Both the position numbers and the translations under genes were made by a program. This document shows positions 1 to 64,000 of a DNA stretch of 64,000 bases, one piece after another. Every line of letters starts with the position of its first letter. The stretch's first letter is position 1. This DNA is from Parvibaculum indicum (GTDB taxonomy: Bacteria > Pseudomonadota > Alphaproteobacteria > Parvibaculales > Parvibaculaceae). Below the pieces are notes generated by a model. That model worked only from the letters and a program-made list of their open reading frames with translations, was not told the DNA's origin and made no database searches. The DNA is taken from positions 124,001-188,000 of the forward strand of contig NZ_JAASQO010000002.1 of the NCBI RefSeq assembly GCF_011762095.1. The letters run 5' to 3'.

Positions 1-25
1 TCAGATTACGGTATTTCTTCGCCAT
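1..25 (-). CDS. Start of DGR reverse transcriptase (cut by window edge)
   Basis: Only the first eight codons are inside the window, read leftwards from ATG at 25-23, giving MAKKYRNL. A GAGG lies about 10 bases upstream of the ATG. DGR reverse transcriptases often begin with a short basic stretch like this. The position, directly after the template repeat and in the same direction as avd and the variable protein gene, is where the RT sits in the Bordetella BPP-1 type order (variable protein, avd, TR, RT). The catalytic domain cannot be seen, so the call rests on context and this N-terminus. Confidence 0.65.
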
Positions 26-169
26 GGTAATTGCCAGCCTCGGGTTTCGATGGGCTACTCCCCGTTCTGCCGGACCTCGCAATGTATTCGCCGAAGCAGG
101 TTGAGTGGGCTGACCACCATTGGTGATCGGCCTGCGCGGCCGTGACCGACGCAGAGCAGAAATTCGATC

Positions 170-290
170 GTCACAGCGGCCGCGCGACCCGACATTGTTG
201 TTCGAGTTCCAGGGCTGGTTGTTCCAGTTCGACGCGCGCGAACCGCAGTTCGAGCCGTTGTTCCAGTTGCCCCCGAATAGTGACGCGGCA
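170..290 (-). repeat. DGR template repeat (TR)
   Basis: This 121-bp segment is repeated, with 9 mismatches, at 728-848 inside the 3' end of the variable protein gene. Read on the minus strand, eight of the nine mismatches fall at adenines of this copy (plus-strand T at 195, 196, 198, 228, 250, 261, 262, 268). The ninth, at 279, is a coding-strand T to G change. The TR is rich in AAC/AAT codons in the frame of the variable protein. It starts 13 bases after the avd stop and ends about 145 bases before the RT start. Confidence 0.93.
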
Positions 291-303
291 CACTTCACCC
301 CGC

Positions 304-636
304 TCAACCCCTACTCTTCACAGTCTTTATCCACGCCCCGAGCATTCGGCCGATCTCGGCCAAATGGATCGATGCCACACGATGTTGGTGTGGCGTGATG
401 AGACGGCGCGAGGGAGCGGCCATGAAGCGCAGCCAGAACCGCAGATACGCCAGATTGGCGTCTGCGGAATAAAGACGGGAAGCCTGCTTCGACTTTCCCG
501 CAGCAATGAGAAGCTCGACCTGCCCGAACAGCGAAGTCAGTGCAGCATCGCGGGCGACACCGTGCTTTCGTGGAACATTTTGCAGGATCGGGTAGAGGTA
601 ATCGATTAAACGCTCCAGCTTTTCCACGATTGCCAT
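304..636 (-). CDS. avd: Avd, DGR accessory variability determinant
   Basis: The 110-residue product is a small, basic, mostly helical protein. It has an early LYP motif (IDYLYPIL) and the C-terminal signature RFWLRFMA ... HLAEIGRMLGAWIKT, both typical of the Avd four-helix-bundle family. In characterised DGRs, Avd forms a pentamer that binds the reverse transcriptase and TR RNA and is needed for mutagenic retrohoming. I chose ATG 636 because it starts just before the first family-like helix and has GAGG upstream. An in-frame ATG at 717 overlaps the stop of the variable protein gene and is an alternative. The gene lies between the variable protein gene and the TR. Confidence 0.88.
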   Translation of the reverse strand: MAIVEKLERLIDYLYPILQNVPRKHGVARDAALTSLFGQVELLIAAGKSKQASRLYSADANLAYLRFWLRFMAAPSRRLITPHQHRVASIHLAEIGRMLGAWIKTVKSRG

Positions 637-689
637 CGCCTCGCTTGAGACAATGACGTCACGCTCTATGTTCGTTCGCGCCGCTGCCC

Positions 690-705
690 CGGCGCTTTCG
701 CGCCG
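690..705 (-). other. DGR target-site hairpin downstream of VR
   Basis: On the minus strand the sequence is CGGCGC, GAAA, GCGCCG: a perfect 6-bp stem with a GAAA tetraloop, 22 bases past the end of the VR and just after the variable protein stop codon. In the Bordetella phage DGR a hairpin or cruciform with a GRNA tetraloop at this place is required for efficient retrohoming. That the element works the same way here is inference from position and shape. Confidence 0.7.
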
Positions 706-709
706 TGGA

Positions 710-1777
710 CTAGACATTAAACAGGTGGTCACAGCGGCCGCGCGACCCGACAACGCTGTTCGAGTTCCAGGGCTGGTTGTTCCAGGTCGACGCGCGCGAA
801 CCGCAGTCCGAGCCGTTGGCCCAGTAGCCCCCGAATCGTGACGCGGCAATTCCGGCCGTTGTCTGTGTGTAAAGCTTGCCTCGGCCCTCAGTGCTGTCCT
901 TCCAGCTATACGCATTTATGTCATCTGCAAGAGCGGCGGCGTCGACCGGAGTCGCGCCGACTGTCAGCCTGCTGATGAGATCACGACCCCACACATACAT
1001 GCAGCCAGTCGCCTGAACAATCCCCCACTTTGAAGTGAACTTCTCGTCGGCATTCGACGAACCTGCGTTGCTGTTCCCAAGGCCTGTGGACACCGGATCA
1101 TTGCCCCGTCCGACTGACTCTGTGGTTCCGTGGGCGGCAGCCATGAACTCACCATAGTCGAGCAAATCCTTTCCGACCGAGTTCAGCAGCTCCCGCGCTT
1201 CGAACCATGTGAGCGATCCGTAGGCGGTCGAACCATTGCCACCGAACATGGCCGGCACTTTCGGTGGCGAGGAACCATCGGCAATCGTCACGCCGTTTCT
1301 GGATGAGCCGTTCACGTCCACATCTGTGCCTGTGAGGTAGATGTCGCACCAGAAACGATCCGCGACGAATGCCATGCCTCGCGGATCAGGACAGGCCGGA
1401 CGCCATTTCAAATCCCACAAGCTGTATGGGTTGATCTGGGGGGTCGTATCGCCACCAGCCTGGGCCGGCGCATTTCCGCCGGGTGCGTAGTGAAAGCCTC
1501 CGATCCGTGTTGATGTAATGTTTGTGTAGCCGGCCGGTGCGCTGAAATTGGCCGAAGCCTGCAACGTGCCGTCGGAGCAAGCGTAAATCGCATAGTCGGT
1601 TCCTGCTGTGAGCGCCGGAAGAACCACCGCCACGCCGGACACGAACTTCCGAAGCATGCCATCAACAGTCGCGCGGATATCTTGATTGAGCGATACCGCC
1701 TGCGCTGTGGCAGAAAAGCAGACTTTTAACGGATCGGTTTTTTGCAGGGCACTCAGCAGGCCGAGGGCGATATCCAT
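710..1777 (-). CDS. DGR variable protein with C-type-lectin-like C-terminus
   Basis: The protein has 355 residues. The N-terminal third is a tail-like or low-complexity region. From about residue 115 it has features of the C-type-lectin/formylglycine-generating-enzyme fold used by Mtd-like DGR targets (SLWDLKWRP, PRGMAFV..FWCDIYL, LTWFEARELL, YGEFMAAAHGTTE). It ends in a GGYWANGSDCGSRAS segment that lies within the VR. Compared with the TR, residues Y318, A320, D324, T331, S341 and V342 all replace TR-encoded asparagines, which is the expected result of adenine mutagenesis. It is probably a phage tail or receptor-binding protein. The ATG at 1777 lies 1 base after the stop of the small upstream gene. 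Confidence 0.92.
   Translation of the reverse strand: MDIALGLLSALQKTDPLKVCFSATAQAVSLNQDIRATVDGMLRKFVSGVAVVLPALTAGTDYAIYACSDGTLQASANFSAPAGYTNITSTRIGGFHYAPGGNAPAQAGGDTTPQINPYSLWDLKWRPACPDPRGMAFVADRFWCDIYLTGTDVDVNGSSRNGVTIADGSSPPKVPAMFGGNGSTAYGSLTWFEARELLNSVGKDLLDYGEFMAAAHGTTESVGRGNDPVSTGLGNSNAGSSNADEKFTSKWGIVQATGCMYVWGRDLISRLTVGATPVDAAALADDINAYSWKDSTEGRGKLYTQTTAGIAASRFGGYWANGSDCGSRASTWNNQPWNSNSVVGSRGRCDHLFNV
728..848 (-). repeat. DGR variable repeat (VR)
   Basis: This copy of the template repeat forms codons ~311-350 of the variable protein. Its 3' part in coding direction is the GC-rich stretch GGGTCGCGCGGCCGC, identical in the TR, which fits the initiation-of-mutagenic-homing region. Substitutions relative to the TR lie upstream of this stretch. 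The pattern of adenine-specific change shows that the cassette has acted at least once on this lineage. Confidence 0.93.
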
Positions 1778-1778
1778 A

Positions 1779-1925
1779 TCAAATCTCCATGTAGACGGGC
1801 TTTCCGTCGAGCGTTAGCCATGTGCCATCAATCGACACGCGCTCGACGAGGATGCCGTTGATGCGGCGGCGGAGAGAAAGGATATTTCTCAGATTTCCAC
1901 TACTTCTGAGCCCAAGCGACCGCAT
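1779..1925 (-). CDS. Small phage protein, unknown
   Basis: A 48-residue basic protein. Its ATG (1925-1923) shares one base with the stop of the upstream gene (TGATG), and its stop lies 1 base before the variable protein ATG, so all three are probably translated together. I recognise no domain. The coupling makes a tail-fibre accessory or chaperone role possible, but this is only positional inference. Confidence 0.6.
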   Translation of the reverse strand: MRSLGLRSSGNLRNILSLRRRINGILVERVSIDGTWLTLDGKPVYMEI

Positions 1926-2293
1926 CAGCCCTCCCACCTCGCCGCGACGGTAACCTGCGTATCGCTCTCGTCGGTCCGCCTGATCTCGATCCGGTCGCAG
2001 TTGTCGATGCCGAAGATCGTGAAATTCGTCTGGTCGAACACGGGCACCGCGACGCCGTCGCCGTCCTGACGGAACTCGATGGTCGTGCCGGTATTGTTGA
2101 CGAGCGTCAGTTGCTTGCACGCCCGATCGGCAAAGGCCGTCCAGTCGGTGCCGGTCGCATTGGTCTGCGCGGCGATGTTGCCGCCCGTCGCCATCTGCGG
2201 GATGGTGGCAAGATTGCCCTGATCGTCGACATTGGCCGCATTCTCACCGATGCCCGGCGAGACGATCTGCACTGCGGAACCTGGATTTCCCAT
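1925..2293 (-). CDS. Small phage structural-type protein, unknown
   Basis: A 122-residue protein starting MGNPGSAVQIVSPGIGEN, with a beta-rich C-terminal half (LTLVNNTGTTIEFRQDG ... DRIEIRRTDE). It directly follows the large terminase gene, sharing its end, and precedes the DGR variable protein. In many phages the gene after the terminase is a head-tail connector, but this one does not look like gpW. It could be a tail or spike partner of the variable protein. No family assigned. Confidence 0.7.
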   Translation of the reverse strand: MGNPGSAVQIVSPGIGENAANVDDQGNLATIPQMATGGNIAAQTNATGTDWTAFADRACKQLTLVNNTGTTIEFRQDGDGVAVPVFDQTNFTIFGIDNCDRIEIRRTDESDTQVTVAARWEG

Positions 2294-4506
2294 TACCTGC
2301 CAATCCTCGAAAGATAGCTGGAGCGCCCGACCTTACGCTTCTTCGTCTTCGGCTTCTGGTCCGGTTTTTCCTGCGCGGGCGGCTGCGGCTTGTTCGCCTC
2401 GATGCGCTGCGCTTCGGACGTGCCTACCTTGACGACGGGCGTTTCCTCAGCTGCGCCGACCTTCTCGGCTTCGCGGTCGATGTCGATCTTGTGTTGCACG
2501 ATCAACCCCCAGAGTGCGGCATAGGCATAGACCCGGCAGTCCAGCGCTTCATGCGACTGGTCCCGCTTCCCTTCCCAGATGCGATAGGTCCGGCCCGCGC
2601 GCTTCTTCGTAACCAGCCTCTCGCCGGTCAATTGTGCGAAATACCCGGCATCGCGATCCGCCGGGAAATGCATGTATCCCCTGCCCGGCACCTCGATCTG
2701 CAGGCAGGACGATATGCGGTCCTTCGCGGCGTTCGTGCCGATGATGAAGGGCTTGTAGTCCCTCTTGCGCGAGCTTTTCCGCGTGGCGCGTCCGGACGGC
2801 CAGACCGGCGACCGGTTGCCGGACGTCTCGCTGTCGCCCTTGATCGCCCAGACCTTGCGCAACCGCCGCGCGCGGCAGAAGGCATAGACCGATTGCGTTC
2901 TGTGGCCGCCCGAGTCGACGCAGGTCGCGGCGACGGTAAACGGCCGCCCGTCCGCCCTCACGAAGGAGGACATCAGAATGGCGTCCAGACGCTCCCAGAC
3001 ATCGTCCTGATCCGGGTCGCCCTCGAGGACGCCATAGGCCAGCGACCAGGACTCCTCGCCCCGGCCCCAACCGACGATCTCGAACTCCAGCCGGTCGTCC
3101 TGCGTATCCACGCCGCAGGTGATGATGGCGACGCCGTCCGGCACCTGAGCGGCCCAGACCTCGCGCCGCTCCAGCAGCTTTTCCTGCTTGACCTCGCGAC
3201 CGATGCGCGGCCGGTAAGGCAATCCAAGCTGGGTGTTCCACCACGCCTGAAGCGCCTCGTCATTCCCCTGGGCGTCGATCCATTTCTTGGCAATGTTCCT
3301 CGGCTGATCTCGCGTCCACGGACTGAACAGCTTCGAGGAATGGAAGCTGGCATGTTCGTTATCGACGCCCCAGCTCCCGCAATCCGGGCACTTGGCGCGA
3401 CCGACCGCCCATCTGGGGCCCTCCCACCAGTCCCATATCTTGCCGACAGGATCTTCCGCACCCTCGCGCCATGCCTTTTCATAGGCATCGAGCGGAGAGT
3501 GAGTGCGTCCGCAGCAGGTGAAGGGCCTCGTCTGGTAGTAGCGCATCGTGCGCAGCGCCATGAGGCGCGCGCCTTCGGACCATCCTTCGCCGCAGGCCTC
3601 GCAATAGATGCGCGCCGTATGCGTCAGATGTTCGACGGTCTCGCCGCGGTCGTTCTTGACCTTGTCCCAGTCCACATGGCGAAAGAAATCGAGAAACTGC
3701 CTGTGCCCGCAATGTGGGCAGCTAACGGCAGCCTTTCGCTGATCGCCGTCGGCGTGGCTTTCCTCGATCCGGCTTTCGTCTTCGACCGTCGGCGAACAAA
3801 CGCGGATCGACAGCCAGTTGACGAAGGACGCCATGCGCTCGTCGCCAAGCGATATCGGATCGCCTTCGCGCGTGACCGGGTATTTGTCGATCTCGTCATA
3901 GAGAACGAGGCGCACCGGGCGACGAGCAAGGTTGTCCGGGCTACCGGCGCCGACCAGGGCGAGAAAGCCGCCCGGGAACTGATGAAAGGTCAACGTATTT
4001 TCCGGCTCGATGCCGGATGCTTCCTCACGGGCCCTTTCCGCCCTCGTTTTCCTGCGCTGTTTTCTGTTCGGCGTGATGAGTTGCCGAAGGACGGGAGTGG
4101 CCTTGATGAGCGGGATGATCCGCTCCTTCGAGAACTGTTCCGCCGCGTCATCTTTCGGCTGCACGAAAAGCATCGGCGCCGGGTCGAGATGAGCGTGAAA
4201 CCCGAAGACGTTGTTGATGAATTCCGTCTTCAAGAGCTGTGTGCATGCCATCAGGGTGATGATGTGCACACCCGGTTCGGTGACCGCCAGCATCGGGCCG
4301 CGCGCGGCCTCTACTGTGGAAGTATCCCAGTCGCCGCCCCGGCTTCCGCTTTCCTTCGCCAGCTTGCGGTATTTGTCGGCCCAGTCCGGCAGGCTGATCC
4401 GGGGCGGCGGCATCCAGCCGCGCTGCCAGGCCAGTCTCAGCCTATCCAGCTTCTCCTGCTGCGTCGGTATTCTGACCGCCGAGCTTTTCGAGGATGGACT
4501 GGACAT
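2293..4506 (-). CDS. Phage terminase large subunit, GpA family
   Basis: This 737-residue protein is the packaging motor and nuclease that cuts concatemers and pumps DNA into the procapsid. It has the GpA-type N-terminus (SLPDWADKYRKL), a deviant Walker A region near residue 90 (CTQLLKTE), a Walker B segment near residue 200 (RLVLYDEIDKYP), several CxxC pairs in the middle and the nuclease-domain start GVDTQDDRLEFEIVGW near residue 460. Length and order fit lambda-like GpA proteins. The start overlaps the end of the small terminase gene by 65 bases. Confidence 0.95.
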   Translation of the reverse strand: MSSPSSKSSAVRIPTQQEKLDRLRLAWQRGWMPPPRISLPDWADKYRKLAKESGSRGGDWDTSTVEAARGPMLAVTEPGVHIITLMACTQLLKTEFINNVFGFHAHLDPAPMLFVQPKDDAAEQFSKERIIPLIKATPVLRQLITPNRKQRRKTRAERAREEASGIEPENTLTFHQFPGGFLALVGAGSPDNLARRPVRLVLYDEIDKYPVTREGDPISLGDERMASFVNWLSIRVCSPTVEDESRIEESHADGDQRKAAVSCPHCGHRQFLDFFRHVDWDKVKNDRGETVEHLTHTARIYCEACGEGWSEGARLMALRTMRYYQTRPFTCCGRTHSPLDAYEKAWREGAEDPVGKIWDWWEGPRWAVGRAKCPDCGSWGVDNEHASFHSSKLFSPWTRDQPRNIAKKWIDAQGNDEALQAWWNTQLGLPYRPRIGREVKQEKLLERREVWAAQVPDGVAIITCGVDTQDDRLEFEIVGWGRGEESWSLAYGVLEGDPDQDDVWERLDAILMSSFVRADGRPFTVAATCVDSGGHRTQSVYAFCRARRLRKVWAIKGDSETSGNRSPVWPSGRATRKSSRKRDYKPFIIGTNAAKDRISSCLQIEVPGRGYMHFPADRDAGYFAQLTGERLVTKKRAGRTYRIWEGKRDQSHEALDCRVYAYAALWGLIVQHKIDIDREAEKVGAAEETPVVKVGTSEAQRIEANKPQPPAQEKPDQKPKTKKRKVGRSSYLSRIGR

Positions 4507-5095
4507 ATTTTGTCAGGAGCTCAACGACCTTGTCGGCCTCGACATCGAGTTCGGCCGCAATGATCGGTCCGACCCTTGTCGGCCAATCCATCAATGCATC
4601 GCGCGCGGCGCGCGACACCTCGAAAAACAGTTTCTCGGACGCCTCGAGTTCGACCAGTGACCCGGCGCGTTCCCGCATATCGAGAACGTGCTTCAGCGCG
4701 ATCTGGTTTTCCTTGATCCGCTCGGCATGTGCGTAGGGCAGATGCCGCCCGGAAAGAATGTCGTCGATGAGCTGGTCGGTATCCTGAATGAGGATATCGA
4801 GAGGCTTCTCTTTTCCGTCTGGATCAACCGCGGTGACGGGCGCTTGTCCACCCTTCGGCGAGCCATTGCGCGGCGCCCTGGCGTTCTTCTCGCTGTTACC
4901 CTTTCCGCCCGAGGTAACAGTACCGGTGCCCTTGCCAAAACGCCCCAGTCCACGGCCTTTCAGAACCGCGTCCGTCGCCTCGACATCGACCTTACCCTCT
5001 GAAATGACGAGATAATCCGCGTCCTTCCATTTCGTTACCGTCTTTCGGGAAACGCCATGAAGCTTCGCGTATTCGGCCTGCGTGACGAGGGTCAC
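4442..5095 (-). CDS. Phage terminase small subunit (Nu1-like)
   Basis: A 217-residue protein with an N-terminal winged-helix-like DNA-binding segment (LVTQAEYAKLHGVSRKTVTKWK, near residues 3-24), as in Nu1-type small terminases that recognise the packaging site. A basic, glycine-rich linker and a helical C-terminal half follow. It sits directly upstream of the GpA gene and overlaps it. GTTACC repeats in and just before the gene are candidate recognition sites. Confidence 0.85.
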   Translation of the reverse strand: MTLVTQAEYAKLHGVSRKTVTKWKDADYLVISEGKVDVEATDAVLKGRGLGRFGKGTGTVTSGGKGNSEKNARAPRNGSPKGGQAPVTAVDPDGKEKPLDILIQDTDQLIDDILSGRHLPYAHAERIKENQIALKHVLDMRERAGSLVELEASEKLFFEVSRAARDALMDWPTRVGPIIAAELDVEADKVVELLTKYVQSILEKLGGQNTDAAGEAG

Positions 5096-5121
5096 ATTGT
5101 TACCTCAGACCGCCTGTTACC
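4895..5121. repeat. Cluster of GTTACC hexamers at the small terminase gene
   Basis: GTTACC occurs at 4895, 5034, 5099 and 5116 and in inverted form (GGTAAC) at 4913: five copies in 227 bases. Their place at the start of the small terminase gene fits a cos/pac recognition region, because small terminases usually bind repeats near their own gene. Function is inference. Confidence 0.4.
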
Positions 5122-5307
5122 CTGTTTTGGAACCCCACGGCTGGTGTTTCAACGCGGCAAGCGCGCCCCCCCGCGGGCGGCACCCCCCTCAGGGGCCCCC
5201 GGCATGGGGTGTAGGGGACACGCGAGCGCGTCAGGTGAGAAAACAGGGTGTCGGATGACACTGGACATCCCTTTCAGCGGCGGCCGCCAGCGGGCAAATA
5301 TGGGCGT
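5096..5307. other. Gene-free gap upstream of terminase genes
   Basis: No convincing gene lies here. It holds two of the GTTACC copies, a run of C and G tracts around 5165-5215, and a 10-bp inverted repeat: ACCCTGTTTT at 5119-5128 and AAAACAGGGT at 5240-5249. This is a good place for the packaging (cos) site or a late promoter, but neither can be shown from the sequence. Confidence 0.45.
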
Positions 5308-5508
5308 TTAATCGGCATCCGTCGGCATGGATGCGCGGCGGAAGCGGCCAACGAAGTCCTGAACGGTCTTCGTCTCGTAAATCCGGATAATCATCCACAC
5401 GACGGTGAGCCCGGACGCGACCGAGGGCAGCACGGTCGCCCAAACTCCCGCCGTGACGCCTACCGCCGCGCCATCGACGACGTGCTTGACGATCTGGTGC
5501 TGCTCCAT
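5308..5508 (-). CDS. Holin-like small membrane protein
   Basis: A 66-residue protein with a hydrophobic segment (VGVTAGVWATVLPSVASGL, continuing TVVWMII) followed by RIYET and a basic tail. This pattern is common in small alphaproteobacterial phage proteins annotated as holin-like. I chose ATG 5508, preceded by a G-rich run; ATG 5553, with GGAG 8 bases upstream, would add 15 residues. No endolysin gene is adjacent in this window, so lysis function is not proven. Confidence 0.65.
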   Translation of the reverse strand: MEQHQIVKHVVDGAAVGVTAGVWATVLPSVASGLTVVWMIIRIYETKTVQDFVGRFRRASMPTDAD

Positions 5509-5692
5509 CTGGCCCCCGCTCGCTCGCAGTCGATGAAATGCTTCGCGCATCATCCAGTCACTCCGTGACCTGAACGAAAAACCCGGCTCGACGGTGTCTC
5601 CGTCGGCCGGGCGCAAAATCTCTAACCTAGGAAAAATCTACCTCAAAACTGTGCCAAGTGTGCCATCCTATTTTTCGATTTCCACAGCTTTT

Positions 5693-6265
5693 TTACTGTC
5701 CGGCCGGAAGCCGCTGTGCAATCACCTGCAGCTGGAACTCCCAACGGCGCCATACGGTGCGCACGGAGCAATGGCATTCGCGCGCGACGATCCGCGCTTT
5801 CACTTTCTCCGTCGCCAGCAACCAGAGGATCTTCCAGTCCCGCGCCTGATCGTTGCCGGCGAGAAGGCGGCGCCATCCGACGACGATATCGGCGCGGCCT
5901 ATGGCGGCGCGATCCGGCGGCGATTTCCGCAGGCGCACCGCTTCCACCGCATCCTGTCCGGACTGAACCCGCGCCAGCTCCACCTCATATTGTTCCTGCG
6001 CCTGCTTCCTGTCTGCCGCGTCATGGACGACATCCGGCCAGGCAATGCGATTGCCCGAGAGTATCCATCCCATCTCGCGATCCGGCAGGCGGTCATATGT
6101 GTCCGCCGCCTCGCGGAAAAGCCGCCAGACGATTTCCACCGTCTTCGGCTCTTCATTGCCGTCGGCCTCGCACAGCTTGCGCCCGGCCTCCATCACCTGC
6201 CGCATCTGCTCCTCGGCCGCCACCCGCTGCACGGCCTCCGACTTCGCCGCCTTACTTCGCGCCAT
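5693..6265 (-). CDS. Phage protein resembling DUF6362, with C-terminal HTH
   Basis: A 190-residue protein. The middle part (RLFREAADTYDRLPDREMGW, then WPDVVHDAADRKQ) resembles the DUF6362 family found next to terminase genes in alphaproteobacterial phages. The C-terminus reads like a helix-turn-helix (VKARIVARECHCSVRTVWRRW). It may regulate late genes or DNA packaging; this is inferred from position between the early operon and terminase. It overlaps the upstream gene by 14 bases. Confidence 0.72.
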   Translation of the reverse strand: MARSKAAKSEAVQRVAAEEQMRQVMEAGRKLCEADGNEEPKTVEIVWRLFREAADTYDRLPDREMGWILSGNRIAWPDVVHDAADRKQAQEQYEVELARVQSGQDAVEAVRLRKSPPDRAAIGRADIVVGWRRLLAGNDQARDWKILWLLATEKVKARIVARECHCSVRTVWRRWEFQLQVIAQRLPAGQ

Positions 6266-6473
6266 CTTTCCCTCGCTTCTTTCCGTATGCCTTGTCCTGC
6301 TCCCGCTCGATCTCCTCGCGGGCGGCGGCGGAAAGGCTTTTCAACTGGTGAGGCAAAAGCAGCGCGCCACCCGCCTCCCGGAGAAGCCGCGCATAGCGCA
6401 GCACAAGATTGGGGTCGCCGCCCGTGGGGCCGACAAAGCCGCCCAGGATGGACCTCACACCGCCGCGGCTCAT
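6252..6473 (-). CDS. Small phage protein, unknown
   Basis: A 73-residue protein starting MSRGGVRSILGGFVGPTGGD with a charged, lysine-rich C-terminus (EEIEREQDKAYGKKRGK). Its ATG overlaps the stop of the upstream gene in an ATGA and its end overlaps the next gene, which supports translation. No domain recognised. Confidence 0.65.
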   Translation of the reverse strand: MSRGGVRSILGGFVGPTGGDPNLVLRYARLLREAGGALLLPHQLKSLSAAAREEIEREQDKAYGKKRGKDGAK

Positions 6474-7288
6474 GTCTCCCCGCCCTCCGCCTCCGGGGCC
6501 TTCCAGCCGCGTGTGCGCAGCCAGGGCCAGACGAAGCGCGCATCCGCGATGGCGCGCTTCTTCAGGAAGTCGATGTTCTGCTTGTTGGCGAGCCCGTCTT
6601 CGCCGACGCCGCATTCCGCCATGCGCGAGCGCAATATGGCCGTCGCGATCGAATTCACCTCGGGCTCGCCGTCCAGCCGCACCGTGGCAATCGGCGCGTC
6701 GGGGTCCGACGCCATTTCCTCGACCGATCCCGCCAGCGCACCGCGCAGCTCGTCCGCCAGTTTCTTCCGGCGAGCGCGTTGTTCCTCCGTCAGCGCCCCG
6801 TCCTCGGTTTCGACGACCCGATAGTCCCGAAGTGCCCGCAGGCGGCCGACCGCCTCCAGTCGCGCCTGAAGTTTCGGCAGCGCGAAACCCCGAATTTCCG
6901 AGGGCTGGGGGAAGAACCTGATCGTCTTCACACAGTCCATGCAGGCCTCCCAGAGGAGATCGGCCGGAATGTCGCGCAGCGCATCGTGGTAGACGTTGAA
7001 CCGGGTGCGCTCTTCGGCCTCCTCCCCGTCGCGCGGCGGATAGACGGCGGCAAGCTTGAGAAAACACAGCTTCCGCTCTTCCGTCGTCGATGGCTTGATG
7101 CCGCGTTCCTGCACGGTCAGCGCCGCCGAAACGCCCATGATGTCCTCGGACCGAAGCCCGCGCGGCAGCGTCACCGTCCGGTGGACGTTGTCGAACTGGC
7201 TCGTCCTAATCACCCGACGAAGCGATTCCGACATAGGTTGCGCGGCGGCGGCCAGTCCCGCCGGTCTGTCGATTTGAAGATCGGTCAT
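6470..7288 (-). CDS. Putative phage replication-module protein
   Basis: A 272-residue protein. The segment DALRDIPADLLWEACMDC..RFFPQPSEIRGF resembles a small conserved domain seen in phage replisome or helicase-loader-like proteins, where a helix is followed by FFP.P.EIR. It lies directly downstream of the YdaU-like gene (83-base overlap), so a role in replication initiation is reasonable. No ATPase motif is visible, so it is not a DnaC-type loader by itself. Confidence 0.65.
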   Translation of the reverse strand: MTDLQIDRPAGLAAAAQPMSESLRRVIRTSQFDNVHRTVTLPRGLRSEDIMGVSAALTVQERGIKPSTTEERKLCFLKLAAVYPPRDGEEAEERTRFNVYHDALRDIPADLLWEACMDCVKTIRFFPQPSEIRGFALPKLQARLEAVGRLRALRDYRVVETEDGALTEEQRARRKKLADELRGALAGSVEEMASDPDAPIATVRLDGEPEVNSIATAILRSRMAECGVGEDGLANKQNIDFLKKRAIADARFVWPWLRTRGWKAPEAEGGET

Positions 7289-8156
7289 CGGTGCGTCCTT
7301 CGGGCATGGGTTTCAGCCGCTTCGCCTTGGCGTCGGCGATGATGCTGTCGAAATAAAACCAGCTTCGGATGGTGTGGGGCCGCCCCCTGGCGGCATGGGC
7401 GCGCACCGCCGGAAGCACGTCCAGCTCCCAGTCGGCGCCGCTTTCCAGCCATGTCAGCGGCCGCGCCATGGAGAGCAGGTCGGGCCCGGCGGGCACGTTG
7501 AGCGCGTTTCCCGCCGCCTCGAAAAGCTGCTCCTCCATTTCCGGCGTGATTCGCGTTCCGTCGCGCGCGCGCGCGTCAGCAGCAGCAGTAATATTCTGGT
7601 GTATGGGGACTGGAGTCTGGTGAGCTTTTGTCTGGGTTTCTGTTTTCGAAGGGCTGGGTTTCCGCTGGGTTTCGTTTTCGGAACCTCTGGGTTCCTGCTG
7701 GGTTTCGTTTTCAAAACCCTTGGGTTCTTGCTGGGTTTCGTTTTCAAAACCCCTGGGTTTTTTCTGGGTTTCGTTATTAAAACCAGTGGGTTCTTCCCGG
7801 GTTTCTTTTTCCTTCGCGTCCTGACGCTTCTTCGGGCGCCCGCCGCGCGCGCCATTCACCTTGGCAGCCTCTATCCGGGCTTTCGTTTTCGATATCTCTT
7901 CCTCGGCCCGATTGTTTATCCACACCCCGTCGACCAGCGTAAAAAACTCATCCAGCACCGCGTCGACAGCGGCCTTTTCTTCCTCCGTCCGCGCTCGGGC
8001 CAGTCGGTGGGCGGATGCCTCCGGAATGCCCTCCTCGGTCCCGTAATAGCGATCCAGCAGGATGCTGTAGGCACCATGCTCAAGCATCGACAGGTGAGCC
8101 GTGTCCTTCGCGTAGTCGCCAAGATGTCTTTCGTAAAAGTTCACCTGATCCCCCAC
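7206..8156 (-). CDS. YdaU-like (DUF1376) phage replication protein
   Basis: This 316-residue protein begins with the DUF1376/YdaU signature: NFYERHLGDYAKDTAHLSMLEHGAYSILLDRYY at residues 6-38, given in pieces NFYERHLGDY and MLEHGAYSILLDRYY. Such proteins act in phage replication initiation together with a helicase loader. A basic linker (GARGGRPKKRQ) is followed by six 11-residue repeats (residues 117-182). The C-terminal half (PEMEEQLFEAAGNAL, TWLESGADWELDVLP..) resembles the conserved tail of these proteins. It overlaps the DnaA-like gene upstream by 16 bases. Confidence 0.82.
   Translation of the reverse strand: MGDQVNFYERHLGDYAKDTAHLSMLEHGAYSILLDRYYGTEEGIPEASAHRLARARTEEEKAAVDAVLDEFFTLVDGVWINNRAEEEISKTKARIEAAKVNGARGGRPKKRQDAKEKETREEPTGFNNETQKKPRGFENETQQEPKGFENETQQEPRGSENETQRKPSPSKTETQTKAHQTPVPIHQNITAAADARARDGTRITPEMEEQLFEAAGNALNVPAGPDLLSMARPLTWLESGADWELDVLPAVRAHAARGRPHTIRSWFYFDSIIADAKAKRLKPMPEGRTDDRSSNRQTGGTGRRRATYVGIASSGD
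7611..7808 (-). repeat. Six 33-bp tandem repeats inside the YdaU-like gene
   Basis: The repeats encode units of 11 residues of the form NETQxxPxGFE, at residues 117-182 of the YdaU-like protein. Units 2 to 4 are nearly identical; the first, fifth and sixth have diverged. The plus strand shows the matching pattern CTGGGTTTCGTTTTC every 33 bases. Such arrays change copy number easily and act as flexible linkers. Confidence 0.9.
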
Positions 8157-8512
8157 ATCATTCTCACGCGCAACCGGGCGCGAAGGGTCGCCATGTCGCC
8201 CAGCGCCGTCTTGTCGCTTTCCATGGCCGCTTCCACGCGGCGGATCGCATGCATCACCGTCGTGTGATCCCGCCGCTGAAACGCCGCGGCGAGCTGCGGC
8301 AGGCTCTTGCCGCAGCTCTCATGGGCGAGATACATGGCGACATGGCGCACGAAGCAGAGCCGCCGGCGGCGGCTGTCGCCCAGGATGGCCTCCACCGGCT
8401 CGTCATAGTGCCGCGACACTTCGCGGATGACCTCCCAGACCATCGGCTTCCGTCCGCCCCGGCGCGCCGCCTCCGGCGCAGGCGTCGATTTCCGTTGTAC
8501 CGCCGCGCTCAT
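8141..8512 (-). CDS. DnaA domain-IV-like DNA-binding protein
   Basis: A 123-residue protein whose second half matches the DnaA C-terminal origin-binding domain: LPQLAAAFQRRDHTTVMHAI at residues ~76-95 contains the DnaA signature (RDHTTV.HA). The AAA+ domain of DnaA is absent. It probably binds DnaA-box-like sites in the phage or host origin. It lies between a methyltransferase gene and the YdaU-like replication gene. Its ATG overlaps the methyltransferase stop region (ATGA). Confidence 0.85.
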   Translation of the reverse strand: MSAAVQRKSTPAPEAARRGGRKPMVWEVIREVSRHYDEPVEAILGDSRRRRLCFVRHVAMYLAHESCGKSLPQLAAAFQRRDHTTVMHAIRRVEAAMESDKTALGDMATLRARLRVRMMWGIR

Positions 8513-9525
8513 GACCGCTCCTCGATGACGTCGAAAATCGTCGGCGCGGCGGCTTCCTGTTCCTCATGGGCCAGATACCGGCAGGCCTGCCGCCAATAGC
8601 TTTCCTTGAGTTCGATCCCGATGAAGCGCCGTCTCTGCCGCAGCGCCACCACGCCCTCGCTCCCGATCCCCATGAAGGGCGACAGCACGACGTCTCCGGG
8701 GTTGGACCAGAGCATGGTCGCCCGCGTGGTGATATCGAGCGGCATGGGGCAGATGTGTTTTTCGTCGTCCGGCTCGCGATGGGCGTTCAGCACGTCCGTC
8801 TCGCGCGTGTCCATCCATACCGGGCTCGCATAGTCCTGCCATTGCCCGAGCGGAAATCCGGCCATCCGGCGGGCGTCCTCCGGCGACAGTTCCACGCCCG
8901 CGCCCAGCGCCCGCTCGCTTGCGCGGGCGCTCTCCGCCGCCAGCTCTTCCGCGTTTTCCGGATTGGCATGCGTGACGGGCGCAATCCCCTCGCCTTCCCC
9001 CGCCCATTTGCGGAAGACGACGAGATATTCGGGAAGCCCCTGCCGGGAGAAGGACGAGTCGGCCCGAAGCTGCTTGTAGAGCAGGCCATGCGCCTTGGTT
9101 TTCGTCATCTCCCGAACGGGGCAGCGCCAGATCGTCACGCGGGAGTGGAAGTTGAACCCCGCCTCCTGATGAACGCGGATCAGCTCTCCCGGAAAGTCCC
9201 TGAGCCCCGCCGTGCCGCGCTGCGACTTGTAGAACACCAGATCCTTGCAGTGCACCGCGACGAGGCGGCCGGGCCGCGTGACGCGGTAGAGTTCGCGCGC
9301 GAGGAAGCGGTAATGCTCGAAAAACTCGTCATCGTCGGCGCTGTTTCCCATATCGGCGATGCTGTCATTGTAGATGTAGAGGCCGGAGAAAGGCGGCGAG
9401 TAGACGGAAAAATCCACGGACCCGTCCGGCATCTGGGCGACGATATCCACGCAGTCGCCCTGATAGGCGGCCCAGCTCTTCGCGACTTCGGCATTCAGAC
9501 AATCGATCATGCGGCCCTCATCCAT
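8509..9525 (-). CDS. Phage DNA amino-methyltransferase (beta-class order)
   Basis: A 338-residue SAM-dependent methyltransferase. The catalytic motif SPPF is at residues 43-46 (motif IV), and the SAM-binding motif (VVLSPFMGIGSEG) followed by FIGIELKESYW comes near residue 285, so motif IV precedes motif I as in beta-class enzymes. SPPF/SPPY is common in N4-cytosine and some N6-adenine enzymes; the target base cannot be decided. It overlaps the helicase gene by 19 bases. It is not a CcrM type, which has DPPY and a C-terminal DNA-binding domain. Confidence 0.88.
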   Translation of the reverse strand: MDEGRMIDCLNAEVAKSWAAYQGDCVDIVAQMPDGSVDFSVYSPPFSGLYIYNDSIADMGNSADDDEFFEHYRFLARELYRVTRPGRLVAVHCKDLVFYKSQRGTAGLRDFPGELIRVHQEAGFNFHSRVTIWRCPVREMTKTKAHGLLYKQLRADSSFSRQGLPEYLVVFRKWAGEGEGIAPVTHANPENAEELAAESARASERALGAGVELSPEDARRMAGFPLGQWQDYASPVWMDTRETDVLNAHREPDDEKHICPMPLDITTRATMLWSNPGDVVLSPFMGIGSEGVVALRQRRRFIGIELKESYWRQACRYLAHEEQEAAAPTIFDVIEERS

Positions 9526-10877
9526 TCCGGGAGCGGCGCCCTGTGGCGCGGCTCATATGCAACCTTGAGACTGGCGGCGCGGCCCAGCGCGCGCTTCATG
9601 GCGGCGACCATGGCTTCCTGCATGTGCCGGTGATCGCCCGCCTTGCGATCGATAACCCGCCCGATGGAGCGTTCGCCGTCGGCGACGACGAGGTCGGCCC
9701 GCACAGGCCGTGTCTGCCCGAAGCGCCAGAAGCGCCGCACGGTCTGATACCAGGCCTCATAGGAGAAGCTGCGGCCGACATAGACGGGGTGATTGCAGTG
9801 CTGCCAGTTGAGCCCGAAACCGGCGATGCTGGGCTTGGTGAGCAGCTTCGTCACCGTGCCGTCGGCAAAGGCCTCCAGATTGCGCTCCTTCACCGCGGCG
9901 GGCTGGCTGCCCCGCACCTCCACGATTTCCGGGCAGAGCGCCTTCACCGCGTCGGCTTCATAGTCCGTATCGACCCAGATGACGCAGGGCTCGGCATCCG
10001 ACATGGCGAGTTCGACGCCCAGCGCGGCGCGTAGAGCCGCCGTGCGGCGTTTGGTGGCGTGGATCTCGGTGGCCGACAGCTTTTCGAGCCCCAGAAGCCC
10101 CGCCGCCGATGCGTCGGGATCGTCCACGAAATGCGGCACGACCTCCAGCGGCGGCAGGACGAAGCCCTCATCCGAGCCGCCCAGATCGGACGGCATCATC
10201 GCCATGCGGCTCCAGGACGCCATCCAGTCCCAGAAATGCTTTTCGCCATGCGTCTTGAGGCGATACCGCCCCATCGCCGTCTGGTCGGCCGTGAACCAGC
10301 GCATCAGCATTTCGCTGGACTGCATCACACTCAGGAACTCGGCATGCTGGCCCAGCTCCATATGGTCGTTCGGCGCGGGCGTCGCGGTGGCGGAGAGCTT
10401 GAAGCGCGTCTGGGCGAATAGGTCGATCAGCGTCCGCGTCGTCTTGCCCGTGAAATTCTTGATGATGCCGCTCTCGTCGAGCGCGGTGCCGCCATAGGCC
10501 CCCGCATCGATCAGGTGCAAGCGGTCGTAATTGACGATGTTGATGCCCTCGCGCGCATCGTCCTCGCTCCGGATGACCCGTGCGTCATAGCCGAACCGCT
10601 TGCCCTCCCGCGCGATCTGCGGGGCCACCGCCAGCGGAGCGCAGATGAGCGATCGCCCGTTCGTCGCCTCGCCCGCATGCCGGCAGAATTCGAGCTCCAC
10701 ACCCGTCTTGCCGAGGCCGGTATCGAGGAACGCCCCCGCCCGCCCGGCCCGCAACGCGAAATCCACCGTGACGGCCTGCTGCGTCATGAGGTGTGACGAC
10801 AGCGGCGGCGGTTCGATGCCCGTCATGGGCGCCACAGGGGCCTTGGAGGCGAGGAATTCGGCATATTCCGGGGTCAT
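9507..10877 (-). CDS. Phage SF2/Snf2-like DNA helicase
   Basis: A 456-residue helicase of the Snf2-like branch. Walker A is LDTGLGKT near residues 51-58, the DExx box reads LDESG near residue 133, the SATA motif (LSATATPAPND) follows, and motif VI is RRFWRFGQTRP near residue 387. Such proteins are frequent in phages next to methyltransferases. They may remodel DNA during replication or recombination. The start overlaps the next gene upstream by 4 bases (ATGA). Confidence 0.9.
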   Translation of the reverse strand: MTPEYAEFLASKAPVAPMTGIEPPPLSSHLMTQQAVTVDFALRAGRAGAFLDTGLGKTGVELEFCRHAGEATNGRSLICAPLAVAPQIAREGKRFGYDARVIRSEDDAREGINIVNYDRLHLIDAGAYGGTALDESGIIKNFTGKTTRTLIDLFAQTRFKLSATATPAPNDHMELGQHAEFLSVMQSSEMLMRWFTADQTAMGRYRLKTHGEKHFWDWMASWSRMAMMPSDLGGSDEGFVLPPLEVVPHFVDDPDASAAGLLGLEKLSATEIHATKRRTAALRAALGVELAMSDAEPCVIWVDTDYEADAVKALCPEIVEVRGSQPAAVKERNLEAFADGTVTKLLTKPSIAGFGLNWQHCNHPVYVGRSFSYEAWYQTVRRFWRFGQTRPVRADLVVADGERSIGRVIDRKAGDHRHMQEAMVAAMKRALGRAASLKVAYEPRHRAPLPEWMRAA

Positions 10878-11110
10878 GTGCGCCTCCGGATCGCGAAGCG
10901 GCCGCAGAGCGCTTCTATCTGGGGCGTTTTTCCGTCGGGCAGCAGAGCGAGCTTGCCGTTTTCATCGGTTTTGTACTTCCGGAGCCAACCGGCGATTGTG
11001 TCCACCTCGACCACATAGTCGATGACGTTTCCGGTCTGGATATCCACAACCTCGATGTTGGTCCAATCCTCCGGCGGTCCACCCGCTTTGGCGTAGGTGA
11101 TATCGGTCAT
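10874..11110 (-). CDS. Small phage protein, unknown
   Basis: A 78-residue protein (MTDITYAKAGGPPEDWTNIE ...) with a beta-rich middle (VVDIQTGNVIDYVVEVD) and a C-terminal RFAIRRRT. ATGA overlaps at both ends link it to the methyltransferase-like gene and the helicase. No domain recognised. Confidence 0.72.
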   Translation of the reverse strand: MTDITYAKAGGPPEDWTNIEVVDIQTGNVIDYVVEVDTIAGWLRKYKTDENGKLALLPDGKTPQIEALCGRFAIRRRT

Positions 11111-12819
11111 GCCACGGCCTCCCGCAGGGCATATCCACCCCACTGAGATGCAATCGCCGCGGCCATGCCGGGATATGTCTTGCTCCGCTCCTTCCAGCGA
11201 TCCGGGCTCGGCGAGGCGCGGTGCACACCCGACCACTGCGCATGTTCCTTCGTGCCAGACGCAGGCGGCTCCAGTTTGTTCGTCGGGACAAGACGCGGGA
11301 GTCCTTCCAGATAGAAGTTCGTCGCCTTGAAGGCCGGTTCCCCGAACCACCATGGCTGAACCGTCTGTCGCGCATCATCAGAGTAGTTGTCGATCAGCGC
11401 CTTTGCGTGCCGGTGCATGACCGGGTTTTCTACCCCCTTGCGGGGGATGTCAGCGTTCCAGCACTTCGAGAAAAGGTCCGCGCCATCCCGAAGCTCGCTC
11501 CACATGAACGCCAGCCGCTCGTCCCGATCCATGGCTGCGTAAGCGGCGATCTTGTCGGCCCCGTAGTGCCCGGCCGTCAGACGCTTGGGTGGCTCGTGCA
11601 GCCATCGCACCCCTGAATTGCAAAGCCTCGTACAGTTGTGGACGATCACGCCGTTCGCGGTGTAGGTCTCATCCTCTTCGACCGAGAGGTTAAAAACGAC
11701 GGCCTGCTGAAGCTTATGGATGACGGATCGGACGTGCCCCCACGCGTAATCTCCATCTACGTAATTTCTTAGACGCTCATTCGCGTTTCCTATGCTGATG
11801 CTGATTGAAGGCCTTTGGCGTACCGTGCGCCCTTGGATTTCGACGGTAGGATTCCTTTCGAAGATGCCCAACCTTGGGCATTTGTCGTAGACACGCTGCA
11901 TGAGAATAGCGATGCCAAGCGCCAACCGCGGCGAAACGGTCGCTGCGGATGTATCCCGTTCGCGGATATAGCCATCCCCGCTCAGGTAACCCTGAAGAAA
12001 CGCTATGGCCTGCTGTTTGGGCAGCTCCATGACCCATACAGGAAGAGTCTTTTTGTGTGCGTATAGCCCGAATTGCGCAAAATCCTTGATTGCGTCATGG
12101 CCGTAGAAAGTCGCTCGGTAGGCTGTGCCGTTCCACCTAATGCTACATTTGCGAGGGCAGACCCGCTTGAATTCCTCAAACTCATGTGCTCCCACCGCAA
12201 GGTTCATCTCCTCCCACTTGCCGTCAGTCCAGCGGCTGCGACGCATGTGGCCGTCAGCCACGTATCGCCCCATCAGCCATAGGTCGTCGTCGCTGATGTT
12301 AACGGCCGTAGTGGGTGGCAGGACCGATCCGACGAAGTGGCGCGTCGAAAGGGCTCCAGCTTGAATGAACTCTGCCGGCCCGTCTCGCTCCTTCAGGGAG
12401 CGGAAACCATGCGCGCATGGCGCTCGGAAGCGGGCATAGAACGGATGTTCTGGCGTGGTCGTAATGGGGAGCGCATTAGTCGCCTTGAGGGCCAGAAGAT
12501 CATTGGTGCTTTTGTTCATCGTCTCTGTGACACGGCGCCACCGGCCGCGATGCGTAAGAACAAGGTCTCCAACAACAACATCCTCAATCGGAATATGCCC
12601 CCGTTTCGTCAACACGAGGGTACCGGCGACAAAACACGGAGGATGAAAGACAGCGAGCAGATCCCAGCCATCGTCGAGATAGTCGCGCACATCGCCGATG
12701 ATGTGCCGATTGCTCATATCCTCCGAGGGCAGCAGGTCTACCGACCAAACGTCGTGACCCAGCGCCGCGAACGCACGACGCACAATGCCAGATTGCTCAC
12801 ATCCGACGAGTATCTTCAC
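11107..12819 (-). CDS. Phage methyltransferase-like protein interrupted by an intein
   Basis: The precursor has 570 residues: N-extein 1-61, intein 62-395, C-extein 396-570. The joined exteins give a 236-residue protein starting KILVGCEQSG and containing HPP|CTRLCNSGVRWL, where the bar marks the splice point. This resembles a phage family often annotated as DNA cytosine methyltransferase, with a Rossmann-type start (CEQSGIVRRAFAALGH) and a PPC motif. I chose GTG 12819, with AGGAG 8 bases upstream, overlapping the gcrA-like stop (GTGA). The C-extein ends with a basic, aromatic segment (SPDRWKERSKTYPGM) also known from this phage family. Activity of the enzyme is not proven. Confidence 0.85.
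   Translation of the reverse strand: MKILVGCEQSGIVRRAFAALGHDVWSVDLLPSEDMSNRHIIGDVRDYLDDGWDLLAVFHPPCFVAGTLVLTKRGHIPIEDVVVGDLVLTHRGRWRRVTETMNKSTNDLLALKATNALPITTTPEHPFYARFRAPCAHGFRSLKERDGPAEFIQAGALSTRHFVGSVLPPTTAVNISDDDLWLMGRYVADGHMRRSRWTDGKWEEMNLAVGAHEFEEFKRVCPRKCSIRWNGTAYRATFYGHDAIKDFAQFGLYAHKKTLPVWVMELPKQQAIAFLQGYLSGDGYIRERDTSAATVSPRLALGIAILMQRVYDKCPRLGIFERNPTVEIQGRTVRQRPSISISIGNANERLRNYVDGDYAWGHVRSVIHKLQQAVVFNLSVEEDETYTANGVIVHNCTRLCNSGVRWLHEPPKRLTAGHYGADKIAAYAAMDRDERLAFMWSELRDGADLFSKCWNADIPRKGVENPVMHRHAKALIDNYSDDARQTVQPWWFGEPAFKATNFYLEGLPRLVPTNKLEPPASGTKEHAQWSGVHRASPSPDRWKERSKTYPGMAAAIASQWGGYALREAVA
11635..12636 (-). other. Intein with LAGLIDADG-type homing endonuclease
   Basis: 334 codons with all splicing blocks visible: Cys1 with block A (CFVAGTLVLTKRGHIPIEDV), block B (TTTPEHPFY, histidine at intein residue 64), two dodecapeptide-like motifs (LMGRYVADG at ~122-130 and FLQGYLSGDGY at ~213-223), and blocks F and G (VFNLSVEEDETY ... 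GVIVHN) with the +1 residue Cys. Both dodecapeptides keep an acidic residue (D129 and D221), so the endonuclease may be intact. It sits exactly between HPP and CT of the host protein, the most conserved spot. Confidence 0.95.
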
Positions 12820-13409
12820 CACACGAACTCCTGAGGTCCTTTCGATACGGGCCGCCTGGCCGCTTCGGCTTCCTTCCGCCGTGCCGCCCGGCGCATGCGC
12901 GTCCCGTTCGCTTCCAGCGTCCTGACCCTGTGGAAGCTGCAATAGGGCCCGTCCCCTACGCGGTCGTTCGGACAGAAATGGAAATCGGGATGCGACGGCT
13001 CCCCCATGGGGAAACGGCATTGCGCTGGCCCGCCGCCGCGCGGATCGCCCCGCAGCGCCATGACGGCCTCGGGCGCGCCTGTCGGCACCCCCTCCGGAGG
13101 AATGACAGGCTCTTCCGCCGCCTTGCGGCGCCCGGGCATTTTCGGACCCTTCGCCTCCTTCCGGGGCGCAGCCCGTCCGCGCGGCGCGGCGGGTGGCTTG
13201 CACCGGGCAGCGCGGGGATGCGCGGATTTCGACATCCACTTGCCTTCGCCGCGCCGCGACAGGCCCAAACGGTGCACCTTGCCGATGACCGCATTGCGCG
13301 TGATCCCGTCGCCCAGCGCCTTGGCGATCTGGGAGCAGCTATAGCCGTCGGCCCACATCTTGCGCAGCGCATCGATGTGCGCTTCCGTCCAGACCTTCGC
13401 TCTAGACAT
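12816..13409 (-). CDS. Phage-encoded GcrA-family regulator
   Basis: A 197-residue protein. The N-terminus (WTEAHIDALRKMWADGYSCS, then QIAKALGDGITRNAVIGKVHRLGL) is the GcrA helix-turn-helix domain. The C-terminal part keeps the cysteine/histidine cluster typical of GcrA (QCRFPMGEPSHPDFHFC ... GPYCSFHR). In Caulobacter, GcrA binds RNA polymerase sigma-70 at GANTC-methylated promoters and controls cell-cycle genes. The middle is basic and proline-rich. A phage copy could redirect host cell-cycle transcription; this is inference. It shares 4 bases with the next gene. Confidence 0.9.
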   Translation of the reverse strand: MSRAKVWTEAHIDALRKMWADGYSCSQIAKALGDGITRNAVIGKVHRLGLSRRGEGKWMSKSAHPRAARCKPPAAPRGRAAPRKEAKGPKMPGRRKAAEEPVIPPEGVPTGAPEAVMALRGDPRGGGPAQCRFPMGEPSHPDFHFCPNDRVGDGPYCSFHRVRTLEANGTRMRRAARRKEAEAARRPVSKGPQEFVW

Positions 13410-13731
13410 CTGGACCTCCGTTCGGCTTACCGCCCGGAAAAGGCGTCACATTGTTGGGGAAGTTCGGCGCGGCGGGAGGGTCGGCCTTGAGCAGACCGGC
13501 CTCGTCCATCTGCTTCGCCAGCTCCATCATGTTCAGGCGGTTCTGGGCATAGACCACCAAAGCCGATCTCATCGGCTGGGGAAGGTTGCTGGAGAGCGCG
13601 TGGATCGCCCCGCAGAGGAGATCGATGCGTTGCTCCGTGGTCAGCCTTCCGCCTTCCGCGTCGCGCACGGCCAGCGCCGCGCCCAGCGCAAAGTAGAATT
13701 CGCTATCCGCTTCCCGGGGAGACTTGGTCAT
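13402..13731 (-). CDS. Small phage protein, unknown
   Basis: A 109-residue protein starting MTKSPREADSEFYFALGAAL. ATG 13731 has GGGGAG 7 bases upstream; an ATG at 13770 would overlap the upstream gene and lacks support. It is helical in the middle (RIDLLCGAIHALSSNLPQPM) with a proline- and glycine-rich tail. No domain recognised. Confidence 0.72.
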   Translation of the reverse strand: MTKSPREADSEFYFALGAALAVRDAEGGRLTTEQRIDLLCGAIHALSSNLPQPMRSALVVYAQNRLNMMELAKQMDEAGLLKADPPAAPNFPNNVTPFPGGKPNGGPDV

Positions 13732-13735
13732 GCCG

Positions 13736-14236
13736 TCACTCCCCGCATCCGGGGCCGACTTCCCCGGCATTGTCCCGGGCGACGAAGTCGTACCAGGGCA
13801 CGAAGCCCTTCGGGCAGTGAAAGCCCCATGTGCGGATCTTCGGGCCTGTGAGAAAAAGCGACCAGCAGCCGCTCGAGCGGAAGCCCTGCACGACGAACTC
13901 CGTCTTTCCGACGGAAGAGGGTTTCACCCTCGGCAGCTCCAGCCGATGCGTGGCCGTCGCGCGGCGGAAGGTGACGGAACCGGGCTTGCGCCAGAAACGG
14001 CCCGCCGGGGTCACATCGTAATACCCCCCCCGTAGCACGATGGAGCAGTTCACCCAGGGATGGTCATGAAGCGCGCGATCGTCGTCGTCGCGCAGCACTT
14101 CATGCAGATAGATGTTGAAGAAGCGATTGCGCGGGATGACGTACCAGCGCCGAAGGTAGTCCGACCCCGGCTTGCCGATGACGAAATCCGGCGCGCGCCG
14201 GCTGACCCTGTCGATGATGAGATCGGCGATGTTCAT
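13736..14236 (-). CDS. Cupin-like phage protein
   Basis: A 166-residue protein with the pattern RWYVIPRNRFFNIYLHEVLR, DDDRALHDHPW, SIVLRGGYYDVTP, ATATHRLELP and LFLTGPKIRTWGFHCP. The HDHPW motif, the later histidine (THRLEL) and the repeated beta strands resemble a single-domain cupin. This type is common as an uncharacterised protein in alphaproteobacterial phages. The histidines suggest metal binding; substrate unknown. Confidence 0.75.
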   Translation of the reverse strand: MNIADLIIDRVSRRAPDFVIGKPGSDYLRRWYVIPRNRFFNIYLHEVLRDDDDRALHDHPWVNCSIVLRGGYYDVTPAGRFWRKPGSVTFRRATATHRLELPRVKPSSVGKTEFVVQGFRSSGCWSLFLTGPKIRTWGFHCPKGFVPWYDFVARDNAGEVGPGCGE

Positions 14237-14248
14237 GTCCGGGGTTCC

Positions 14249-14578
14249 TCAGCTTATCCAGTTGTCGGCGAGCCATCGCTTGCCGCTCTCGGTGATCCGA
14301 AGGCACTCGCGCCCATCGACCTCGCGGACGAACCGCTCGAGAAGGCCGGCCTCCACAAACGCTTCCGCCTCTTTCAGGGAGAGGTCGTGCCCGCAGCAAA
14401 GACCGAAGCTCGCCGGGCGGCGGCCCACGCGCCGCGCGCTGAACGGATCGATCCAGCCATCCGACCCGTCGAGAAGCACAAGCTCCGTCGTGCGCCGCTG
14501 GACGCCCCATGGAAGCCAGCCCGTCGCCAGAGCCGAGAGGATGGTCAGATATTTCTTCTTCGGCGCGATGTACTTCAT
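14249..14578 (-). CDS. Small phage protein, possible winged-helix
   Basis: A 109-residue protein starting MKYIAPKKKYLTILSALATG. The C-terminal part (LSLKEAEAFVEAGLLERFVR, then ECLRITESGKRWLADNW) looks like the end of a winged-helix fold, where ITxxGKxWL follows a beta wing. The ATG overlaps the VRR-NUC stop in ATGA. Function unknown. Confidence 0.68.
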   Translation of the reverse strand: MKYIAPKKKYLTILSALATGWLPWGVQRRTTELVLLDGSDGWIDPFSARRVGRRPASFGLCCGHDLSLKEAEAFVEAGLLERFVREVDGRECLRITESGKRWLADNWIS

Positions 14579-14937
14579 GCCGCCACCCTCGCCCGCAGGC
14601 GCACCCCGGCGCCCAGCACGGCCGCTTCCACTTCTTCCAGCGTCCGGCAGATGGCCGTGCAGACCCCGCATTCCCGCAGCGCGGCCATGCGTTCCTTCTG
14701 CGCCTTCTCCGCGCTCCCGGCCTTGGCCTTCATCTCGATGGCGACGAAGGTTCGGTCCGGCGCGACGACGAAGAGATCCGGGACGCCGCTTTTCACGCCC
14801 ATCGCCTTGAGGATTCGAGCCTCCGCGGGCGTCCGCTTGCCGCCATTGGGCACATGGAACACGAAGGCCGGCGGCACCAGCGGCCGGTCGAGAAACCGCA
14901 CGACCTGTATCTGGGTGTTCTGCTCTTCCCGCTTCAT
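14575..14937 (-). CDS. VRR-NUC domain nuclease
   Basis: A 120-residue single-domain protein matching the VRR-NUC fold: FVFHVPNGGKR near residue 25, then SGVPDLFVVAPDRTFVAIEMKAKAGSAEKAQKE, here in pieces GVPDLFVV and AIEMKAKAG..QKERMAAL. The PD..EXK catalytic residues (D54, E67, K69) are present. Phage VRR-NUC proteins are thought to act on DNA structures such as Holliday junctions. It sits in the early operon between two small genes with ATGA overlaps. Confidence 0.9.
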   Translation of the reverse strand: MKREEQNTQIQVVRFLDRPLVPPAFVFHVPNGGKRTPAEARILKAMGVKSGVPDLFVVAPDRTFVAIEMKAKAGSAEKAQKERMAALRECGVCTAICRTLEEVEAAVLGAGVRLRARVAA

Positions 14938-15233
14938 GCCACCGGCTCCGGTTTATGCTGTGGGAGGCAGAGGCGTTTCAGCTCTTCGACCTGGGCGGAG
15001 GTGTCCTTGACGGGCCTGAAGCTCTCCGCGAAGAAGCCGTGTTCAGGGGGGAACTCGTCGAATCCGATATAGACTTCCCCGGTGCCTTCATCGATGGAGA
15101 CCTGCGCGATGACATAGACGACGCCGAACTGGGGCCCGTCGATAACGGCGCCCGATTTCGTCTCCGCCCAGCGCCGGGCATTTATCGGCGTCACGCGCTG
15201 CCCGACATGGGCGTTCCAGGGCCAGCCAATCAT
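14934..15233 (-). CDS. Small phage protein, unknown
   Basis: A 99-residue protein starting MIGWPWNAHVGQRVTPIN, with a beta-rich core (FGVVYVIAQVSID..GEVYIGFDEF) suggesting a small barrel. It is linked by ATGA overlaps to the genes on both sides. No function assigned. Confidence 0.72.
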   Translation of the reverse strand: MIGWPWNAHVGQRVTPINARRWAETKSGAVIDGPQFGVVYVIAQVSIDEGTGEVYIGFDEFPPEHGFFAESFRPVKDTSAQVEELKRLCLPQHKPEPVA

Positions 15234-15418
15234 TTCCGCACCTCGCCATGCCTTTCCGGGTCGTAGGGCTCTATGGTCGCGATGTTGTCGGACCGGACAC
15301 GCAGCTTGGCGCGGCGGTCGAACCGATCCGCGCGCCGCCGCCAGATTTCGGCCCGGTCAACGTGCCTGTTGCCGATCGCCCGGCAGAGCCGCGCCAGATA
15401 AAGAAAGATGATCCGCAT
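15230..15418 (-). CDS. Small basic phage protein, unknown
   Basis: A 62-residue protein starting MRIIFLYLARLCRAIGN with many arginines. Its start lies inside the end of the next upstream gene (62-base overlap) and its end overlaps the following gene by ATGA. An upstream in-frame ATG at 15481 would increase the overlap. No domain seen. Confidence 0.55.
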   Translation of the reverse strand: MRIIFLYLARLCRAIGNRHVDRAEIWRRRADRFDRRAKLRVRSDNIATIEPYDPERHGEVRK

Positions 15419-15956
15419 CGTTCGCCTTGATCCCTCGCGCGGCGTCGATCCGCGCATCGAGTAGTTCCTTTCGGGCGGCATTCATGCGGGCCTCGCGCGC
15501 GCACCACGCCTCGTATCGCTTCCTCACGGTCAGGTAATAGGCGACGGTCGGTTCCCGCCGCTCGCCGTACCACCAGCCCTTCGCCTCTCTCCATGAAAGC
15601 CCCAGCGCGCTCGCCGCGCGCCCGATGGCGCTCTTCACGTTGTCGCCCCAGCCTTCCGGCGAACCGGCGGCGTTGCGCACCATTTGCCGCATTTCCCGCA
15701 GCACATCGTCAGCCGTAACTTCAGACACCGCTTGCGATTCCTCGTTCGCGTCCTGATTTTCCCGATCCCCGGACAACTTTTCCCGCATCCCGGACTCCTT
15801 GCTCTGTACCTTCTTCCGTACAGAGAGGGTGTCCTTCGGGAACGAGATCGGAGAGACCATGACGGATATCGAAACCATCATCGGATATGTGGAGCGGGCC
15901 AGGGTCCTGGCAGACGGGGCGCGCTCCGGCGATAACGTCACCTCTGTGGATTTCAT
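15357..15956 (-). CDS. Phage protein with HTH-like C-terminal region
   Basis: Up to 199 residues. The C-terminal two thirds (VKSAIGRAASALGLSWREAKGWWYG..., in pieces) looks like a helix-turn-helix followed by a helical tail. The ATG at 15956 overlaps the upstream stop (ATGA), but the first ~55 residues have weak protein character. A shorter start near MREKLSGDREN (about residue 57) is possible. A plus-strand reading frame with a good Shine-Dalgarno at 15859 overlaps this N-terminus and confuses the picture. Confidence 0.6.
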   Translation of the reverse strand: MKSTEVTLSPERAPSARTLARSTYPMMVSISVMVSPISFPKDTLSVRKKVQSKESGMREKLSGDRENQDANEESQAVSEVTADDVLREMRQMVRNAAGSPEGWGDNVKSAIGRAASALGLSWREAKGWWYGERREPTVAYYLTVRKRYEAWCAREARMNAARKELLDARIDAARGIKANDADHLSLSGAALPGDRQQAR

Positions 15957-16558
15957 TCATCGGCGGGTTCTCCCGTCCGATGGCAGGCGCCCGGCGCGCA
16001 GGGACGAACCCCGCGCGGCGCGGACGCCGCCCTCCCCTCCACGGGAGGAGGACGATCGCCCGCTTCGGCAGGCGTGTTTTCGGTTCGAGTGAATTGGGTC
16101 TCATGGACCGCAGGCCCACGCGCCATGGTTTCAACGGTCACCGGCTCAGCGATGGCCTGTGCCGGTCCCGGATTGCCCTGCGGAGCGTCCGGGGCGTATG
16201 GCTTTCCATCCGTGCTTACATCACGGTTAGAGACCCCCTGTGCATTCCTGAATTCACCCGCGGGTCGTCCGGATTGGCCGGTCGATGCCTCATCCACATC
16301 CGCGCCCAGCGCGGCATCCGGACTTGTGTTTGCGCGACCGAGAGGCCCGCGGTCCCCTGGGCAATCTTCGCGCGGCGTGGAAAGGGAATTCGCATGCGAA
16401 AGCAAGGGCGAGGGGGCGGTGCCGTCCCCCTCGCCCACCGGCGGCTCACCCTGTCTGACCGGCGGAAGGTGAGTGCCGGAACCGGGAAAGCGGTCGAGCC
16501 GATAGCCCGCCGCGTATTTCGACCCGATGGAAACGCCCAGCGGCGCGAGGTCAGCCAT
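15953..16558 (-). CDS. Low-complexity phage protein, unknown
   Basis: A 201-residue frame starting MADLAPLGVSIGSKYAAGYR, followed by a long proline-, glycine- and acid-rich stretch. It fits the operon exactly: the ATG lies within 8 bases of the cro-like stop, and the end overlaps the next gene by ATGA. No domain is recognised, and the composition is unlike a folded protein, so it is either disordered or a spurious frame. Confidence 0.5.
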   Translation of the reverse strand: MADLAPLGVSIGSKYAAGYRLDRFPGSGTHLPPVRQGEPPVGEGDGTAPSPLLSHANSLSTPREDCPGDRGPLGRANTSPDAALGADVDEASTGQSGRPAGEFRNAQGVSNRDVSTDGKPYAPDAPQGNPGPAQAIAEPVTVETMARGPAVHETQFTRTENTPAEAGDRPPPVEGRAASAPRGVRPCAPGACHRTGEPADE

Positions 16559-16781
16559 GGGCGGGCTCCAGCTGAGGCTCGCTCCCATAGATGTCAGGGC
16601 GAAGCTTGTACCGACTGATGCCAGTTACCTGTTCCACAGCAAGAACCCGCGTGGCGGGCACAACCTTCCATTGGCTTACCGCCTGCGGACTTATGCGCTC
16701 ACCCGTGCTGTTATTGATGGCCGCCGCCAACCCAGCGGCGCCGCCAACCTTTTCCTTTGCATCTTTCAGAGCCTGCTCCAT
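16551..16781 (-). CDS. Cro-like repressor (YdaS/Cro-type HTH)
   Basis: A 76-residue protein with a helix-turn-helix core (VGGAAGLAAAINNSTGER, then ISPQAVSQWKVVPATRVLAVEQVTG, in pieces). The segment PQAVSQWK..VP..RVLAVE is typical of YdaS/Cro proteins. It is the first gene of the leftward operon and faces the CI-like gene, with operator palindromes in the gap. It is expected to favour lytic development by binding the same operators as CI. Confidence 0.87.
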   Translation of the reverse strand: MEQALKDAKEKVGGAAGLAAAINNSTGERISPQAVSQWKVVPATRVLAVEQVTGISRYKLRPDIYGSEPQLEPAHG

Positions 16782-16789
16782 GCGGTATT

Positions 16790-16849
16790 GAAAGCAAATC
16801 TTTCAATTGAAAGCAAGCATTTCTTTCGGTGAAGGAAAGTGAGCCTTTC
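16790..16849. promoter_or_regulatory. Immunity operators O1-O3 between cro and cI
   Basis: Three 15-bp palindromes of the form GAAA-N7-TTTC lie in the gap of the divergent genes: 16790-16804 (GAAAGCAAATCTTTC), 16809-16823 (GAAAGCAAGCATTTC) and 16835-16849 (GAAAGTGAGCCTTTC). Centre spacing is 19 and 26 bases. O1 is a perfect inverted repeat extended to TTGAAAG/CTTTCAA. They are the expected binding sites for the CI and Cro proteins encoded on each side. Confidence 0.85.
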
Positions 16850-16864
16850 GGCATTGTCGGCGAT

Positions 16865-17626
16865 ATGAAAGAACTCGGCACAGATACGGCTCGCGGAGAT
16901 CGCATCGCTCAGGCAAGAAAAGCCAAGCGGTTCACTCAGGAAGGGCTGGCAAAAGTTTTGTCTTCCGGTCGGGAAACCAAGATTTCCAGGGGTGCTGTGG
17001 GCAACTGGGAGCGCGGATATGGCCTCACAACTCGGAACCTTAATGCGCTCGCCAAAATTCTGAATGTCGACGAAACGTGGCTCCTCACTGGAAATGGCAA
17101 GGGGCCTGGGGAAAAGAGCCGAACAACTCGATCCGGCAATCCTGATCCGACGACCGATCATCTTTCATCTGCCATACCCGAGGTTGATGTGAGGGGCGGC
17201 ATGGGTTTCGGGGGCGATAACCCACCCGATCAATTCACCATGGAAAACGGCCATACGATCAAAACCGATTCGCTCAAGGGCCAGTGGCACTTTCCCGACG
17301 AATACCTCGCCGAAGTTCGGGTTCGCGCCGGGCGCATGAGAATCATTGAGGTGCAGGGAGACAGCATGGAAACGCCGGATGGGGGCGGCCTGCATTCGGG
17401 TGACAGAGTGATGATCGATATTTCGGATCACAACCCTACCCCACCCGGCATATTTGCCGTCTGGGACGGCTTCGGCGTTGTTGTGAAGCGCATCGAACGG
17501 GTTCCCCAGAGCGATCCGCCCGCCATAAGGCTGATTTCGGACAACCCTCTTCACGAGCCCTACATGCTTACGGCAGACGAAGCGGGTATTATCGGTCGTG
17601 TCGTCTGGTTCGCACGTAGACTCTGA
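16865..17626 (+). CDS. CI-like prophage repressor (XRE HTH + S24 peptidase fold)
   Basis: A 253-residue repressor. Residues ~10-75 are an XRE-type helix-turn-helix (ARKAKRFTQEGLAKVL ... ISRGAVGNWERG). Residues ~155-250 are the LexA/CI S24 domain with catalytic Ser167 (GDSMETP) and Lys209 (VVVKRIERV). The hinge has GGMGFGGD but no clear Ala-Gly or Cys-Gly cleavage pair, so self-cleavage under SOS is uncertain. I chose ATG 16865; an in-frame GTG at 16829 would place operator O3 inside the gene. No clear ribosome site precedes 16865, so the message may be leaderless. Confidence 0.9.
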   Translation: MKELGTDTARGDRIAQARKAKRFTQEGLAKVLSSGRETKISRGAVGNWERGYGLTTRNLNALAKILNVDETWLLTGNGKGPGEKSRTTRSGNPDPTTDHLSSAIPEVDVRGGMGFGGDNPPDQFTMENGHTIKTDSLKGQWHFPDEYLAEVRVRAGRMRIIEVQGDSMETPDGGGLHSGDRVMIDISDHNPTPPGIFAVWDGFGVVVKRIERVPQSDPPAIRLISDNPLHEPYMLTADEAGIIGRVVWFARRL

Positions 17627-17651
17627 AGCCGAGATGTTTCGGGAGGAAGCA

Positions 17652-18272
17652 ATGTCCAGAGTTATTGTCGCAACAGTTCTGTGCACGTTTTTTTCAACGC
17701 TATCATTCGCCGGTGATGGGTGGATGGCGAACGAGCGAGTCGTGCATCAAATCGATGATGTATCCAGAGCAATCAGCGAAGATGGAATTTTGAGATCGAG
17801 AGAGGGCCGGACGGAAACCGGTGCACCCTATCACTACTACACCGATGGTTCTGGAAGCTTTGGAAGGCCAAGAAATGGCGGTAAGGAACAATGGCGCGTT
17901 GACTGCAAAGCAGATGCAATGGACGACACGCGAAAGTGCACTCTTTACAACTATCAAACACGCATCTTTATCGGACTGAATATCAAGGGAAAATTTTCCT
18001 ACGCTTGCGTGATGGGGCACGATTTTCCAAATCGGAAAGCTAAAATTAGAATTGATAAAGATAAACCATTCACAACGAGTGCTGACGGCTGCACTTCTGA
18101 CCGCCACGTTTTCGAGCAGCTCCTGAAAGGACGGGAAGTCACCACTAGGCGCTACGAATGGCCCTATGACTATCATCGCGACCAGACCGCAGAAATAGTC
18201 GGATTGAAGGAAGCTATTGATTTTACTCGTTTTGTTCAGGCGAACATCGATACAATCAGCTTCGATAAATAG
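17652..18272 (+). CDS. Exported moron-type protein, unknown
   Basis: A 206-residue protein with a signal peptide (MSRVIVATVLCTFFSTLSFA, cleavage likely before GDGW). ATG 17652 has GGAGGA 7 bases upstream. The mature part has six cysteines (RVDCKAD, RKCTLY, YACVMG, DGCTSD) in a pattern loosely like secreted alphaproteobacterial proteins such as the IalB type. Base composition is clearly lower in GC than the neighbours. It lies just after the repressor gene, a usual place for lysogenic-conversion genes expressed from the prophage. Function unknown. Confidence 0.8.
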   Translation: MSRVIVATVLCTFFSTLSFAGDGWMANERVVHQIDDVSRAISEDGILRSREGRTETGAPYHYYTDGSGSFGRPRNGGKEQWRVDCKADAMDDTRKCTLYNYQTRIFIGLNIKGKFSYACVMGHDFPNRKAKIRIDKDKPFTTSADGCTSDRHVFEQLLKGREVTTRRYEWPYDYHRDQTAEIVGLKEAIDFTRFVQANIDTISFDK

Positions 18273-18367
18273 GCCCCACCGCTATTTTTCACGCACCGCA
18301 CGGATATAAGCCGGAATGAATAATTCCCGGCTTTCCGCGCCTGGTTCCCTATTCCACCCGTAAAATT

Positions 18368-18415
18368 GAAAGCTATTCTTTCTTTCGCTTGCCAAACAAT
18401 GAAAGACATGCTTTC
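18368..18415. promoter_or_regulatory. Operators O4-O5 before the rightward operon
   Basis: Two further GAAA-N7-TTTC palindromes: 18368-18382 (GAAAGCTATTCTTTC) and 18401-18415 (GAAAGACATGCTTTC). They match the three sites at the cro-cI gap and lie about 100 bases before the first rightward gene, so the same repressor probably silences this operon. A standard -35/-10 pair is not clear between them. Confidence 0.82.
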
Positions 18416-18455
18416 ATCTCTCCATCGGCGGTGACCCCACCCGCCGAACGGCAAT

Positions 18456-18493
18456 CCCGGCGGCTCTCTGCCCCAAGCCCCCCAGCCGCCGGG
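18456..18493 (+). other. Leader hairpin of the rightward operon
   Basis: CCCGGCGGCT at 18456-18465 pairs perfectly with AGCCGCCGGG at 18484-18493 around an 18-base loop. No T run follows, so it is not a plain terminator. It lies between the operators and the first gene's ribosome site (AAAGGAG) and could affect early transcription or message stability. Confidence 0.45.
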
Positions 18494-18517
18494 GAATGCC
18501 ACCCAAAGGAGAGAACG

Positions 18518-18766
18518 ATGAAAACCGGCTTCCTGAACGCTACCGAAATCCCGATGCCCGCCGGCGGCGAGCCCGACCAGGGCTTCGTCATCACGGACAA
18601 CGCCGCCTTCTGCGAAGGCGACTGCGTCTCGCACCGGCAGTTCGGCGAGGGCGAGGTGAAGGCGATCCTGCCGGCGCCGGGGCGGAACGACGGCCGCCTC
18701 GAAGTCGATTTCATCCGCGCGGGCATCCGCCGCGTCTCCGCCATCAATTGCGAAATCATTCAGTAA
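18518..18766 (+). CDS. Small phage protein, unknown
   Basis: An 82-residue protein, the first of the rightward operon, with a strong AAAGGAGAG ribosome site before ATG 18518. It has a short beta-rich core (GDCVSHRQFGEGEVKAILPA ... GRLEVDFIRAGIRRVSA) like a small KOW/Tudor-type barrel. Such CarD-like or SH3-like folds bind nucleic acid or RNA polymerase, but the match is weak and the function open. Confidence 0.75.
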   Translation: MKTGFLNATEIPMPAGGEPDQGFVITDNAAFCEGDCVSHRQFGEGEVKAILPAPGRNDGRLEVDFIRAGIRRVSAINCEIIQ

Positions 18767-18793
18767 GAAGCGCCCAGCGCGAAGGAGGAAGCG

Positions 18794-19162
18794 GTGTCCA
18801 CTCAAGCCCGCGTCGATGAAGACGGCCACAACCCTCGCTCTTACCGCCTCGGCAAGGGCCGGGCGCTCGAGGCGACGAACGACCGTCTGAGTGAAGAATT
18901 CCATCTGGATGTTCCACCCGCCTCCCATATGTGCCAGATCCACCCCACCAAGGGCTTCCGCGAGACGAGCCGCCATCGGCTGGAAAACGGCAACTCGGTC
19001 GAAGGCGCAATGCAGATGTGGGCCGTCGTCGCGGCACGGATTACCGATTCCTCCGTCGGTGGCGTGCCCGTTCCGGTAAGCCGCCGCAAGCGCAACCCCA
19101 TGCCGCACCAGGGCACCCGCGAACGCGCCCGTCGTCGTCGCCGGCTTGGACTGGAGGCCTGA
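18794..19162 (+). CDS. Small basic phage protein, unknown
   Basis: A 122-residue protein starting at GTG 18794 with a good AAGGAGG ribosome site. It ends in a very basic tail (TRERARRRRRLGLEA). The middle contains SHMCQIHPTKGFRETSRHRL. No domain recognised. It lies in the rightward early operon. Confidence 0.65.
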   Translation: MSTQARVDEDGHNPRSYRLGKGRALEATNDRLSEEFHLDVPPASHMCQIHPTKGFRETSRHRLENGNSVEGAMQMWAVVAARITDSSVGGVPVPVSRRKRNPMPHQGTRERARRRRRLGLEA

Positions 19163-19166
19163 CCCC

Positions 19167-19322
19167 ATGCATGTCGCCGACACGCTCGACAGGCCCCGCC
19201 GCAGCGAAGAACAGGGCCGGCGCGATCTGGCCGCGAAACGGGCGGCGGCGCTCCGCGCGGCGCAACCCCGCGCCACGCAGGCCCGGATGGGCGACGAATG
19301 CCCCTGCGAGAGGTGCCGGTGA
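19167..19322 (+). CDS. Very small phage protein with CxxCxxC end
   Basis: A 51-residue frame starting MHVADTLDRPRRSEEQGRRD and ending GDECPCERCR. It begins 4 bases after the preceding gene, and its stop shares a base with the next ATG (TGATG). The overlap and the closing cysteine pattern support it, but no function can be given. Confidence 0.5.
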   Translation: MHVADTLDRPRRSEEQGRRDLAAKRAAALRAAQPRATQARMGDECPCERCR

Positions 19323-19846
19323 TGAGCGAATATCTCCACCAGCTCGCAGCCGAGGAATGGACCGTCGAACGCGACGACGACAGCGCCCGCCTGTGCATCG
19401 AACGGCAGGCGCCGGAAAGCGTGTCGCTCACCGTCGCCGGCGTTTACGGCAACGAGAGCGGCGACAAAATCATGCAAATGCTCAATCAGGTCGCGATGCT
19501 GCCCGATGTGGTCCGCGCCCTTTTGGGCCTGAAGGATGCTCTCGCCCCTTTTGTCGGGCCGACGACGCCTCCAACCATCCGCGAAGCGCATGCCGAAGCC
19601 ATAAAAATACTGGCCGAGCTTTCGCGGGAACGCAGCGGGCCGCCCGAACCGGCCGATGACGGATCGACGGCCGGGGACGTACTCGCCGAAGCAAAAACCC
19701 AGCTCAAGGCCGCGCAGGACATCCTGTCGCTGCTGATCGATCCGGCACGACATACGGAGGCGGACAGCGCGCGGGTGTTCTTCCGGGCGACCGAGACAGA
19801 AACGCGAATCCGGTCGCTTCTGGAGCGGATGGAGACGCCGTCATGA
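19322..19846 (+). CDS. Phage protein, unknown
   Basis: A 174-residue acidic protein (MSEYLHQLAAEEWTVERDDD ...), largely helical in the middle and C-terminal half (IREAHAEAIKILAELSRERS, LAEAKTQLKAAQDILSLLID). No motif recognised. It overlaps the small genes on both sides (TGATG and ATGA). Confidence 0.7.
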   Translation: MSEYLHQLAAEEWTVERDDDSARLCIERQAPESVSLTVAGVYGNESGDKIMQMLNQVAMLPDVVRALLGLKDALAPFVGPTTPPTIREAHAEAIKILAELSRERSGPPEPADDGSTAGDVLAEAKTQLKAAQDILSLLIDPARHTEADSARVFFRATETETRIRSLLERMETPS

Positions 19847-19971
19847 ATCGCTCTCCCCTCGCCGAACCCCGCTCCTTCTTCACCTTCGCCATCGGGGTGT
19901 TTCTCGCCCTCATCGTCGCGAGCTTCGCGCTCGCGCGCATCCTCGACCTGCTGGGAGTACTCTATCGATGA
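19843..19971 (+). CDS. Single-span small membrane protein
   Basis: A 42-residue frame with one hydrophobic stretch (FTFAIGVFLALIVASFALA). The start overlaps the upstream stop (ATGA) and the stop overlaps the next start (ATGA). Small membrane proteins of this type are common in phage early operons; function unknown. Confidence 0.6.
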   Translation: MNRSPLAEPRSFFTFAIGVFLALIVASFALARILDLLGVLYR

Positions 19972-20168
19972 CCGACATGCCGCAAGGGCGCGTTCCGCAC
20001 GCACCTCTCCCGGCCGATTACGGCCGCCGCTTCTATCTCCAGCGCAAGCGCCGCCATGCGCGGCGGCGGATCGCCGCCCATCTGCGCCGGTCCCGCGCGG
20101 CGGCCTTCACGCTCGGCTTCGCCCTCGTCTTTCTCGGCTCTCTCGCCTGGGACAGGTGGCTGTCATGA
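19968..20168 (+). CDS. Small membrane protein, unknown
   Basis: A 66-residue protein with a strongly basic N-terminal part (RRFYLQRKRRHARRRIAAHL) and one C-terminal membrane span (AAFTLGFALVFLGSLAW). It overlaps its neighbours by ATGA on both sides. It may sit next to the preceding membrane protein in function. Confidence 0.65.
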   Translation: MTDMPQGRVPHAPLPADYGRRFYLQRKRRHARRRIAAHLRRSRAAAFTLGFALVFLGSLAWDRWLS

Positions 20169-20611
20169 GCGACGACGCCAAGCCCGCCGCCGAACCGATG
20201 GCGCTGAAAGACCTGACCCTCGAACAGTACCGGGCGCTCTGCGACCGGCCGAATATCGAGCTTTTCGCGCTGGCCAACATGTATCGCCGGATCGTCGAAA
20301 AGGTCGTGGAAAAGGCCCGGTTTCACCGGGTCGTCTATTCCGACAGCCTGTTGCGCGATCTGAGCTTCGACCTCGCACAGATCCCCGGCGAAAACCTGCT
20401 GAGCTACCAGCCGCGCATTCTCGGCACGGCGCCGCGCGACGGGCGCGTCGTCATGGTCATTACCGATTGCGAATACCCCGTCCCGGCGAAATGGGATGAC
20501 GGCCGCGTCAACCGCATGGCCGGCTGGGTGTGTGCCGAGACCGGAACGCCGCTCCATCCCATCGCCTGGGTGCCGATCGACATGAAGGCCGCCCGGGAGA
20601 ATTTCTCATGA
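20165..20611 (+). CDS. Phage protein, unknown
   Basis: A 148-residue protein (MSDDAKPAAEPMALKDLTLE ...). The C-terminal half is beta-rich and contains VVMVITDCEYPVPAKWDDG and GTPLHPIAWVPID. No domain recognised. ATGA overlaps both neighbours. Confidence 0.7.
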   Translation: MSDDAKPAAEPMALKDLTLEQYRALCDRPNIELFALANMYRRIVEKVVEKARFHRVVYSDSLLRDLSFDLAQIPGENLLSYQPRILGTAPRDGRVVMVITDCEYPVPAKWDDGRVNRMAGWVCAETGTPLHPIAWVPIDMKAARENFS

Positions 20612-20967
20612 GCGCCGCGCCCAGCGCCATCGCCGCCGCGCAGGCGCCGGAATCCCGCCGCGACGCCCTCAGGCGGCAGGCACGGGCATGGGCGCGGAAG
20701 ATCCCGGCGTCGGAGAAGGACGAGTTCATCGATACCGCCCGGCGCATGCGGGACTTCCCGCCGCGCGGCGGGACCAACGCAAAATACCTCACCCGGAAAG
20801 TCCACCTGATTTGCGGGCTCTATCCGTGGCCCGTCAACGAGGCGCTGCGTACTGCGGCGGATATTCGCCTGAAAAAGCTGGCGGGCGGCACCGAAGCCTA
20901 TGACTCGCAGCTTGCCTACGACCTCATTACCGAATTGCTGGAGACCCCCGATGCGCTTCTCGATTGA
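20608..20967 (+). CDS. Phage protein, unknown, helical
   Basis: A 119-residue helical protein (SAAPSAIAAAQAPESRRDAL ... ITELLETPDALLD). It overlaps the beta-clamp gene by 17 bases, suggesting coupled translation, and could be a clamp or polymerase accessory protein. That is inference from position only. Confidence 0.7.
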   Translation: MSAAPSAIAAAQAPESRRDALRRQARAWARKIPASEKDEFIDTARRMRDFPPRGGTNAKYLTRKVHLICGLYPWPVNEALRTAADIRLKKLAGGTEAYDSQLAYDLITELLETPDALLD

Positions 20968-22120
20968 CCGCGCGAATTTGCTGCGCGCCTGCCACCATGT
21001 GTCCGGCATCGTCAAGGGCCGTTCGGACGTGCTCATTCTCTCCAATCTGAAGCTCGTCGCGGAGCATGGCGGTGACCAGGGCGGCGAGCATGGCCGCCTG
21101 ACGGTTACCGCCTCCAACATGGATATGTGCATGTCGGTCACCGTGCCGGCCCGCGTGGAAGAGCCGGGCGAGGTGACGGCGCCCGCGGCGAAGATGAAAA
21201 GCATCGCCGACACGGCCCCGGAGGGCGCGGAAATAAGCTGTTCGACGGGGGACGGCGACCGCATGCAGGTCCGCGCGGCCCGGGCGCGCTTCAACGTGCT
21301 GACGCTGCCGGCGGCCGACTTTCCCGTGTTCGAGGGCCCGCGCCGCGCCGTGGCGTTTTCCCTGCACGGCGTGGAAGCGGAACGGCTTCTGTCGGTCTCC
21401 TATGCGGCCGGAGAAACGGATGGTCGCGCCTATCTGGACGGGGTTTTCCTCCATATCGAAAACGGCGCGCTGGCAGCCGTGGCGACGAACGGGCACGTCT
21501 TTGCCTATGCCGAAATTCCCCTGCCGGACGGCGCGGCGGCGCTGGCAGAAGGCGAGACGGCGGAGGGTGGCGTCGAACATGCGGGCGTCAACATTCCCCT
21601 GCCTGCCGTGAAAGTCATGCAGTCTCTCATTTCCGACGACCGGGTGGCGTTCGACATCGACGACAACAAGGTGGAGATCGAGATAGAGCGCGGTTCCACG
21701 CTCATCCGGTTCGCCTCGAAGCTGCGCAACGAGAACAAATATCCGGCCTATACCCGCGCCCTTCCGCCGCCCGGCGGTCGGTCGGTGACGGTCGATGCCA
21801 ACCTTTTCGCGGCGGCAATCAGGCGCTGCCTCGTCGCCAAGGACGACAAGGGCAACGCGATGAAAGTTCGCCTCGAAGGCGAGATCATGACGCTTTCCTT
21901 CCGCAGCCGGGACGGATACGAGGCGAACGACACGCTCGATGTCGAGTGGGAGGGAGACCCCTTCGAGATCGGCTTCAACTACCGCTACGTACTCGACACC
22001 CTCACCGGCATGGGCGCGAAGGAACTCACGATGAGTTTCACGGACCCGGGCGGCCCTTCCCGCGTGGACGTTCCGGGCGATGAAGGCCGCCGCAATGTCA
22101 TCATGCCGATGAGGATCTGA
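20951..22120 (+). CDS. dnaN: Phage-encoded DNA polymerase III beta clamp
   Basis: A 389-residue protein with the three-domain layout of the sliding clamp: domain 1 (MRFSIDRANLLRACHHVSGI, LSNLKLVAE, LTVTASNMDMCMS), domain 2 (GVEAERLLSVSYAAGETD ..., YLDGVFLHIENGALAAVATNGH) and domain 3 ending MPMRI. The C-terminal VIMPMRI resembles the usual MP(M/L)R(L/I) end of DnaN. Clamps hold the polymerase on DNA; a phage copy would recruit host or phage replication factors. It is a little longer than host DnaN (about 370). Confidence 0.93.
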   Translation: MRFSIDRANLLRACHHVSGIVKGRSDVLILSNLKLVAEHGGDQGGEHGRLTVTASNMDMCMSVTVPARVEEPGEVTAPAAKMKSIADTAPEGAEISCSTGDGDRMQVRAARARFNVLTLPAADFPVFEGPRRAVAFSLHGVEAERLLSVSYAAGETDGRAYLDGVFLHIENGALAAVATNGHVFAYAEIPLPDGAAALAEGETAEGGVEHAGVNIPLPAVKVMQSLISDDRVAFDIDDNKVEIEIERGSTLIRFASKLRNENKYPAYTRALPPPGGRSVTVDANLFAAAIRRCLVAKDDKGNAMKVRLEGEIMTLSFRSRDGYEANDTLDVEWEGDPFEIGFNYRYVLDTLTGMGAKELTMSFTDPGGPSRVDVPGDEGRRNVIMPMRI

Positions 22121-22371
22121 TGACCGAGCATGTCCGCACATTCGACGTCGCCTATGCCGCCGCGCTCGAGGAAGGCGTTGCGCCCAGCGCCATGCTGGAC
22201 GCGCTGGACGCGAATATCCGCGTCTATGTCGAGATGATCGGCACCGCCTGGTATCACCGCAACGGCCCGGCGAAGGCCGCCGCCCGCAATATCCTCCGCG
22301 CCTATGCCCGCAAGCTCCGCGAGGCCCGCGCCTGGCGCAACTGCCTGATCGGAAGGATGGCGACGATATGA
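22120..22371 (+). CDS. Small phage protein, unknown
   Basis: An 83-residue helical protein (TEHVRTFDVAYAAALEEGVA ... KLREARAWRNCLIGRM). It begins at the last base of the clamp stop (TGATG) and overlaps the next gene by ATGA. No domain recognised. Confidence 0.7.
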   Translation: MTEHVRTFDVAYAAALEEGVAPSAMLDALDANIRVYVEMIGTAWYHRNGPAKAAARNILRAYARKLREARAWRNCLIGRMATI

Positions 22372-22781
22372 GCGCACAGGAACGCATCGACGAATTCCGC
22401 AAGGCCTTCCGCGAGCTGGCCGAAGCCGAAGCGCAGATCATCGAGGCGATGAAGCCCTTCAATGCCGCGCTTTCGGCGATCCATACCGCCGTCGAAACAT
22501 TGAGGGAGGAGGCCGAACTGACGGGTCATCTCGGGTCCTGCCTCGAATGCAACGATCCGCTTTTGCCCGGCGATCCCGGGCATGTCTGCCGGGACGGGGA
22601 ATGGCTCTGCGAGCAATGCGCCTTCACCTATGCGGAGCTGAAGGGTCAGGCCGAAACCATGCTCGCCGACAAGGATTCGTCCGACGAGGACAGGGAACAT
22701 GCCGGAGCGATGATGGCGCGCGTCGAGCGCCATCTCGCCGACGGCGGGAAGCTGGAGGACCGGGCCGTTGGGACACTCTAA
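22368..22781 (+). CDS. Small phage protein with a zinc-ribbon-like segment
   Basis: A 137-residue protein with a helical N-terminus and four cysteines in the pattern GSCLECNDPLL ... HVCRDGEWLCEQC (near residues 58-83), which looks like a treble-clef or DksA/TraR-type zinc finger. TraR-like phage proteins bind RNA polymerase, but the acidic coiled-coil tip is not clearly seen, so this is only a possibility. Confidence 0.68.
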   Translation: MSAQERIDEFRKAFRELAEAEAQIIEAMKPFNAALSAIHTAVETLREEAELTGHLGSCLECNDPLLPGDPGHVCRDGEWLCEQCAFTYAELKGQAETMLADKDSSDEDREHAGAMMARVERHLADGGKLEDRAVGTL

Positions 22782-23109
22782 TCCCCCCACAGACGAGGTT
22801 CGCCTGTCCGATCTCGAAACGGAGGCCCTTACCGCATGGCGCAACGGCGGCGTCGATATGGGGATATCGTTCAAGGCTGTCGCAAGCCGGACCACGGTCC
22901 GCCCCGACAGAGTGCGCCGCGTCGTTCGTGCGCTGGCGCGCAAGGGAATGGTCGTCTACGCGCAAACGCTGTGGAACGAGGAAGGCATGCGCGGCGCGGG
23001 CTATTGCCTGACGGAAGCGGGAGGCAAACGCCTCGCCGCCATCATGCTTTCCAGGGGATGGTCCGAACGGCAGGTCGCTCCCATCCGCCGCAGGTGGGAG
23101 TTTTGCTGA
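22768..23109 (+). CDS. Small winged-helix protein
   Basis: A 113-residue protein starting at TTG 22768 with GGAGGAC upstream. It has a helix-turn-helix (FKAVASRTTVRPDRVRRVVR), a wing with KGMVVYAQ and a later YCLTEAGGKRLAA, the usual shape of MarR-like winged helices. It overlaps the neighbouring genes. It probably regulates phage transcription; target unknown. Confidence 0.65.
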   Translation: MGHSNPPTDEVRLSDLETEALTAWRNGGVDMGISFKAVASRTTVRPDRVRRVVRALARKGMVVYAQTLWNEEGMRGAGYCLTEAGGKRLAAIMLSRGWSERQVAPIRRRWEFC

Positions 23110-23831
23110 TGAATACGGCAACCGCCAACGGCCATGACATCCCCTATTCCAGCCAGGAAGCCCGGACACGCGCCGTCGCGGCGCTGGATGCCGGGCGGCG
23201 AAGCGCGGCCGATAAATCCGTCACCGCGCCCAGCGCGTCACCCATCGACGAATTGCTTTTCAGCGTCGGCCAGCATCGCGAGGGGCAGACGGCGGATATC
23301 GGGGAAGCCCACCGCCTGATCCCGCCCCTGCTCGCCCCAAGGCGCCGCGCGAGCGACACCGTCGAGGACGGCATCGCCCGGCGCCTGCGGATATTCCTGC
23401 GCGCCATGGAGCGCCGCATCCGCGACCTTCTCGAAGCCAATAATCGCGAGCTGGAGCGCCGACGCGAGGCGGAGCGCCATGTCGCGCGGCTGGAACAGGA
23501 AAACGAGGATCTGGGCGAGGAGCTGCGCCGGCGAGCCCTGCGCGTTCGCGCCTTCCCGACAGTCATGGTTCTCGACGATCTGGAAGCCCGCGAGATCGCC
23601 GCGGGTATGAAAACCAAGGATAGGATGCGCCTCGCGCGCGTCGAAGCACTCGACAGCGCGTTATACGCCATGGGCCGGACGCGACTGGTCCGCGCCCGCC
23701 AGGAAGAACGGGACCTCCGCGCCCGCGAGGCCCTGTCTTTCCTGAAGAACAACTGGAACCTGCTGCCGCCAGAGCTGCGCAACGACGCCCGCAATTTCAT
23801 CCGCTACGAAAATGAGGGAGGCGCGTCATGA
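23109..23831 (+). CDS. Coiled-coil phage protein, unknown
   Basis: A 240-residue protein. The N-terminal part is poorly conserved in look. Residues ~90-155 form a long coiled coil (RRLRIFLRAMERRIRDLLEA, RRREAERHVARLEQENEDLG). The C-terminal part is helical and arginine-rich. No catalytic motif seen. It lies between a winged-helix gene and a MazG-like gene. Confidence 0.7.
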   Translation: MNTATANGHDIPYSSQEARTRAVAALDAGRRSAADKSVTAPSASPIDELLFSVGQHREGQTADIGEAHRLIPPLLAPRRRASDTVEDGIARRLRIFLRAMERRIRDLLEANNRELERRREAERHVARLEQENEDLGEELRRRALRVRAFPTVMVLDDLEAREIAAGMKTKDRMRLARVEALDSALYAMGRTRLVRARQEERDLRAREALSFLKNNWNLLPPELRNDARNFIRYENEGGAS

Positions 23832-24781
23832 CCGACGATCGCGAATGGGATCGGGCCTATACCGAGGCCGGTATCATGCCGACCCCGGAATATGTGGAAA
23901 AGCATGGCGGGGAGAAACTCGGCACTCATCAGAAAATTGGGGATGACGATCTCGTCCTTAAAACAGCCGAAATAATGCTTGCGGGGGTGAATGCCCCAGA
24001 GGGCGATATCAATACGACAGCTCGACAGATCGTCGAGATGATCAGAAGTGAAGACGCTATCTCAGACTCCGTTGTCATACCTGTCGATCCGAAGGAGCAG
24101 GTACTACATGACATGGGTGAGGCATTCCTGATGAACAGCGAAAGGCCTAGCATTCTTAAACATACCCTCCGTGCCATTTATTCGGCTCTAGTTGCAACGG
24201 CCACGCCGCTTCGCGACACGAGTGGCGGTCATCGTTCGTTTCAACACCGCGTGAACGAATGGATGCTCAAATGCTTCGGCAGCGAGATCGCCGCCGACCG
24301 GACCGAGCGCAATCACCGCTTCCTCGAAGAAGCGCTGGAACTGGTCCAGTCCCTCGACTGCACGGCCTCCGAAGCGCATCAACTCGTCGATTACGTCTTC
24401 GGGCGGCCTGTCGGGGAGCCGGATCAGGAAGCGGGCGGCGTCAATGTCACCTTCGCCGCCCTCTGCACCGCCGCCGGGCTCGACATGCGGAATACCGGCG
24501 AAGCCGAACTCGCCCGCATCTCCCACCCGGAGACCATAAAGAAGATCCGCACAAAGCAGGCCGCGAAGCCGGACCACTCCCCGCTCCCGGGCCCGACCGC
24601 CCTGACGGATGAAGAATGGCATCGCCGCGCGGCCGCTCACTACTGCAAGCGCCTCAACCTGGCCGAAGGCAGTTGCGACGATCTCGTCCGAACGCTTGTC
24701 GAGGATGGGGACTTTATCCGTGACTACGCGGACGACCCCGAAGGCGCGGTCGATGAAGAACTCTCCAACTGGAACGATTAG
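23828..24781 (+). CDS. MazG-like phage nucleotide pyrophosphohydrolase domain protein
   Basis: A 317-residue protein. Residues ~135-250 (FQHRVNEWMLKCFG, RNHRFLEEALELVQSLDC, and VNVTFAALCTAAGLDM ... EEKI-type end ETIKKIRTKQA) match phage MazG-like NTP pyrophosphohydrolases, including the EExxE-like metal-binding helix (EEALEL). They may lower abnormal or alarmone nucleotide levels. The N- and C-terminal parts are not recognised. The start overlaps the upstream gene by 4 bases. Confidence 0.75.
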   Translation: MTDDREWDRAYTEAGIMPTPEYVEKHGGEKLGTHQKIGDDDLVLKTAEIMLAGVNAPEGDINTTARQIVEMIRSEDAISDSVVIPVDPKEQVLHDMGEAFLMNSERPSILKHTLRAIYSALVATATPLRDTSGGHRSFQHRVNEWMLKCFGSEIAADRTERNHRFLEEALELVQSLDCTASEAHQLVDYVFGRPVGEPDQEAGGVNVTFAALCTAAGLDMRNTGEAELARISHPETIKKIRTKQAAKPDHSPLPGPTALTDEEWHRRAAAHYCKRLNLAEGSCDDLVRTLVEDGDFIRDYADDPEGAVDEELSNWND

Positions 24782-24791
24782 GGAGACCGGA

Positions 24792-24980
24792 ATGCCGAAC
24801 CCGATCATGAAATATTTCGAATACGGCCCCATGCACTGGAGCGACACGTCGCGAAATCCGCTGGTGCAGGACGGCGCGGGCATATGGGTGATGACCGACG
24901 CCGCCGGGAAGATCGTCTTCACCTGGACCGAGGCGGACGCCAAAGGCGCCCCGACGCATTGGAGGCCGTACTATGGTTGA
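24792..24980 (+). CDS. Small phage protein, unknown
   Basis: A 62-residue protein starting MPNPIMKYFEYGPMHWSDTS with GGGAG upstream of ATG 24792. Beta-rich (GIWVMTDAAGKIVFTWTEAD). Its end overlaps the next gene by 8 bases. No function known. Confidence 0.6.
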   Translation: MPNPIMKYFEYGPMHWSDTSRNPLVQDGAGIWVMTDAAGKIVFTWTEADAKGAPTHWRPYYG

Positions 24981-25503
24981 AACGCCCGAAGAGATCGTCT
25001 CGGACGAGGAAATCGAACGCGTACACGGCTACGCGAACTTCGGTGACATGACCAAGCGGCGCGTCGTGGATGAAGGCGTCCTGAAATATGCCCTTGGATA
25101 CACCAGCGGACACACCCAGCTGTGCATCCTCGTCAAACACGGACTCGTGCGGAAGCCACAGATCGGAAGCTACAAATCGACGCTCACGCGGAAAGGGCAG
25201 CTTTATCTGCGCTCCCTGTTCGGCCCTGCCAGCATCGATTCAATATTGAACGAGCTGAAAGACGGCAAGCGCCTCGATTTCCTCGACAGCATGAATGCGG
25301 CCCTCAACAAGAAATACGGAACCACATACCGCTGGAAGCTGATCGTCAACCACGACGTCATCAGGCTGATGCTCGGCAGGCTTGTCGTCGATCTCCATGA
25401 CTCGGAAGCAAATGGCCTGCCCTCATGCCGAGGTGCAATCGATGAAGTGATGCGAGATCTCGACATTCGCCGCCCTGCCGCCCGTCAGGGAGACGGGTCA
25501 TGA
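24973..25503 (+). CDS. Phage protein with winged-helix-like segment
   Basis: A 176-residue protein. Residues ~30-75 (LKYALGYTSGHTQLCILVKH, then GLVRKPQIGSYKSTLTRKGQLYLRSL in pieces) read like a helix-turn-helix plus wing ending in LTxKGxxYL. The rest is helical. It may be a transcription factor in the rightward operon, but no family is clear. Confidence 0.65.
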   Translation: MVETPEEIVSDEEIERVHGYANFGDMTKRRVVDEGVLKYALGYTSGHTQLCILVKHGLVRKPQIGSYKSTLTRKGQLYLRSLFGPASIDSILNELKDGKRLDFLDSMNAALNKKYGTTYRWKLIVNHDVIRLMLGRLVVDLHDSEANGLPSCRGAIDEVMRDLDIRRPAARQGDGS

Positions 25504-25688
25504 GCGAGCGAGAATGTCGAGCAGAGGCAGCGCGTGACCGGCGCGCCAAATCTCGCCCCGTGGACGAGCAATGCGTGTCCATGTTTATGGCCATGACAAT
25601 CGAACAACGAAAATCGTTTGCAGCAAAGGTGACGAAAATTATTGCGCCCTATAAGGCCAGCCTGATTTTTGATGAAGGGTCTATGTGA
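25500..25688 (+). CDS. Small phage protein, unknown
   Basis: A 62-residue, arginine-rich then helical protein (MSERECRAEAARDRRAKSRP ... MTIEQRKSFAAKVTKIIAPY). ATGA overlap with the upstream gene and TGATG with the downstream gene support it. Function unknown. Confidence 0.6.
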   Translation: MSERECRAEAARDRRAKSRPVDEQCVSMFMAMTIEQRKSFAAKVTKIIAPYKASLIFDEGSM

Positions 25689-26314
25689 TGGAAACACCTG
25701 AACAGGGTGAGCGGCAGCATAGCTGGTATGCCGTGACAGACGGTAGCTGGCAGTGGGACACAGGCGAGGCACCACCCTTCATCACACATACCGACAGCCC
25801 GCGAGCCGCGGTCGAAGAGGCAATCAAGGACTGGTTCGAGAAAGGCCAGGATTTCGACGGTGCCGAATTGAAGGTGGCGCGGCTCGAAACATGCGCATTC
25901 ACATTCGTGGAGGTGGATGAAAATAGGAAATGGCGGCTCGAAAGATGGTGGGACTACCCGTCCTCCGCCGCCTCTGCCGGGCTGGTGACTGTGCCGGTGG
26001 AAGATCTGGCACGTCTGCGGGAAAGTGGGGCAAGCACTTGCGTGCTGAATTGCATCGAGACGCAGCCGACAATATCGCGCAGTCATGTGACACAGCCGAC
26101 GCCATCCTCCGCGCAGCACAGGGAGAGAGCGCCGATGGGTGATGTTCATGAGTTCAAATCGCCACCACTCGAAAAGACAGGCTGCGGGAGGGATGCTGAA
26201 TGCGCTGCGTCTCTGGTGTTCTACTTCAACCGCCCTCTATCGGATGACGAGCTTCGCTTTCTCGACGAATGCCTGTCCAGATCAGTGCAGTTGATGCCGA
26301 AAGGTTCCCAATGA
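25688..26314 (+). CDS. Phage protein, unknown
   Basis: A 208-residue protein starting METPEQGERQHSWYAVTDGS. The N-terminal half is acidic with aromatic residues (DGSWQWDTGEAPPF, RKWRLERWWDYP). The C-terminal part (SLVFYFNRPLSDDELRFLDE) looks like a separate small domain. No family recognised. Confidence 0.65.
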   Translation: METPEQGERQHSWYAVTDGSWQWDTGEAPPFITHTDSPRAAVEEAIKDWFEKGQDFDGAELKVARLETCAFTFVEVDENRKWRLERWWDYPSSAASAGLVTVPVEDLARLRESGASTCVLNCIETQPTISRSHVTQPTPSSAQHRERAPMGDVHEFKSPPLEKTGCGRDAECAASLVFYFNRPLSDDELRFLDECLSRSVQLMPKGSQ

Positions 26315-26721
26315 CCGATGAGCGGAGAGAGCTTGAGCCGTGCTTTTCAATCGGCGACCTCGTGGAGAAATTCACAGGAGATTATCAGCTTGAAGGAGAA
26401 GTTCGGGGTGTGCTGACAACAACGGCAGGGAAAACGCGCTATGTCGTGGAACATGCTGGCGGGATGCTTCACATCTACGGGCCATCGAACCTGCGCCCGG
26501 CGAAATCCAGTACCCCTCCCCCCGGATATGTGCTGGTGCCGGAAGAAGTGAGTGGCGCGATGGAGGACGCCTATTTCGAGGCGCACGCCGCATCCAAGCA
26601 TGTGATTGCGGACGCGAAAGAAGTCTGGTCCGCCATGCTCGCCACCGCGAGCGCGGGGGAGAAGACTTCTTTGCAAAAAATGCAAACAAGTCCTGATGGA
26701 CAGGGAGAGCCCACCGCATGA
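26311..26721 (+). CDS. Phage protein, unknown
   Basis: A 136-residue protein with a small beta barrel-like N-terminal half (FSIGDLVEKFTGDYQLEGEV, YVVEHAGGMLHIYGPSNLRP), similar in look to small KOW/SH3-type folds, and a helical C-terminal half. Function unknown. ATGA overlaps both neighbours. Confidence 0.65.
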   Translation: MTDERRELEPCFSIGDLVEKFTGDYQLEGEVRGVLTTTAGKTRYVVEHAGGMLHIYGPSNLRPAKSSTPPPGYVLVPEEVSGAMEDAYFEAHAASKHVIADAKEVWSAMLATASAGEKTSLQKMQTSPDGQGEPTA

Positions 26722-27137
26722 AAGCCCTCTCCATCATGCAGCCCTGGGCGTGGCTGATCGTCGCCGGCATCAAGCCCGTCGAAAACCGCGACTGGCGGCC
26801 GACGAATGCCGGGCTGCGACAGCGCGGCGCGTTCGTCATCCATACCGGCAAGAAGGTGGACAAGATCGCCATGCGCCGCCTTTGGCGCGGCATCCACCCG
26901 GTGACGGAAAAGCCGCACGACCTGCCCCTACCCGACGACTTCCCGACCGGCGGCTTTATCGGCATCGCCGACATGACCGATGTCGTGGAGGAGCATCCGA
27001 GCGAGTGGTTCACGGGCCGCTACGGCCTCGTCATCGAGAACCCGCGCCCCTTCCCCTTCATCGCCGCCAAGGGCGCCCTCGGCTTTTTCGACGTGCCTCG
27101 CGAAATCGAGGAAATCATCCGGAGGATACAGGCATGA
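26718..27137 (+). CDS. ASCH-domain protein
   Basis: A 139-residue protein that is almost a single ASCH domain: ALSIMQPWAWLIVAGIKPVE at the start, ENRDWRP, then RGAFVIHTGKK and the end YGLVIENPRPFPFIAAKGALGFF. ASCH domains are RNA- or nucleotide-binding folds of the PUA-like group, common in phages. Catalytic function here is unknown. Confidence 0.87.
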   Translation: MKALSIMQPWAWLIVAGIKPVENRDWRPTNAGLRQRGAFVIHTGKKVDKIAMRRLWRGIHPVTEKPHDLPLPDDFPTGGFIGIADMTDVVEEHPSEWFTGRYGLVIENPRPFPFIAAKGALGFFDVPREIEEIIRRIQA

Positions 27138-27340
27138 CAGAGAAGATCCGCACCGAGCGGCCGGACAAGGCCGGCGAGTTCCAGTTCATCGACGACGATC
27201 TTGCGCACATCGATCGTCGGGTTCCGTTCTGCAACTATCCCGACCCCCATGAGGCGCCGTCCGGCTGGTGGATATTGCCCGGCGTCCTGCTCGGCTTCGT
27301 CATTTTTGGCATGGCCGTCGCGTGGATGGCGCTTCACTGA
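27134..27340 (+). CDS. Small membrane protein, unknown
   Basis: A 68-residue protein with a soluble N-terminal half and one C-terminal membrane span (WWILPGVLLGFVIFGMAVA). It overlaps the ASCH gene by ATGA. No function known. Confidence 0.65.
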   Translation: MTEKIRTERPDKAGEFQFIDDDLAHIDRRVPFCNYPDPHEAPSGWWILPGVLLGFVIFGMAVAWMALH

Positions 27341-27342
27341 CC

Positions 27343-27498
27343 ATGCCCAGCGCCCGCCCCGCCAAGGCCGACATGCCCCCTCTCGACCCGGATCTTATCC
27401 GGATCGTGGAGGCGCTTGCGGTCGCGGCGGCCAGGCGCGATCATAGGGCTGTGGAAATCGAGGAGAAAGAGCGACCGAATGAACGATCGGCTGGATAA
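27343..27498 (+). CDS. Very small phage protein, unknown
   Basis: A 51-residue frame (MPSARPAKADMPPLDPDLIR ... EEKERPNERSAG) that starts 2 bases after the previous stop and overlaps the next small gene by 20 bases. The helical middle (RIVEALAVAAARRDHRAVEI) looks like coding sequence. Function unknown. Confidence 0.5.
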   Translation: MPSARPAKADMPPLDPDLIRIVEALAVAAARRDHRAVEIEEKERPNERSAG

Positions 27499-27676
27499 AC
27501 GGATCGACGAAATCGTAGCACGCGAAAAAAATGTGCGGCTAATGCGGCTGGAACGCCGCGCTGCGGTCGCCCTTATGTTCTTTTCTCCTGACGAGTGCTC
27601 TTGGGTCTACAGACCAAACGATGCGCCGTTCGACCCGCTACTCGGAATACAGGTCGAGGCTAGGCCTGACCCATGA
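27479..27676 (+). CDS. Small protein before the integrase
   Basis: A 65-residue helical protein (MNDRLDKRIDEIVAREKNVR ...). It overlaps the integrase gene by 4 bases (ATGA), so it is co-translated with it. It could be a recombination directionality factor, which is often a small gene next to a serine integrase, but no family match supports this. Confidence 0.55.
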   Translation: MNDRLDKRIDEIVAREKNVRLMRLERRAAVALMFFSPDECSWVYRPNDAPFDPLLGIQVEARPDP

Positions 27677-29301
27677 CCCGCGCCGTCATCTATGCCCGCT
27701 TCTCCACCGAGATGCAGCAGGAATCCTCCATCGAGGATCAGGTATCCCTCTGCCGCGCCCATGCCCGGCGCGACGGGCATGACGTCGTTGCCGTCTACAG
27801 CGATCGCGCGCGCTCCGGCGGGTCCATGTTCGGCCGCGACGGGTTGATGGACATGATGGAGGCGGCCAAGGCCGGACGGTTCGATGTCCTCGTCGTGGAA
27901 TCGCTGGACCGCCTCTCCCGCGACATGGAGGATCTGGCCGGGCTCTACAAGCGCCTGGGCTTCATGGGGATCGATATTTCCGCCGTGCATGAAGGCGTGG
28001 CCAATACGGTCACCATCGGCCTGCGCGGGCTTGTGGGGCAGCTCTACCGGGAAGACAACGCCAAGAAAATCAGGCGCGGCATGTCCGGCGTCGTGCGCGG
28101 CGGCCGCCACGCAGGCGGGCGCGCCTATGGCTATCGCGCCGTGGCAGGCGCGCCCGGAGAACTGGAAATCGACGAAGCCGAAGCCGCCATCGTGCGGCGC
28201 ATCTTTGCCGAATATGCCGCGGGCCGCGTTCCGCGCGAGATCGCAGGCGATTTGAACCGCGAGGGCATCGCCCCGCCGCGCGGGCGGCAATGGAACGCCT
28301 CCACCATCAACGGCAATGCCAGGCGCGGCAGCGGCATCGTCTTCAACGAGCTTTATGTCGGCCGCATCGTCTGGAACAAGGTCCGCATGGTCCGCCACCC
28401 GGATACGGGCCGGAAGATTTCCCGCCCCAACCCGAAAGATCAGTGGGAGTCGGCCGCCGCGCCGCATCTTCGCATCGTCGATGATGAAACCTGGGCGAAG
28501 GTCCACGAACTCAAAAGCGGGCGTGGCGGCGAGCATGTCAAAAGGGGGCGACGGGGAAGCTATCTCCTTTCCGGCCTGCTGAAATGCGGATGCTGTGGCA
28601 GCGGGCTTTCTATCCACGACTATGACAAGACAGGCAAGGCCCGTGTGCGATGTTCAGCCGTCAGGGAGAGTGGGGCCTGCTCCAACCGGCGCATCCTCTA
28701 TCTGCGCGACGTGGAAGCTGCGGTGCTGGACGGCATGCGCGCCCAGCTTCGCGATCCGCGCCTGATCGAGATTTATGTGCGGAAATACAATGAAGAGCGC
28801 CGCCGCCTCGCATCGGGCCGCGCCCAGCGCAGGATGAAGATGGAGGTCCGGCTGGGAGAAATCGCCCGCGAGATCGACCGGCTTGTGACAGCGATCGCGA
28901 AAGGCGAAATGCCGGGCGCCGTGGCAGGGCCGATGACGGCGAAGCTCGATGCGGAAAAGCAGGAACTGGAAGAGCAGCTGGGGGGCATGGAGGCCGCACC
29001 GAAGGTGGTCTCGATTCATCCCGCGACCATCGACCAGTACCTCGCCACCGTGGACCGGCTGGCGGAAACGCTGACCGATCACGCCACTGCGAAGGAAGAC
29101 AGAGGCCCGCTGATCGCCGATATGCGAAGCCTCATCCACACCGTCACCGTGCATCCGGACGGTCCGAAAGGCCCGTTCGACGTGGAAGTAAAAGGAAAGC
29201 TCGCCGCGCTCATGGAGGCCCCGGTGTTCCCGCAGGCCCGCCATAGTGGGTTTGCGGTGGTAGCGGAGGAGGGACTCGAACCCCCGACACGCGGATTATG
29301 A
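27673..29301 (+). CDS. Large serine recombinase (phage integrase)
   Basis: A 542-residue large serine recombinase. The resolvase domain has catalytic Ser11 (YARFSTEMQQESSIEDQ), the arginine-rich catalytic loop (ESLDRLSRDMEDL) and LYREDNAKKIRRGM. A recombinase domain follows (GYRAVAG..., then RIFAEYAAGRVPREIA). Next come a zinc ribbon (LLKCGCCGSGLSIHDY ... VRCSAVRESGACSN) and a coiled coil near residues 400-450. The protein ends EEGLEPPTRGL; these last codons are the 3' end of the tRNA-Met gene. Length fits the family. It drives integration and is the last gene of the rightward operon. Confidence 0.95.
   Translation: MTRAVIYARFSTEMQQESSIEDQVSLCRAHARRDGHDVVAVYSDRARSGGSMFGRDGLMDMMEAAKAGRFDVLVVESLDRLSRDMEDLAGLYKRLGFMGIDISAVHEGVANTVTIGLRGLVGQLYREDNAKKIRRGMSGVVRGGRHAGGRAYGYRAVAGAPGELEIDEAEAAIVRRIFAEYAAGRVPREIAGDLNREGIAPPRGRQWNASTINGNARRGSGIVFNELYVGRIVWNKVRMVRHPDTGRKISRPNPKDQWESAAAPHLRIVDDETWAKVHELKSGRGGEHVKRGRRGSYLLSGLLKCGCCGSGLSIHDYDKTGKARVRCSAVRESGACSNRRILYLRDVEAAVLDGMRAQLRDPRLIEIYVRKYNEERRRLASGRAQRRMKMEVRLGEIAREIDRLVTAIAKGEMPGAVAGPMTAKLDAEKQELEEQLGGMEAAPKVVSIHPATIDQYLATVDRLAETLTDHATAKEDRGPLIADMRSLIHTVTVHPDGPKGPFDVEVKGKLAALMEAPVFPQARHSGFAVVAEEGLEPPTRGL
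29258..29301. other. Prophage right attachment site inside tRNA-Met
   Basis: The last 44 bases of the integrase reading frame are identical to the 3' part of the tRNA gene (anticodon stem, variable loop, T arm, acceptor end, CCA). The tRNA 5' half lies on the host side and its 3' half on the phage side, as expected if the phage brings its own copy of the tRNA end. The matching copy at the left prophage end is off-window, so the exact core cannot be given. Confidence 0.8.
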
Positions 29302-29334
29302 TTCCGCTGCTCTAACCAGCTGAGCTACTCCGCC
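29258..29334 (-). tRNA. tRNA-Met (CAT), attachment site of the prophage
   Basis: A 77-base tRNA with encoded CCA. The acceptor arm is GGCGGAG/CTCCGCT, the D arm contains AGCTCAG, the anticodon stem is GCGGA/TCCGC with loop ATCATAA (anticodon CAT) and the T loop is GTTCGAGTC. The G1-U72 pair excludes an initiator tRNA (which has an unpaired C-A end). Elongator Met is most likely; a CAT tRNA-Ile with modified C34 cannot be excluded. Confidence 0.96.
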
Positions 29335-29420
29335 CCATGCGCCGTCGCGGCGTGGCCCGGGGAGGGCCTGATCCGGCGCTTCGGGGTGCCGCAAAGGGCC
29401 CTGTCGCGCGAGAGTTCCGG

Positions 29421-29450
29421 GATATAAGGGGCGTCGGCTTGCCCTGTCAA
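29421..29450 (-). promoter_or_regulatory. Promoter of tRNA-Met
   Basis: On the minus strand TTGACA (29450-29445) and TATATC (29426-29421) are 18 bases apart, about 90 bases upstream of the tRNA 5' end. The -35 is perfect and the -10 near-consensus, typical for stable RNA genes. Confidence 0.75.
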
Positions 29451-29593
29451 GCAGGACGGCGGCCTTCGGCGCATTGACCGCGCCGCGGAGGCAAAAACTC
29501 TTCTCAACCGCACCCGTTCACGGGAAAACGCCCCGCGCCACCGCCTTTTTCGCGATGTCGCAGGGGCGTCCCGCCCAACCATGCCCGAAGCCG

Positions 29594-29920
29594 TCAGCTA
29601 CCGCCGTTCGAGTTGGAATTGGTGTTCGAATTCGAGTTGGAGTTCCAGTTCCCGTTGGAATTGGAATTCCAGTTGAAATTCTCGTTCCAATTGCCGTTGT
29701 CGTTCCAATTCCAGTTCCAGTTGTCGCCTCCATACCAGCCACCGCCACCGCTGTCGCAGGCCGCCGCCGGGCTGGCCATCAGAAAGGCGGAAAGCACGAA
29801 GGCCGCGCTGCCGGTAACCGCCGTGCCGGCCGTCCCGGCCGCCAGCCAGCGATCGAAGCGCGTCAGGCTGCTGAACCAGCGAAACGCCGGCAGGACCAGT
29901 TTCAGGAAAAGCTGTTTCAT
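29594..29920 (-). CDS. Asparagine-rich exported small protein
   Basis: A 108-residue protein starting at ATG 29920 with GGAG 8 bases upstream. A hydrophobic segment with A-rich end (GTAVTGSAAFVLSAFLMASPAAA, in two parts) acts as a signal peptide or anchor. The mature part is nearly all Gly, Asn, Trp and Ser in repeats such as NWNWNWNDNGNW and SNSNSNTNSNSN, coded by AAC/AAT. Such a tail is disordered and could form fibres or bind surfaces; no family known. It lies between the prophage attachment site and a LysR gene. Confidence 0.75.
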   Translation of the reverse strand: MKQLFLKLVLPAFRWFSSLTRFDRWLAAGTAGTAVTGSAAFVLSAFLMASPAAACDSGGGGWYGGDNWNWNWNDNGNWNENFNWNSNSNGNWNSNSNSNTNSNSNGGS

Positions 29921-30041
29921 CTGTTCAACTCCGCAACAATGACAGACCGCCCCATGTCCCATTTTGGATCATCGAGGCGCCGTTCGCAGGGAAAGCTGCG
30001 ATTTGGGTAGAAAAGGAGCAAGCGCCGTGCCGCGCGGAGAG

Positions 30042-30959
30042 CTAGCGGCCGCGCCAGCCTCTTTCGCGCGCGATCTCCACGATTTCCGCGCGCAGACGGC
30101 CTGCCGCGGGCAGAAGGCTCCGGTCCCGCCGGCGCAGGATGGCGTAACGGGTTTCGACCTCGAAGGGATATTCCACCAGCGTCACCCCGCCCCGCTCCAC
30201 TGCGCGCTCGCCGATGGACCGCGCGGCCCCGGTCAGAATGTCGGTTCGGCGCGAAAGCTCCAGACAGGCCGAAACGCTTTCGAGCCGCAGCTGCGGAATT
30301 CCCCTACGCTTCATCTCCACCGCGAAATCGCCCGGAAAGTGCCGGTAATCGTCTTCGGCGAAATGCGCCGCCGCCCAGGGATAGTCGAGATAGGCTTCCG
30401 AAGGCGCACCGGCCTGCACCAGCGGGTGCCCCTCCCGTGCCACGATGACGGACGGCTCCGCGCCGAGCTGTTCGATCAGTACATCCTCCTCGAAATGCAC
30501 CGGCTCGAAGGCGATCCAGCCCAGCACGGCAAAATCGATCTCGCGCGCCATCAGCGCCCCGATCAGGTCCGGCTGAAGCGCGCTCTCCATCGCCACGCGC
30601 ACGGTCGGATTGGCCGGCGCAAACCGGGCCAGCGCATCGATAACCAGCGACTCCGCCGGCTGGGGCGAGGCGCCGATGCGCAGATCGCCCTCGATGCCGC
30701 CCTTGAGAGCGCGGGCCTCGGCCTCGAAATCCCCCATCCCGCGCAGTAGCTCGCGGGCCCGCGCGGCCAGGCGTTCTCCCGCTGAGGTGGGCACCACCTG
30801 CCGCGTCGTCCGGTCGAAAAGGCTAAGCCCCGTATCGGCCTCCAGCCTTTGCAGGCTCTTGGTCAGCGCCGAATGGGTAAGCCCCTGCTCTTCCGCGGCA
30901 AGCCGGAAAGAGCGCAGCCTGTAAAGCGCATCGAAATGGCGAATCTGGCGTATATCCAT
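30042..30959 (-). CDS. LysR-family transcription regulator
   Basis: A 305-residue regulator. Residues 1-60 are the LysR winged helix (MDIRQIRHFDALYRLRSFRL, HSALTKSLQRLE ... LFDRTTR). The rest is the periplasmic-binding-like effector domain. ATG 30959 fits the family better than the ATG at 30995. The divergent gene 31078 is across an AT-rich gap of 118 bases, a usual LysR target. Effector unknown. Confidence 0.92.
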   Translation of the reverse strand: MDIRQIRHFDALYRLRSFRLAAEEQGLTHSALTKSLQRLEADTGLSLFDRTTRQVVPTSAGERLAARARELLRGMGDFEAEARALKGGIEGDLRIGASPQPAESLVIDALARFAPANPTVRVAMESALQPDLIGALMAREIDFAVLGWIAFEPVHFEEDVLIEQLGAEPSVIVAREGHPLVQAGAPSEAYLDYPWAAAHFAEDDYRHFPGDFAVEMKRRGIPQLRLESVSACLELSRRTDILTGAARSIGERAVERGGVTLVEYPFEVETRYAILRRRDRSLLPAAGRLRAEIVEIARERGWRGR

Positions 30960-31077
30960 GAAAATCGGCCTTCCGGCGGGCGGGCTGCTCACCAATTAGG
31001 TCTTATAATTCACTTATTATGTCATTTTACTGAATTATTATCACCCGCTAGAAAAGCAAACGGAAAATGGAACGCCC

Positions 31078-31530
31078 ATGCCGCTTCCCGTCTTCATCGC
31101 CGTCGGCCTGACGGCCTGCGCGGGTATCGCCGCCTATGCGCATTGGCTCGGCCGCTCCGCCCGCCGGAGCCTCGTCGATGAAAGCGAAGCGCTGCGTCTC
31201 TTTCAGGCCGCCTGCCCGGACCTGCCGGCGCGCGAGGCCCGCCTGGCCACTGACCGGCACGCCGCCCTCGTCACGCTCGAAAACGGCGATGCGGGGCTTC
31301 TTTATGCAATGGGCAGCAAATGGATAGCGCGCGACCTGCCGGCGGGCAGCGTGAAGACGCTGAAGCGCCTTTCCGACAACCGCCTGCGCCTGATCCTGGC
31401 CGACTACACCATGCCCCGGCTCACCGTCGCGCTCGCCAATGAAAGTGAATGCGAGCGCTGGATCGAGGCGATGGAAAGCACCACCTGCCCGCCCGAACAC
31501 GCGGCGACGGGGCGGGAGGCAAGAGCATGA
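31078..31530 (+). CDS. Membrane-anchored protein, unknown
   Basis: A 150-residue protein with one N-terminal membrane span (PVFIAVGLTACAGIAAYAHW) and a soluble alpha/beta part (HAALVTLENGDAGLLYAMGS). It overlaps the sterol-desaturase-like gene by ATGA and faces the LysR gene, so all three may form one regulated unit. No domain recognised. Confidence 0.75.
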   Translation: MPLPVFIAVGLTACAGIAAYAHWLGRSARRSLVDESEALRLFQAACPDLPAREARLATDRHAALVTLENGDAGLLYAMGSKWIARDLPAGSVKTLKRLSDNRLRLILADYTMPRLTVALANESECERWIEAMESTTCPPEHAATGREARA

Positions 31531-32447
31531 ACTTCCTCGGCCCGCTTCTCGACCCCGCGACGCTGCCGGACCCCACACAGGTGGCAACCCCTCTCTTCAT
31601 CGTCCTTGTACTGATCGAACTCACTCTGGTGCACCGACGGCGCCTGAAAGGCGACTACGAGACGCGCGATACGTTGACCAGTCTCATTATGGGCACGGGT
31701 AGCGTATTGGGTGGCGTGTTGCTGGGCGGGCTCGGCTATCTCTGCCTCCTCGGTGCCTATGACATGCGTCTTGCGACCATCCCGACGACGCCACTCAGCC
31801 TTTTCCTGCTCTTTCTGCTGGACGATATGCGCTTTTACTGGGGGCATCGCTTCAGCCACCGCATTCGCTGGTTCTGGGCCGATCATGTGATCCATCATTC
31901 CAGCCAGCACTACAATCTCTCCACCGCGCTGCGTCAGCCCTGGCTCAGCGGTATCAGCGGCATGTTCCTGTTGCAGACGCCTCTCGCCCTGATCGGCTTT
32001 CACCCCGGTGCGCTGGCTTTTGTCGGCGCGCTGAACCTCGTCTATCAGTTCTGGATCCATACCGAAGCCGTGGGCCGCTTCCCGCGCTGGTTCGAGGCGG
32101 TATTCAACACGCCGTCGCATCATCGCGTTCACCATGCGCGCAACCCGAAATATCTCGATGCGAATTATGCGGGCACGCTGATCGTCTGGGACAGGCTGTT
32201 CGGCAGCTTCGTCCCGGAAGACGACGCAGAGCCCGCCGAATACGGCCTGGTGAAAAACCTTGGCACGTTCAACCCCTTGCGCGTCGCCACGCATGAATAT
32301 GTCGGTATTCTGAAAGACATCGCACAGCGCGGCCTTACGCTGCGCCAGCGCCTATCCTATTTCGTCGCGCCACCCGGCTGGTCGCATGACGGCAGCCGCA
32401 TGACATCGGACGAACTGAAACGCCGCGATGAAGAACGAAAACAATAG
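31527..32447 (+). CDS. Sterol desaturase / fatty acid hydroxylase family protein
   Basis: A 306-residue membrane protein with about four hydrophobic spans. It has the di-iron histidine boxes of this superfamily: HRFSH near residue 110, HHSSQHYN near residue 127 and HHRVHH near residue 205. They hydroxylate or desaturate lipids at the membrane. The substrate cannot be told from sequence; hopanoid or fatty acid modification is possible. It forms an operon with the preceding anchored protein. Confidence 0.9.
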   Translation: MNFLGPLLDPATLPDPTQVATPLFIVLVLIELTLVHRRRLKGDYETRDTLTSLIMGTGSVLGGVLLGGLGYLCLLGAYDMRLATIPTTPLSLFLLFLLDDMRFYWGHRFSHRIRWFWADHVIHHSSQHYNLSTALRQPWLSGISGMFLLQTPLALIGFHPGALAFVGALNLVYQFWIHTEAVGRFPRWFEAVFNTPSHHRVHHARNPKYLDANYAGTLIVWDRLFGSFVPEDDAEPAEYGLVKNLGTFNPLRVATHEYVGILKDIAQRGLTLRQRLSYFVAPPGWSHDGSRMTSDELKRRDEERKQ

Positions 32448-32488
32448 AGCGGGAAGATAGCCGTCCGCGCGGCGGACTGATCCGCCTC

Positions 32489-33124
32489 TTATTCCGGCTT
32501 GCGGAAACGGAGCATGGTGAAGAGCTTCATCGGATTGATCGCCCGCGTCTCCACCAGTTCCAGATCGGTGATGCTGTCGATGGTCTCGATCCGGAAATCA
32601 GGATGCCAGCCCAGCGCCCGCGCCGCCGGCGCCATCCAGCGTTCCACCCGTCCGCGCACGCCGTGATCCTGTGCGAAGTGATTGACGATGACGACTTCGC
32701 CGCCCGGCGCGCAAACGCGCTCGAGCTCTTTCATCACCTTGACCGGATCGGGCACGACCGTCATCACATACATGGCGACGACCGTTTCATAAGAACCGTC
32801 CTCGAAACGGAGATCGCTCGCATCCATTTCGTAAAGGCCGAGGACATTGGCAAGGCCCTTGTCCTTCACCCGCTCGCGCGCCTTTTTGAGCATGTCCGGC
32901 GACAGGTCGATGCCGGTCACACGCAGATGCGGTGCATAGCGCGGCAGCGCCACGCCCGTCCCCACGCCCACTTCCAGCAGCGTGCCCTCGCGACGATTGA
33001 TGATGTCGATGGCCGATTTGCGTCCGGCAGCCGCGATATGCGCGAAAGAGAAGTCATAGACAGGCGCCCACCGCGCATAGGCCTTGATAACCGATTGCTC
33101 GTCGATGCGGGCGGCTCCGTTCAC
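32489..33124 (-). CDS. pmtA: Phosphatidylethanolamine N-methyltransferase-like enzyme
   Basis: A 211-residue class I SAM methyltransferase: motif I LLEVGVGTGVALP, motif II VTGIDLSPDM, then EMDASDLRF, YVMTVVPDPVKVM and VIVNHFAQDHGVRG. This set matches the Rhodobacter/Sinorhizobium-type PmtA that makes phosphatidylcholine. GTG 33124 has AAGGAG 8 bases upstream and gives the usual length; a longer ATG start at 33199 is less likely. Close relatives with other substrates exist, so the symbol is tentative. Confidence 0.82.
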   Translation of the reverse strand: MNGAARIDEQSVIKAYARWAPVYDFSFAHIAAAGRKSAIDIINRREGTLLEVGVGTGVALPRYAPHLRVTGIDLSPDMLKKARERVKDKGLANVLGLYEMDASDLRFEDGSYETVVAMYVMTVVPDPVKVMKELERVCAPGGEVVIVNHFAQDHGVRGRVERWMAPAARALGWHPDFRIETIDSITDLELVETRAINPMKLFTMLRFRKPE

Positions 33125-33225
33125 TTTACTTTCTCCTTGATACCTGCCGGTCGTTCGGCGTCCATCATTTAGGACCCGATTACGGCGGAATTGAGCCAAT
33201 ATGACACTATTGTCTCAATGGCAAT

Positions 33226-34479
33226 CTACCTTGCGGCCGCGGTTTGCGCCATGTTTTCCGCAACCTGCAATGTTTCGAGTACCGGATTGACCGCTTTCGC
33301 AATCCACCCGCCGCCCAACACCCGGCTGCCTTCATCTTCCATGCCATAGAAAACGCAAGCCTGACCGGGCGACACGCCCTCTTCGCCCTCTGCGAGCTCG
33401 ACCTCTACCGCGCCGCCCTTGAGAAAGAAGCGCGCCGGCACGGGCGGCCGGGTGGACCGCACCTTGGCGAGCACATCCAGGCCCGCCGCCGGCAGGTCGG
33501 CCAGCGGCAGATCGCCCAGCCAGTTCACCTCGCGCAGGGTCAGCCGGCGCGTCAGCAATGCCTCGCGCGGGCCGACAATGACGCGGCTGCGGGCCGGGTC
33601 GAGCCCGACCACGAAAAGCGGCTCCGTATTGGGCTCCGCCGCACCGATGCCGAGCCCCCGGCGCTGCCCGACGGTAAACCGCGTAATCCCTTCATGACGG
33701 CCCAGTACGCGCCCGTCCAGATGGACGATCTCGCCTGCCATGGCAGCGTTCGGGCGAAGCCGGTCGACGATGGTCGTATAGCGCCCCGTGGGCACGAAGC
33801 AGATGTCCTGGCTGTCCGGCTTCGCCGCCACATGCAGTCCCATGCGCTCGGCAATCGCCCGTGCCTCCGGCTTGGTCAGGTCGCCCAGCGGAAACCGCAG
33901 ATAATCGAGCTGGTCCTGTGTGGTGGTGAAAAGGAAATAGCTCTGGTCGCGATCGTCGTCGCGGGGCCGGTGCAGCTCGCGATGTCCGTTCGCACCCGGC
34001 TTCGTCGCAATATAATGTCCAGTAGCCAGCGCCGCCGCGCCCAGATCGCGCGCCGTTTCCAGCAGATCGCGAAACTTCACCCGCTCATTGCAACGGATGC
34101 AGGGGATCGGGGTCTCGCCCGCCGCGTAGGAATCGGCGAAATCCTCGATCACCGCCTCGCGGAACCGGTCTTCATAGTCGAGCACATAGTGCGGAATGCC
34201 GATCTGCTCGGCCACACGGCGGGCATCGTGAATGTCCTGCCCTGCGCAGCAGGCGCCCTTCTTCTGCACCGCCTGCCCATGATCGTAGAGCTGCATGGTG
34301 ATGCCCACCACGTCATAGCCCTGCTCGGCGAGCAACGCAGCCGTGACGGAGCTGTCCACCCCGCCCGACATGGCAACGACCACCCGCGTCTCCTCCGGCC
34401 GCCCGGGGAGATCGAGGCTGTTCAAACCCGTGTTTTCGTCGAAACTCGCGCGCATCGCACTATCCAGCTCGCGCACCAT
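33226..34479 (-). CDS. mnmA: tRNA-specific 2-thiouridylase MnmA
   Basis: This 417-residue enzyme thiolates U34 of Glu, Gln and Lys tRNAs. The PP-loop is AMSGGVDSS, the first catalytic cysteine lies in [13 protein letters not shown] and the second in [10 protein letters not shown]. The C-terminal beta barrel contains SPGQACVFY. The N-terminus is extended by about 30 residues compared with E. coli, as often in alphaproteobacteria; a later start (ATG 34455) is possible. It runs against the flagellar cluster. Confidence 0.96.
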
Positions 34480-34502
34480 GCGCGGCCGTCCAAATCAAAA
34501 GG

Positions 34503-34517
34503 CGGCAAAAACTGCCG
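34503..34517. promoter_or_regulatory. CGGCA-N5-TGCCG element upstream of fliK
   Basis: CGGCAAAAACTGCCG is a perfect inverted repeat, extended to GGCGGCA/TGCCGCC. It lies about 120 bases before the sigma-54 promoter of fliK, a suitable place for an enhancer. The same arms recur upstream of fliF. This would fit an FlbD-binding (ftr-type) element; that identification is inference. Confidence 0.55.
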
Positions 34518-34633
34518 CCACCCGGCAGAAATATCGGTGCAGCGGCCTCTCCCGTCAACAGGCCAGACTGCACGCCGATGTCGAAGCCTTTGTAAATTCA
34601 ACATATTTTCTGAACCGCCGCGACAAATGGCGC

Positions 34634-34650
34634 TGGCCCGGCCCTTGCTA
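34634..34650 (+). promoter_or_regulatory. Sigma-54 promoter of fliK-flgD
   Basis: TGGCCCG, four bases, TTGCTA: the GG at -24 and the GC at -12 are ten bases apart, as in the consensus TGGCACG-N4-TTGC. It is about 70 bases before the fliK ATG. It fits class III flagellar genes in Caulobacter-like bacteria that need sigma-54 and FlbD; the activator gene lies 7 kb downstream in the same cluster. Confidence 0.75.
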
Positions 34651-34720
34651 CCTAACCGGCGCGGAGGGCTCTCATGCCGTCTCCGCTCCGTAATCGGTAA
34701 TATGACGGGACCGGCAGGCC

Positions 34721-36325
34721 ATGGATTATTCATCTTCTTCCGCGAACTCCTCCGCGAACCGTAGCGGCGCGACCGGCGAGGCGCTTTCCCTGCGCCCCGG
34801 TGCCCTGCGCGTGGCGGCAAAGCCGCCGAGCGGCGCGGAAATCTTCGCCGAACATCTGGCCCGCGTCGCAAAGGACCGCGCACGCGCCGACGATGCCCAT
34901 GCCATGACGCCCGGCCAGCGCAGGGAGCACGACACCGCCCGGGCCCGCCGGGAGGAAGCCGAGGAAAACCGCGCCCAACAGGCAAGCCACAAGAAGGACA
35001 GCGACCGCACCGATAAGCCCGCGGGCCCCGGCGATCCCGAGGCCGGTCCTCGGGACGCCTCCGCGCCCGCCGATGGCGGTGTCGCGGACACCAGGGCCGA
35101 TACCGCCGACGCGACCCAATCGGATGGCGACGGCGATAAGGCGGCGTCTGCCGAACAGACCGAAACCCAATCCCGCGACAACGCTCAGAAGGCCGAGGAC
35201 GAAAACGGCAAACAGGACGATAGCGCCGCGCAGGCCGCCGCCGTCGAAACCAAGGCCCCGCTTGAGAAGACGAAGGCGACAAAGGGCGACACGGCGGAGA
35301 AAGCCGTGGCCGGCGACGGCAAAGCTGCCGCGCCCCTGACCCCGGAAGAAAAGAAAGCCGCCTTGCAGGCCGCCGGCAAGGCGGGTTCCGCCGATGCAAC
35401 GCCGCAAAAGGGCGATACCGCGGGCGACAAGGCCGCCAGTGCTCCGGCAGACGACAAGACGGCGGACAGCAAGCCCGCCGACAAAACCGCCGCTCAGCCC
35501 CTCGCCAATGCCGAAACGCAGGCAAACGCCAAATCCGCGGCGGGCGACAGCGGGGACGAACCGGCCGTGTCGGCAAAGGACAAAAAGGGTCTCGGCCACG
35601 AGGCGGCCCAGAAACTTGCCGACGCCAAGAGCGACGCGACCAAGGGCGACGCCGCCAGGAACCAGCCGACGGCCAATGCCGCCGCGCCCGGACAGGCCGG
35701 TCCCGACCATGCCAAAGCGGCGGCTTCCGCCAAGGGCCAGCCTGCCGCTGCCGCGCCGCAGCCGGCGCAGGGAACGCCCTCCAACGGCGCTCCGGCGAAC
35801 AACGACCTCGTTACAGGCGTCCCCGCGCAGGCGGCGCGCGGCAACGGTTCCTCGCCCACCATGCGCATCGGCACCCTGCCCGGCCAGACCCAGCCGACGC
35901 AGCTTCCCGCCTCCGCGCTCGCCATCCAGATGGCCCGCAACCTCAACAAAGGCGTGGACCGCTTTGAAATCCGCCTCGACCCGCCCGAAATGGGCCGGAT
36001 CGACGTGAAGATGGAAGTCCATAAGGACGGCCACGTCTCGGCCCACATGATGGCCGACAAGCAGGACACTCTCGATCTCCTGCAGCGCGATCAGCGCGCG
36101 CTCCAGCAGGCGTTGCAAAATGCCGGTCTCGACACCGACAACAGCTCCCTGAGCTTCTCCCTGCGCGACCAGAACCCTGATAGCGGCGGCGCCTTTGCCG
36201 ACAATAACGGCAATGGCGGAACCGCCGGCGGCATCGACGACGACGCCGACGCCGCGGACCTCGCCCAGGCGTCCGTCTACAACGTCAATATCGCCGCCAA
36301 TGGCGGCGTGGACATCCGCATCTAA
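34721..36325 (+). CDS. fliK: Flagellar hook-length control protein FliK
   Basis: A 534-residue protein. Residues ~60-390 are low-complexity, rich in Ala, Lys, Asp and Gly (disordered ruler). The C-terminal hook-length domain is clear (FEIRLDPPEMGRIDVKMEVH, then KQDTLDLLQRDQRALQQALQ). FliK measures the hook and switches export to filament proteins. It is the first gene of the plus-strand flagellar cluster and is preceded by a sigma-54 promoter; flgD follows after 12 bases. Confidence 0.92.
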   Translation: MDYSSSSANSSANRSGATGEALSLRPGALRVAAKPPSGAEIFAEHLARVAKDRARADDAHAMTPGQRREHDTARARREEAEENRAQQASHKKDSDRTDKPAGPGDPEAGPRDASAPADGGVADTRADTADATQSDGDGDKAASAEQTETQSRDNAQKAEDENGKQDDSAAQAAAVETKAPLEKTKATKGDTAEKAVAGDGKAAAPLTPEEKKAALQAAGKAGSADATPQKGDTAGDKAASAPADDKTADSKPADKTAAQPLANAETQANAKSAAGDSGDEPAVSAKDKKGLGHEAAQKLADAKSDATKGDAARNQPTANAAAPGQAGPDHAKAAASAKGQPAAAAPQPAQGTPSNGAPANNDLVTGVPAQAARGNGSSPTMRIGTLPGQTQPTQLPASALAIQMARNLNKGVDRFEIRLDPPEMGRIDVKMEVHKDGHVSAHMMADKQDTLDLLQRDQRALQQALQNAGLDTDNSSLSFSLRDQNPDSGGAFADNNGNGGTAGGIDDDADAADLAQASVYNVNIAANGGVDIRI

Positions 36326-36337
36326 GGATCCGTTCCC

Positions 36338-37015
36338 ATGGATATCGCAACGCTCAGCTCGCTTCAGTCCTCGACCAATGCGCAGTCGAGTTCCGCCTCG
36401 GCGGCGCTTAACGCGAATTTCGACGCATTTCTGCAGATGCTGATCACGCAGATGAAAAACCAGGACCCCACCAATCCGATGGACAGCAACCAGTTCACCC
36501 AGCAACTGGTGCAGATGTCGAGCGTGGAACAGCAGATCCAGACCAACAGGAACCTGGAAACCCTCATCACCACCAACTCGATCGCGAATGCGAATACCGC
36601 CGTGTCGTTGCTCGGCAAGCAGGTGGAAGGATCCGGCACGGCGTCGCTGCTGAAGAATGGCCAGGCGGACTGGACCTTCGATCTCGCCGCCGATGCGCCG
36701 AGCACCACCGTTTCGGTGGTGAACTCGGAAGGTGCCACCGTCTATAGCGAGGATATGGAGGGTGAGGAGGGGTCCAACACCTTCGCATGGGACGGCACGG
36801 GAAGCGACGGCTCTGCCTATCCGGACGGCTCCTATTTCCTGAAAGTGACGGCCAAGGATTCCGAGGGCAATGCCGTGGCGGCCGATACGCGGACCAAGGG
36901 CATCGTCACCGCGATCGACATGAGCACCACCGATCCGCTGCTGACGATCAACGGCGCCCAGATCAGATATTCCGAGATCACCGGCATTGCCGAGCCGGAA
37001 GCGAGCGGAAGTTAA
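36338..37015 (+). CDS. flgD: Flagellar hook cap protein FlgD
   Basis: A 225-residue protein with the FlgD N-terminus (FDAFLQMLITQMKNQDPTNP, then FTQQLVQMSSVEQQIQ) and the C-terminal Tudor/FnIII-like part (TFAWDGTGSDGSAYPDGSYF). It caps the growing hook. It lies directly after fliK, and its stop is followed by about 110 bases before sciP. Confidence 0.95.
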   Translation: MDIATLSSLQSSTNAQSSSASAALNANFDAFLQMLITQMKNQDPTNPMDSNQFTQQLVQMSSVEQQIQTNRNLETLITTNSIANANTAVSLLGKQVEGSGTASLLKNGQADWTFDLAADAPSTTVSVVNSEGATVYSEDMEGEEGSNTFAWDGTGSDGSAYPDGSYFLKVTAKDSEGNAVAADTRTKGIVTAIDMSTTDPLLTINGAQIRYSEITGIAEPEASGS

Positions 37016-37153
37016 GAATTCACTTGCATCCTGTCCCGCCTTGAAACAACTAACTCCTTGATTTTGAGGATTTTTCTCTCTCGGGTTTAGGCGTTTTTTA
37101 AAGCCGCGTCGCTATTCTGTGTTCACGTTTCGAGCATGGAGATCCGGGTGACA

Positions 37154-37429
37154 ATGAGTGAACAGCACGCAACCAAGGTGAATTACGTGATCGGCCCCGA
37201 CGGGAGCCCGCTCACGATCGCCGATCTGCCGCCCCCGGACACCAAGCGCTGGGTCATTCGACGCAAGGCCGAAGTCGTGGCGGCGGTACGTGGCGGCCTC
37301 ATCAGTCTCGACGAGGCCTGCCGGCGCTATACGCTGACGGTCGAGGAATTTCTGAGCTGGCAGCGCTCCATCGAGCGACACGGTCTCGCCGGCCTGCGCG
37401 CAACCCGCATTCAGCAATACAGGCAGTAA
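37154..37429 (+). CDS. sciP: SciP, CtrA inhibitor (DUF1153)
   Basis: A 91-residue protein. IGPDGSPLTIADLPPPDTKR and RWVIRRKAEVVAAVRGGLIS are the DUF1153 signature, followed by the winged-helix-type end (YTLTVEEFLSWQRSIERHGL). In Caulobacter SciP binds CtrA at promoters and blocks RNA polymerase recruitment, which times flagellar and cell-cycle genes. Alternative starts are GTG 37148 (with GGAG 6 bases upstream) and ATG 37136. A strong terminator follows. Confidence 0.92.
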   Translation: MSEQHATKVNYVIGPDGSPLTIADLPPPDTKRWVIRRKAEVVAAVRGGLISLDEACRRYTLTVEEFLSWQRSIERHGLAGLRATRIQQYRQ

Positions 37430-37460
37430 GCTTTCCGTACAGCGTACTTGCTGCTGCGAA

Positions 37461-37490
37461 GCGCCGGCGATCATCCGCCGGCGCTTTTTT
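37461..37490 (+). terminator. Terminator after sciP
   Basis: GCGCCGGCG, loop ATCATC, CGCCGGCGC followed by six T: a textbook rho-independent terminator. It separates sciP from fliF. Confidence 0.92.
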
Positions 37491-37509
37491 CGTGCGTTTG
37501 TTCCCCGCC

Positions 37510-37545
37510 CGGCAAATTTTGCCGTGTGCGTTAAGCATCTGTTTA
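37510..37545. promoter_or_regulatory. CGGCA-N5-TGCCG element and CtrA-like box upstream of fliF
   Basis: 37510-37524 is CGGCAAATTTTGCCG, an inverted repeat with the same arms as the one before fliK. 37531-37545 is TTAA-N7-TTTA, one mismatch from the CtrA consensus TTAA-N7-TTAA. fliF is a class II, CtrA-controlled gene in Caulobacter, where FlbD represses it, so both sites fit the known circuit; binding is not shown. Confidence 0.6.
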
Positions 37546-37712
37546 GAGGGCGCCCGGTAAAAATTGCCTACCGACAAGGGCAGACCGCGCCTGGGCAACG
37601 AGTTGGGCAACTCGGGGGTGCGGACTGAAGGGCGCAAAGGAATTGCGGTCCGTCTTGTGTCTGGCGAAGGAGGGCTTCCCGAGAATTGTGGAAGAGTTCC
37701 GGATGCTGACAA

Positions 37713-39401
37713 ATGGGGTGGGTTTTGAGCAATCTCCAGAATCTCGTGAAGTCCCTGGGACCGGCGCGTCTTGCCGCCCTCGGTTTGGTAGGCGCAATTC
37801 TGCTCGGCTTCTTCGCCGTGATTGCCCTCAACTATTCCGGCGAACCCAAAGCGCTTCTCTTTTCCGACGTCAATGTCGCCGACGCCTCCAAGATGGTCGA
37901 AGCCCTCGACCAGATGAAGGTCGACTACACGCTGAAGGGCGACGGCACGAAGATCTATGTCCCGGAAAGCCAGGTACTTCGCCTGCGCATGCAACTGGCC
38001 GAAAAGGGCCTGCCCGCGGGCGGCACGGTCGGTTATGAAATCTTCGACAATGCCGACGCGCTCGGTACCACCAGCTTCATTCAGAACATCAATCACCTGC
38101 GCGCGCTCGAAGGCGAGCTGGCGCGCACCATCGCCTCGATCGACGGTATTTCCAGCGCGCGCGTTCATCTCGTGCTGCCGGAACGCGAACTCTTTTCCCG
38201 CGACAAGCGCGATCCGACCGCCTCCATCGTCCTGAAACTCGCGACCCGCGCCCTCTCCTCCCAGCAGGTGAAGTCGATCCAGTATCTGGTTTCCTCCGCC
38301 GTGGAAGGTCTGACACCCGGTCATGTCTCCATCGTCGATGAGCGCGGCGCCCTGCTCGCGACCGGGATGGGCGATGACGGGCAGGCCATGATCACCGCCA
38401 CTGCGGAAGAGCGCCGCATCGCCTATGAACGCCGGTTGCGCGGCCATGTCGAAAACATTGTCGGCCGCGTGGTCGGCGCCGGCGGCGCCCGTGTGGAAGT
38501 CGCCGCGCAGATGGACATGACGCGCGTGGTCAAGACATCCGACCTCTACGACCCCGAGGGCCAGGTCATTCGCTCCACCCAGACGGTGGAAGACAGCTCC
38601 TCCAGCCAGAACGGCAAGCAGAATGACGGCGTCACAGTGGGCAACAACCTGCCGAACGCCAACCAGGCGGGTGCCGGCAACGGCACCACCTCGCGCGACG
38701 CCGCGAACCGCACCGAGGAAACCGTCAATTACGAGATTTCACGGACCCAACGCACCGAAACGAAAGAGCCCGGTCGCGTGGAGCGCGTCTCCGTCGCCGT
38801 CCTGGTCGACGGCATCTATACGACCGCCGCCGACGGCTCGAAGACCTATCAGCCGCGTTCCCAGGAAGAGCTGACGAAAATCGCCGCGCTGGTGAAATCC
38901 GCCATCGGCTTCGACGAGAAGCGCGGCGACAAGGTCGAGGTCGTGAACCTGCAATTCGCTGCACCGGAAACGTCCGGCACCGCGTCCACCACCGAGGCGG
39001 CACCCGAAAGCGGCATGCTGGGACTGGGCAAAGGCGACTTCATGCGTATCGGCGAGATGGCAATGATCGCATTGCTGGCCCTGGTCGCCATGTTCTTCGT
39101 ACTGCGTCCGCTGATCGCGCGCCTGGGATTTGTGAAGGCCGCACCCTCCTCCGCCGACGCACAGCTTGCGCTGGCCGACGGCACGGAAGCGCCGGTCGCC
39201 GCCATTGCGGGCCCGGACGACGAAGACGCGAGCGCCGCGCTCGAGAGCAGCGAACACCTGACCGAAGACATGATGATCGACATTGCCCAGGTCGCGGGCA
39301 AGGTCAAGCAATCCTCCGTGCGCAAGATCGGCGAGCTGGTGAACAGCCACCCCGATGAATCGCTCTCGATCCTGCGCACCTGGCTGCACGAACCCGCTTG
39401 A
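37713..39401 (+). CDS. fliF: Flagellar MS-ring protein FliF
   Basis: A 562-residue protein with membrane spans near residues 20-42 and 443-463, the YscJ/FliF domain (LFSDVNVADASKMVEALDQM ...) and the beta-collar region between them. The C-terminal tail (DDEDASAALESSEHLTEDMM) binds FliG. It forms the basal MS ring in the inner membrane. ATG 37713 is used; a TTG at 37725 with GGGGTGGG before it is an alternative. Genes fliG and fliH follow closely. Confidence 0.95.
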   Translation: MGWVLSNLQNLVKSLGPARLAALGLVGAILLGFFAVIALNYSGEPKALLFSDVNVADASKMVEALDQMKVDYTLKGDGTKIYVPESQVLRLRMQLAEKGLPAGGTVGYEIFDNADALGTTSFIQNINHLRALEGELARTIASIDGISSARVHLVLPERELFSRDKRDPTASIVLKLATRALSSQQVKSIQYLVSSAVEGLTPGHVSIVDERGALLATGMGDDGQAMITATAEERRIAYERRLRGHVENIVGRVVGAGGARVEVAAQMDMTRVVKTSDLYDPEGQVIRSTQTVEDSSSSQNGKQNDGVTVGNNLPNANQAGAGNGTTSRDAANRTEETVNYEISRTQRTETKEPGRVERVSVAVLVDGIYTTAADGSKTYQPRSQEELTKIAALVKSAIGFDEKRGDKVEVVNLQFAAPETSGTASTTEAAPESGMLGLGKGDFMRIGEMAMIALLALVAMFFVLRPLIARLGFVKAAPSSADAQLALADGTEAPVAAIAGPDDEDASAALESSEHLTEDMMIDIAQVAGKVKQSSVRKIGELVNSHPDESLSILRTWLHEPA

Positions 39402-39413
39402 GGAGTAGGCTGA

Positions 39414-40442
39414 ATGGCCACGACCGTCGCAAAGATAAAGGAAGACAAGCAGCTGACCGGCCCCCAGAAGGCGGCGATCTTCATGCTTGCCCTGGGCGCT
39501 GAAGACGCAGCCTCATTGTGGGAGATGTTCGACGACGATGAAATTCGCGAACTCTCCACGACCATGGCTACGCTGGGCACGATCCAGGCCACCAATGTCG
39601 AGAAACTGCTTGTCGAATTCGCTTCCAAGATTTCCGGCACGGGCGCGCTGGTGGGCTCGTATGAATCGACCGAACGCCTGTTGCTGAAATTCCTGCCGGA
39701 AGATCGCGTCACCAACGTCATGGACGAAATCCGCGGTCCGGCCGGGCGGACCATGTGGGAGAAGCTCGGCAATGTGCATGAGACTGTGCTCGCCAGCTAC
39801 CTGAAGAACGAATACCCGCAAACCGTCGCCGTCGTCCTCTCGAAAATCCGCACCGAGCATGCCGCGCGCGTGCTGACCTGCCTGCCGGAAGACTTCGCGC
39901 TCGAAGTCGTGACCCGCATGCTGCGCATGGAATCGGTGCAGAAGGAAATTCTCGACAAGGTCGAAAAGACGCTGCGTTCGGAGTTCATGTCGAACCTGTC
40001 GCGCACCAATCGCCGCGACTCGCATGAGCTGATGGCCGAGATCTTCAACAATTTCGACCGTCAGACCGAAACCCGATTCCTGGCCATGCTCGAAGAGCGC
40101 GCCGCGCCCAGCGCCGAAAAGATCAAGGCGCTGATGTTCACCTTCGAGGACCTCGGCAAGCTCGATCCGGGCGGCATTCAGACGCTCCTTCGCGCCGTGG
40201 ACAAGAACAAGCTCGGCATCGCGCTCAAGGGCTCGTCCGACACGCTGCGCGATCTCTTCTTCGCCAACATGTCCGAGCGTGCCGCCAAGATCCTGCGCGA
40301 AGACATGAACCTGATGGGGCCCGTCCGCCTCAAGGATGTCGATGAAGCGCAGACCACCATGGTCAACATCGCCAAGGACCTCGCCAGCAAGGGCGAAATC
40401 ATGCTGGCCACCGACAGCGAAGAAAACGAGCTGATCTACTGA
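39414..40442 (+). CDS. fliG: Flagellar motor switch protein FliG
   Basis: A 342-residue C-ring protein with FliG_N ([20 protein letters not shown]), FliG_M with the EHPQ-like motif read here as [14 protein letters not shown], and FliG_C ([20 protein letters not shown] ... [14 protein letters not shown]). It links the MS ring to the stator and sets torque and direction. It follows fliF after 12 bases. Confidence 0.96.
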
Positions 40443-40480
40443 TCGGCAAACCGGAAACACGCACAGAGCAGCACGCGCAA

Positions 40481-41215
40481 ATGAAACAAGCGGTCAAATT
40501 CACCTTCGACAGGCAATTCGGCGAGGCTCCGGCCGACGTTCGCCAGCCTGCCGAGGCCGCCCCGGCGGAAGCGCCCCTGCCCTCCTATGGCGAGGCGGAT
40601 ATCGCCGCCGCGCGCGCGGAAGGATACGCGCAAGGCCATGCCGATGGCGAGAAGGAAGCCGCCGCCCGTACCGACGGAGAGATCGCGGCCACGCTGCAAA
40701 ATCTCGCCGCAAGTGCTGCGTCGCTCCTGTCTGCCCTTGAAGCGAAGACCGCCGGCCTTGAGGCCGAGGCCGTCAATCTTGCTCACGAAACGGCAAAACG
40801 CCTCGCCGGCGCGTCCATCGCCGCCCGCCCGGAAACCGAAATCGAGGCGGTGCTGCGCGAATGCTTGTCGCACCTCAACCGCGAACCGCACATTCTGCTC
40901 CGTGTCGCGCCTTCCATGGTGGATCGGTTGAAGGAAACCGTCGACCGCATGGCAATGGAACGCGGCATGAGCGGACGCATCATTCTGCTGGGCGAACCCG
41001 GCATGGCGGAAGGCAACTGTACGGTCGAATGGGCCGATGGCGGCGTCACCCGCGACTACGACGCGATGCTCGCCCGTATCGACACGACCGTTGCCCGCTA
41101 CATCGAAACGATCGCCCCGGCACCCGCCGAACCGAATGCGCTCGAAATGCCCGAGCCGGACGCACCCGATGACACGCCCCGAAGCACGCCGCATGGCGAT
41201 GCCCCGGGCGCCTGA
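40481..41215 (+). CDS. fliH: Flagellar export ATPase regulator FliH-like protein
   Basis: A 244-residue protein. A glycine/alanine-spaced helix (ARAEGYAQGHADGEKEAAAR) is followed by a long coiled coil and the V-ATPase-E-like C-terminal part (CTVEWADGGVTRDYDAMLAR). It holds the FliI ATPase in check and delivers it to the export gate; Caulobacter calls it FlbE. It lies between fliG and fliN, the normal place. Confidence 0.88.
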   Translation: MKQAVKFTFDRQFGEAPADVRQPAEAAPAEAPLPSYGEADIAAARAEGYAQGHADGEKEAAARTDGEIAATLQNLAASAASLLSALEAKTAGLEAEAVNLAHETAKRLAGASIAARPETEIEAVLRECLSHLNREPHILLRVAPSMVDRLKETVDRMAMERGMSGRIILLGEPGMAEGNCTVEWADGGVTRDYDAMLARIDTTVARYIETIAPAPAEPNALEMPEPDAPDDTPRSTPHGDAPGA

Positions 41216-41239
41216 CGAGATTTTTGAGGAGAGAAAACC

Positions 41240-41596
41240 ATGGCCGACCAGGATGATGAAATGTCCCTCCCCGACCTCACCCATGCCGACGAGCTTCCCG
41301 CTGTCGCGCCCGGCAAAGAGGAAGAGGACGGCGCGCCGGAACACCGCACGGCCCACGACCTCGAGGCCGTCTTCGACGTGCCGGTCAACGTCTCCGCCGT
41401 GCTCGGCAAGACGGATATCGAGGTTTCGAAATTGCTGAAGCTGGACCGCGGCTCGGTGGTCGAACTCGACCGCAAGGTCGGCGAAGCCATCGACATCTAT
41501 GTCAACGATCGCCTCGTCGCGCGCGGCGAGGTCGTCCTCGTCGAGGACCGGCTGGGCGTCACCATGACCGAGATCATCAAGGGCGGCCTCGCCTGA
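41240..41596 (+). CDS. fliN: Flagellar motor switch protein FliN
   Basis: A 118-residue protein with an acidic N-terminus and a SpoA domain (DLEAVFDVPVNVSAVLGKTD, LDRGSVVELDRKVGEAIDIY, VNDRLVARGEVVLVEDRLGV). It forms the lower C ring with FliM. It lies directly upstream of the flbD-type regulator. Confidence 0.95.
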   Translation: MADQDDEMSLPDLTHADELPAVAPGKEEEDGAPEHRTAHDLEAVFDVPVNVSAVLGKTDIEVSKLLKLDRGSVVELDRKVGEAIDIYVNDRLVARGEVVLVEDRLGVTMTEIIKGGLA

Positions 41597-41652
41597 CGGC
41601 CGCATGAACTGACCGCAAACACAAGATTTCTGGAACGCCGGAGTACATCAAG

Positions 41653-43020
41653 ATGCGCCTTCTGATTGCAGGAACCCTCAACGGCCAGCTCTCGACAGCG
41701 ACCAAGATCGCCATGTCGAAGGGCGCCAAGGTGACGCATACCGATACGATCGACCAGGCGCTCGAAACGCTACGCGCCGGCCGTGGCGCCGACCTCGTCA
41801 TGGTCGACGTCAAACTCGATATCGAAAATCTCATCGCACGGCTCGCCGAAGAACATATCTGCGTGCCGGTCGTCGCCTGCGGCATCGAGAACGATGCGCG
41901 CGCCGCGGTGAGTGCCATCCGCGCCGGCGCCAAGGAATACATCCCTCTGCCGCCCGACGCCGATCTCATCGCCGCCGTGCTGGCCGCCGTGTCCGATGAC
42001 GGGCACGCGCTCATCTACAAGGATGAACGCATGGGCCGGGTGGTGAAGCTTGCCGACCAGGTGGCGGGCTCGGATGCCAGCATCCTGATCACGGGCGAAA
42101 GCGGAACCGGCAAGGAAGTGATGGCGCGCTACATCCATGCCCACTCGAGCCGCAAGGACAAGCCCTTCATCTCCGTTAACTGCGCGGCCATACCGGAAAA
42201 CCTTCTGGAATCGGAACTCTTCGGCCACGAAAAAGGCGCCTTCACCGGCGCGGTGGCCCGCCGGATCGGTAAATTCGAGGAAGCCGACGGCGGCACGCTG
42301 CTGCTCGACGAAATCTCGGAAATGGATGTCCGCCTGCAGGCCAAGCTCCTGCGTGCGATCCAGGAACGCGAAATCGACCGCGTCGGCGGCAAGACGCCGG
42401 TCAAGGTGAATATCCGTATCGTTGCGACATCGAACCGCGATCTCGCCGCGGAAGCGCGCAACGGCAATTTCCGCGAAGACCTCTTCTATCGTCTGAATGT
42501 CGTAAACCTCCAGCTCCCGCCGCTGCGCGAGCGCCCGGCCGACATTCTGGCGCTGTCGCAGCACTTCATCGCACATTTCGCCCGGGCCAATGGCGTTGCC
42601 GAGCGCCCCTTCAGCGCGGAAGCCGAAAGCTTCCTCACCCGCCACCACTGGTCGGGCAATGTGCGCGAGCTGGAAAACACCATGCACCGGGCCGTGCTTC
42701 TCGCCACCGACGACGAGATCGGCATCGACGCCATTCGCCTGCCGGACGGCTCGCGCCTCGACGCCAGCCCGCAACAGGAAGTCGCCCAGCGCGCCGCCGA
42801 AGTGGCGGACGCAACGGCACGCTCCTTCGTCGGCAAGACGGTCGCCGAAGTGGAACAGAACCTCATTCTCGACACGCTCGACCATTGCCTGGGCAACCGG
42901 ACCCATGCCGCGAATATTCTCGGCATTTCCATCCGCACCCTGCGCAACAAGCTCAAGGAATATTCCGAGCAAGGCGTTCACGTGCCCCAGCCCGGCGAAC
43001 TCCGCGCCCATGCCGGCTGA
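41653..43020 (+). CDS. flbD: Sigma-54-dependent flagellar regulator FlbD
   Basis: A 455-residue activator. Residues 1-120 are a receiver-like domain. The AAA+ domain has Walker A GESGTGKE, the sigma-54-contact loop GAFTGA, Walker B (GGTLLLDEISEM) and R-finger. The C-terminal HTH is NRTHAANILGISIRTLRNKL. In Caulobacter FlbD activates late flagellar genes with sigma-54 and represses fliF. Its place between fliN and flhA supports this identity. Confidence 0.92.
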   Translation: MRLLIAGTLNGQLSTATKIAMSKGAKVTHTDTIDQALETLRAGRGADLVMVDVKLDIENLIARLAEEHICVPVVACGIENDARAAVSAIRAGAKEYIPLPPDADLIAAVLAAVSDDGHALIYKDERMGRVVKLADQVAGSDASILITGESGTGKEVMARYIHAHSSRKDKPFISVNCAAIPENLLESELFGHEKGAFTGAVARRIGKFEEADGGTLLLDEISEMDVRLQAKLLRAIQEREIDRVGGKTPVKVNIRIVATSNRDLAAEARNGNFREDLFYRLNVVNLQLPPLRERPADILALSQHFIAHFARANGVAERPFSAEAESFLTRHHWSGNVRELENTMHRAVLLATDDEIGIDAIRLPDGSRLDASPQQEVAQRAAEVADATARSFVGKTVAEVEQNLILDTLDHCLGNRTHAANILGISIRTLRNKLKEYSEQGVHVPQPGELRAHAG

Positions 43021-43081
43021 TACGGCCGGCCGGGATATCCAGTCCTGATTTACGAAACCCCTTTCTGAAGAAAGACCGGCA

Positions 43082-45223
43082 ATGAGCGAAGCGAGTGCGG
43101 CCGAGGCGAAAACGGGAGGCGGGCTGGGAGCGGCCTTCAACCTGCGCGGCATAACGCCGATGGGCATCATGACGGCCATGGCCAAGCGCGGCGACCTCGC
43201 GCTCGCCCTGGGCGTGATGACCATTATCGTCGTGCTCATCCTGCCGATGCCGGCTTTCCTGCTGGATTTCTCGCTCGCCATCTCCATCACCTTCTCCGTG
43301 CTGGTGATGATGACGGCGCTTTTCATCCAGAAGCCGCTGGAATTCAGCGCCTTTCCGACCGTTCTCCTGATCGCGACCATGCTGCGGCTCGCGCTCAACC
43401 TCGCCTCCACGCGGCTCATTCTCGGCCATGGCCATGAAGGCACCTCGGCCGCCGGCCATGTCATTCAGGCCTTCGGCAGTTTCGTGATGCAGGGCAATTT
43501 CGTGATCGGCGTGATCGTCTTCTCGATCCTCGTCATCGTGAACTTCGTCGTCATCACCAAGGGCTCGGGCCGCATCGCGGAAGTGGCCGCCCGCTTCACC
43601 CTGGATGCGATGCCGGGCAAGCAGATGGCGATCGACGCCGACCTGTCCGCCGGACTGATCGACGAAAAGGAAGCGCGCCGCCGCCGCACCGATCTCGAAA
43701 ACGAAAGCTCCTTCTTCGGCGCCATGGACGGCGCCTCGAAATTCGTTCGCGGCGATGCCGTGGCCGGCCTGCTCATCACCTTCATCAATGTGGTCGGCGG
43801 CATCATCGTCGGCGTCGCACAGAACGACCTGACCATGGGCGAAGCCGCCCATACCTATACATTGCTGACGGTCGGCGACGGCCTCGTCAGCCAGATCCCG
43901 GCACTCATCGTCTCCACGGCCGCGGGCCTTCTCGTCTCCAAGGCGGGTGTCGAGGGCGCAGCGGACGAGGCGCTGTTCGACCAGCTTTCCGGCTATCCGC
44001 AAGCGCTTGGCATGTCCTCCTTCGTGATGGCGACCATGTCGATCCTGCCCGGCATGCCGACCTTCCCCTTCCTGCTGCTTGCCGGCGCATCCGGCGGACT
44101 GGCCTGGTATCTCGCCAAAACGCGAAAGGAAACGGCCGCCGCCGAGGAACTCGCCGCCCAGCAGGAAGAGGAAAACAAGCCCGTCCCCGAAGAGCCGATC
44201 ACCTCCGCGCTCCGCATGGACGAGCTGCGTCTCGAAATCGGCTATGCGCTGCTGCCCCTCATCAACGGCAAGGACAGCCGCAAACTTACCGACCAGATCA
44301 AGGCGCTGCGCCGCCAGATCGCACAGGATATGGGCTTCGTCATGCCCTCGGTCCGTATTCTCGACGACGTGCAGCTCGGCTCGAACGACTACGTCTTCCG
44401 TGTGAAGGAAGTCGAAGCCGGCAGCGGCGAAGTCTATGCCGGCCAGCTTCTCGTCATGGACCCGCAGGGCAGTCAGATCCAGCTACCCGGCCTCCACACG
44501 ACCGAGCCCGCGTTCGGCCTGCCCGCGACCTGGGTGGACGAGGGCCTGCGCGAGGAAGCCTCCTTCCGCGGCTACACGGTTGTCGATCCGCCCACGGTGC
44601 TGACCACGCATCTGACCGAGATCATCAAGGACAACATGGCCGACCTCCTCTCCTATGGCGAGGTGCAGAAGCTGATCGACGAACTGCCGAAAGAGCACAA
44701 GAAGCTGGTGGACGATCTCGTGCCGTCCCAGATCACCGTCACCGGTATCCAGCGTGTGCTCCAGACACTGCTCACCGAGCGCATTTCCATTCGCGACCTG
44801 CCTGCGATCCTGGAAGGCATCGCCGAAGCGGTCGGCCATACGCAGAACCTGACGCTCATCACCGAGCATGTGCGTGCCCGGCTCGGACGGCAGATCTGCG
44901 CCGCCCATATGGACGACAAGGGTTTCCTGCCGCTCATCACCCTGTCGGCAAACTGGGAACAGGCTTTCGCGGACGCCCTTGTCGGCCAGGGCGAGGAAAA
45001 GCAGCTCGCCATGCAGCCGTCGCTTCTCCAGGAATTCATCCAGAACATGCGCACGAGCTTCGAGGATGCCGCGCAGGGCGGCGAGATTCCGGTCCTGCTG
45101 ACAAGCCCCGGCATTCGTCCCTATGTACGCTCCATCGTGGAGAGATTTCGCCCGCAGACCTTCGTTATGTCGCAGAGCGAAATCCACCCCCGCGCCAAAT
45201 TGCGGACCGTCGGCACGATCTAA
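43082..45223 (+). CDS. flhA: Flagellar export gate protein FlhA
   Basis: A 713-residue protein with eight membrane spans in the first ~330 residues, the FHIPEP-family segment (RIAEVAARFTLDAMPGKQMA, DADLSAGLIDEKEARRRR) and the large cytoplasmic domain. It forms the export channel nonamer that takes substrates and chaperones. It ends the plus-strand cluster and is followed by a strong hairpin. Confidence 0.97.
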   Translation: MSEASAAEAKTGGGLGAAFNLRGITPMGIMTAMAKRGDLALALGVMTIIVVLILPMPAFLLDFSLAISITFSVLVMMTALFIQKPLEFSAFPTVLLIATMLRLALNLASTRLILGHGHEGTSAAGHVIQAFGSFVMQGNFVIGVIVFSILVIVNFVVITKGSGRIAEVAARFTLDAMPGKQMAIDADLSAGLIDEKEARRRRTDLENESSFFGAMDGASKFVRGDAVAGLLITFINVVGGIIVGVAQNDLTMGEAAHTYTLLTVGDGLVSQIPALIVSTAAGLLVSKAGVEGAADEALFDQLSGYPQALGMSSFVMATMSILPGMPTFPFLLLAGASGGLAWYLAKTRKETAAAEELAAQQEEENKPVPEEPITSALRMDELRLEIGYALLPLINGKDSRKLTDQIKALRRQIAQDMGFVMPSVRILDDVQLGSNDYVFRVKEVEAGSGEVYAGQLLVMDPQGSQIQLPGLHTTEPAFGLPATWVDEGLREEASFRGYTVVDPPTVLTTHLTEIIKDNMADLLSYGEVQKLIDELPKEHKKLVDDLVPSQITVTGIQRVLQTLLTERISIRDLPAILEGIAEAVGHTQNLTLITEHVRARLGRQICAAHMDDKGFLPLITLSANWEQAFADALVGQGEEKQLAMQPSLLQEFIQNMRTSFEDAAQGGEIPVLLTSPGIRPYVRSIVERFRPQTFVMSQSEIHPRAKLRTVGTI

Positions 45224-45244
45224 CCCGCGTTATGATTAACGCTG

Positions 45245-45276
45245 TTGCGCCGGAAAGCCCCGGTTTTCCGGCGCAA
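45245..45276 (+). terminator. Hairpin after flhA
   Basis: TTGCGCCGGAAA at 45245-45256 pairs perfectly with TTTCCGGCGCAA at 45265-45276 around an 8-base loop. A T run (GTTTTTGC) begins a few bases later, so it may terminate the flagellar operon. Confidence 0.65.
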
Positions 45277-45447
45277 TGACGTTTTTGCAACGCATGCGGA
45301 CGGTCCGGCGACGAGCTTTGCGCTGGACGCTGTCCCATTTTTGGATAGGCTTGCCCCCGTCAGAGAGGTGCGCGCTGCCAGGTGGCGTCGGCGGCACCCG
45401 GTTCGCCGGGCGGGGTTTCCCGGCAGTGCATCAAGAGGGGGTATTCC

Positions 45448-45774
45448 ATGGATACGGTACAGAACGTACTGAACACCGCGCTGGCCTGGGCGCAACAGGG
45501 CTTCGACAACGTCAATTCCATTCAGGGTCTCATCATCGCGCTCATCGCGGCGATCCTGATGACGCAATACAAGCGCATTTTCGTTTTCGCGATCGGCGCC
45601 ACGCTGGTCCATGAGGCGATCAACATCGCCCGTCGCGTGCTGGCCGATGCGCCGAGCCCGCTGCCGGACTATCTCAACCCGGATGTCCTGAAACTCGTGG
45701 CGATCCGGTTCGTCGGATATCTCATCGCCATCAGCCTGATCTATCTGGTCCGCCGGCTCTTCTTCAAGCGCTGA
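45448..45774 (+). CDS. Small membrane protein, unknown
   Basis: A 108-residue protein starting MDTVQNVLNTALAWAQQGFD with GAGGGGG before ATG 45448. Two to three hydrophobic segments (IQGLIIALIAAILMTQ, IFVFAIGATLVHEAINI, LVAIRFVGYLIAISLIYLVR) make it an integral membrane protein. A 224-base gap and a hairpin separate it from flhA. Function unknown. Confidence 0.8.
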   Translation: MDTVQNVLNTALAWAQQGFDNVNSIQGLIIALIAAILMTQYKRIFVFAIGATLVHEAINIARRVLADAPSPLPDYLNPDVLKLVAIRFVGYLIAISLIYLVRRLFFKR

Positions 45775-45795
45775 GCGGCGCGTCCACGGAACGAC

Positions 45796-45827
45796 AAAGG
45801 CCCGGCATCTCCCGATGCCGGGCCTTT
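45796..45827. terminator. Bidirectional terminator between small membrane gene and yajQ
   Basis: AAAGGCCCGGCATC, loop TCCC, GATGCCGGGCCTTT, with T-rich ends on both strands. It lies between converging genes and can end transcription from either side. Confidence 0.92.
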
Positions 45828-45846
45828 TCACGTCCGCAAAAGACGA

Positions 45847-46332
45847 TCAGTCGCGGAAATTCACATATTGAAGCGGCTGTTCGAGCTTCAGGCCCTTCAC
45901 ATGCTGGATCGCGGCCTGAAGGTCGTCGCGCTTCTTGCCCGTCACACGCAGCTCGTCGCCCTGGATGGCAACCTGCACCTTGACCCCTGAGGATTTGATC
46001 TCCTTGGCGATCTTTTTCGACAGGTCGCGGTCGATCCCCTCGCGGATAACAACCTTCTGGCGGACCGCCTGGCCCGCGGCCTTTTCCGGCGTCTTGTAGT
46101 CGAGCACGCCCGTTTCGATTCCGCGCTTGGACAGATGCCCCTGAAGGATTTCATGCATCTGCTTGAGCTTCAGATCGTCATCGGCATTGATGGTGAGTTC
46201 GTGCTCGTTCCGCTCCAGCGTACAATGCGATCCCTTGAAATCGTAGCGCTGCGAAATTTCGCGCTCCACATTGGAAACGGCATTGTCGAATTCGGCGAGG
46301 TCGGTCTTCGAGACGATATCGAAAGAAGGCAT
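45847..46332 (-). CDS. yajQ: YajQ-family nucleotide-binding protein
   Basis: A 161-residue protein with the YajQ signature (PSFDIVSKTDLAEFDNAVSN, ISQRYDFKGSH, GIDRDLSKKIAKEIKSSG, KKRDDLQAAIQHVKGL). Members bind RNA or cyclic di-GMP and affect gene expression; in Xanthomonas a YajQ protein is a c-di-GMP effector. It stands alone here, 89 bases from fliJ. Confidence 0.95.
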   Translation of the reverse strand: MPSFDIVSKTDLAEFDNAVSNVEREISQRYDFKGSHCTLERNEHELTINADDDLKLKQMHEILQGHLSKRGIETGVLDYKTPEKAAGQAVRQKVVIREGIDRDLSKKIAKEIKSSGVKVQVAIQGDELRVTGKKRDDLQAAIQHVKGLKLEQPLQYVNFRD

Positions 46333-46421
46333 GAGGTTGGGTCCGCATCTCGTTATTCGTGAAGCGGACAGTCTAGCGCTCTTGGCTTCCGATGGAAATT
46401 CACCGCCGAAAGGCGGATCCC

Positions 46422-46832
46422 TCAGCTGCGGCGGTGGATCTGCAGCGCGATTTCGTCGAGCTCCGCCTGCTCCATCCGCTGGGTCTGCTTCTGGATCTTG
46501 CGTTTGCGGCTTTCTTCCATGAGCTCATACTTCTTGAGCTCGCGGAAGGCGGCGGTCAGTTCGTCCTGGGCCGCGCCGAGCTGGACTTCCAGATCGGTAA
46601 TCGACTGCAGAATGTTCGCCCGGCGCTTCTGCACCGATTTGGCGAACATCGGATAGGCGAAATGCGCCTCGTCGGAAATACCCGCTTTTTCCTGTTCGTC
46701 CAGCACCTGCGCTTCCAGCTCGCGCTCCTTGTTTCGGAACTCGGTGAGCAGGAGTTCGATCTCCGCGACCTTGCGGCGGCGTTCATCGACCTGAAACTTG
46801 TGGAGCCGGATCAGAGATTCGCGGTTTCGCAT
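46422..46832 (-). CDS. fliJ: Flagellar export chaperone-type protein FliJ
   Basis: A 136-residue, fully helical coiled-coil protein (RKVAEIELLLTEFRNKEREL, ALQAHRR-type end) as expected for FliJ, the central stalk of the export ATPase that links FliI to FlhA. It begins at the fliI stop codon. Sequence conservation in FliJ is low; neighbourhood and length support the call. Confidence 0.88.
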   Translation of the reverse strand: MRNRESLIRLHKFQVDERRRKVAEIELLLTEFRNKERELEAQVLDEQEKAGISDEAHFAYPMFAKSVQKRRANILQSITDLEVQLGAAQDELTAAFRELKKYELMEESRKRKIQKQTQRMEQAELDEIALQIHRRS

Positions 46833-48169
46833 TACTCATCCTCCTCCGGCGCCGCCGGATGATCCGCAAGAATTTCCGCAAGACGCCCATAGCCTTGCTC
46901 CAACGTCATGGCCTCGTCCTTGCGCTGCGACAGGAATTGATCGAGCGCCGGCTGGAAATGTATGGCCTCGTCCACCTGCGGATCGGCCCCGGGCCGGTAG
47001 GCGCCAAGCCGGATCAGCTCTTCCATGTCGTCATATGTGGCAAGCAGGTTACGGGCGCGGCGAATGAGGACATTCTCCTCCTCGCTGTTGCAGCCCGGCA
47101 TGGTGCGCGACACGGATTTCAGCACATTGACCGCCGGATAGCGGCCGCGCTCGGCAATCGAGCGCTCCATCACGATATGCCCGTCGAGAATGGAACGCAC
47201 CGCATCGGCCACCGGCTCATTATGGTCGTCGCCATCCACCAGCACGGTGAAAAGGCCCGTGATCGACCCCTTGCCCGTCCCGGGTCCCGCGCGCTCCAGA
47301 AGTTTCGGCAGTTCCGCGAACACGGTCGGCGTATAGCCCTTGCTGGTCGGCGGCTCGCCGGTCGCAAGCCCGATTTCGCGCTGCGCGATGGCGAAACGGG
47401 TCACGCTGTCCATCATGCAGAGCACGTCCTGATCCCGGTCGCGAAAATACTCCGCCAGCGTCAGCGTCATGAGCGCCGCCTGGCGGCGCATCAGCGCCGG
47501 CTCGTCGGAGGTCGCAACGACCACGACGGATCGCGCAAGGCCTTCCGGTCCCAGATCGTCCTCGATGAATTCCTGCACTTCGCGGCCGCGCTCGCCGATG
47601 AGGCCGATAACGGAGACGTCGCAATCGGTATTGCGCGCCAGCATCGACATCAGCACCGATTTGCCGACGCCCGAACCTGCGAAAATCCCCATGCGCTGCC
47701 CGCGGCAGCATGTGGTGAAGGTATTGAGCGCCTTCACGCCGAGATCGACCTTGCCCCGCACACGCTGGCGCAGATGGGCCGGCGGCGGCGCGTTACGGAG
47801 CGGGCACGGTTCCGCCCCCTGGGCGATGGGTCCCTTGCCGTCGATCGGCTCGCCCATGGCATTGACGACGCGGCCAAGCCAGGCGCTGGAGGGATAGACA
47901 TGCGGTTCCTCGGCACACAGCTCCGCCTTGCAGCCGACGCCGATCCCCGTCAGGGGGCCAAAGGGAAGGCAAAGCGCATGATCGTCGCGAAAGCCCACCA
48001 CCTCGCAGACGACCTCCTCGCCCGAGCGCGTGGCAACGCCGAGGCGGCTGCCGACGCCCATAGCATGCAGCGGCCCGGCCACCTCCACCATGAGGCCCTG
48101 AATACTCGCCACCCGGCCATAATGCCGGATACCGGGGATCGTTGAGATTTCAGCCGTCAGTGCCCGCAC
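46832..48169 (-). CDS. fliI: Flagellum-specific ATPase FliI
   Basis: This 445-residue ATPase unfolds and feeds flagellar export substrates. The Walker A motif is FAGSGVGKS, with [20 protein letters not shown], Walker B ([15 protein letters not shown]) and the arginine-finger region following. It forms the export ATPase ring with FliH and FliJ. Transcription starts in the 337-base gap it shares with ctrA. Confidence 0.97.
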
Positions 48170-48506
48170 CTTGCCTGCTCCTGCAGAGAGCTGCCGACGA
48201 GGCGGAAAGCCCCTCCGGCCGGTTTGGAGCGCATTATCGACTGCAAGACTTTAAGACGGCGTAAACCTTGAAAAAGCCCGATGTGAGCCAAACTGAAAAT
48301 CCATGTTCCATAACCTCACGGTTCATGGCAAACCCAAGGCATAATCACGGTTTTTCGGTGGCCAGAGGCCCAACTAGATAAAATTTGCAGAATTTTTTTG
48401 CTCGCGATTAACCTTTATTAACCAAATCGACTTACCTTCCCTAACATCGATTAACTGGGCCGATGGTGCCGGGTGGATGGCCGGCCTTGTCTCAAAGGGG
48501 GCACTC
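48170..48506. promoter_or_regulatory. Shared regulatory region of fliI-fliJ and ctrA
   Basis: This 337-base gap is AT-rich towards ctrA. TTAACC occurs twice in tandem (48408-48413 and 48418-48423, 10 bases apart) and another ATTAAC lies at 48450. These resemble CtrA half-sites (TTAACC, or TTAA-N7-TTAA, here with N6), which would fit CtrA autoregulation. A T run at 48391-48399 precedes them. No small gene is seen. Confidence 0.55.
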
Positions 48507-49220
48507 ATGCGAGTTCTGCTCATAGAAGACGATAGCGCGACAGCGCAGAGCATTGAGTTGATGCTGAAGTCTGACGGCTTCAATGTGTATACGACCGATC
48601 TGGGGGAAGAGGGCGTCGATCTCGGCAAACTCTATGACTACGACATTATTCTTCTCGACCTGAACCTGCCCGATATGAGCGGTTACGAGGTCCTGAAGCA
48701 GCTTCGCGTCGGCAAGATCACCACCCCGATCCTGATCCTTTCCGGCCTCGCCGGGATCGAAAACAAGGTTCGCGGCCTGGGCTTCGGCGCCGACGACTAC
48801 ATGACCAAGCCGTTCCACAAGGACGAGCTGATCGCGCGGATTCACGCCGTGGTGCGCCGCTCCAAGGGTCATTCGCAGTCGGTCATCAATACGGGCAAGC
48901 TGACCGTCAATCTGGACACCAAGACGGTCGAGGTGGAAGGCAATCGCGTGCACCTCACCGGCAAGGAATACCAGATGCTGGAACTCCTTTCGCTGCGCAA
49001 GGGCACCACGCTCACCAAGGAGATGTTCCTGAACCATCTCTATGGCGGCATGGACGAGCCGGAGCTGAAGATCATAGACGTCTTCATCTGCAAGCTGCGC
49101 AAGAAGCTCGCGGCCTCTACCGGCGGCGACCACTATATCGAGACCGTGTGGGGACGGGGCTATGTGCTGCGGGACCCGGCGGAGAACAGCGTTCCCGCCA
49201 AAGCGACCGCAAGCGCCTGA
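48507..49220 (+). CDS. ctrA: Cell-cycle response regulator CtrA
   Basis: A 237-residue OmpR-type regulator: receiver domain with phosphoacceptor Asp51 ([16 protein letters not shown]), [20 protein letters not shown], then a winged-helix domain ([43 protein letters not shown]). CtrA is the master cell-cycle and flagellar regulator of alphaproteobacteria. It ends with a short Ala-rich tail, as needed for ClpXP degradation in Caulobacter (here ATASA). chpT faces it. Confidence 0.97.
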
Positions 49221-49263
49221 TGGGAGACCGGGGGAGATCTCCCGTCACGCAGGTTTGAGTAAG

Positions 49264-49296
49264 AAAGGGCGTCTCCTTAAGGGAGGCGCCCTTTTC
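49264..49296. terminator. Terminator after ctrA
   Basis: AAAGGGCGTCTCC, TTAA loop, GGGAGGCGCCCTTTT, forming a stable stem with one wobble pair and a T-rich end, between the converging ctrA and chpT genes. Confidence 0.85.
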
Positions 49297-49327
49297 TATC
49301 GTCCCGGCTTTGCGGAAATAACGGGGA

Positions 49328-49975
49328 TCAGCCCCCGGGCTTCGCCTCGATCGCGAAATCCTCGCCTTCCATACGCGCCTCGATATCGAGGCCAAGCGAA
49401 CGGGCCACCGCCCCGGTGAAATAGGGCTGCGCGGCGCGGGCGTCGAGAAAGCGCTCCGTGTCGGGACCGTGCAGGAAACGGGAGGTCTCGTCGGGGATGC
49501 GGGCCGTCTTCCCGCTCGAGCGCACCAGAATGGTCGGCGCCGAAATCTCGCCTTCGACCTTCACGACCACCTCGCCCCCGCGCGGTACCGCGGCCATGCC
49601 GATCAGCACCATGTTGAGCAACAGCTTCACATAGTCCTTGCCCATATTGGCCGCCGGCGCTTCCCACGCGATCCTGACGCGTTCGCCGGCCGTCATCGCC
49701 TCGATCACGGCGCGCGCATCGGCCAGATCGATCTCGGCGCCAGCGGAACCCGCCGCCCCGAAAGCCAGACGCGCGAATTGCAGCTTGGCGGAAGCCTGCG
49801 CGGCGCTGTCGGTGATGAGCTTGATCGCGTGGTCGCGCATCTCCTCATCATCGTCCTCGGCCAGGACTTCGAGCCCGTTGACGATGGCCCCTACCGGGCT
49901 GATGACGTCATGACAAACCCGGCTGCACATCAGCGCTGCCAGTTCCAGCGCCGGCACTTCGGTCATTTCACTCAT
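49328..49975 (-). CDS. chpT: Histidine phosphotransferase ChpT
   Basis: A 215-residue protein with the phosphoacceptor His22 in SRVCHDVISPVGAIVNGLEV and the degenerate kinase-like C-terminal fold (GKDYVKLLLNMVLIGMAAVP, GPDTERFLDARAAQPYFTGA). ChpT passes phosphate from CckA to CtrA and CpdR. Its place next to ctrA supports this function. Confidence 0.93.
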   Translation of the reverse strand: MSEMTEVPALELAALMCSRVCHDVISPVGAIVNGLEVLAEDDDEEMRDHAIKLITDSAAQASAKLQFARLAFGAAGSAGAEIDLADARAVIEAMTAGERVRIAWEAPAANMGKDYVKLLLNMVLIGMAAVPRGGEVVVKVEGEISAPTILVRSSGKTARIPDETSRFLHGPDTERFLDARAAQPYFTGAVARSLGLDIEARMEGEDFAIEAKPGG

Positions 49976-50232
49976 TTTGCCCCGCGAGAAGTGTGGAATA
50001 CCCGTTTAGCCCCGAACCGTTTTTCAGGACGCATTCGCCTGCATGAAAAACGGTTCCGTCTCATCGATGTCGAGCCGGATCGGCTCCAAGCCTTCAAAAC
50101 CTGATAGCATCGCCACGCATACAAAACCAGCCCGACGCCCTTTCGTTTCGCGGAGCTATCATCGCTTGACCCTGCATCGGTCCGGTGCTGTTCTCCGGCA
50201 TCTTCGAACAGCCAGCCGGAGGATTCCGCTTC

Positions 50233-51060
50233 GTGACCGCGTCCAGCCCTGCTCCCGCAACAGACCGAGGAACCCTCGCTCTGGAATTGCGTCGTATCGC
50301 CCTGATCGCGGGCGCCGCCATCATGCGCCACTACGCCACCGACTTCGAGGTGAAGCAGAAGGACGACAACAGTCCGGTCACAGCCGCCGATCAGGAGGCG
50401 GAGGATATCATCCTGCACGAGCTGGCGAAGATCGTGCCCGAGATTCCGGTCGTGTCGGAAGAAAAGGCCGCGGCCGGCCACATCCCGGAATTTTCCCACC
50501 GCTTCTTCCTGGTGGACCCGCTGGACGGCACCAAGGAATTCGTGAACAAGAACGGCGAATTCACGGTCAATATAGCGCTCATCGAGGATCGCGTACCGGT
50601 CGCGGGCGTCGTCTATGCGCCCGCCAAGAACAGGCTTTTTCTCGGCTATGGCCCCGGCCAGGCCTATGAGCAGGAACTCGCCCCCCATACGGAAGGGCTG
50701 ATCGAGGGCGCCGCCGATCCCAGGCGCATTTCGGTGCGACGCCCCTCCGAAGAAGGCATGATCGTCGTCGCCAGCCGCACCCATCGCGACCAGAAGACGG
50801 ACGAATATCTGAGCCTCTACAAGGTAAAGGAATTTCTGGCGGCCGGCTCGTCCCTGAAATTCTGCCTGGTGGCGGCAGGCGAGGCCGATATCTATCCCCG
50901 TCACGGCCGGACCATGGAATGGGACACGGCGGCCGGCCATGCGGTGCTGGCAGCCGCGGGCGGCTCCGTCACCCAGCTCGACGGCACCCCCCTTCTCTAT
51001 GGCAAGACCGAACGCGGCCTCGACAATCCCTTTTTCGTCGCCAGAGGCGCCCAGGCCTGA
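50233..51060 (+). CDS. cysQ: 3'(2'),5'-bisphosphate nucleotidase CysQ
   Basis: A 275-residue inositol-monophosphatase-fold enzyme. Metal-binding motifs are PVVSEEK, VDPLDGTKEFVNKNGEFTVN and WDTAAGHAVL. It removes 3'-phosphate from PAP(S) in sulfur metabolism. I prefer GTG 50233, preceded by GGAGG; ATG 50185 would add 16 residues without family support. A strong terminator follows. Confidence 0.92.
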   Translation: MTASSPAPATDRGTLALELRRIALIAGAAIMRHYATDFEVKQKDDNSPVTAADQEAEDIILHELAKIVPEIPVVSEEKAAAGHIPEFSHRFFLVDPLDGTKEFVNKNGEFTVNIALIEDRVPVAGVVYAPAKNRLFLGYGPGQAYEQELAPHTEGLIEGAADPRRISVRRPSEEGMIVVASRTHRDQKTDEYLSLYKVKEFLAAGSSLKFCLVAAGEADIYPRHGRTMEWDTAAGHAVLAAAGGSVTQLDGTPLLYGKTERGLDNPFFVARGAQA

Positions 51061-51085
51061 CCGCTGCCCTATACTCACGAAATCA

Positions 51086-51119
51086 GGGCCCGCCTCGTTT
51101 TCCGAGGCGGGCCCTTTTC
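51086..51119 (+). terminator. Terminator after cysQ
   Basis: GGGCCCGCCTCG, loop TTTTC, CGAGGCGGGCCC, then TTTTC: a perfect 12-bp stem with a T run. Confidence 0.93.
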
Positions 51120-51559
51120 GTCCGGAGCGGTGCTGTCGAGGCTGCCCCAATTCGACGGAAAGATTGCGGCCGGCGCGAGCCCGGAACTGGCCCCCCGACC
51201 GCCGGAGGCTCGCGCCGGCCCCGCCAGGCCAGTACGCAATACAGAAGGGCCCAGGCGGGAAACCGTTGCCCTTGGTAGAGCAACGCGCGTGCCAATGATT
51301 ATTTGTGCCGTTATGAAACGCACATGGCGCCGCCCCGAACTGGCCGAAATTCCGTAATTGCCTTGAAAAAGACCAGCTTTCTTCACCTCGCGACCATTTG
51401 GCCCGGCTACCCACTATCCTCGACATCAGGCGCAGAAAGCCGACGCTCCGTCGCGCCGACTTTGTAAAACCTGCGTTAGAGTGCCTGAAAGAGACAGTGA
51501 TTCCCGAGCGGGAACCGCCCTGGTTCGCCGGACGTCTTTAGAAAATGGGAGAAATCCGA
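51120..51559. other. Gap before eipA with structured segment
   Basis: No gene is seen. A perfect 14-bp stem (GGCCGGCGCGAGCC at 51168-51181 with GGCTCGCGCCGGCC at 51207-51220, 25-base loop) and a second stem (CGTTGC/GCAACG at 51264-51285) lie in the first half. The second half holds the eipA upstream region. The first half could encode a structured small RNA; no known family was recognised. Confidence 0.4.
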
Positions 51560-52210
51560 ATGGCCATCACGACACGTTCCCCCGAGACCTCGCACAAGGT
51601 TCGCACCTTGTTGAAGGGTGTCTGCATGGCGGGACTGGTTGCAGCCGCCTCCACGACCGTCTCATTGCCGGCCATGGCCGGACCGAACGACGCCAATCAG
51701 GCCCCGAAGGTCGAGAGCAAATCTCAAAAGACCTATAGCGAGCAGGAAGTCGTTGACGCGGCAGGCGATTTCTTCGGCGGCGTATCGGAAGGTCTGGCCA
51801 AGGCCGTGCACCGGGTGTTCGAGCAATATGGCCAGCCCAATGCCTTCATCAAGGGCGAGGAAGCCAGCGGCGCCTTCGTCATCGGCCTGCGCTACGGCCA
51901 GGGCGATCTCGTGATGAAGCAGGGCGGTCGGTCCAAGGTCTATTGGCAGGGACCGAGCGCGGGCTGGGATTTCGGCGGCGACGCGGTGAAGGTATTCACC
52001 CTCGTCTATGACCTACCGAATACCGACGCAATCTATCAGCGCTTCCCCGGCGTGGAAGGCAGCGCCTATCTCGTGGGCGGTGTCGGCGTGAACTACCAGC
52101 AGCGGGGCGACATCGTGCTGGCGCCCATGCGCTCGGGCATCGGGATCCGGCTGGGCGCTTCGGTGGGCTACCTGAACTACAGCCGCGAGCGCGAATGGCT
52201 GCCCTTCTGA
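51560..52210 (+). CDS. eipA: EipA/DUF1134 periplasmic protein
   Basis: A 216-residue protein with a signal peptide ending at MAGPND (about residue 40). The mature DUF1134 domain is clear: VVDAAGDFFGGVSEGLAKAV, SGAFVIGLRYGQGDLVMKQG, VYWQGPSAGWDFGGDAVKVF, GSAYLVGGVGVNYQQ. In Brucella EipA supports envelope integrity. ATG 51560 has GGAG 8 bases upstream; ATG 51545 is less likely. Confidence 0.93.
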   Translation: MAITTRSPETSHKVRTLLKGVCMAGLVAAASTTVSLPAMAGPNDANQAPKVESKSQKTYSEQEVVDAAGDFFGGVSEGLAKAVHRVFEQYGQPNAFIKGEEASGAFVIGLRYGQGDLVMKQGGRSKVYWQGPSAGWDFGGDAVKVFTLVYDLPNTDAIYQRFPGVEGSAYLVGGVGVNYQQRGDIVLAPMRSGIGIRLGASVGYLNYSREREWLPF

Positions 52211-52318
52211 CACACCCGCGATGAAACTGTCCTGTTTGGGGACACATCGACTGGAACGGACCCCTCTTTTCTGGCAGTTTGGCGCCGCTTGTCGTCCGCC
52301 TGCCGGTAAGAGGTGTCC

Positions 52319-53200
52319 ATGATCGAAAGCCTGATGCTTTTCGCGCTTGGCTTTCTGATAGCGACGCTGTTCGCCATCATCGCAAGTCAGTTCATATGGC
52401 GGCGTGCCGTCACCGTCACTACCCGCAATCTGGCCGGAATCGACCCGGCTGGAGAGGAGCATGATGCGCTGCGCGAGTTGCTGGACGACCGGAACGCCCG
52501 CCTGAGCGAGTTGAGTACCCGGCTTGAAAAGCTGGAAGCCAGTGAAGTCTCCGCGCCCAACGCGGACGAGACGGACGAACGACAGCATCGGGCGGAAGCG
52601 GAAGCCGCCGATGCGGCCAGGGAAGCGGAACGCCTGCGCACCCGCCTCTCGGAAATGGAGACGGAGCTTGCCCGCTCCCGGGCCGAGCGGCGGCAGGCGC
52701 AGGACGGCCAGCTCGCTGCCCTGAACCGGCGCATCGCGGATTTCGAGGCGGCACTGACGGAAGATGCCCACCGCCAGGAGCAATCCCGCGCCAGCCTGCG
52801 GAGCATCGGCGAAAGAGCGGCCCGCCTCGCCTACGACCTCAACAACATCATCGAGGAAATCGCCCCGCGCTCTGAAGCGCGAGAGGAACACCGGCAAGAC
52901 TCCCCGGAAAGGTCCGGGGAAAAGCCCGGGGACGGACAGCCGGACGAAACCGGCGACGAGGATGTCGCCGACACGCTGGAAGAACTGACCGACCGGGTAC
53001 AGGCCGCCTATGGCCCGGCGTCCGGGGGACCGTCCGCGGCCGCCTCCATTCCCGCCTCCGCCGGCGAGACCAAGGATGAGGGTGAGGATGACGAAGGGCT
53101 CGAAGACGAGCCCCGTGCATCCGACGAACCCGCCGGAAAACCGGGGGGTTCTCCGCTGGATGAGCGTATCCGCGCGCTTGAGGCGGGCCTGCCCCACTGA
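52319..53200 (+). CDS. Membrane-anchored coiled-coil protein, unknown
   Basis: A 293-residue protein with one N-terminal membrane span (LMLFALGFLIATLFAIIASQ) followed by a long coiled coil (residues ~45-165; LRELLDDRNARLSELSTRLE, ERLRTRLSEMETELARSRAE) and an acidic, disordered tail. AAGAGG precedes ATG 52319. The layout is like small envelope or cell-division adaptor proteins, but no family was recognised. Confidence 0.8.
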   Translation: MIESLMLFALGFLIATLFAIIASQFIWRRAVTVTTRNLAGIDPAGEEHDALRELLDDRNARLSELSTRLEKLEASEVSAPNADETDERQHRAEAEAADAAREAERLRTRLSEMETELARSRAERRQAQDGQLAALNRRIADFEAALTEDAHRQEQSRASLRSIGERAARLAYDLNNIIEEIAPRSEAREEHRQDSPERSGEKPGDGQPDETGDEDVADTLEELTDRVQAAYGPASGGPSAAASIPASAGETKDEGEDDEGLEDEPRASDEPAGKPGGSPLDERIRALEAGLPH

Positions 53201-53276
53201 TCCCGCTAAGAATCATTGCGCGGGGCACGGCCTCCTGCTCTCCTCACACGGATGAACGCCATCAGAGGGGAAAACC

Positions 53277-53684
53277 ATGGCTTTCGCCTACCCATTGACC
53301 GGACTGGTTACGATTTTCGTTCTTGTCGTGTATTTCTGGATGGCCTTGCAGGTCGGCAGGGCCCGCCAGCGTTTCGAGGTCCCCGCCCCGCATATGGAGG
53401 GCCCGGAAGAGTTTCTCCGGGTACTGCGCGTTCAGGGGAACACCACGGAAGGGCTCGCGCTCTTCCTGCCCGCGCTCTGGCTCTTCGCGCTGACCATCGG
53501 CGACCAATGGGCCGCGCTGGTCGGCCTCTTCTACCCGCTCGGCCGCATCGTCTATGCCCGCGGCTATTACAGGGAAGCGCTGAAACGCTCCACCGGCTTC
53601 ACCATCGGCATTCTTTCGACGGTGGTCCTGATCATCGGCGCACTGATCGGCCTTGCGATGACACTCGCCGGTATCGCCATATAA
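53277..53684 (+). CDS. MAPEG-family membrane protein
   Basis: A 135-residue protein with four membrane spans and the MAPEG signature LRVQGNTTEGLALFLPALW (normally RxxxNxxE) and GRIVYARGYYR. MAPEG proteins include glutathione transferases and related enzymes; the bacterial members are mostly uncharacterised. It stands alone with a terminator after it. Confidence 0.9.
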   Translation: MAFAYPLTGLVTIFVLVVYFWMALQVGRARQRFEVPAPHMEGPEEFLRVLRVQGNTTEGLALFLPALWLFALTIGDQWAALVGLFYPLGRIVYARGYYREALKRSTGFTIGILSTVVLIIGALIGLAMTLAGIAI

Positions 53685-53722
53685 AGCCAAACCCCGCCCC
53701 GAAGGCGATCGGACAACACGCC

Positions 53723-53755
53723 AAGGCGTGCCTCGAAAACCGGGGCGCGCCTTTT
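53723..53755. terminator. Terminator after MAPEG gene
   Basis: AAGGCGTGCC at 53723-53732 pairs with GGCGCGCCTT at 53744-53753 (one G-T pair), followed by TT: plausible rho-independent terminator. Confidence 0.65.
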
Positions 53756-53917
53756 GGCATTCATGTCGGATCACACGGATATATCCCCGGGAGCGTTACC
53801 CCTCGTTAACCTTGCGTAGAGCTTCCTTATCTATTCTTCCTCCGGAATCGGAAGGTCATCGGTCCCGCGGGATGCCCCCGCAACGACCGATGCCACCAAA
53901 TGCCTGCGGAAGCTTCT

Positions 53918-54697
53918 ATGCCGGGTCTGACGCGCCTCATCTTCGCCGCCTCCTGTGTCACGGGCCTCATGACCGGCCACGCGCTTGCCGGCGCATGGCC
54001 GCAGGAAGCCGGAAAGACGCAGACCATCACCACCGTCACGGTGAGCCGCGCCACCGACGAGTTCGACGACAATGGCAGCAGCCGCGGCACGTCGCGCTTC
54101 CGCAAGGAGAGCGTCGAACTCTATGGCGAGTTCGGTATCGATGACGAAACGACGCTGATCACGAAAATCGAGGTATCCAACCTCCACCCCGAGCCGCCAG
54201 CCCAGAGCGCGAGCGGCTTCGGCAATACGGAGATCGGTGTCCGGCGGGAAATCTGGCGCGACGAGGATCAGGTCTTTTCGCTGCAGGCGTCGGCCTTGCT
54301 GCCCGGCCGTTCCCTTCTGACCTCGGAAGGCACGGATGCAGAAATTCGGGCCCTTTACGGCCATACCTTTCCGCTTTTCGGCTATCCCTCCTATATCGAC
54401 GCCGAACTGGCCTATCGGCTGCGGACGAACGGCTACAAGGACGAGATCCGCCCGGATCTGACGCTGGGCGTTCACGCCAGCAGGAACTGGCTCCTGCTCC
54501 TCCAGTCGCTGAATGTCTTTTCGTCGGGCGACGGCTCCAACCTCGCCTATCAGGGACGGCAGCATAAGCTGCAGCTTTCCGCCGTCCGGCGCCTGACGGA
54601 TTCGGTCTCTTTCCAGTTCGGCGGGTTCGCGACGGTCGCGGGCAGTCGCACCCCCGCCGAACGCGCCGTCATCGCGGCGATCTGGGTCAATTTCTGA
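53918..54697 (+). CDS. Outer-membrane beta-barrel-like protein
   Basis: A 259-residue protein with a signal peptide (MPGLTRLIFAASCVTGLMTG, cleavage near HALA). The mature part alternates short hydrophobic strands with turns (ELYGEFGIDDETTLITKIEV, GVRREIWRDEDQVFSLQASA) and ends in F (AIWVNF), as outer-membrane barrels do. Substrate unknown. ATG 53918 is chosen over ATG 53900 because the signal peptide is more normal. Confidence 0.78.
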   Translation: MPGLTRLIFAASCVTGLMTGHALAGAWPQEAGKTQTITTVTVSRATDEFDDNGSSRGTSRFRKESVELYGEFGIDDETTLITKIEVSNLHPEPPAQSASGFGNTEIGVRREIWRDEDQVFSLQASALLPGRSLLTSEGTDAEIRALYGHTFPLFGYPSYIDAELAYRLRTNGYKDEIRPDLTLGVHASRNWLLLLQSLNVFSSGDGSNLAYQGRQHKLQLSAVRRLTDSVSFQFGGFATVAGSRTPAERAVIAAIWVNF

Positions 54698-54710
54698 TCG
54701 CGATTTTCAT

Positions 54711-55877
54711 TCAGTATTGAGGAGCGAGGCGGAGAAGACCGTCCGTTTCCGGCCGTTCGACCTCATGCTGCTGCGTGACGGGCGCGACGAGCCCATCCGC
54801 GCCATGCATCAAGGGCGCGCCCCAGCCCAGCACCGCGCAGAGGCACAACGCAATGATGGCTCCCTTGCGCCCCTTCGCCTGAAGTTCGGTCGATGCGATC
54901 CAGGACACCCCCGTCGCCACCAGCACAGCGGCCGGCATTCGGAAATCCACACCCCAGCCGAACAGGGCATTCGCACCGCACAGCATGACGGGAAGCGCGA
55001 GCGCAATGAACGCACCGCCCATATGACGCCTGCCCTGCCCGACGAACAGAACATATCCGAGCATGAAACCGACCAGCGGCGTCAGATAGAGCATCGGATA
55101 AAGCTGCGCCTCGAACATATCCCCGGGGGCAGCAACCAGCGAAGAAACGGGCTCCAGATAGAGCCGCAGGAACTCGACCGGGCTCGCCTCGAGGCTCGAT
55201 ACCAGACAGTAAAGACTGAACAGGACCAGAAAGGTCGGCAGGATCGAAACGAGGAAAAGCGCCGCGAACGCCCGGATGTCGCGCCGCGCCCCCGGATCCC
55301 TTAGCGGGACCAGAAAAGCAAGCACCGGAATGAAGACGGCTACCTCCGGCCGAACCAGCGCCAGCAACGGCAGAAACAGCCCGAACGTCATCTGGCTCTG
55401 CACATCCCCGTTCACGTCGAGCCTGTTGGCGGCGTAGACGAGCGTACCGAAGGCGAGCGCAAAGGGGATCGATTCATTCGCATTCACCGTCAGATAGACG
55501 ACAAGCGGCTGCAGGGCGACGAGGGCGAGCAGTAAAACAGATTCCCATACCGCCCAGCGGTCGCTCTGCATCGCCCTGAAAAGCAATCCCAGAGAAAAGG
55601 CAGCGCCAAGCGAGGAAACCATGACGAGCGAAGCCTGCAAATTCCACATGCCCGGCAGCGCATGCAGCACCGCGACGACAAAGAGGGATATCCAGGCGTG
55701 AGGCGCCACCTCCATCTGGCCCGGCCGGTCGCTCCAGAACCCCTGCAGGGATGGCACCAGATGATGCAACGTGGGCAATTGCGCGGCCGCGAAAACGAAG
55801 AAAGCCAGCGCCGGCACGATGACGATGAATGCCGTTGTCGCCTTGCGCGGCGCCGGGAGCGCCGGGTTATTTGCCAT
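54711..55877 (-). CDS. Polytopic membrane protein, possible glycan assembly partner
   Basis: A 388-residue protein with about ten membrane spans (for example FIVIVPALAFFVFAAAQL, ISLFVVAVLHALPGMW). A loop early on (SDRPGQMEVAPHAWI) and the overall shape recall membrane glycosyltransferases of the GT-C group. It overlaps the GT2 gene by 11 bases and is probably co-expressed with it in making an exopolysaccharide. ATG 55877 is preferred over 55907. Confidence 0.75.
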   Translation of the reverse strand: MANNPALPAPRKATTAFIVIVPALAFFVFAAAQLPTLHHLVPSLQGFWSDRPGQMEVAPHAWISLFVVAVLHALPGMWNLQASLVMVSSLGAAFSLGLLFRAMQSDRWAVWESVLLLALVALQPLVVYLTVNANESIPFALAFGTLVYAANRLDVNGDVQSQMTFGLFLPLLALVRPEVAVFIPVLAFLVPLRDPGARRDIRAFAALFLVSILPTFLVLFSLYCLVSSLEASPVEFLRLYLEPVSSLVAAPGDMFEAQLYPMLYLTPLVGFMLGYVLFVGQGRRHMGGAFIALALPVMLCGANALFGWGVDFRMPAAVLVATGVSWIASTELQAKGRKGAIIALCLCAVLGWGAPLMHGADGLVAPVTQQHEVERPETDGLLRLAPQY

Positions 55878-57798
55878 TCGCGACCTCCCCCAATTGCGCA
55901 AGCGCATGCTTGGTCTGGAGGCTGGTGCCGTGTTCGGTCTTTTCCCAGTAGTGCGGCATCGTAATGAGCTGCCACAGCGCCTTGTAGGCTGCGACCGAAT
56001 GCAGAACCCAATAGAAGGGCTGCAGGATGCCCTGAAGCACCAGATCGTAATAGCGTCGCTTGAGGGCGGCGATGATGCCGAAATAGACGAGGAAGAGATT
56101 GCCGACGATCAGATTGAACGCGGCAATGAAGGCGACGGGCTCGGGCAGAAAATCGCCCAGCCGGACCGAATGCGTCGTCAGGCCGATGATCGTCACCAGC
56201 CAGAAAAACGGATTGATGAGCATGACGAGCGGCGGCCCGCCCACAAAGAGCTGGAAACTCAAGAACCCCTTGGGGCCGATGGACTGCCACAGATGATAGG
56301 GATGGCGCATATGCACCAGCCATGTCTGCATATAGCCTTTCACCCATCGCGATCGCTGCTTGATCCAGCTCGGCAGAACGCCATTGGCTTCTTCATAGGT
56401 CGTCGAGTTGATCACGCCGACCGTATAGCCTTCCTGCGCGAAGCGGACGCCGAGATCGGCATCTTCCGTCACATTGTACGGATCCCAGGCCCCGACCTGA
56501 CGCAACACCGAGACGCGAAAATGATTGGAGGTCCCGCCCAGCGGAATGGGAACCTGCAACCAGTCGAGCCCGGGCAGAAGAAAATCGAACCATTGCGAAT
56601 ATTCCAGCGTGAACATCCGCGTCAGCCAATTGTCCTGGCGGTTGAAATAATTCAGCCGCGCCTGCAGGCAGGCCACGCTGTCCGCCGACCGCCGGAAAGC
56701 GATAACCGCCTTTTTCAGCTGGTCCGGCTCCGGCATGTCCTCCGCGTCGTAGATGGTGGCGAATTCGCCGCGCGCGAAGGTGAGCGCATAATTGCAGGCT
56801 TTGGGTTTCGTTTTCGGCTCGGAATGCGGCACCCGAACGATTTCGAAACTGGCCGGCATGCCGAGTTCCTTGGCGGCGGCAATCGTCTCCTCGTCATCCT
56901 CCTCGAGGATGAACTTCACATCGAGCTTGGAGGCGGGATAGTCGAGCCCCTTCAGCGAATTGACCAGCAGCGGCAACACACTCGCTTCGCGATACATCGG
57001 CACCAGCACCGTATAGACGGGCAGGTCCTGGTCGCGGATCGCGCGGACATCGCCATCCGCGATCTGCACGTCCACATTCCGGTTCGCTCCCACCCAGGTG
57101 AGCAGAAACTTGAAAAGGAATGTCACGAGATAAAAGACGGTGAGGACCGCCATCGTCCCCACGAACATATCGCCGGGGCGCACCACGCAGAGCGCCAGAT
57201 AGAGAATGCCCAGCGCGATCAGGCCGTTGCGCTGGGGAACGGTCATAGTGACCTTCGCGGAATGCTCCGGCATCCGGCTGTAAAGCGCATCGAGCGCCTG
57301 GGCGCTGTCCTCGTCCCGGAAGAGAAGCTGGGTCTGCCAGAAAATGTCATAGGGCGAGGTAACGACGAATGCATAGCCGTTGCGCCCGAAACGCATCCTC
57401 GCCCAGTCATGTTGCCGGGGCGTGACCGCCGTCGTCGCGAGAATGACGCGACCGCTTTCCCGCTGCCACGGGATGAGCCCCACGGACGCATAATCGTTCC
57501 GGTCTCCGTAGAAACACAGGCTGGGATCGACCGGGTGAACCTGCAGATTGACGAAAGGGAGACGCAGCACTTCCGCCAGCGTACGGAAATAGTCGATGGG
57601 CCGGACCATCCCCTTGCCCAGCAACACATGGCCGAGATGGGAGCCCCATCGGTCCTGCACATCCATGGCCGCCGCAAGCGTATCCGGCGTCAGCAGGCCC
57701 TTGGCCAGAAGGCGCTGTCCGACCTTGATATGCAAGGCCGACTGATCGCCCTTCGGCATCAGGGAAAGACCGGTGGATACGGGAGAGGATCTGCTCAT
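55867..57798 (-). CDS. Membrane GT2 polysaccharide synthase with GSPII_E N-domain
   Basis: A 643-residue protein. Residues ~20-165 form a GspE/PilB N-terminal-like domain (VGQRLLAKGLLTPDTLAAAM, HLGHVLLGKGMV), as found in some bacterial glucan synthases. Residues ~265-480 are a processive GT2 with VPMYREASVLP, FILEEDDEET, DAEDMPEP, TEDADLG and the QRSRW motif. Several membrane spans flank the catalytic part. It is likely to make and export a beta-glycan; the sugar is unknown. The partner gene overlaps its end. Confidence 0.92.
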   Translation of the reverse strand: MSRSSPVSTGLSLMPKGDQSALHIKVGQRLLAKGLLTPDTLAAAMDVQDRWGSHLGHVLLGKGMVRPIDYFRTLAEVLRLPFVNLQVHPVDPSLCFYGDRNDYASVGLIPWQRESGRVILATTAVTPRQHDWARMRFGRNGYAFVVTSPYDIFWQTQLLFRDEDSAQALDALYSRMPEHSAKVTMTVPQRNGLIALGILYLALCVVRPGDMFVGTMAVLTVFYLVTFLFKFLLTWVGANRNVDVQIADGDVRAIRDQDLPVYTVLVPMYREASVLPLLVNSLKGLDYPASKLDVKFILEEDDEETIAAAKELGMPASFEIVRVPHSEPKTKPKACNYALTFARGEFATIYDAEDMPEPDQLKKAVIAFRRSADSVACLQARLNYFNRQDNWLTRMFTLEYSQWFDFLLPGLDWLQVPIPLGGTSNHFRVSVLRQVGAWDPYNVTEDADLGVRFAQEGYTVGVINSTTYEEANGVLPSWIKQRSRWVKGYMQTWLVHMRHPYHLWQSIGPKGFLSFQLFVGGPPLVMLINPFFWLVTIIGLTTHSVRLGDFLPEPVAFIAAFNLIVGNLFLVYFGIIAALKRRYYDLVLQGILQPFYWVLHSVAAYKALWQLITMPHYWEKTEHGTSLQTKHALAQLGEVANGK

Positions 57799-57923
57799 TT
57801 CCAGCCCTTGACGGCGGCACGGGACAGTGGCGCACGGATAAGGGGAAATTAAGCAGGAACAGAGTTAAGAAAGCGGATACGCGGGCCACGAAACCGGCCC
57901 CGAAATGGCACCGCCGGAAAACA

Positions 57924-57950
57924 AAAACCCGCCGGAAACCGGCGGGTTTT
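57924..57950. terminator. Terminator upstream of GT2 gene
   Basis: AAAACCCGCCGG, loop AAA, CCGGCGGGTTTT: a perfect 12-bp stem with T run. On the minus strand it would end transcription of the tRNA-Glu gene before the glycosyltransferase. Confidence 0.9.
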
Positions 57951-57963
57951 GTGTGCGTCAGAC

Positions 57964-58039
57964 TGGCATCCCCTAGGGGACTCGAACCCCTGTTTCCGCC
58001 GTGAGAGGGCGGCGTCCTGGACCACTAGACGAAGGGGAC
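57964..58039 (-). tRNA. tRNA-Glu (CTC)
   Basis: A 76-base tRNA with encoded CCA: acceptor GTCCCCT/AGGGGAT (G-U at the end), D arm TCTAGTGGTCCAGGA, anticodon stem CCGCC/GGCGG with loop CTCTCAC (anticodon CTC) and T loop GTTCGAGTC. A -35/-10 pair (TTGATC, 18 bases, TATACG) lies 20-50 bases upstream. Confidence 0.96.
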
Positions 58040-58279
58040 GCGGTCCGGTACGGGCGCCTCGTATATGACGGTTTGACGTCCCGGATCAAGTGCAATCGGC
58101 TTGAAGAGCCTCCTTGCACCAAGATTTTCGCTCTGCCCGCTTCGTCAGCTAGGGCTGCACCCTAAAACAATTCCTCCGCACTGCGTCAAACCACCGCATA
58201 CAGCTCCCGGCTTGCGTAGTGATGTTCACGTACGGAGAAGATAATCTATTTATTTCCAATATGTTAAAGTGCACATATA

Positions 58280-58325
58280 ACTCATTCCACCCCGCAAAAT
58301 TATTTTGCGGCGCACAAGAATGAGT
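58280..58325. repeat. Nested inverted repeats in AT-rich region
   Basis: Outer arms ACTCATTC (58280-58287) and GAATGAGT (58318-58325) enclose a perfect palindrome, CCGCAAAAT-T-ATTTTGCGG (58292-58310). The sequence ATATAACTCA is repeated at 58275 and 58353. This could be an operator, a protein-binding site or an RNA structure just upstream of the candidate RNA promoter. Confidence 0.7.
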
Positions 58326-58363
58326 GTTGACAGATTGTCACGAGTGCGGGATATATAACTCAC

Positions 58364-58460
58364 GAAACACAGTGATCGACCTCCTCCCCGATCGTGTTTC
58401 TTGAAGCCGCCAGCGCCTCTCCTCCCTCCTCCCCGGCGCTGGCGGCTCCCTCCCTTCCCC
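58364..58460 (+). ncRNA. Candidate small RNA with anti-Shine-Dalgarno loops
   Basis: Hairpin 1 (58364-58400): GAAACAC and GATCG pair with CGATC and GTGTTTC, leaving the loop ACCTCCTCCC. Hairpin 2 (58405-58447): perfect 13-bp stem AGCCGCCAGCGCC/GGCGCTGGCGGCT with loop TCTCCTCCCTCCTCCCC; a CCCTCCCTTCCCC tail follows. TTGACA (58327) and TATATAAC (58352) lie just upstream, though with a long spacer of 19 bases. C-rich loops that pair with ribosome-binding sites are a hallmark of some alphaproteobacterial small RNAs (NfeR1/alpha-r14-like). No T-run terminator is seen, so the 3' end is open. Confidence 0.55.
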
Positions 58461-58576
58461 AAAATCTGATCGAGCGCGCAAAAGCGCCGTCACGCCCGAC
58501 GCCATTCATGCGCCGGACGCCCGATTTGCCATGGGGACGTGTTTGAAAGCTGCGCCGAAGGCGGCGGAAACCGGCC

Positions 58577-58996
58577 TTACCTGGATGCCAGACCGGAAAC
58601 GGGATTGAGACGGAAACGACCAAGCTCTTCGCCGGTCTTGGTGGACATGACGACGATTTCTTCCGCGCTGTCCGACCCGACGAGCACGGCCATCCGGTCG
58701 TCGGTCATGTTCATCGCCCGAACCTTCTGTCCGCGGGCGATATCCACCTCATGCGTCCCGAAATATCCCTTGGGATGCTCGACCGTCTTCGTATCGCCGG
58801 AGGAACGGTAGATCAGAACGCCGACCACGAAGGCAAAACCGATCACGAGAACCACGCCCATACCGACGACGACCAGCATCAGAAGGCGCATGTCCTGGGG
58901 CGGCGGGCCTGCGCCGTCCGGCGAATGGCCTTCCGGTGCCTCATCGCCCTGCCGGGCCGTTTCCATACCTTGCGGCCGGGCGTTATCGTCGGTCAT
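58577..58996 (-). CDS. Single-span membrane protein (DUF6476-like)
   Basis: A 139-residue protein: polar N-terminus, one membrane span (MRLLMLVVVGMGVVLVIGFA) and a periplasmic beta-rich part (VRAMNMTDDRMAVLVGSDSA, EEIVVMSTKTGEELGRFRL). ATG 58996 has GGAG upstream. A DUF6476-type gene divergent to rluA/rluD is a common arrangement in alphaproteobacteria. Function unknown. Confidence 0.75.
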   Translation of the reverse strand: MTDDNARPQGMETARQGDEAPEGHSPDGAGPPPQDMRLLMLVVVGMGVVLVIGFAFVVGVLIYRSSGDTKTVEHPKGYFGTHEVDIARGQKVRAMNMTDDRMAVLVGSDSAEEIVVMSTKTGEELGRFRLNPVSGLASR

Positions 58997-59021
58997 GAAC
59001 ATCTCCAGAGATTCGAATGAA

Positions 59022-60122
59022 ATGCCTCATAGCGATGCGGCTCAGCATACCACTCGGGACGGCAAGGTAACGGCATCGGACGAAACGGGCGCGCGCTACG
59101 GTTTCACCGTGACCGGCGAAGAGACCGGCACCCGGCTCGACAAATATCTTACCACGAGCCTCGCAGGCAAGGCGAAGGCGCCCGACGCGCCGCTTTCGCG
59201 CGCGCGTATCCGCCAGCTCCTCGAAACGGGGCAGGTTCTGCTGACCGCGAAGCCCGGCGATGCCGCCCGACCGGTCTCCGATCCGGCCTACAAGGTGCGC
59301 GAGGGCGAACATATCGTCGTGACCGTGCCCGCGCCCCGCCCTGCCGAGCCCGTCGGGCAGGAAATCCCGCTCGATATCCTTTATGAGGACGACGATCTCA
59401 TCGTGATCGTGAAACCCGCCGGGCTGGTGGTGCATCCCGCGCCCGGCAATCCGGACATGACGCTCGTCAATGCGCTGATCGCGCATTGCGGCGAGCAATT
59501 GTCGGGGATCGGCGGGGAAAAGCGCCCCGGCATCGTCCACCGTCTCGACAAGGAGACGAGCGGCGTCATGGTGGTCGCCAAAAGCGACCGGGCGCATCAG
59601 GGCCTTGCCGCGCAATTCGCAGCGCATGGCCGGGACGGCAAGCTGGAACGCGCCTATACCGCGCTTGTCTGGGGCCGCCCCGAACCCGCATCGGGCACGG
59701 TGGACGCCCCCATCGCCCGCTCCCCCCAGAACCGGCGCAAGATGGCGACCGTGCGCTCCACGGCCGCCGGCGGCGCTCGGGAGGCGATCACCCATTACAA
59801 GACATTGAAAAGCTGGGGCGAACCGCCGCTCGTGTCGCTGGTGACCTGTCACCTGGAAACCGGGCGCACGCACCAGATCCGCGTTCACATGACCTCCATC
59901 GGCCACCCGCTGCTGGGGGATCCGCTTTACGGCGGCAGCCAGAAGACCCGGAAAGTGAAGCTACCGCCCGAAGCACAGAAGGCGCTGGAACGCCTCGACC
60001 GTCAGGCCCTCCACGCCCATTTGCTCGCCTTCGAGCACCCCGCCAGTCACGAGAAAATGCGTTTTGAAGCCTCTACACCTAATGATATTAATGACTTGAT
60101 AGGTAAATTAGAACAAGTATAA
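59022..60122 (+). CDS. rluD: RluA/RluD-family pseudouridine synthase
   Basis: A 366-residue protein with an S4-like N-terminal domain (LDKYLTTSL, LSRARIRQLLETGQVL) and the RluA catalytic domain with HRLDKETSGVMVVAKSDRAH (catalytic Asp) and RTHQIRVHMTSIGHPLLGDP. RluD-type enzymes modify 23S rRNA helix 69. The C-terminal end is AT-rich and holds the promoter of rpoH. The exact target (RluD or RluC) cannot be proven. Confidence 0.9.
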   Translation: MPHSDAAQHTTRDGKVTASDETGARYGFTVTGEETGTRLDKYLTTSLAGKAKAPDAPLSRARIRQLLETGQVLLTAKPGDAARPVSDPAYKVREGEHIVVTVPAPRPAEPVGQEIPLDILYEDDDLIVIVKPAGLVVHPAPGNPDMTLVNALIAHCGEQLSGIGGEKRPGIVHRLDKETSGVMVVAKSDRAHQGLAAQFAAHGRDGKLERAYTALVWGRPEPASGTVDAPIARSPQNRRKMATVRSTAAGGAREAITHYKTLKSWGEPPLVSLVTCHLETGRTHQIRVHMTSIGHPLLGDPLYGGSQKTRKVKLPPEAQKALERLDRQALHAHLLAFEHPASHEKMRFEASTPNDINDLIGKLEQV

Positions 60123-60123
60123 T
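60096..60123 (+). promoter_or_regulatory. Promoter of rpoH, overlapping rluD stop
   Basis: TTGATA at 60096-60101, 16 bases, TATAAT at 60118-60123: near-consensus sigma-70 promoter. The -10 covers the rluD stop codon TAA. Confidence 0.72.
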
Positions 60124-60154
60124 TACTAACAAAGGTCCTTTTCTCGCCGGGTTT

Positions 60155-60173
60155 CCTCCCCATATTGGGGAGG
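60155..60173 (+). other. Leader hairpin of rpoH
   Basis: CCTCCCCA, loop TAT, TGGGGAGG: a perfect 8-bp stem in the rpoH leader, about 110 bases before the start. The left arm holds CCTCCCC, which can pair with ribosome-binding sequences. It may influence rpoH translation or be a weak terminator of rluD. Confidence 0.5.
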
Positions 60174-60285
60174 CTGTCAGACCGGCCGCGGCCCGAAGGG
60201 CCCCTTTTCAAGGGAAGCGGACCGACTTGTTTGAACGTCAGCGGATACCGGCGCTTCTGCCGGCGATCCAGATTGAGGGGTTCTC

Positions 60286-61191
60286 ATGGCTACGAAACTC
60301 GCCCCGGCGCCTAACCCGGAAGGCAGCCTGTCGCGCTACCTGCAGGAAATCCGCAAATTTCCGATGTTGGAGCCGCAGGAAGAGTACATGCTCGCCAAGC
60401 GCTGGAAGGAGCATGAAGATTCGGAAGCCGCCCACAAGATGGTGACGAGCCATCTGCGCCTCGTGGCGAAGATCGCTATGGGCTATCGCGGCTATGGCCT
60501 GCCCATCGGCGAAGTCATTTCCGAAGGCAATGTCGGCCTGATGCAGGCGGTGAAGCGCTTCGAGCCGGAAAAAGGCTTCCGGCTCGCCACCTATGCCATG
60601 TGGTGGATCCGCGCCTCCATTCAGGAATACATCCTGCGCTCCTGGTCGCTCGTGAAGATGGGCACCACGGCTGCGCAGAAGAAGCTCTTCTTCAACCTGC
60701 GCAAGGTGAAGGGCCAGATCCAGGCCATCGAGGATGGCGATCTGCGGCACGAGCAGGTCGCGGAGATCGCCGACCGCCTCGGCGTGACCGAGGACGAGGT
60801 CATCTCCATGAACCGCCGCATGGCGGGCCCCGACAACTCGCTCAACGCACCGCTGCGCCAGGACAGCGAAAGCGGCGAGTGGCAGGACTGGCTGGTGGAC
60901 GAGGCACCCGACCAAGAATCGGAACTCGGCGACAGCGAGGAAATGAATCTGCGCCGCGAAATGCTGGCCACCGCCATGCAGTCGCTGAACGAGCGCGAGA
61001 TGCACATCCTCACCGAGCGCCGCCTGAAGGACGAGCCGGCCACGCTGGAAGAGCTGAGCCAGGAATACGGCATCAGCCGCGAGCGCGTGCGCCAGATCGA
61101 GGTGCGCGCCTTCGAAAAGCTGCAAAAGGCGATGAAGAACGCCATGCGCGAGCAGGCCGACGCCCGCAAGGAAGCGCTGGAAACCCAGTAA
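60286..61191 (+). CDS. rpoH: Heat-shock sigma factor RpoH
   Basis: A 301-residue sigma-32 protein: region 1.2 (SLSRYLQEIRKFPMLEPQEE), region 2 (SHLRLVAKIAMGYRGYGLPI, FRLATYAMWWIRASIQEYIL), the RpoH box (AQKKLFFNLRKVKGQI), region 4 (TLEELSQEYGISRERVRQIE). It directs heat-shock gene transcription. GAGGGG precedes ATG 60286. A hairpin follows the stop. Confidence 0.97.
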   Translation: MATKLAPAPNPEGSLSRYLQEIRKFPMLEPQEEYMLAKRWKEHEDSEAAHKMVTSHLRLVAKIAMGYRGYGLPIGEVISEGNVGLMQAVKRFEPEKGFRLATYAMWWIRASIQEYILRSWSLVKMGTTAAQKKLFFNLRKVKGQIQAIEDGDLRHEQVAEIADRLGVTEDEVISMNRRMAGPDNSLNAPLRQDSESGEWQDWLVDEAPDQESELGDSEEMNLRREMLATAMQSLNEREMHILTERRLKDEPATLEELSQEYGISRERVRQIEVRAFEKLQKAMKNAMREQADARKEALETQ

Positions 61192-61204
61192 CGGAACGCC
61201 GAAC

Positions 61205-61239
61205 ATGACGGCCTGCCTGTGCATCGGGCAGGCCGTCAT
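61205..61239 (+). terminator. Hairpin terminator after rpoH
   Basis: ATGACGGCCTGCC at 61205-61217 pairs perfectly with GGCAGGCCGTCAT at 61227-61239, followed by a short T-rich stretch (TCATTTCC). The GTG at 61219 inside it is not a credible start for the next gene. Confidence 0.75.
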
Positions 61240-61278
61240 TCATTTCCGCCTCCTTCCCGCAACAGGGAGATCCTGCAT

Positions 61279-62397
61279 TTGGGACAGTCCGACAGCGAAG
61301 GTCATACCGGCCGTGCCTTCCGCGGAATCATGAAATCGGAGACGGCGCTTGCCATCCTCGCCGTCCTGGCAATTTTCTATACGGCTTATGCCGCGCAGAA
61401 CCTGATCGCCCCCATTACGGCATCGGTCGTGGCAAGCTTCATCCTGAGCCCGATCCTGCGTATGCGCCTTTTTCGGCGTCTTCCGGCGGCCCTCGTTTCA
61501 GCCGTTCTGGTCATCACACTGATCGCCACATTCTGCCTCGGCGTCTTCCTCCTCTACGGCCCGGTTTCCGAGTGGGCGCAGAAAATCCCCGAGGCTCTGA
61601 ACCGGCTGCGCCACGACACGGCCGCCTTCAGCGAACCGGTCCAGCAGATGCAGGAGGCCTCCGAAACGGTGGAAGAGGTTGCGCGCTCCATGGGGAGCAA
61701 ACAGCCCGCGCAAACCGTCATCGTGCGCGAGCCCGGCCTTCTGCAGCAATTGATGGCCGTCGCCGGCCAGAAAGGCGCCTCGATCCTCGTCTTCTTCGTG
61801 CTGCTCTATTTTCTGCTCACGTCGATCGAAGTTCTCTATTCGCGGATCGTGAGCTCGGTTGAGAAAGCGGGCGAAAAGGAGAAGGCGCGGCGCATTCTGC
61901 GAACCATCGAGCGCGAAATATCGCACTATCTGGCGTCGATCACGCTCATCAATATCGGCCTGGGCGCCGTCATCGGTTTGAGCATGTGGGCGCTGGGGCT
62001 TCCCGATCCGCTGCTCTGGGGCGCCCTCGCCGCGCTATTCAATTTCGTGCCTTATGCGGGCGTCATCGCCGGCATGGCGCTCACCGGCTTTGCCTCCTAT
62101 ATCGCCTTCGGCAATCTCGCCGATGCCTTTTACGCCCCGCTCATCTACTTCTTCTGGAACGCCATCGAGTCGCAGATCGTGACGCCGACCATCCTCGGCA
62201 AGCGCCACACGCTGAACGCAGCCATCGTGTTCGTGTCGATCGTCTTCTGGGGCTGGTTATGGGGCGTGATCGGCGCGGTGCTCGCCGTCCCGATCCTCGT
62301 CATCGCCAATGCCATCTGCGCCCATGTGGAGCATCTGAAACCGATCAGCTATTTCATCGACGGGTCGCCCCGGCCGCATACGCCGCTGCCGGAGTGA
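61279..62397 (+). CDS. AI-2E transporter-family permease
   Basis: A 372-residue membrane protein with seven to eight spans and the family end pattern (GVIAGMALTGFASYIAFGNL, VTPTILGKRHTLNAAIVFVS, WGVIGAVLAVPILVIANAIC). This family (formerly PerM/TqsA) exports small molecules or ions; the substrate here is unknown. TTG 61279 with GGGAG upstream is preferred; ATG 61330 is possible. Confidence 0.85.
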   Translation: MGQSDSEGHTGRAFRGIMKSETALAILAVLAIFYTAYAAQNLIAPITASVVASFILSPILRMRLFRRLPAALVSAVLVITLIATFCLGVFLLYGPVSEWAQKIPEALNRLRHDTAAFSEPVQQMQEASETVEEVARSMGSKQPAQTVIVREPGLLQQLMAVAGQKGASILVFFVLLYFLLTSIEVLYSRIVSSVEKAGEKEKARRILRTIEREISHYLASITLINIGLGAVIGLSMWALGLPDPLLWGALAALFNFVPYAGVIAGMALTGFASYIAFGNLADAFYAPLIYFFWNAIESQIVTPTILGKRHTLNAAIVFVSIVFWGWLWGVIGAVLAVPILVIANAICAHVEHLKPISYFIDGSPRPHTPLPE

Positions 62398-62406
62398 GGC
62401 CGCGCG

Positions 62407-63063
62407 TCAATCCGCGACGACGCCCGTGCCGACCGGACAGCTCACGCCGGTGCCGCCCAGCCCGCAATAGCCGTCGGGATTCTTGGCCAGATATTGCTGG
62501 TGATAATCCTCGGCGAAATAGAATTCGGGCGCATCGAGGATTTCCGTCGTGATCTCGCCGATCCCGCGCTTTGAAAGCTCCGCCTGATAGGCCGCCCGCG
62601 CCGCTTCCGCCGCGTCGCGCTGCGCATCGGAAAAGACATAGATGCCCGAGCGGTATTGCGTGCCGACATCGTTCCCCTGACGCATGCCCTGTGTCGGGTT
62701 GTGGCTCTCCCAGAACACCTTCAAAAGCTGCTCGTAACTCACCTTTTTCGGGTCGTAGACGACGAGCACGACCTCATTGTGCCCGGTCTGCCCGGTGCAG
62801 ACTTCCCGGTAGGTCGGGTTGGGCGTGTAGCCCGCCGCATAACCGACGGCAGTGACGTAAACGCCGGGAATATCCCAGAAACGCTTTTCCGCGCCCCAGA
62901 AACAGCCAAGGCCGAACATGGCCTTCTCGGCCCCGGCCGGGTAAGGCCCCTTGAGGGCCGCGCCATTGAGGAAATGCGTTTCGGCGGTCGGGATGGCCTC
63001 GCCGCGGCCCGGAAGGGCCTCGTCGCGGGCGGGCATCTCTGCGGATTTGCGCATGGAGAACAT
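62407..63063 (-). CDS. msrA: Peptide methionine sulfoxide reductase MsrA
   Basis: A 218-residue enzyme with catalytic Cys54 in [14 protein letters not shown], then [32 protein letters not shown] and resolving cysteines near the end ([14 protein letters not shown]). It repairs oxidised methionine. ATG 63063 has GGGAGG upstream; the longer frame is a run-on. The N-terminal ~45 residues are an extension common in alphaproteobacteria. Confidence 0.96.
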
Positions 63064-63187
63064 GAAAACCTCCCTCGCCCGTTTGTGGGGCGCACGGTGT
63101 TGATGTCGTCTTATCCCGCAAGATAGTGCGCCTTGAGCCAACTCAAAAGGCTTGCACGGCGGCCCGCGCCCCACTAAAACCGTGAAC

Positions 63188-63988
63188 ATGATTTACATTT
63201 TTCCCGATAGCGGCGAATTCTCGCCCGCGGTGGCGCAGAACAGGGCGCGCAAGATGCGCGAAATCCTGTCCGTGGCGCTGGATCTCGCGGTGGAAGGCGG
63301 GCTCGACAATCTGACGCTGCACGGGCTGGCCGACCGCATGGGCCGCTCCGTCGCCGCCGTCTATCGCTACTACCCGTCCAAGGAGGCGGTGGTGCGTGAG
63401 CTGCAACGGCTGGTCGCCACCCATATCGGCGTGCTGAACGCGGACACCGCCGAGCGGATCGACGACTGGGCACGCGAAAAAGACCTGTCGAAACAGGACC
63501 TTGCACTGGCGCAGGTGATCGGCTCGGCCAAGACCTACGAACTTTTCGCCCTCGCCTCGCCCGCCGAGTTCGGCCTCGTGACGCACTATCTCGGCAATCC
63601 GGCGGACGTTCTGCCGGAGCAGGATGTGCGCATGGTCTTCGACGTGACGCGCGAAAACCTGAAGCGGCTGGCCGAATTCATCGCCGACGCGCAGGATAAG
63701 GGCGCCATCGGACCGGGCGATGCGCGCGAGCGGACGCTGATGATCTGGGGGGCCCTGCAGGGCACGATCCAGCTTCTGAAGGTGACGCGGCGCGGCGCGG
63801 CCTGGGGCGAGGCGGAGACGCTGCCCGACGCCACACTGCATGCGCTGCTGCAAGGTTGGGGAGCCTCAAAAGCGAGATTGAACATAGTTTCGAGCGAGAT
63901 TGAGCGAGAGGCTCTCGCAGCCCCGACAAGACAGGTGCGCGATCTCCTGACACCCGAAAAAACATCGACGCCGAAAGCGGCGGACTAA
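63188..63988 (+). CDS. TetR-family transcription regulator
   Basis: A 266-residue regulator with a TetR HTH near residues 20-75 ([40 protein letters not shown]) and a helical ligand domain. The long C-terminal tail (residues ~225-266) is charged and unlike the core. It is divergent from msrA and may control it or a gene beyond the window. Effector unknown. Confidence 0.88.
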
Positions 63989-64000
63989 TCCCCAGGGAGG

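Follow-up and report, generated by a model that had tools for sequence, protein, structure and literature searches.

The best-studied diversity-generating retroelement (DGR) is that of Bordetella phage BPP-1, which has the order mtd–avd–template repeat (TR)–brt and lies behind tail-fibre genes. Its variable protein (VP), Mtd, consists of three domains: an N-terminal domain, a second domain and a C-type lectin. The reverse transcriptases (RTs) of DGRs are marked by SQ in motif 4. Hairpins of phage DGRs have a GC-rich stem of 7–10 bp and a 4-nucleotide (nt) GRNA loop and lie 4–34 bp from the variable repeat (VR); in BPP-1, the GRNA-loop hairpin is needed for efficient homing, and the IMH contains (GC)14 (PMC3240598). 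The BPP-1 DGR has also been rebuilt in E. coli from avd–TR–brt and a target (PMC12875486). Mtd-type C-type lectin VPs are further found in Marinomonas phage P12026 and Synechococcus phages S-CBS1 and S-CBS3, at 37–40% identity to the VP described here. In P12026, the 6 kb around the VP gave no match to an RT or TR, only a 41-residue Avd-like match behind the VP, and neither S-CBS1 nor S-CBS3 is among the 30 records listed of the 144 with an RT match.

Here we describe a prophage element of Parvibaculum indicum, found in a 64,000-nt stretch of DNA (hereafter the window; C2:124001-188000) from a 4.02-Mb genome in 37 contigs. The element resembles the BPP-1 DGR in gene order, Avd, RT and Mtd-type VP, in the length and structure of the spacer between TR and RT, in a candidate GRNA hairpin behind the VR, and in a small gene that overlaps the RT end (bbp4 in BPP-1, 82 aa there). 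By contrast, its block lies in the lambda-type head operon of a serine-recombinase prophage, its TR measures 121 nt rather than 134, its G/C run measures 11 rather than 14, and its VP has no match to Mtd residues 1–54. We conclude with high confidence that it is a BPP-1-type DGR. It is a new DGR of a kind already known.

Parts and surroundings of the element

The preliminary description of the window had proposed a prophage DGR of the BPP-1 type with the minus-strand order VP–avd–TR–RT. This proposal held up: the RT, Avd, Mtd-like VP, adenine bias between TR and VR, candidate hairpin and spacer RNA were all found, and the order stands, with the RT starting at window position 25 (Table 1). The element extends past the left edge of the window. 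The same description had suggested looking there for an RT with the DGR motif and had named the absence of an RT as one observation that would count against it; since a 324-aa RT with SQ in its motif lies directly left of the window, this objection falls away.

Table 1 Features of the element and its upstream flank, in window coordinates
Feature	Position	Strand	Basis or remark
RT, first codons	1–25	−	gene continues to C2:123051 (L002:11051-12025), 324 aa
TR–RT spacer, 144 nt, structured part of the TR-RNA	26–169	−	covariation; BPP-1 length
Template repeat (TR), between avd and RT	170–290	−	repeat comparison
avd, 137 aa	304–717	−	Avd domain at residues 28–132; NCBIfam, Pfam and PDB matches
Candidate target hairpin/cruciform CGGCGC[GAAA]GCGCCG	690–705	−	22 nt after the VR; inside the avd ORF, before the Avd domain
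Variable protein (VP), an Mtd-like C-type lectin of 355 aa that lacks the N-terminal part of Mtd	710–1777	−	Pfam mtd_2nd, phmmer, AF2 model
Variable repeat (VR), VP 3′ end	728–848	−	121-nt repeat, 9 mismatches to the TR
11-nt G/C-only run near the VR 3′ end	734–744	−	read from the sequence; TR counterpart 176–186; place of the BPP-1 IMH (GC)14
ORF48, 48 aa, directly before the VP	1779–1925	−	counterpart before the VP in L015
ORF122, 122 aa	1925–2293	−	phrog_19032 (function unknown), E 2.3e-15
Terminase large subunit, lambda gpA type	2293–4506	−	Pfam GpA_ATPase and GpA_nuclease; upstream border of the block
Terminase small	4442–5095	−	phrog_57

Across 98% of the query, the RT shares 56.6% identity with BPP-1 Brt, and it matches the solved BPP-1 RT (PDB 8ub7) over 316 residues (E 2.1e-116); its motifs include LPIGALTSQLF (SQ; LPIGALTSQLFANVY) and YMDD. 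Avd is recognized by NCBIfam NF033474 (E 1.3e-33, above the cut-off), by Pfam bAvd (E 1.6e-32) and by PDB 4dwl (Bbp7; E 4.3e-38). Among kin genomes, 9 of 98 (the own genome included) contain an RT match at E≤0.001, the best of them besides our own at E 3.8e-10 and 30% identity, and only one of 26 same-genus genomes has an RT match, at E 2.2e-4; judged by these similarities, we take the kin matches for other kinds of RT.

The VP matches Pfam mtd_2nd (E 9e-22) and, in phmmer, the Mtd chains (E 3.4e-90 for 1yu4, to 1.7e-87), and is 46–47% identical to the Bordetella phage copies. An AF2 model built from 22 VPs has a pLDDT of 72, with much of the variable part below 50; at E≤0.001 it matches five Mtd variants and nothing else in the PDB (TM 0.82). 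The second and lectin parts are present, and nothing in the VP matches Mtd residues 1–54. Because the alignment begins at Mtd residue 55, the N-terminal part is absent, and by this comparison the VP is a relative of Mtd and not a full Mtd. It has 11 residues ahead of the first column of the family profile, where all other VPs, except its own copy L082, have at least 17 when counted from the farthest upstream start. With the ATG that aligns with ours, the related VPs L015 (IMGVR_UViG_3300024239_000005) and L014 have 10 and 19 residues, respectively, and the short form therefore belongs to this small clade.

The flanking genes place the DGR in a head operon, since they run terminase small–terminase large–ORF122–ORF48–VP–avd–TR–RT–P6–adaptor–portal–protease–decoration–capsid. 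ORF48 has no match in Pfam or PHROGs. The head–tail adaptor (L002:10543-10779; phrog_2545, E 1.6e-15) directly follows P6, the small gene behind the RT, and is itself followed by a lambda-type portal, a head maturation protease, decoration protein D and major capsid E; beyond the capsid lie head closure, neck and minor tail genes, a phrog_240 protein and a 1,001-aa tape measure. The IMG/VR prophage is 51,443 bp long and spans, by arithmetic, window positions −22141 to 29301. At its right end, a serine recombinase gene (27673–29301) overlaps a tRNA-Met gene (29258–29334). A blastn comparison of the right-end 1 kb with the left-end 28 kb, made for an attL/attR repeat, gave only matches of 11–17 nt; for a serine recombinase, a short core may suffice.

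Adenine footprint, candidate hairpin and spacer RNA

The sequence parts of a DGR and the adenine footprint are both observed directly, in this element and in its relatives. TR and VR form a 121-nt direct repeat with 93% identity. The preliminary count of 9 differences in 121 positions, 8 of them at coding-strand TR adenines, was reproduced, as was the reading of six TR asparagine codons as Tyr, Ala, Asp, Thr, Ser and Val in the VR. The TR contains 26 adenines in 121 positions, and at least 8 of 9 mismatches at adenines has a hypergeometric P of 1.3e-5; the remaining mismatch is a T→G change at TR position 12, before any of the changed adenines. No second VR was found in the 4.02-Mb genome, the next best TR match being 24 nt long (E 0.009).

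The footprint recurs in relatives. A TR was detectable in 33 of 48 loci with a VP end, where 428 of 459 mismatches (duplicates included) fall on TR adenines; after removal of our own element and of duplicates, 29 TR/VR pairs remain, with 382 of 410 mismatches at TR adenines and A making up 759 of 3,398 TR bases. Three pairs of loci share an identical TR and differ in the VR, and their VR differences lie at TR adenines in 13 of 14 cases (L020/L031), 19 of 20 (L025/L030) and 15 of 15 (L040/L046). In two further pairs, whose TRs are 3–4 differences apart, the counts are 17 of 20 (L026/L043; the same with the duplicate L027) and 8 of 12 (L055/L056). Four more contig pairs have identical VRs and are hence uninformative. 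From these VR comparisons, we infer that the relatives diversify in nature. Our own element is known from one copy: the IMG/VR prophage L013, which is DNA-identical over window positions 1–5095 (5.1 kb) and over the RT–P6 stretch, presumably represents the same genome.

The hairpin behind the VR has a stem of 6 perfect bp, followed by one mismatch and 2 more pairs, and a GAAA loop; its loop and its 22-nt distance fit the ranges published for phage DGRs, and its unbroken stem of 6 bp falls below the published minimum of 7. Its folding barely beats that of shuffled sequences (z −0.87 to −1.27), an ordinary energy for a sequence of this composition; its meaning derives from position, loop and relatives. 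We looked for a GRNA stem with 5 or more perfect bp no farther than 70 nt from the VP end, and found one in 47 of the 66 VP ends that have an RT and in 3 of the 27 that have none; L067, nine duplicates, ends that were identical and loci of undecidable RT state had been taken out beforehand. The three RT-less ends with such a stem are L042, which is near the RT-bearing L046, L128, in which avd is left, and L153, which keeps an RT remnant; several of the 19 RT-bearing ends that fail the test have the loop and an interrupted stem.

The spacer has the same length as in BPP-1. In an alignment of 15 spacers, ours and that of BPP-1 included, out of 29 tabulated loci, compensatory changes occur at 17 of 25 consensus pairs, and 92.0% of cells are paired, versus 76.1% in shuffled and 29–46% (maximum 46.1%) in slid alignments; this comparison leans in favour of the structure, which comes from that very alignment. 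Folded singly, our spacer does no better than shuffles (z −0.43), and that of BPP-1 reaches a z of −2.88.

By analogy with published BPP-1 work, a TR-RNA with the structured spacer would most likely be copied by an RT–Avd complex, with errors introduced at template adenines, and the cDNA would take the place of the VR in the VP, with the G/C run and the hairpin downstream of the VR as guides. Since AAC codons abound in the TR, this would re-randomise the surface with which the Mtd-like C-type lectin binds and keep its scaffold. A role in host recognition is likewise suggested by the BPP-1 system.

Companion gene P6 and the variable protein

P6 encodes 91 aa (L002:10779-11054), overlaps the RT stop by 4 nt and is a homologue of BPP-1 bbp4, with 45% identity. 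An assignment as lambda gpW was dropped, as comparison with BPP-1 and relatives identifies the gene as a homologue of bbp4, and the head–tail adaptor is encoded by the gene that follows. A literature search of open-licence PMC papers found no description of bbp4. In a set of 50,697 phage records, P6 matches five Bordetella records only, and none of P12026, S-CBS1 and S-CBS3 matches it. The AF2 model of P6 has a mean pLDDT of 91.1 and no Foldseek match at E≤0.001 in the PDB or BFVD, and its best VIA Z is 2.7; the fold is unmatched in these searches, which does not make it a new one. Some P6 proteins have C-terminal extensions. Among six of these compared with Pfam, DUF4376 was found above the cut-off in one and below it in another, and five of the same six were compared with PHROGs: one hit a family of tail fibres (2e-19), another a family of tail fibre assembly proteins (3.2e-5), two hit families without assigned function and the fifth had no hit.

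A P6 profile from 22 members, scanned alone against IMG/VR, yielded 135 confirmed loci, of which the best 80 were kept; these are partly non-independent (L151/L152/L154/L156, L085/L086 and L109/L110 look like near-copies). A VP or its end lies upstream of P6 in 68 of these best 80 of 135 loci. The RT accompanies the VP in 46, including our own prophage (L082), BPP-1 (L148) and L153, which has an RT remnant only, and 22 have a VP and no RT, 19 of them within 110 nt of P6 and 3 farther away. The 12 loci in which no VP is seen are those whose contig does not reach the VP position: 11 have RT sequence upstream of P6 (10 by script and L100 by judgement), and one contig is too short upstream of P6. 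L158 holds just the last third of a VP. Where an RT ends within 130 nt of P6, the P6 start lies 1–65 nt ahead of the RT stop (76 of 76 loci), and where a VP does so, it lies 6–90 nt past the VP stop (23 of 23); start codons were assigned by script, duplicates are counted, and more distant cases such as L015, L128 and L159 are left out.

The converse search, starting from the VP, found P6 in 27 of 36 tree rows (L013–L066) and its absence in 3, with 6 allowing no call. P6 was not found in L048, L052, L054, L059, L065 and P12026 (L069), in each of which over 1 kb of sequence follows the VP or RT, and P6 therefore belongs to the nearer Mtd relatives and not to every VP; the contigs of L051, L053, L055, L056 and L068 end too early for a judgement. 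As far as gene neighbourhoods go, these loci show that P6 travels with the VP rather than with the RT block.

The term bbp is absent from the main text of the report on the rebuilt BPP-1 DGR (PMC12875486). As that reconstruction used avd–TR–brt and a target, bbp4 would not be needed for homing. We give a roughly even chance to the idea that P6 serves the VP, in assembly or attachment, and not the copying.

Loss and possible gain of the RT block, and rival readings

A quick tree with SH-aLRT values only was built from 80 VPs minus their last 45 residues, 55 of them with an RT and 25 without. The RT state changes 18 times on this tree, 13 of the changes being forced by starred branches; shuffled RT labels give 21.5 changes on average and 24 of 500 shuffles are as low as observed, and the RT state therefore follows the VP tree weakly. 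Our VP clusters with L014 and L015 (98*), its two nearest VPs in the tree, both of which are RT-less. L015, read by eye, keeps the start of avd, then the end of the RT, then P6; L014 keeps neither the avd start nor the RT end. Like our prophage, L015 has an ORF48-like gene, a VP (69%), an avd start (65%), P6 (65%) and a head module; unlike it, L015 lacks the avd end, the TR and most of the RT, and its terminase and portal belong to other families. The locus looks like a deletion. Loss of the RT block is documented by such remnants; gain could have occurred by insertion, or recombination between phages could have given the same pattern.

The RT-less neighbours bear on whether the DGR was once active and is now frozen, with its parts intact but unexpressed or non-functional and its VR a relic of past homing. 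Besides the RT-less state of both nearest VPs, in L015 with an avd start and RT end and in L014 with neither, this reading draws on the confinement of the VP to our genome, one of the 385 searched in the class, and on the differences at 8 of the 26 TR adenines, no more. We consider it unlikely, however: nothing interrupts or truncates the RT, Avd or TR, the spacer retains the common structure, and our element still has its hairpin, which by the stem test above is missing from 24 of the 27 VP ends without an RT (and from 19 of the 66 with one). Far less room is left for an ordinary duplication with chance differences beside a retron, group II intron or defence RT, a reading that we give next to no credence. 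The RT does match group II, retron and Drt models, but each below its cut-off, and it matches the BPP-1 RT almost throughout; Avd is present, and the concentration of mismatches at adenines speaks against chance.

Accepting a DGR, one may still ask where its product sits. It strikes us as improbable that the VP is a binding protein carried on the head or neck instead of a receptor binder of the tail fibre. Its gene stands in the terminase-through-capsid order of the head operon, the Mtd N-terminal part is absent, and the L015 block likewise lies between portal and capsid genes, in a different phage type. Yet the block is found with tail genes in BPP-1 and also in L014, where it adjoins a tail fibre gene and has a tape measure gene close by; moreover, the position of a gene says little, and a separate adaptor may hold a short VP.

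For the wider family, we regard as evenly balanced a proposal in which an Mtd-type VP and P6 would form a two-gene unit, avd–TR–RT would be a removable insert between the two that has repeatedly been lost or gained, and P6 would be dedicated to assembly or attachment and able to cope with a hypervariable partner. As the unit lies here in a head operon and lacks the Mtd N-terminal part, the DGR would diversify a protein at a new virion site.

The P. indicum element gives the best-studied DGR a close and complete relative from a different host, a natural variant in which both the G/C run and the VP are shorter. It stands out by its site in a head operon, by a VP that lacks the first part of Mtd and by the light that it throws on the VP–P6 pair. 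P6 matters more than the element itself, as bbp4 is present in the model system and is linked to the VP, not to the RT. Sister phages with and without the RT block allow the costs and benefits of diversification to be compared, and the linkage of bbp4 to the VP suggests a bearing on how phages fold and mount a protein with a random binding surface.

Features accompanying the element

Besides the diversity-generating retroelement (DGR), the prophage carries several features whose coordinates are collected in the table. The 710-aa protein has intein-splicing and LAGLIDADG-like matches, both below the cut-off, and is perhaps an intein. The end of the serine recombinase gene lies within the tRNA-Met gene, and blastn of 1 kb at the right end of the predicted prophage against 28 kb at the left end found no long att repeat. 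An ORF48-like gene also precedes the variable protein (VP) in the related locus L015, and ORF48 or ORF122 may therefore stand in for the absent N-terminal part of the VP.

Features in and beside the window
Feature	Position	Strand	Remark
ORF48 and ORF122	window 1779-2293		both upstream of VP
Prophage protein, 710 aa	window 11107-13239	(-)	Hint match
Serine recombinase and tRNA-Met gene	window 27673-29334		right end of predicted prophage
P6 (bbp4 family), 91 aa	L002:10779-11054 = C2:122779-123054		outside window; overlaps RT stop

The 5′ edge of the repeat

The sole non-adenine TR/VR difference of the element falls at a T, TR position 12 (window 279/837). In the locus pairs L020/L031 and L025/L030, the sole non-adenine VR/VR difference likewise falls at a T at the same edge, so that the lone difference is close to the 5′ edge in all three cases. 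This T position perhaps lies beyond the copied tract.

P6 and relatives with a partly matched or missing RT

Across phages, P6 shows linkage to the variable protein, and loci without the avd–TR–RT block still retain it. Three Mtd-type VPs in tandem precede a single P6 in the RT-less L151 (1411-4913), L152 and L156, with broken hairpin-like sequences behind the VPs of such tandems; L154 shows two VPs. The Herbaspirillum locus (L064:6726-7547) has TR/VR, hairpin and P6 despite an RT match covering the first half only. Phage P12026, which lacks RT and P6, has a 41-residue Avd-like match downstream of its Mtd-type VP (L069:6930-7052), perhaps a further DGR remnant. IMGVR_UViG_2811995291_000003 (L153:3447-5000) retains avd and a C-terminal RT match of only 48 positions; this phage is near BPP-1 by VP tree and by hairpin, and its DGR was likely lost recently.

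Follow-up and report, generated by a model that had tools for sequence, protein, structure and literature searches.

Within the window, the whole stretch of 64,000 nucleotides analysed here, the gene at positions 11107–12819 encodes a conserved phage protein whose PPC motif is split by a long in-frame insertion. This raises the question of what the insertion is and whether it may still splice and spread. An earlier note, made from the sequence, had claimed an intein with homing-endonuclease motifs; its frame, coordinates and lengths proved correct. The gene lies on the minus strand (-), as do all of its parts given below. It specifies an intein-interrupted methyltransferase precursor of 570 aa (570 open codons), beginning with a GTG codon and ending at a stop codon at 11107–11109. 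The GTG at 12819 was taken as the true start because it overlaps the stop codon of the upstream gcrA-like gene (GTGA). On the basis of the frame and the alignment of homologues, the N-extein comprises 61 aa (12637–12819) and ends in ...FHPP, residue -1 being Pro. It is followed by the 334 aa intein (CFVAGT...VIVHN; precursor residues 62–395; 11635–12636), which was delimited by profiles, a fold model and alignment, and by the 175 aa C-extein (11110–11634), which begins at Cys+1 (C-T-R-L-C) according to its phrog_757 match and the homologue alignment. Joining of the two exteins gives a spliced product of 236 aa. The G+C content of the intein (0.564) is slightly below that of the exteins (0.619).

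Profile searches recognised the splicing domain. The intein matched Pfam Hint_2 (E 3e-9) and the NCBIfam intein C-terminal model TIGR01443 (E 5e-7), both above the models' own cut-offs, and it matched the NCBIfam intein N-terminal model (E 2e-3) and the Intein_splicing profile slightly below theirs. In an alignment with 22 related inteins, residues Cys1, His64, D128, D221 and Asn334 are invariant. Cys1 is the block A nucleophile (12634–12636), and His64 belongs to block B, T61-P-E-H64 (12445–12456), of which T61 is conserved in at least 90% of these inteins. Blocks F and G, VVFNLSVEEDETYTANGVIVHN (11635–11700), were assigned from the alignment together with the TIGR01443 match. In block F the window intein has Asn, as do many of its relatives, at a position where Asp is usual. 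The sequence thus has the class 1 features, namely Cys1, a TxxH block B, an H333-N334 end and Cys+1. It is very improbable that we are dealing with a degenerate, non-splicing intein in a dead gene, since all class 1 residues are present, the frame contains no stop or frameshift and both domains are constrained.

An AlphaFold model of the intein, built on the alignment of 22 relatives (the window intein plus rows derived from the scans), had a mean pLDDT of 93.8. Its best match in the PDB was the TliVMA intein (Z 27.8 over 295 residues), and further matches were complete, endonuclease-bearing inteins across residues 1–334: PI-PkoII (Z 26.9), PI-SceI (20.7) and PI-PfuI (19.5). The model therefore has a Hint fold, as judged by Z values of 15–28 against solved inteins. 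TliVMA, PI-PkoII and PI-SceI share with the window intein the same two-domain build over its full length (Z about 20–28), but they reside in other exteins, at other sites, and are only about 13–20% identical to it in sequence. The Hint, intein-end and LAGLIDADG profiles, the full-length fold match, and the same-site relatives and empty alleles described below place the identification of an intein in the PPC motif far beyond chance.

The second domain of the intein, a LAGLIDADG homing endonuclease, spans about residues 113–290 (11767–12300, limits approximate), as deduced from matches of the model to PI-PkoII, PI-PfuI and I-DmoI. The alignment located its two motifs, L119-WLMGRYVADG-129 with catalytic D128 (12250–12282) and F213-LQGYLSGDG-222 with catalytic D221 (11971–12000). 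The LAGLIDADG_3 profile matched with an E value of 2e-4, slightly below its own cut-off. Two motifs with their acidic residues are thus found, in the 22 rows as well as in the model, within a fold of two half-domains, and the proposal that both acidic residues are kept is borne out by the invariance of D128 and D221 in the 22 related inteins. When the window intein was compared with that of metagenome contig L060, pN/pS was 0.21 for the endonuclease region and 0.25 for the N-terminal splicing region; over all pairs of the inteins the ranges were 0.21–0.48 and 0.25–0.49, respectively. Because synonymous sites are saturated these are rough estimates, which suggest that nonsynonymous changes are restrained about equally in the two regions.

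That the interrupted host is a phage methyltransferase-like protein, as had been proposed, is supported by the match of the C-extein to the PHROGs profile phrog_757, DNA methyltransferase (E 3e-45). The sequence HPPCTRLC is invariant in 29 aligned homologues that lack an intein. An intein-free allele, L063, was used to model the extein with AlphaFold (pLDDT 91.9), and a Foldseek search with this model gave C5 cytosine methyltransferases as best matches. After re-alignment, the best 50 PDB rows were all C5-type cytosine DNA methyltransferases (Z 10.8–11.9, rmsd 3.7–4.4, about 184–210 residues), headed by DNMT3A (Z 11.9), DNMT1 (11.7) and M.HhaI (11.6). In the L063 model PPC follows strand 56–59 and ENP follows strand 128–133, with C64 and E132 invariant; motifs IV and VI of C5 enzymes likewise follow successive strands. 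The PPC triplet is therefore very probably motif IV of a C5-methyltransferase fold, which contains the catalytic cysteine, and ENP (11422–11430), located after the next strand and having its Glu and Pro invariant in the 29 homologues, is the predicted, ENV-like motif VI. On the HPPCTRLC conservation and the fold match, Cys+1 (11632–11634) would act as the nucleophile in splicing and would also be the catalytic cysteine of motif IV. The extein matched neither the Pfam C5-methylase model (DNA_methylase) nor, by sequence search, any solved structure, and hhalign of the extein family against canonical C5 enzymes gave no match with a thin profile (Neff 2). Consequently, the catalytic role of the cysteine rests on fold and conservation, and we infer from the fold, not from a sequence profile, that the extein works like a C5 methyltransferase.

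Our best explanation, in which we have high confidence, is that the insertion is a class 1 (Cys1 / Asn-C-terminal / Cys+1) LAGLIDADG homing intein inserted into a prophage-encoded DNA methyltransferase with a C5-like fold, directly before the predicted motif IV cysteine, and that it may both splice and home. The precursor would be translated as a single chain, and because its PPC motif is split and Cys+1 is the predicted catalytic residue, the methyltransferase would be inactive until splicing. Cys1 would attack the Pro-Cys junction, Cys+1 would take over the thioester and Asn334 would cyclise, upon which the exteins would join as HPPCTRLC and the enzyme would be restored. The endonuclease would then cut the uninterrupted HPP/CT codons (the slash marks the insertion point) of a co-infecting phage or a second prophage, and the intein would spread when the break is repaired from the occupied copy.

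The flank of the first splicing step is unusual in that residue -1 is Pro, as it is in 4/4 inteins at HPP/CT and in 21/25 inteins at C5 sites. Pro at -1 slows the first splicing step in some model inteins. This feature, and the coincidence of the splice-junction cysteine with a cysteine predicted to be necessary for the enzyme, could fit a conditional switch, in which splicing is delayed or triggered (by redox state, or by the change from lysogenic to lytic growth) and times the methyltransferase activity. We regard such a switch as improbable, as about 100 relatives lack the intein and its patchy distribution suits a selfish element better. The intein is best seen as such an element, which would survive at HPP/CT because the HPPCTRLC codons hardly vary and cannot easily change.

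Two scans and a search of the genus together yielded 104 distinct extein sequences, of which 100 are empty, with HPP joined directly to CT, and 4 are occupied. Three further genomes of the genus carry empty alleles, which group with Parvibaculum sequences and suggest that the prophage host is a Parvibaculum. The occupied alleles, all at HPP/CT, are those of the window prophage, L060, Roseicella sp. DB1501 (L002/L061) and L062, another metagenome contig; a repeat scan for further same-site occupied alleles gave only the same four. The inteins of the Roseicella isolate genome and of the two metagenome viral contigs are 57–73% identical to the window intein and occupy the identical codon position. 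With such copies elsewhere, and with the intein-bearing gene found at one single place in its own assembly, the chance that the insertion is an artefact of assembly or annotation is negligible. No second intein of the same kind was found in the genome, and among 385 Alphaproteobacteria genomes the intein model had a full-length match in this genome only, the other 11 genomes with a match showing short N-terminal Hint stretches.

Mobility was assessed on the extein tree by counting the changes forced by well-supported branches. The four occupied alleles fall in four separate places and force four changes, each allele lying beside an empty one: the window allele beside L063/L118, L060 beside a Henriciella sequence, Roseicella beside a Xanthobacteraceae sequence and L062 beside L133. 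In the intein tree, the four HPP/CT inteins form one clade (support 100/100). Since occupied alleles are scattered over the extein tree and their inteins form a single clade, gain or loss of the intein has occurred repeatedly, and the element is mobile over time. Such a scatter of occupied alleles is in keeping with homing. A very recent transfer is not visible, because the intein pairs follow two large extein clades and the window and L060 inteins are 73% identical, which resembles the 69–78% identity of their exteins. Gene conversion at the insertion site, considered because the N-extein is 87% and the C-extein 69% identical to an empty Parvibaculum allele, was rejected as many homologues show the same difference between N- and C-extein.

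These data bear on another reading, according to which the intein splices, the endonuclease is already dead, and the element persists after fixation with no present homing. This reading would fit the small number of distinct occupied alleles (four) among the sequence sets searched, the resemblance between intein and extein identities of the window/L060 pair, and the absence, among the inteins found, of nearly identical copies in different exteins, so that recent transfer is not seen. The two catalytic Asp residues, the intact frame, a constraint on the endonuclease like that on the splicing region and the confidently predicted fold argue against it, and we consider it possible but rather unlikely.

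To which inteins is this element related? The seed alignment of an earlier search contained methyltransferase inteins, which biased its counts, and fairer counts were obtained by searching phage and plasmid collections with the window intein alone. Full-length matches in the phage collection were mainly in methyltransferases: N4/N6 methylases of mycobacteriophages, C5 enzymes of a faecal phage, B22, Nyseid, Lana and a Mannheimia phage, and P1-like dmt genes. Inteins of ribonucleotide reductase, thymidylate synthase and portal proteins came next. In the plasmid collection 135 records matched, 114 of them from Escherichia, and among the best 10 records are inteins lying in C5 genes as well as in P1-like genes whose annotation reads Dam-family or cytosine methyltransferase. 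Every C5 case that was read has the intein directly before the motif IV cysteine, at P/CQ or SPD/CT, and the same position was found in the three plasmid cases read (E. coli, Rhizobium and Euzebya). In the intein tree the four HPP/CT inteins group with the C5-site and N4/N6-site inteins (support 93/88); this broader group also includes a few non-methyltransferase inteins, and the trees single out no nearest sister for the four.

Inteins have been reported in the mycobacteriophage DNA methyltransferases DNMT-1/2 (PMC5050341), and a mycobacteriophage methylase family with inteins has been described (PMC9957025). Like the window intein, those of phage Minnie gp69 and its kin are LAGLIDADG inteins in a phage DNA methyltransferase with a patchy distribution, and they are about 31–36% identical to it over the full length. 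They differ from it in protein and site, being inserted at HV/CPLQ in a fusion of helicase and N4/N6 methylase, and they end in KN in nearly all rows instead of HN. The P/CQ inteins in motif IV of canonical C5 methyltransferases from phages and plasmids (among others those of Propionibacterium phage B22 and Pseudomonas phage Lana, and of P1-like dmt) are related to the window intein (about 28–39% identity) and, like it, lie immediately in front of the motif IV cysteine, but their hosts have no detectable sequence kinship to the window extein and the DNA of the two sites shares little beyond CCN/TGY. A literature search with little coverage of subscription journals found no relevant paper on inteins in C5 methyltransferases or P1 dmt. 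The site in the E. coli plasmid pLH50-c-C (L247) was read as a P1-like dmt/cytosine methyltransferase gene with a related intein before the motif IV cysteine; among the roughly 114 matching Escherichia plasmid records, it is in L247 only that the site was read. In Mannheimia phage 587AP2 (L250, 1264–3584) the intein-bearing C5 gene appears broken, in that the reading beyond the intein ceases to resemble usual C5 sequences shortly past CQ; a gene for an HNH endonuclease comes after it. We tentatively propose, at somewhat below even chances, that one phage-intein lineage tracks the motif IV cysteine of C5-type methyltransferases across hosts of dissimilar sequence (GGFP/CQ, SPD/CTHFS and HPP/CT) and has also reached N4/N6 methylases; homing or rare transposition may have crossed families via a few conserved codons.

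The nesting of the intein within a prophage, also claimed before, agrees with the genes framing the region: a tail protein (710–1777), a terminase large subunit (2293–4506), a serine-type integrase (27673–29301) and tRNA-Met (29258–29334). By coordinate arithmetic, the end of this phage in its IMG/VR record falls at about window position 29301. The large integrase gene (+) overlaps the end of the tRNA-Met gene (-), where the prophage probably integrated. An N4/N6 methylase and a helicase are encoded by adjacent, overlapping genes (8509–9525 and 9507–10877, both (-)), which look like the unfused form of the intein-carrying mycobacteriophage helicase-methylase; their EKHI-CPMPLD motif corresponds to the HV/CPLQ site without an intein. 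Directly upstream of the methyltransferase gene, and overlapping its start, is a gene for a GcrA-like cell cycle regulator (12816–13409 (-); Pfam E 4e-31). GcrA reads DNA methylation in Caulobacter, and the pairing of a GcrA-like gene with phage methylases is suggestive. The prophage also encodes a small protein with a DnaA C-terminal DNA-binding domain (8141–8512 (-); Pfam E 5e-22) and a protein (13736–14236 (-)) whose match in PHROGs is a family called cysteine dioxygenase (E 1e-54); this protein is conserved in actinobacterial and proteobacterial phages.

Mobile elements of this kind are already known, and the closest inteins elsewhere are mostly in other phage DNA methyltransferases. Within the literature searched, HPP/CT is apparently an undescribed insertion site, and it adds an alphaproteobacterial prophage host to the phage methyltransferase inteins. 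Natural empty and occupied partner alleles are on hand for homing tests, and inteins that, to judge from their sequences, splice naturally after Pro at -1 could be useful tools. If the wider pattern is true, transfer of inteins across families becomes testable, and one intein lineage would exploit the single cysteine codon that C5 methyltransferases are bound to keep.
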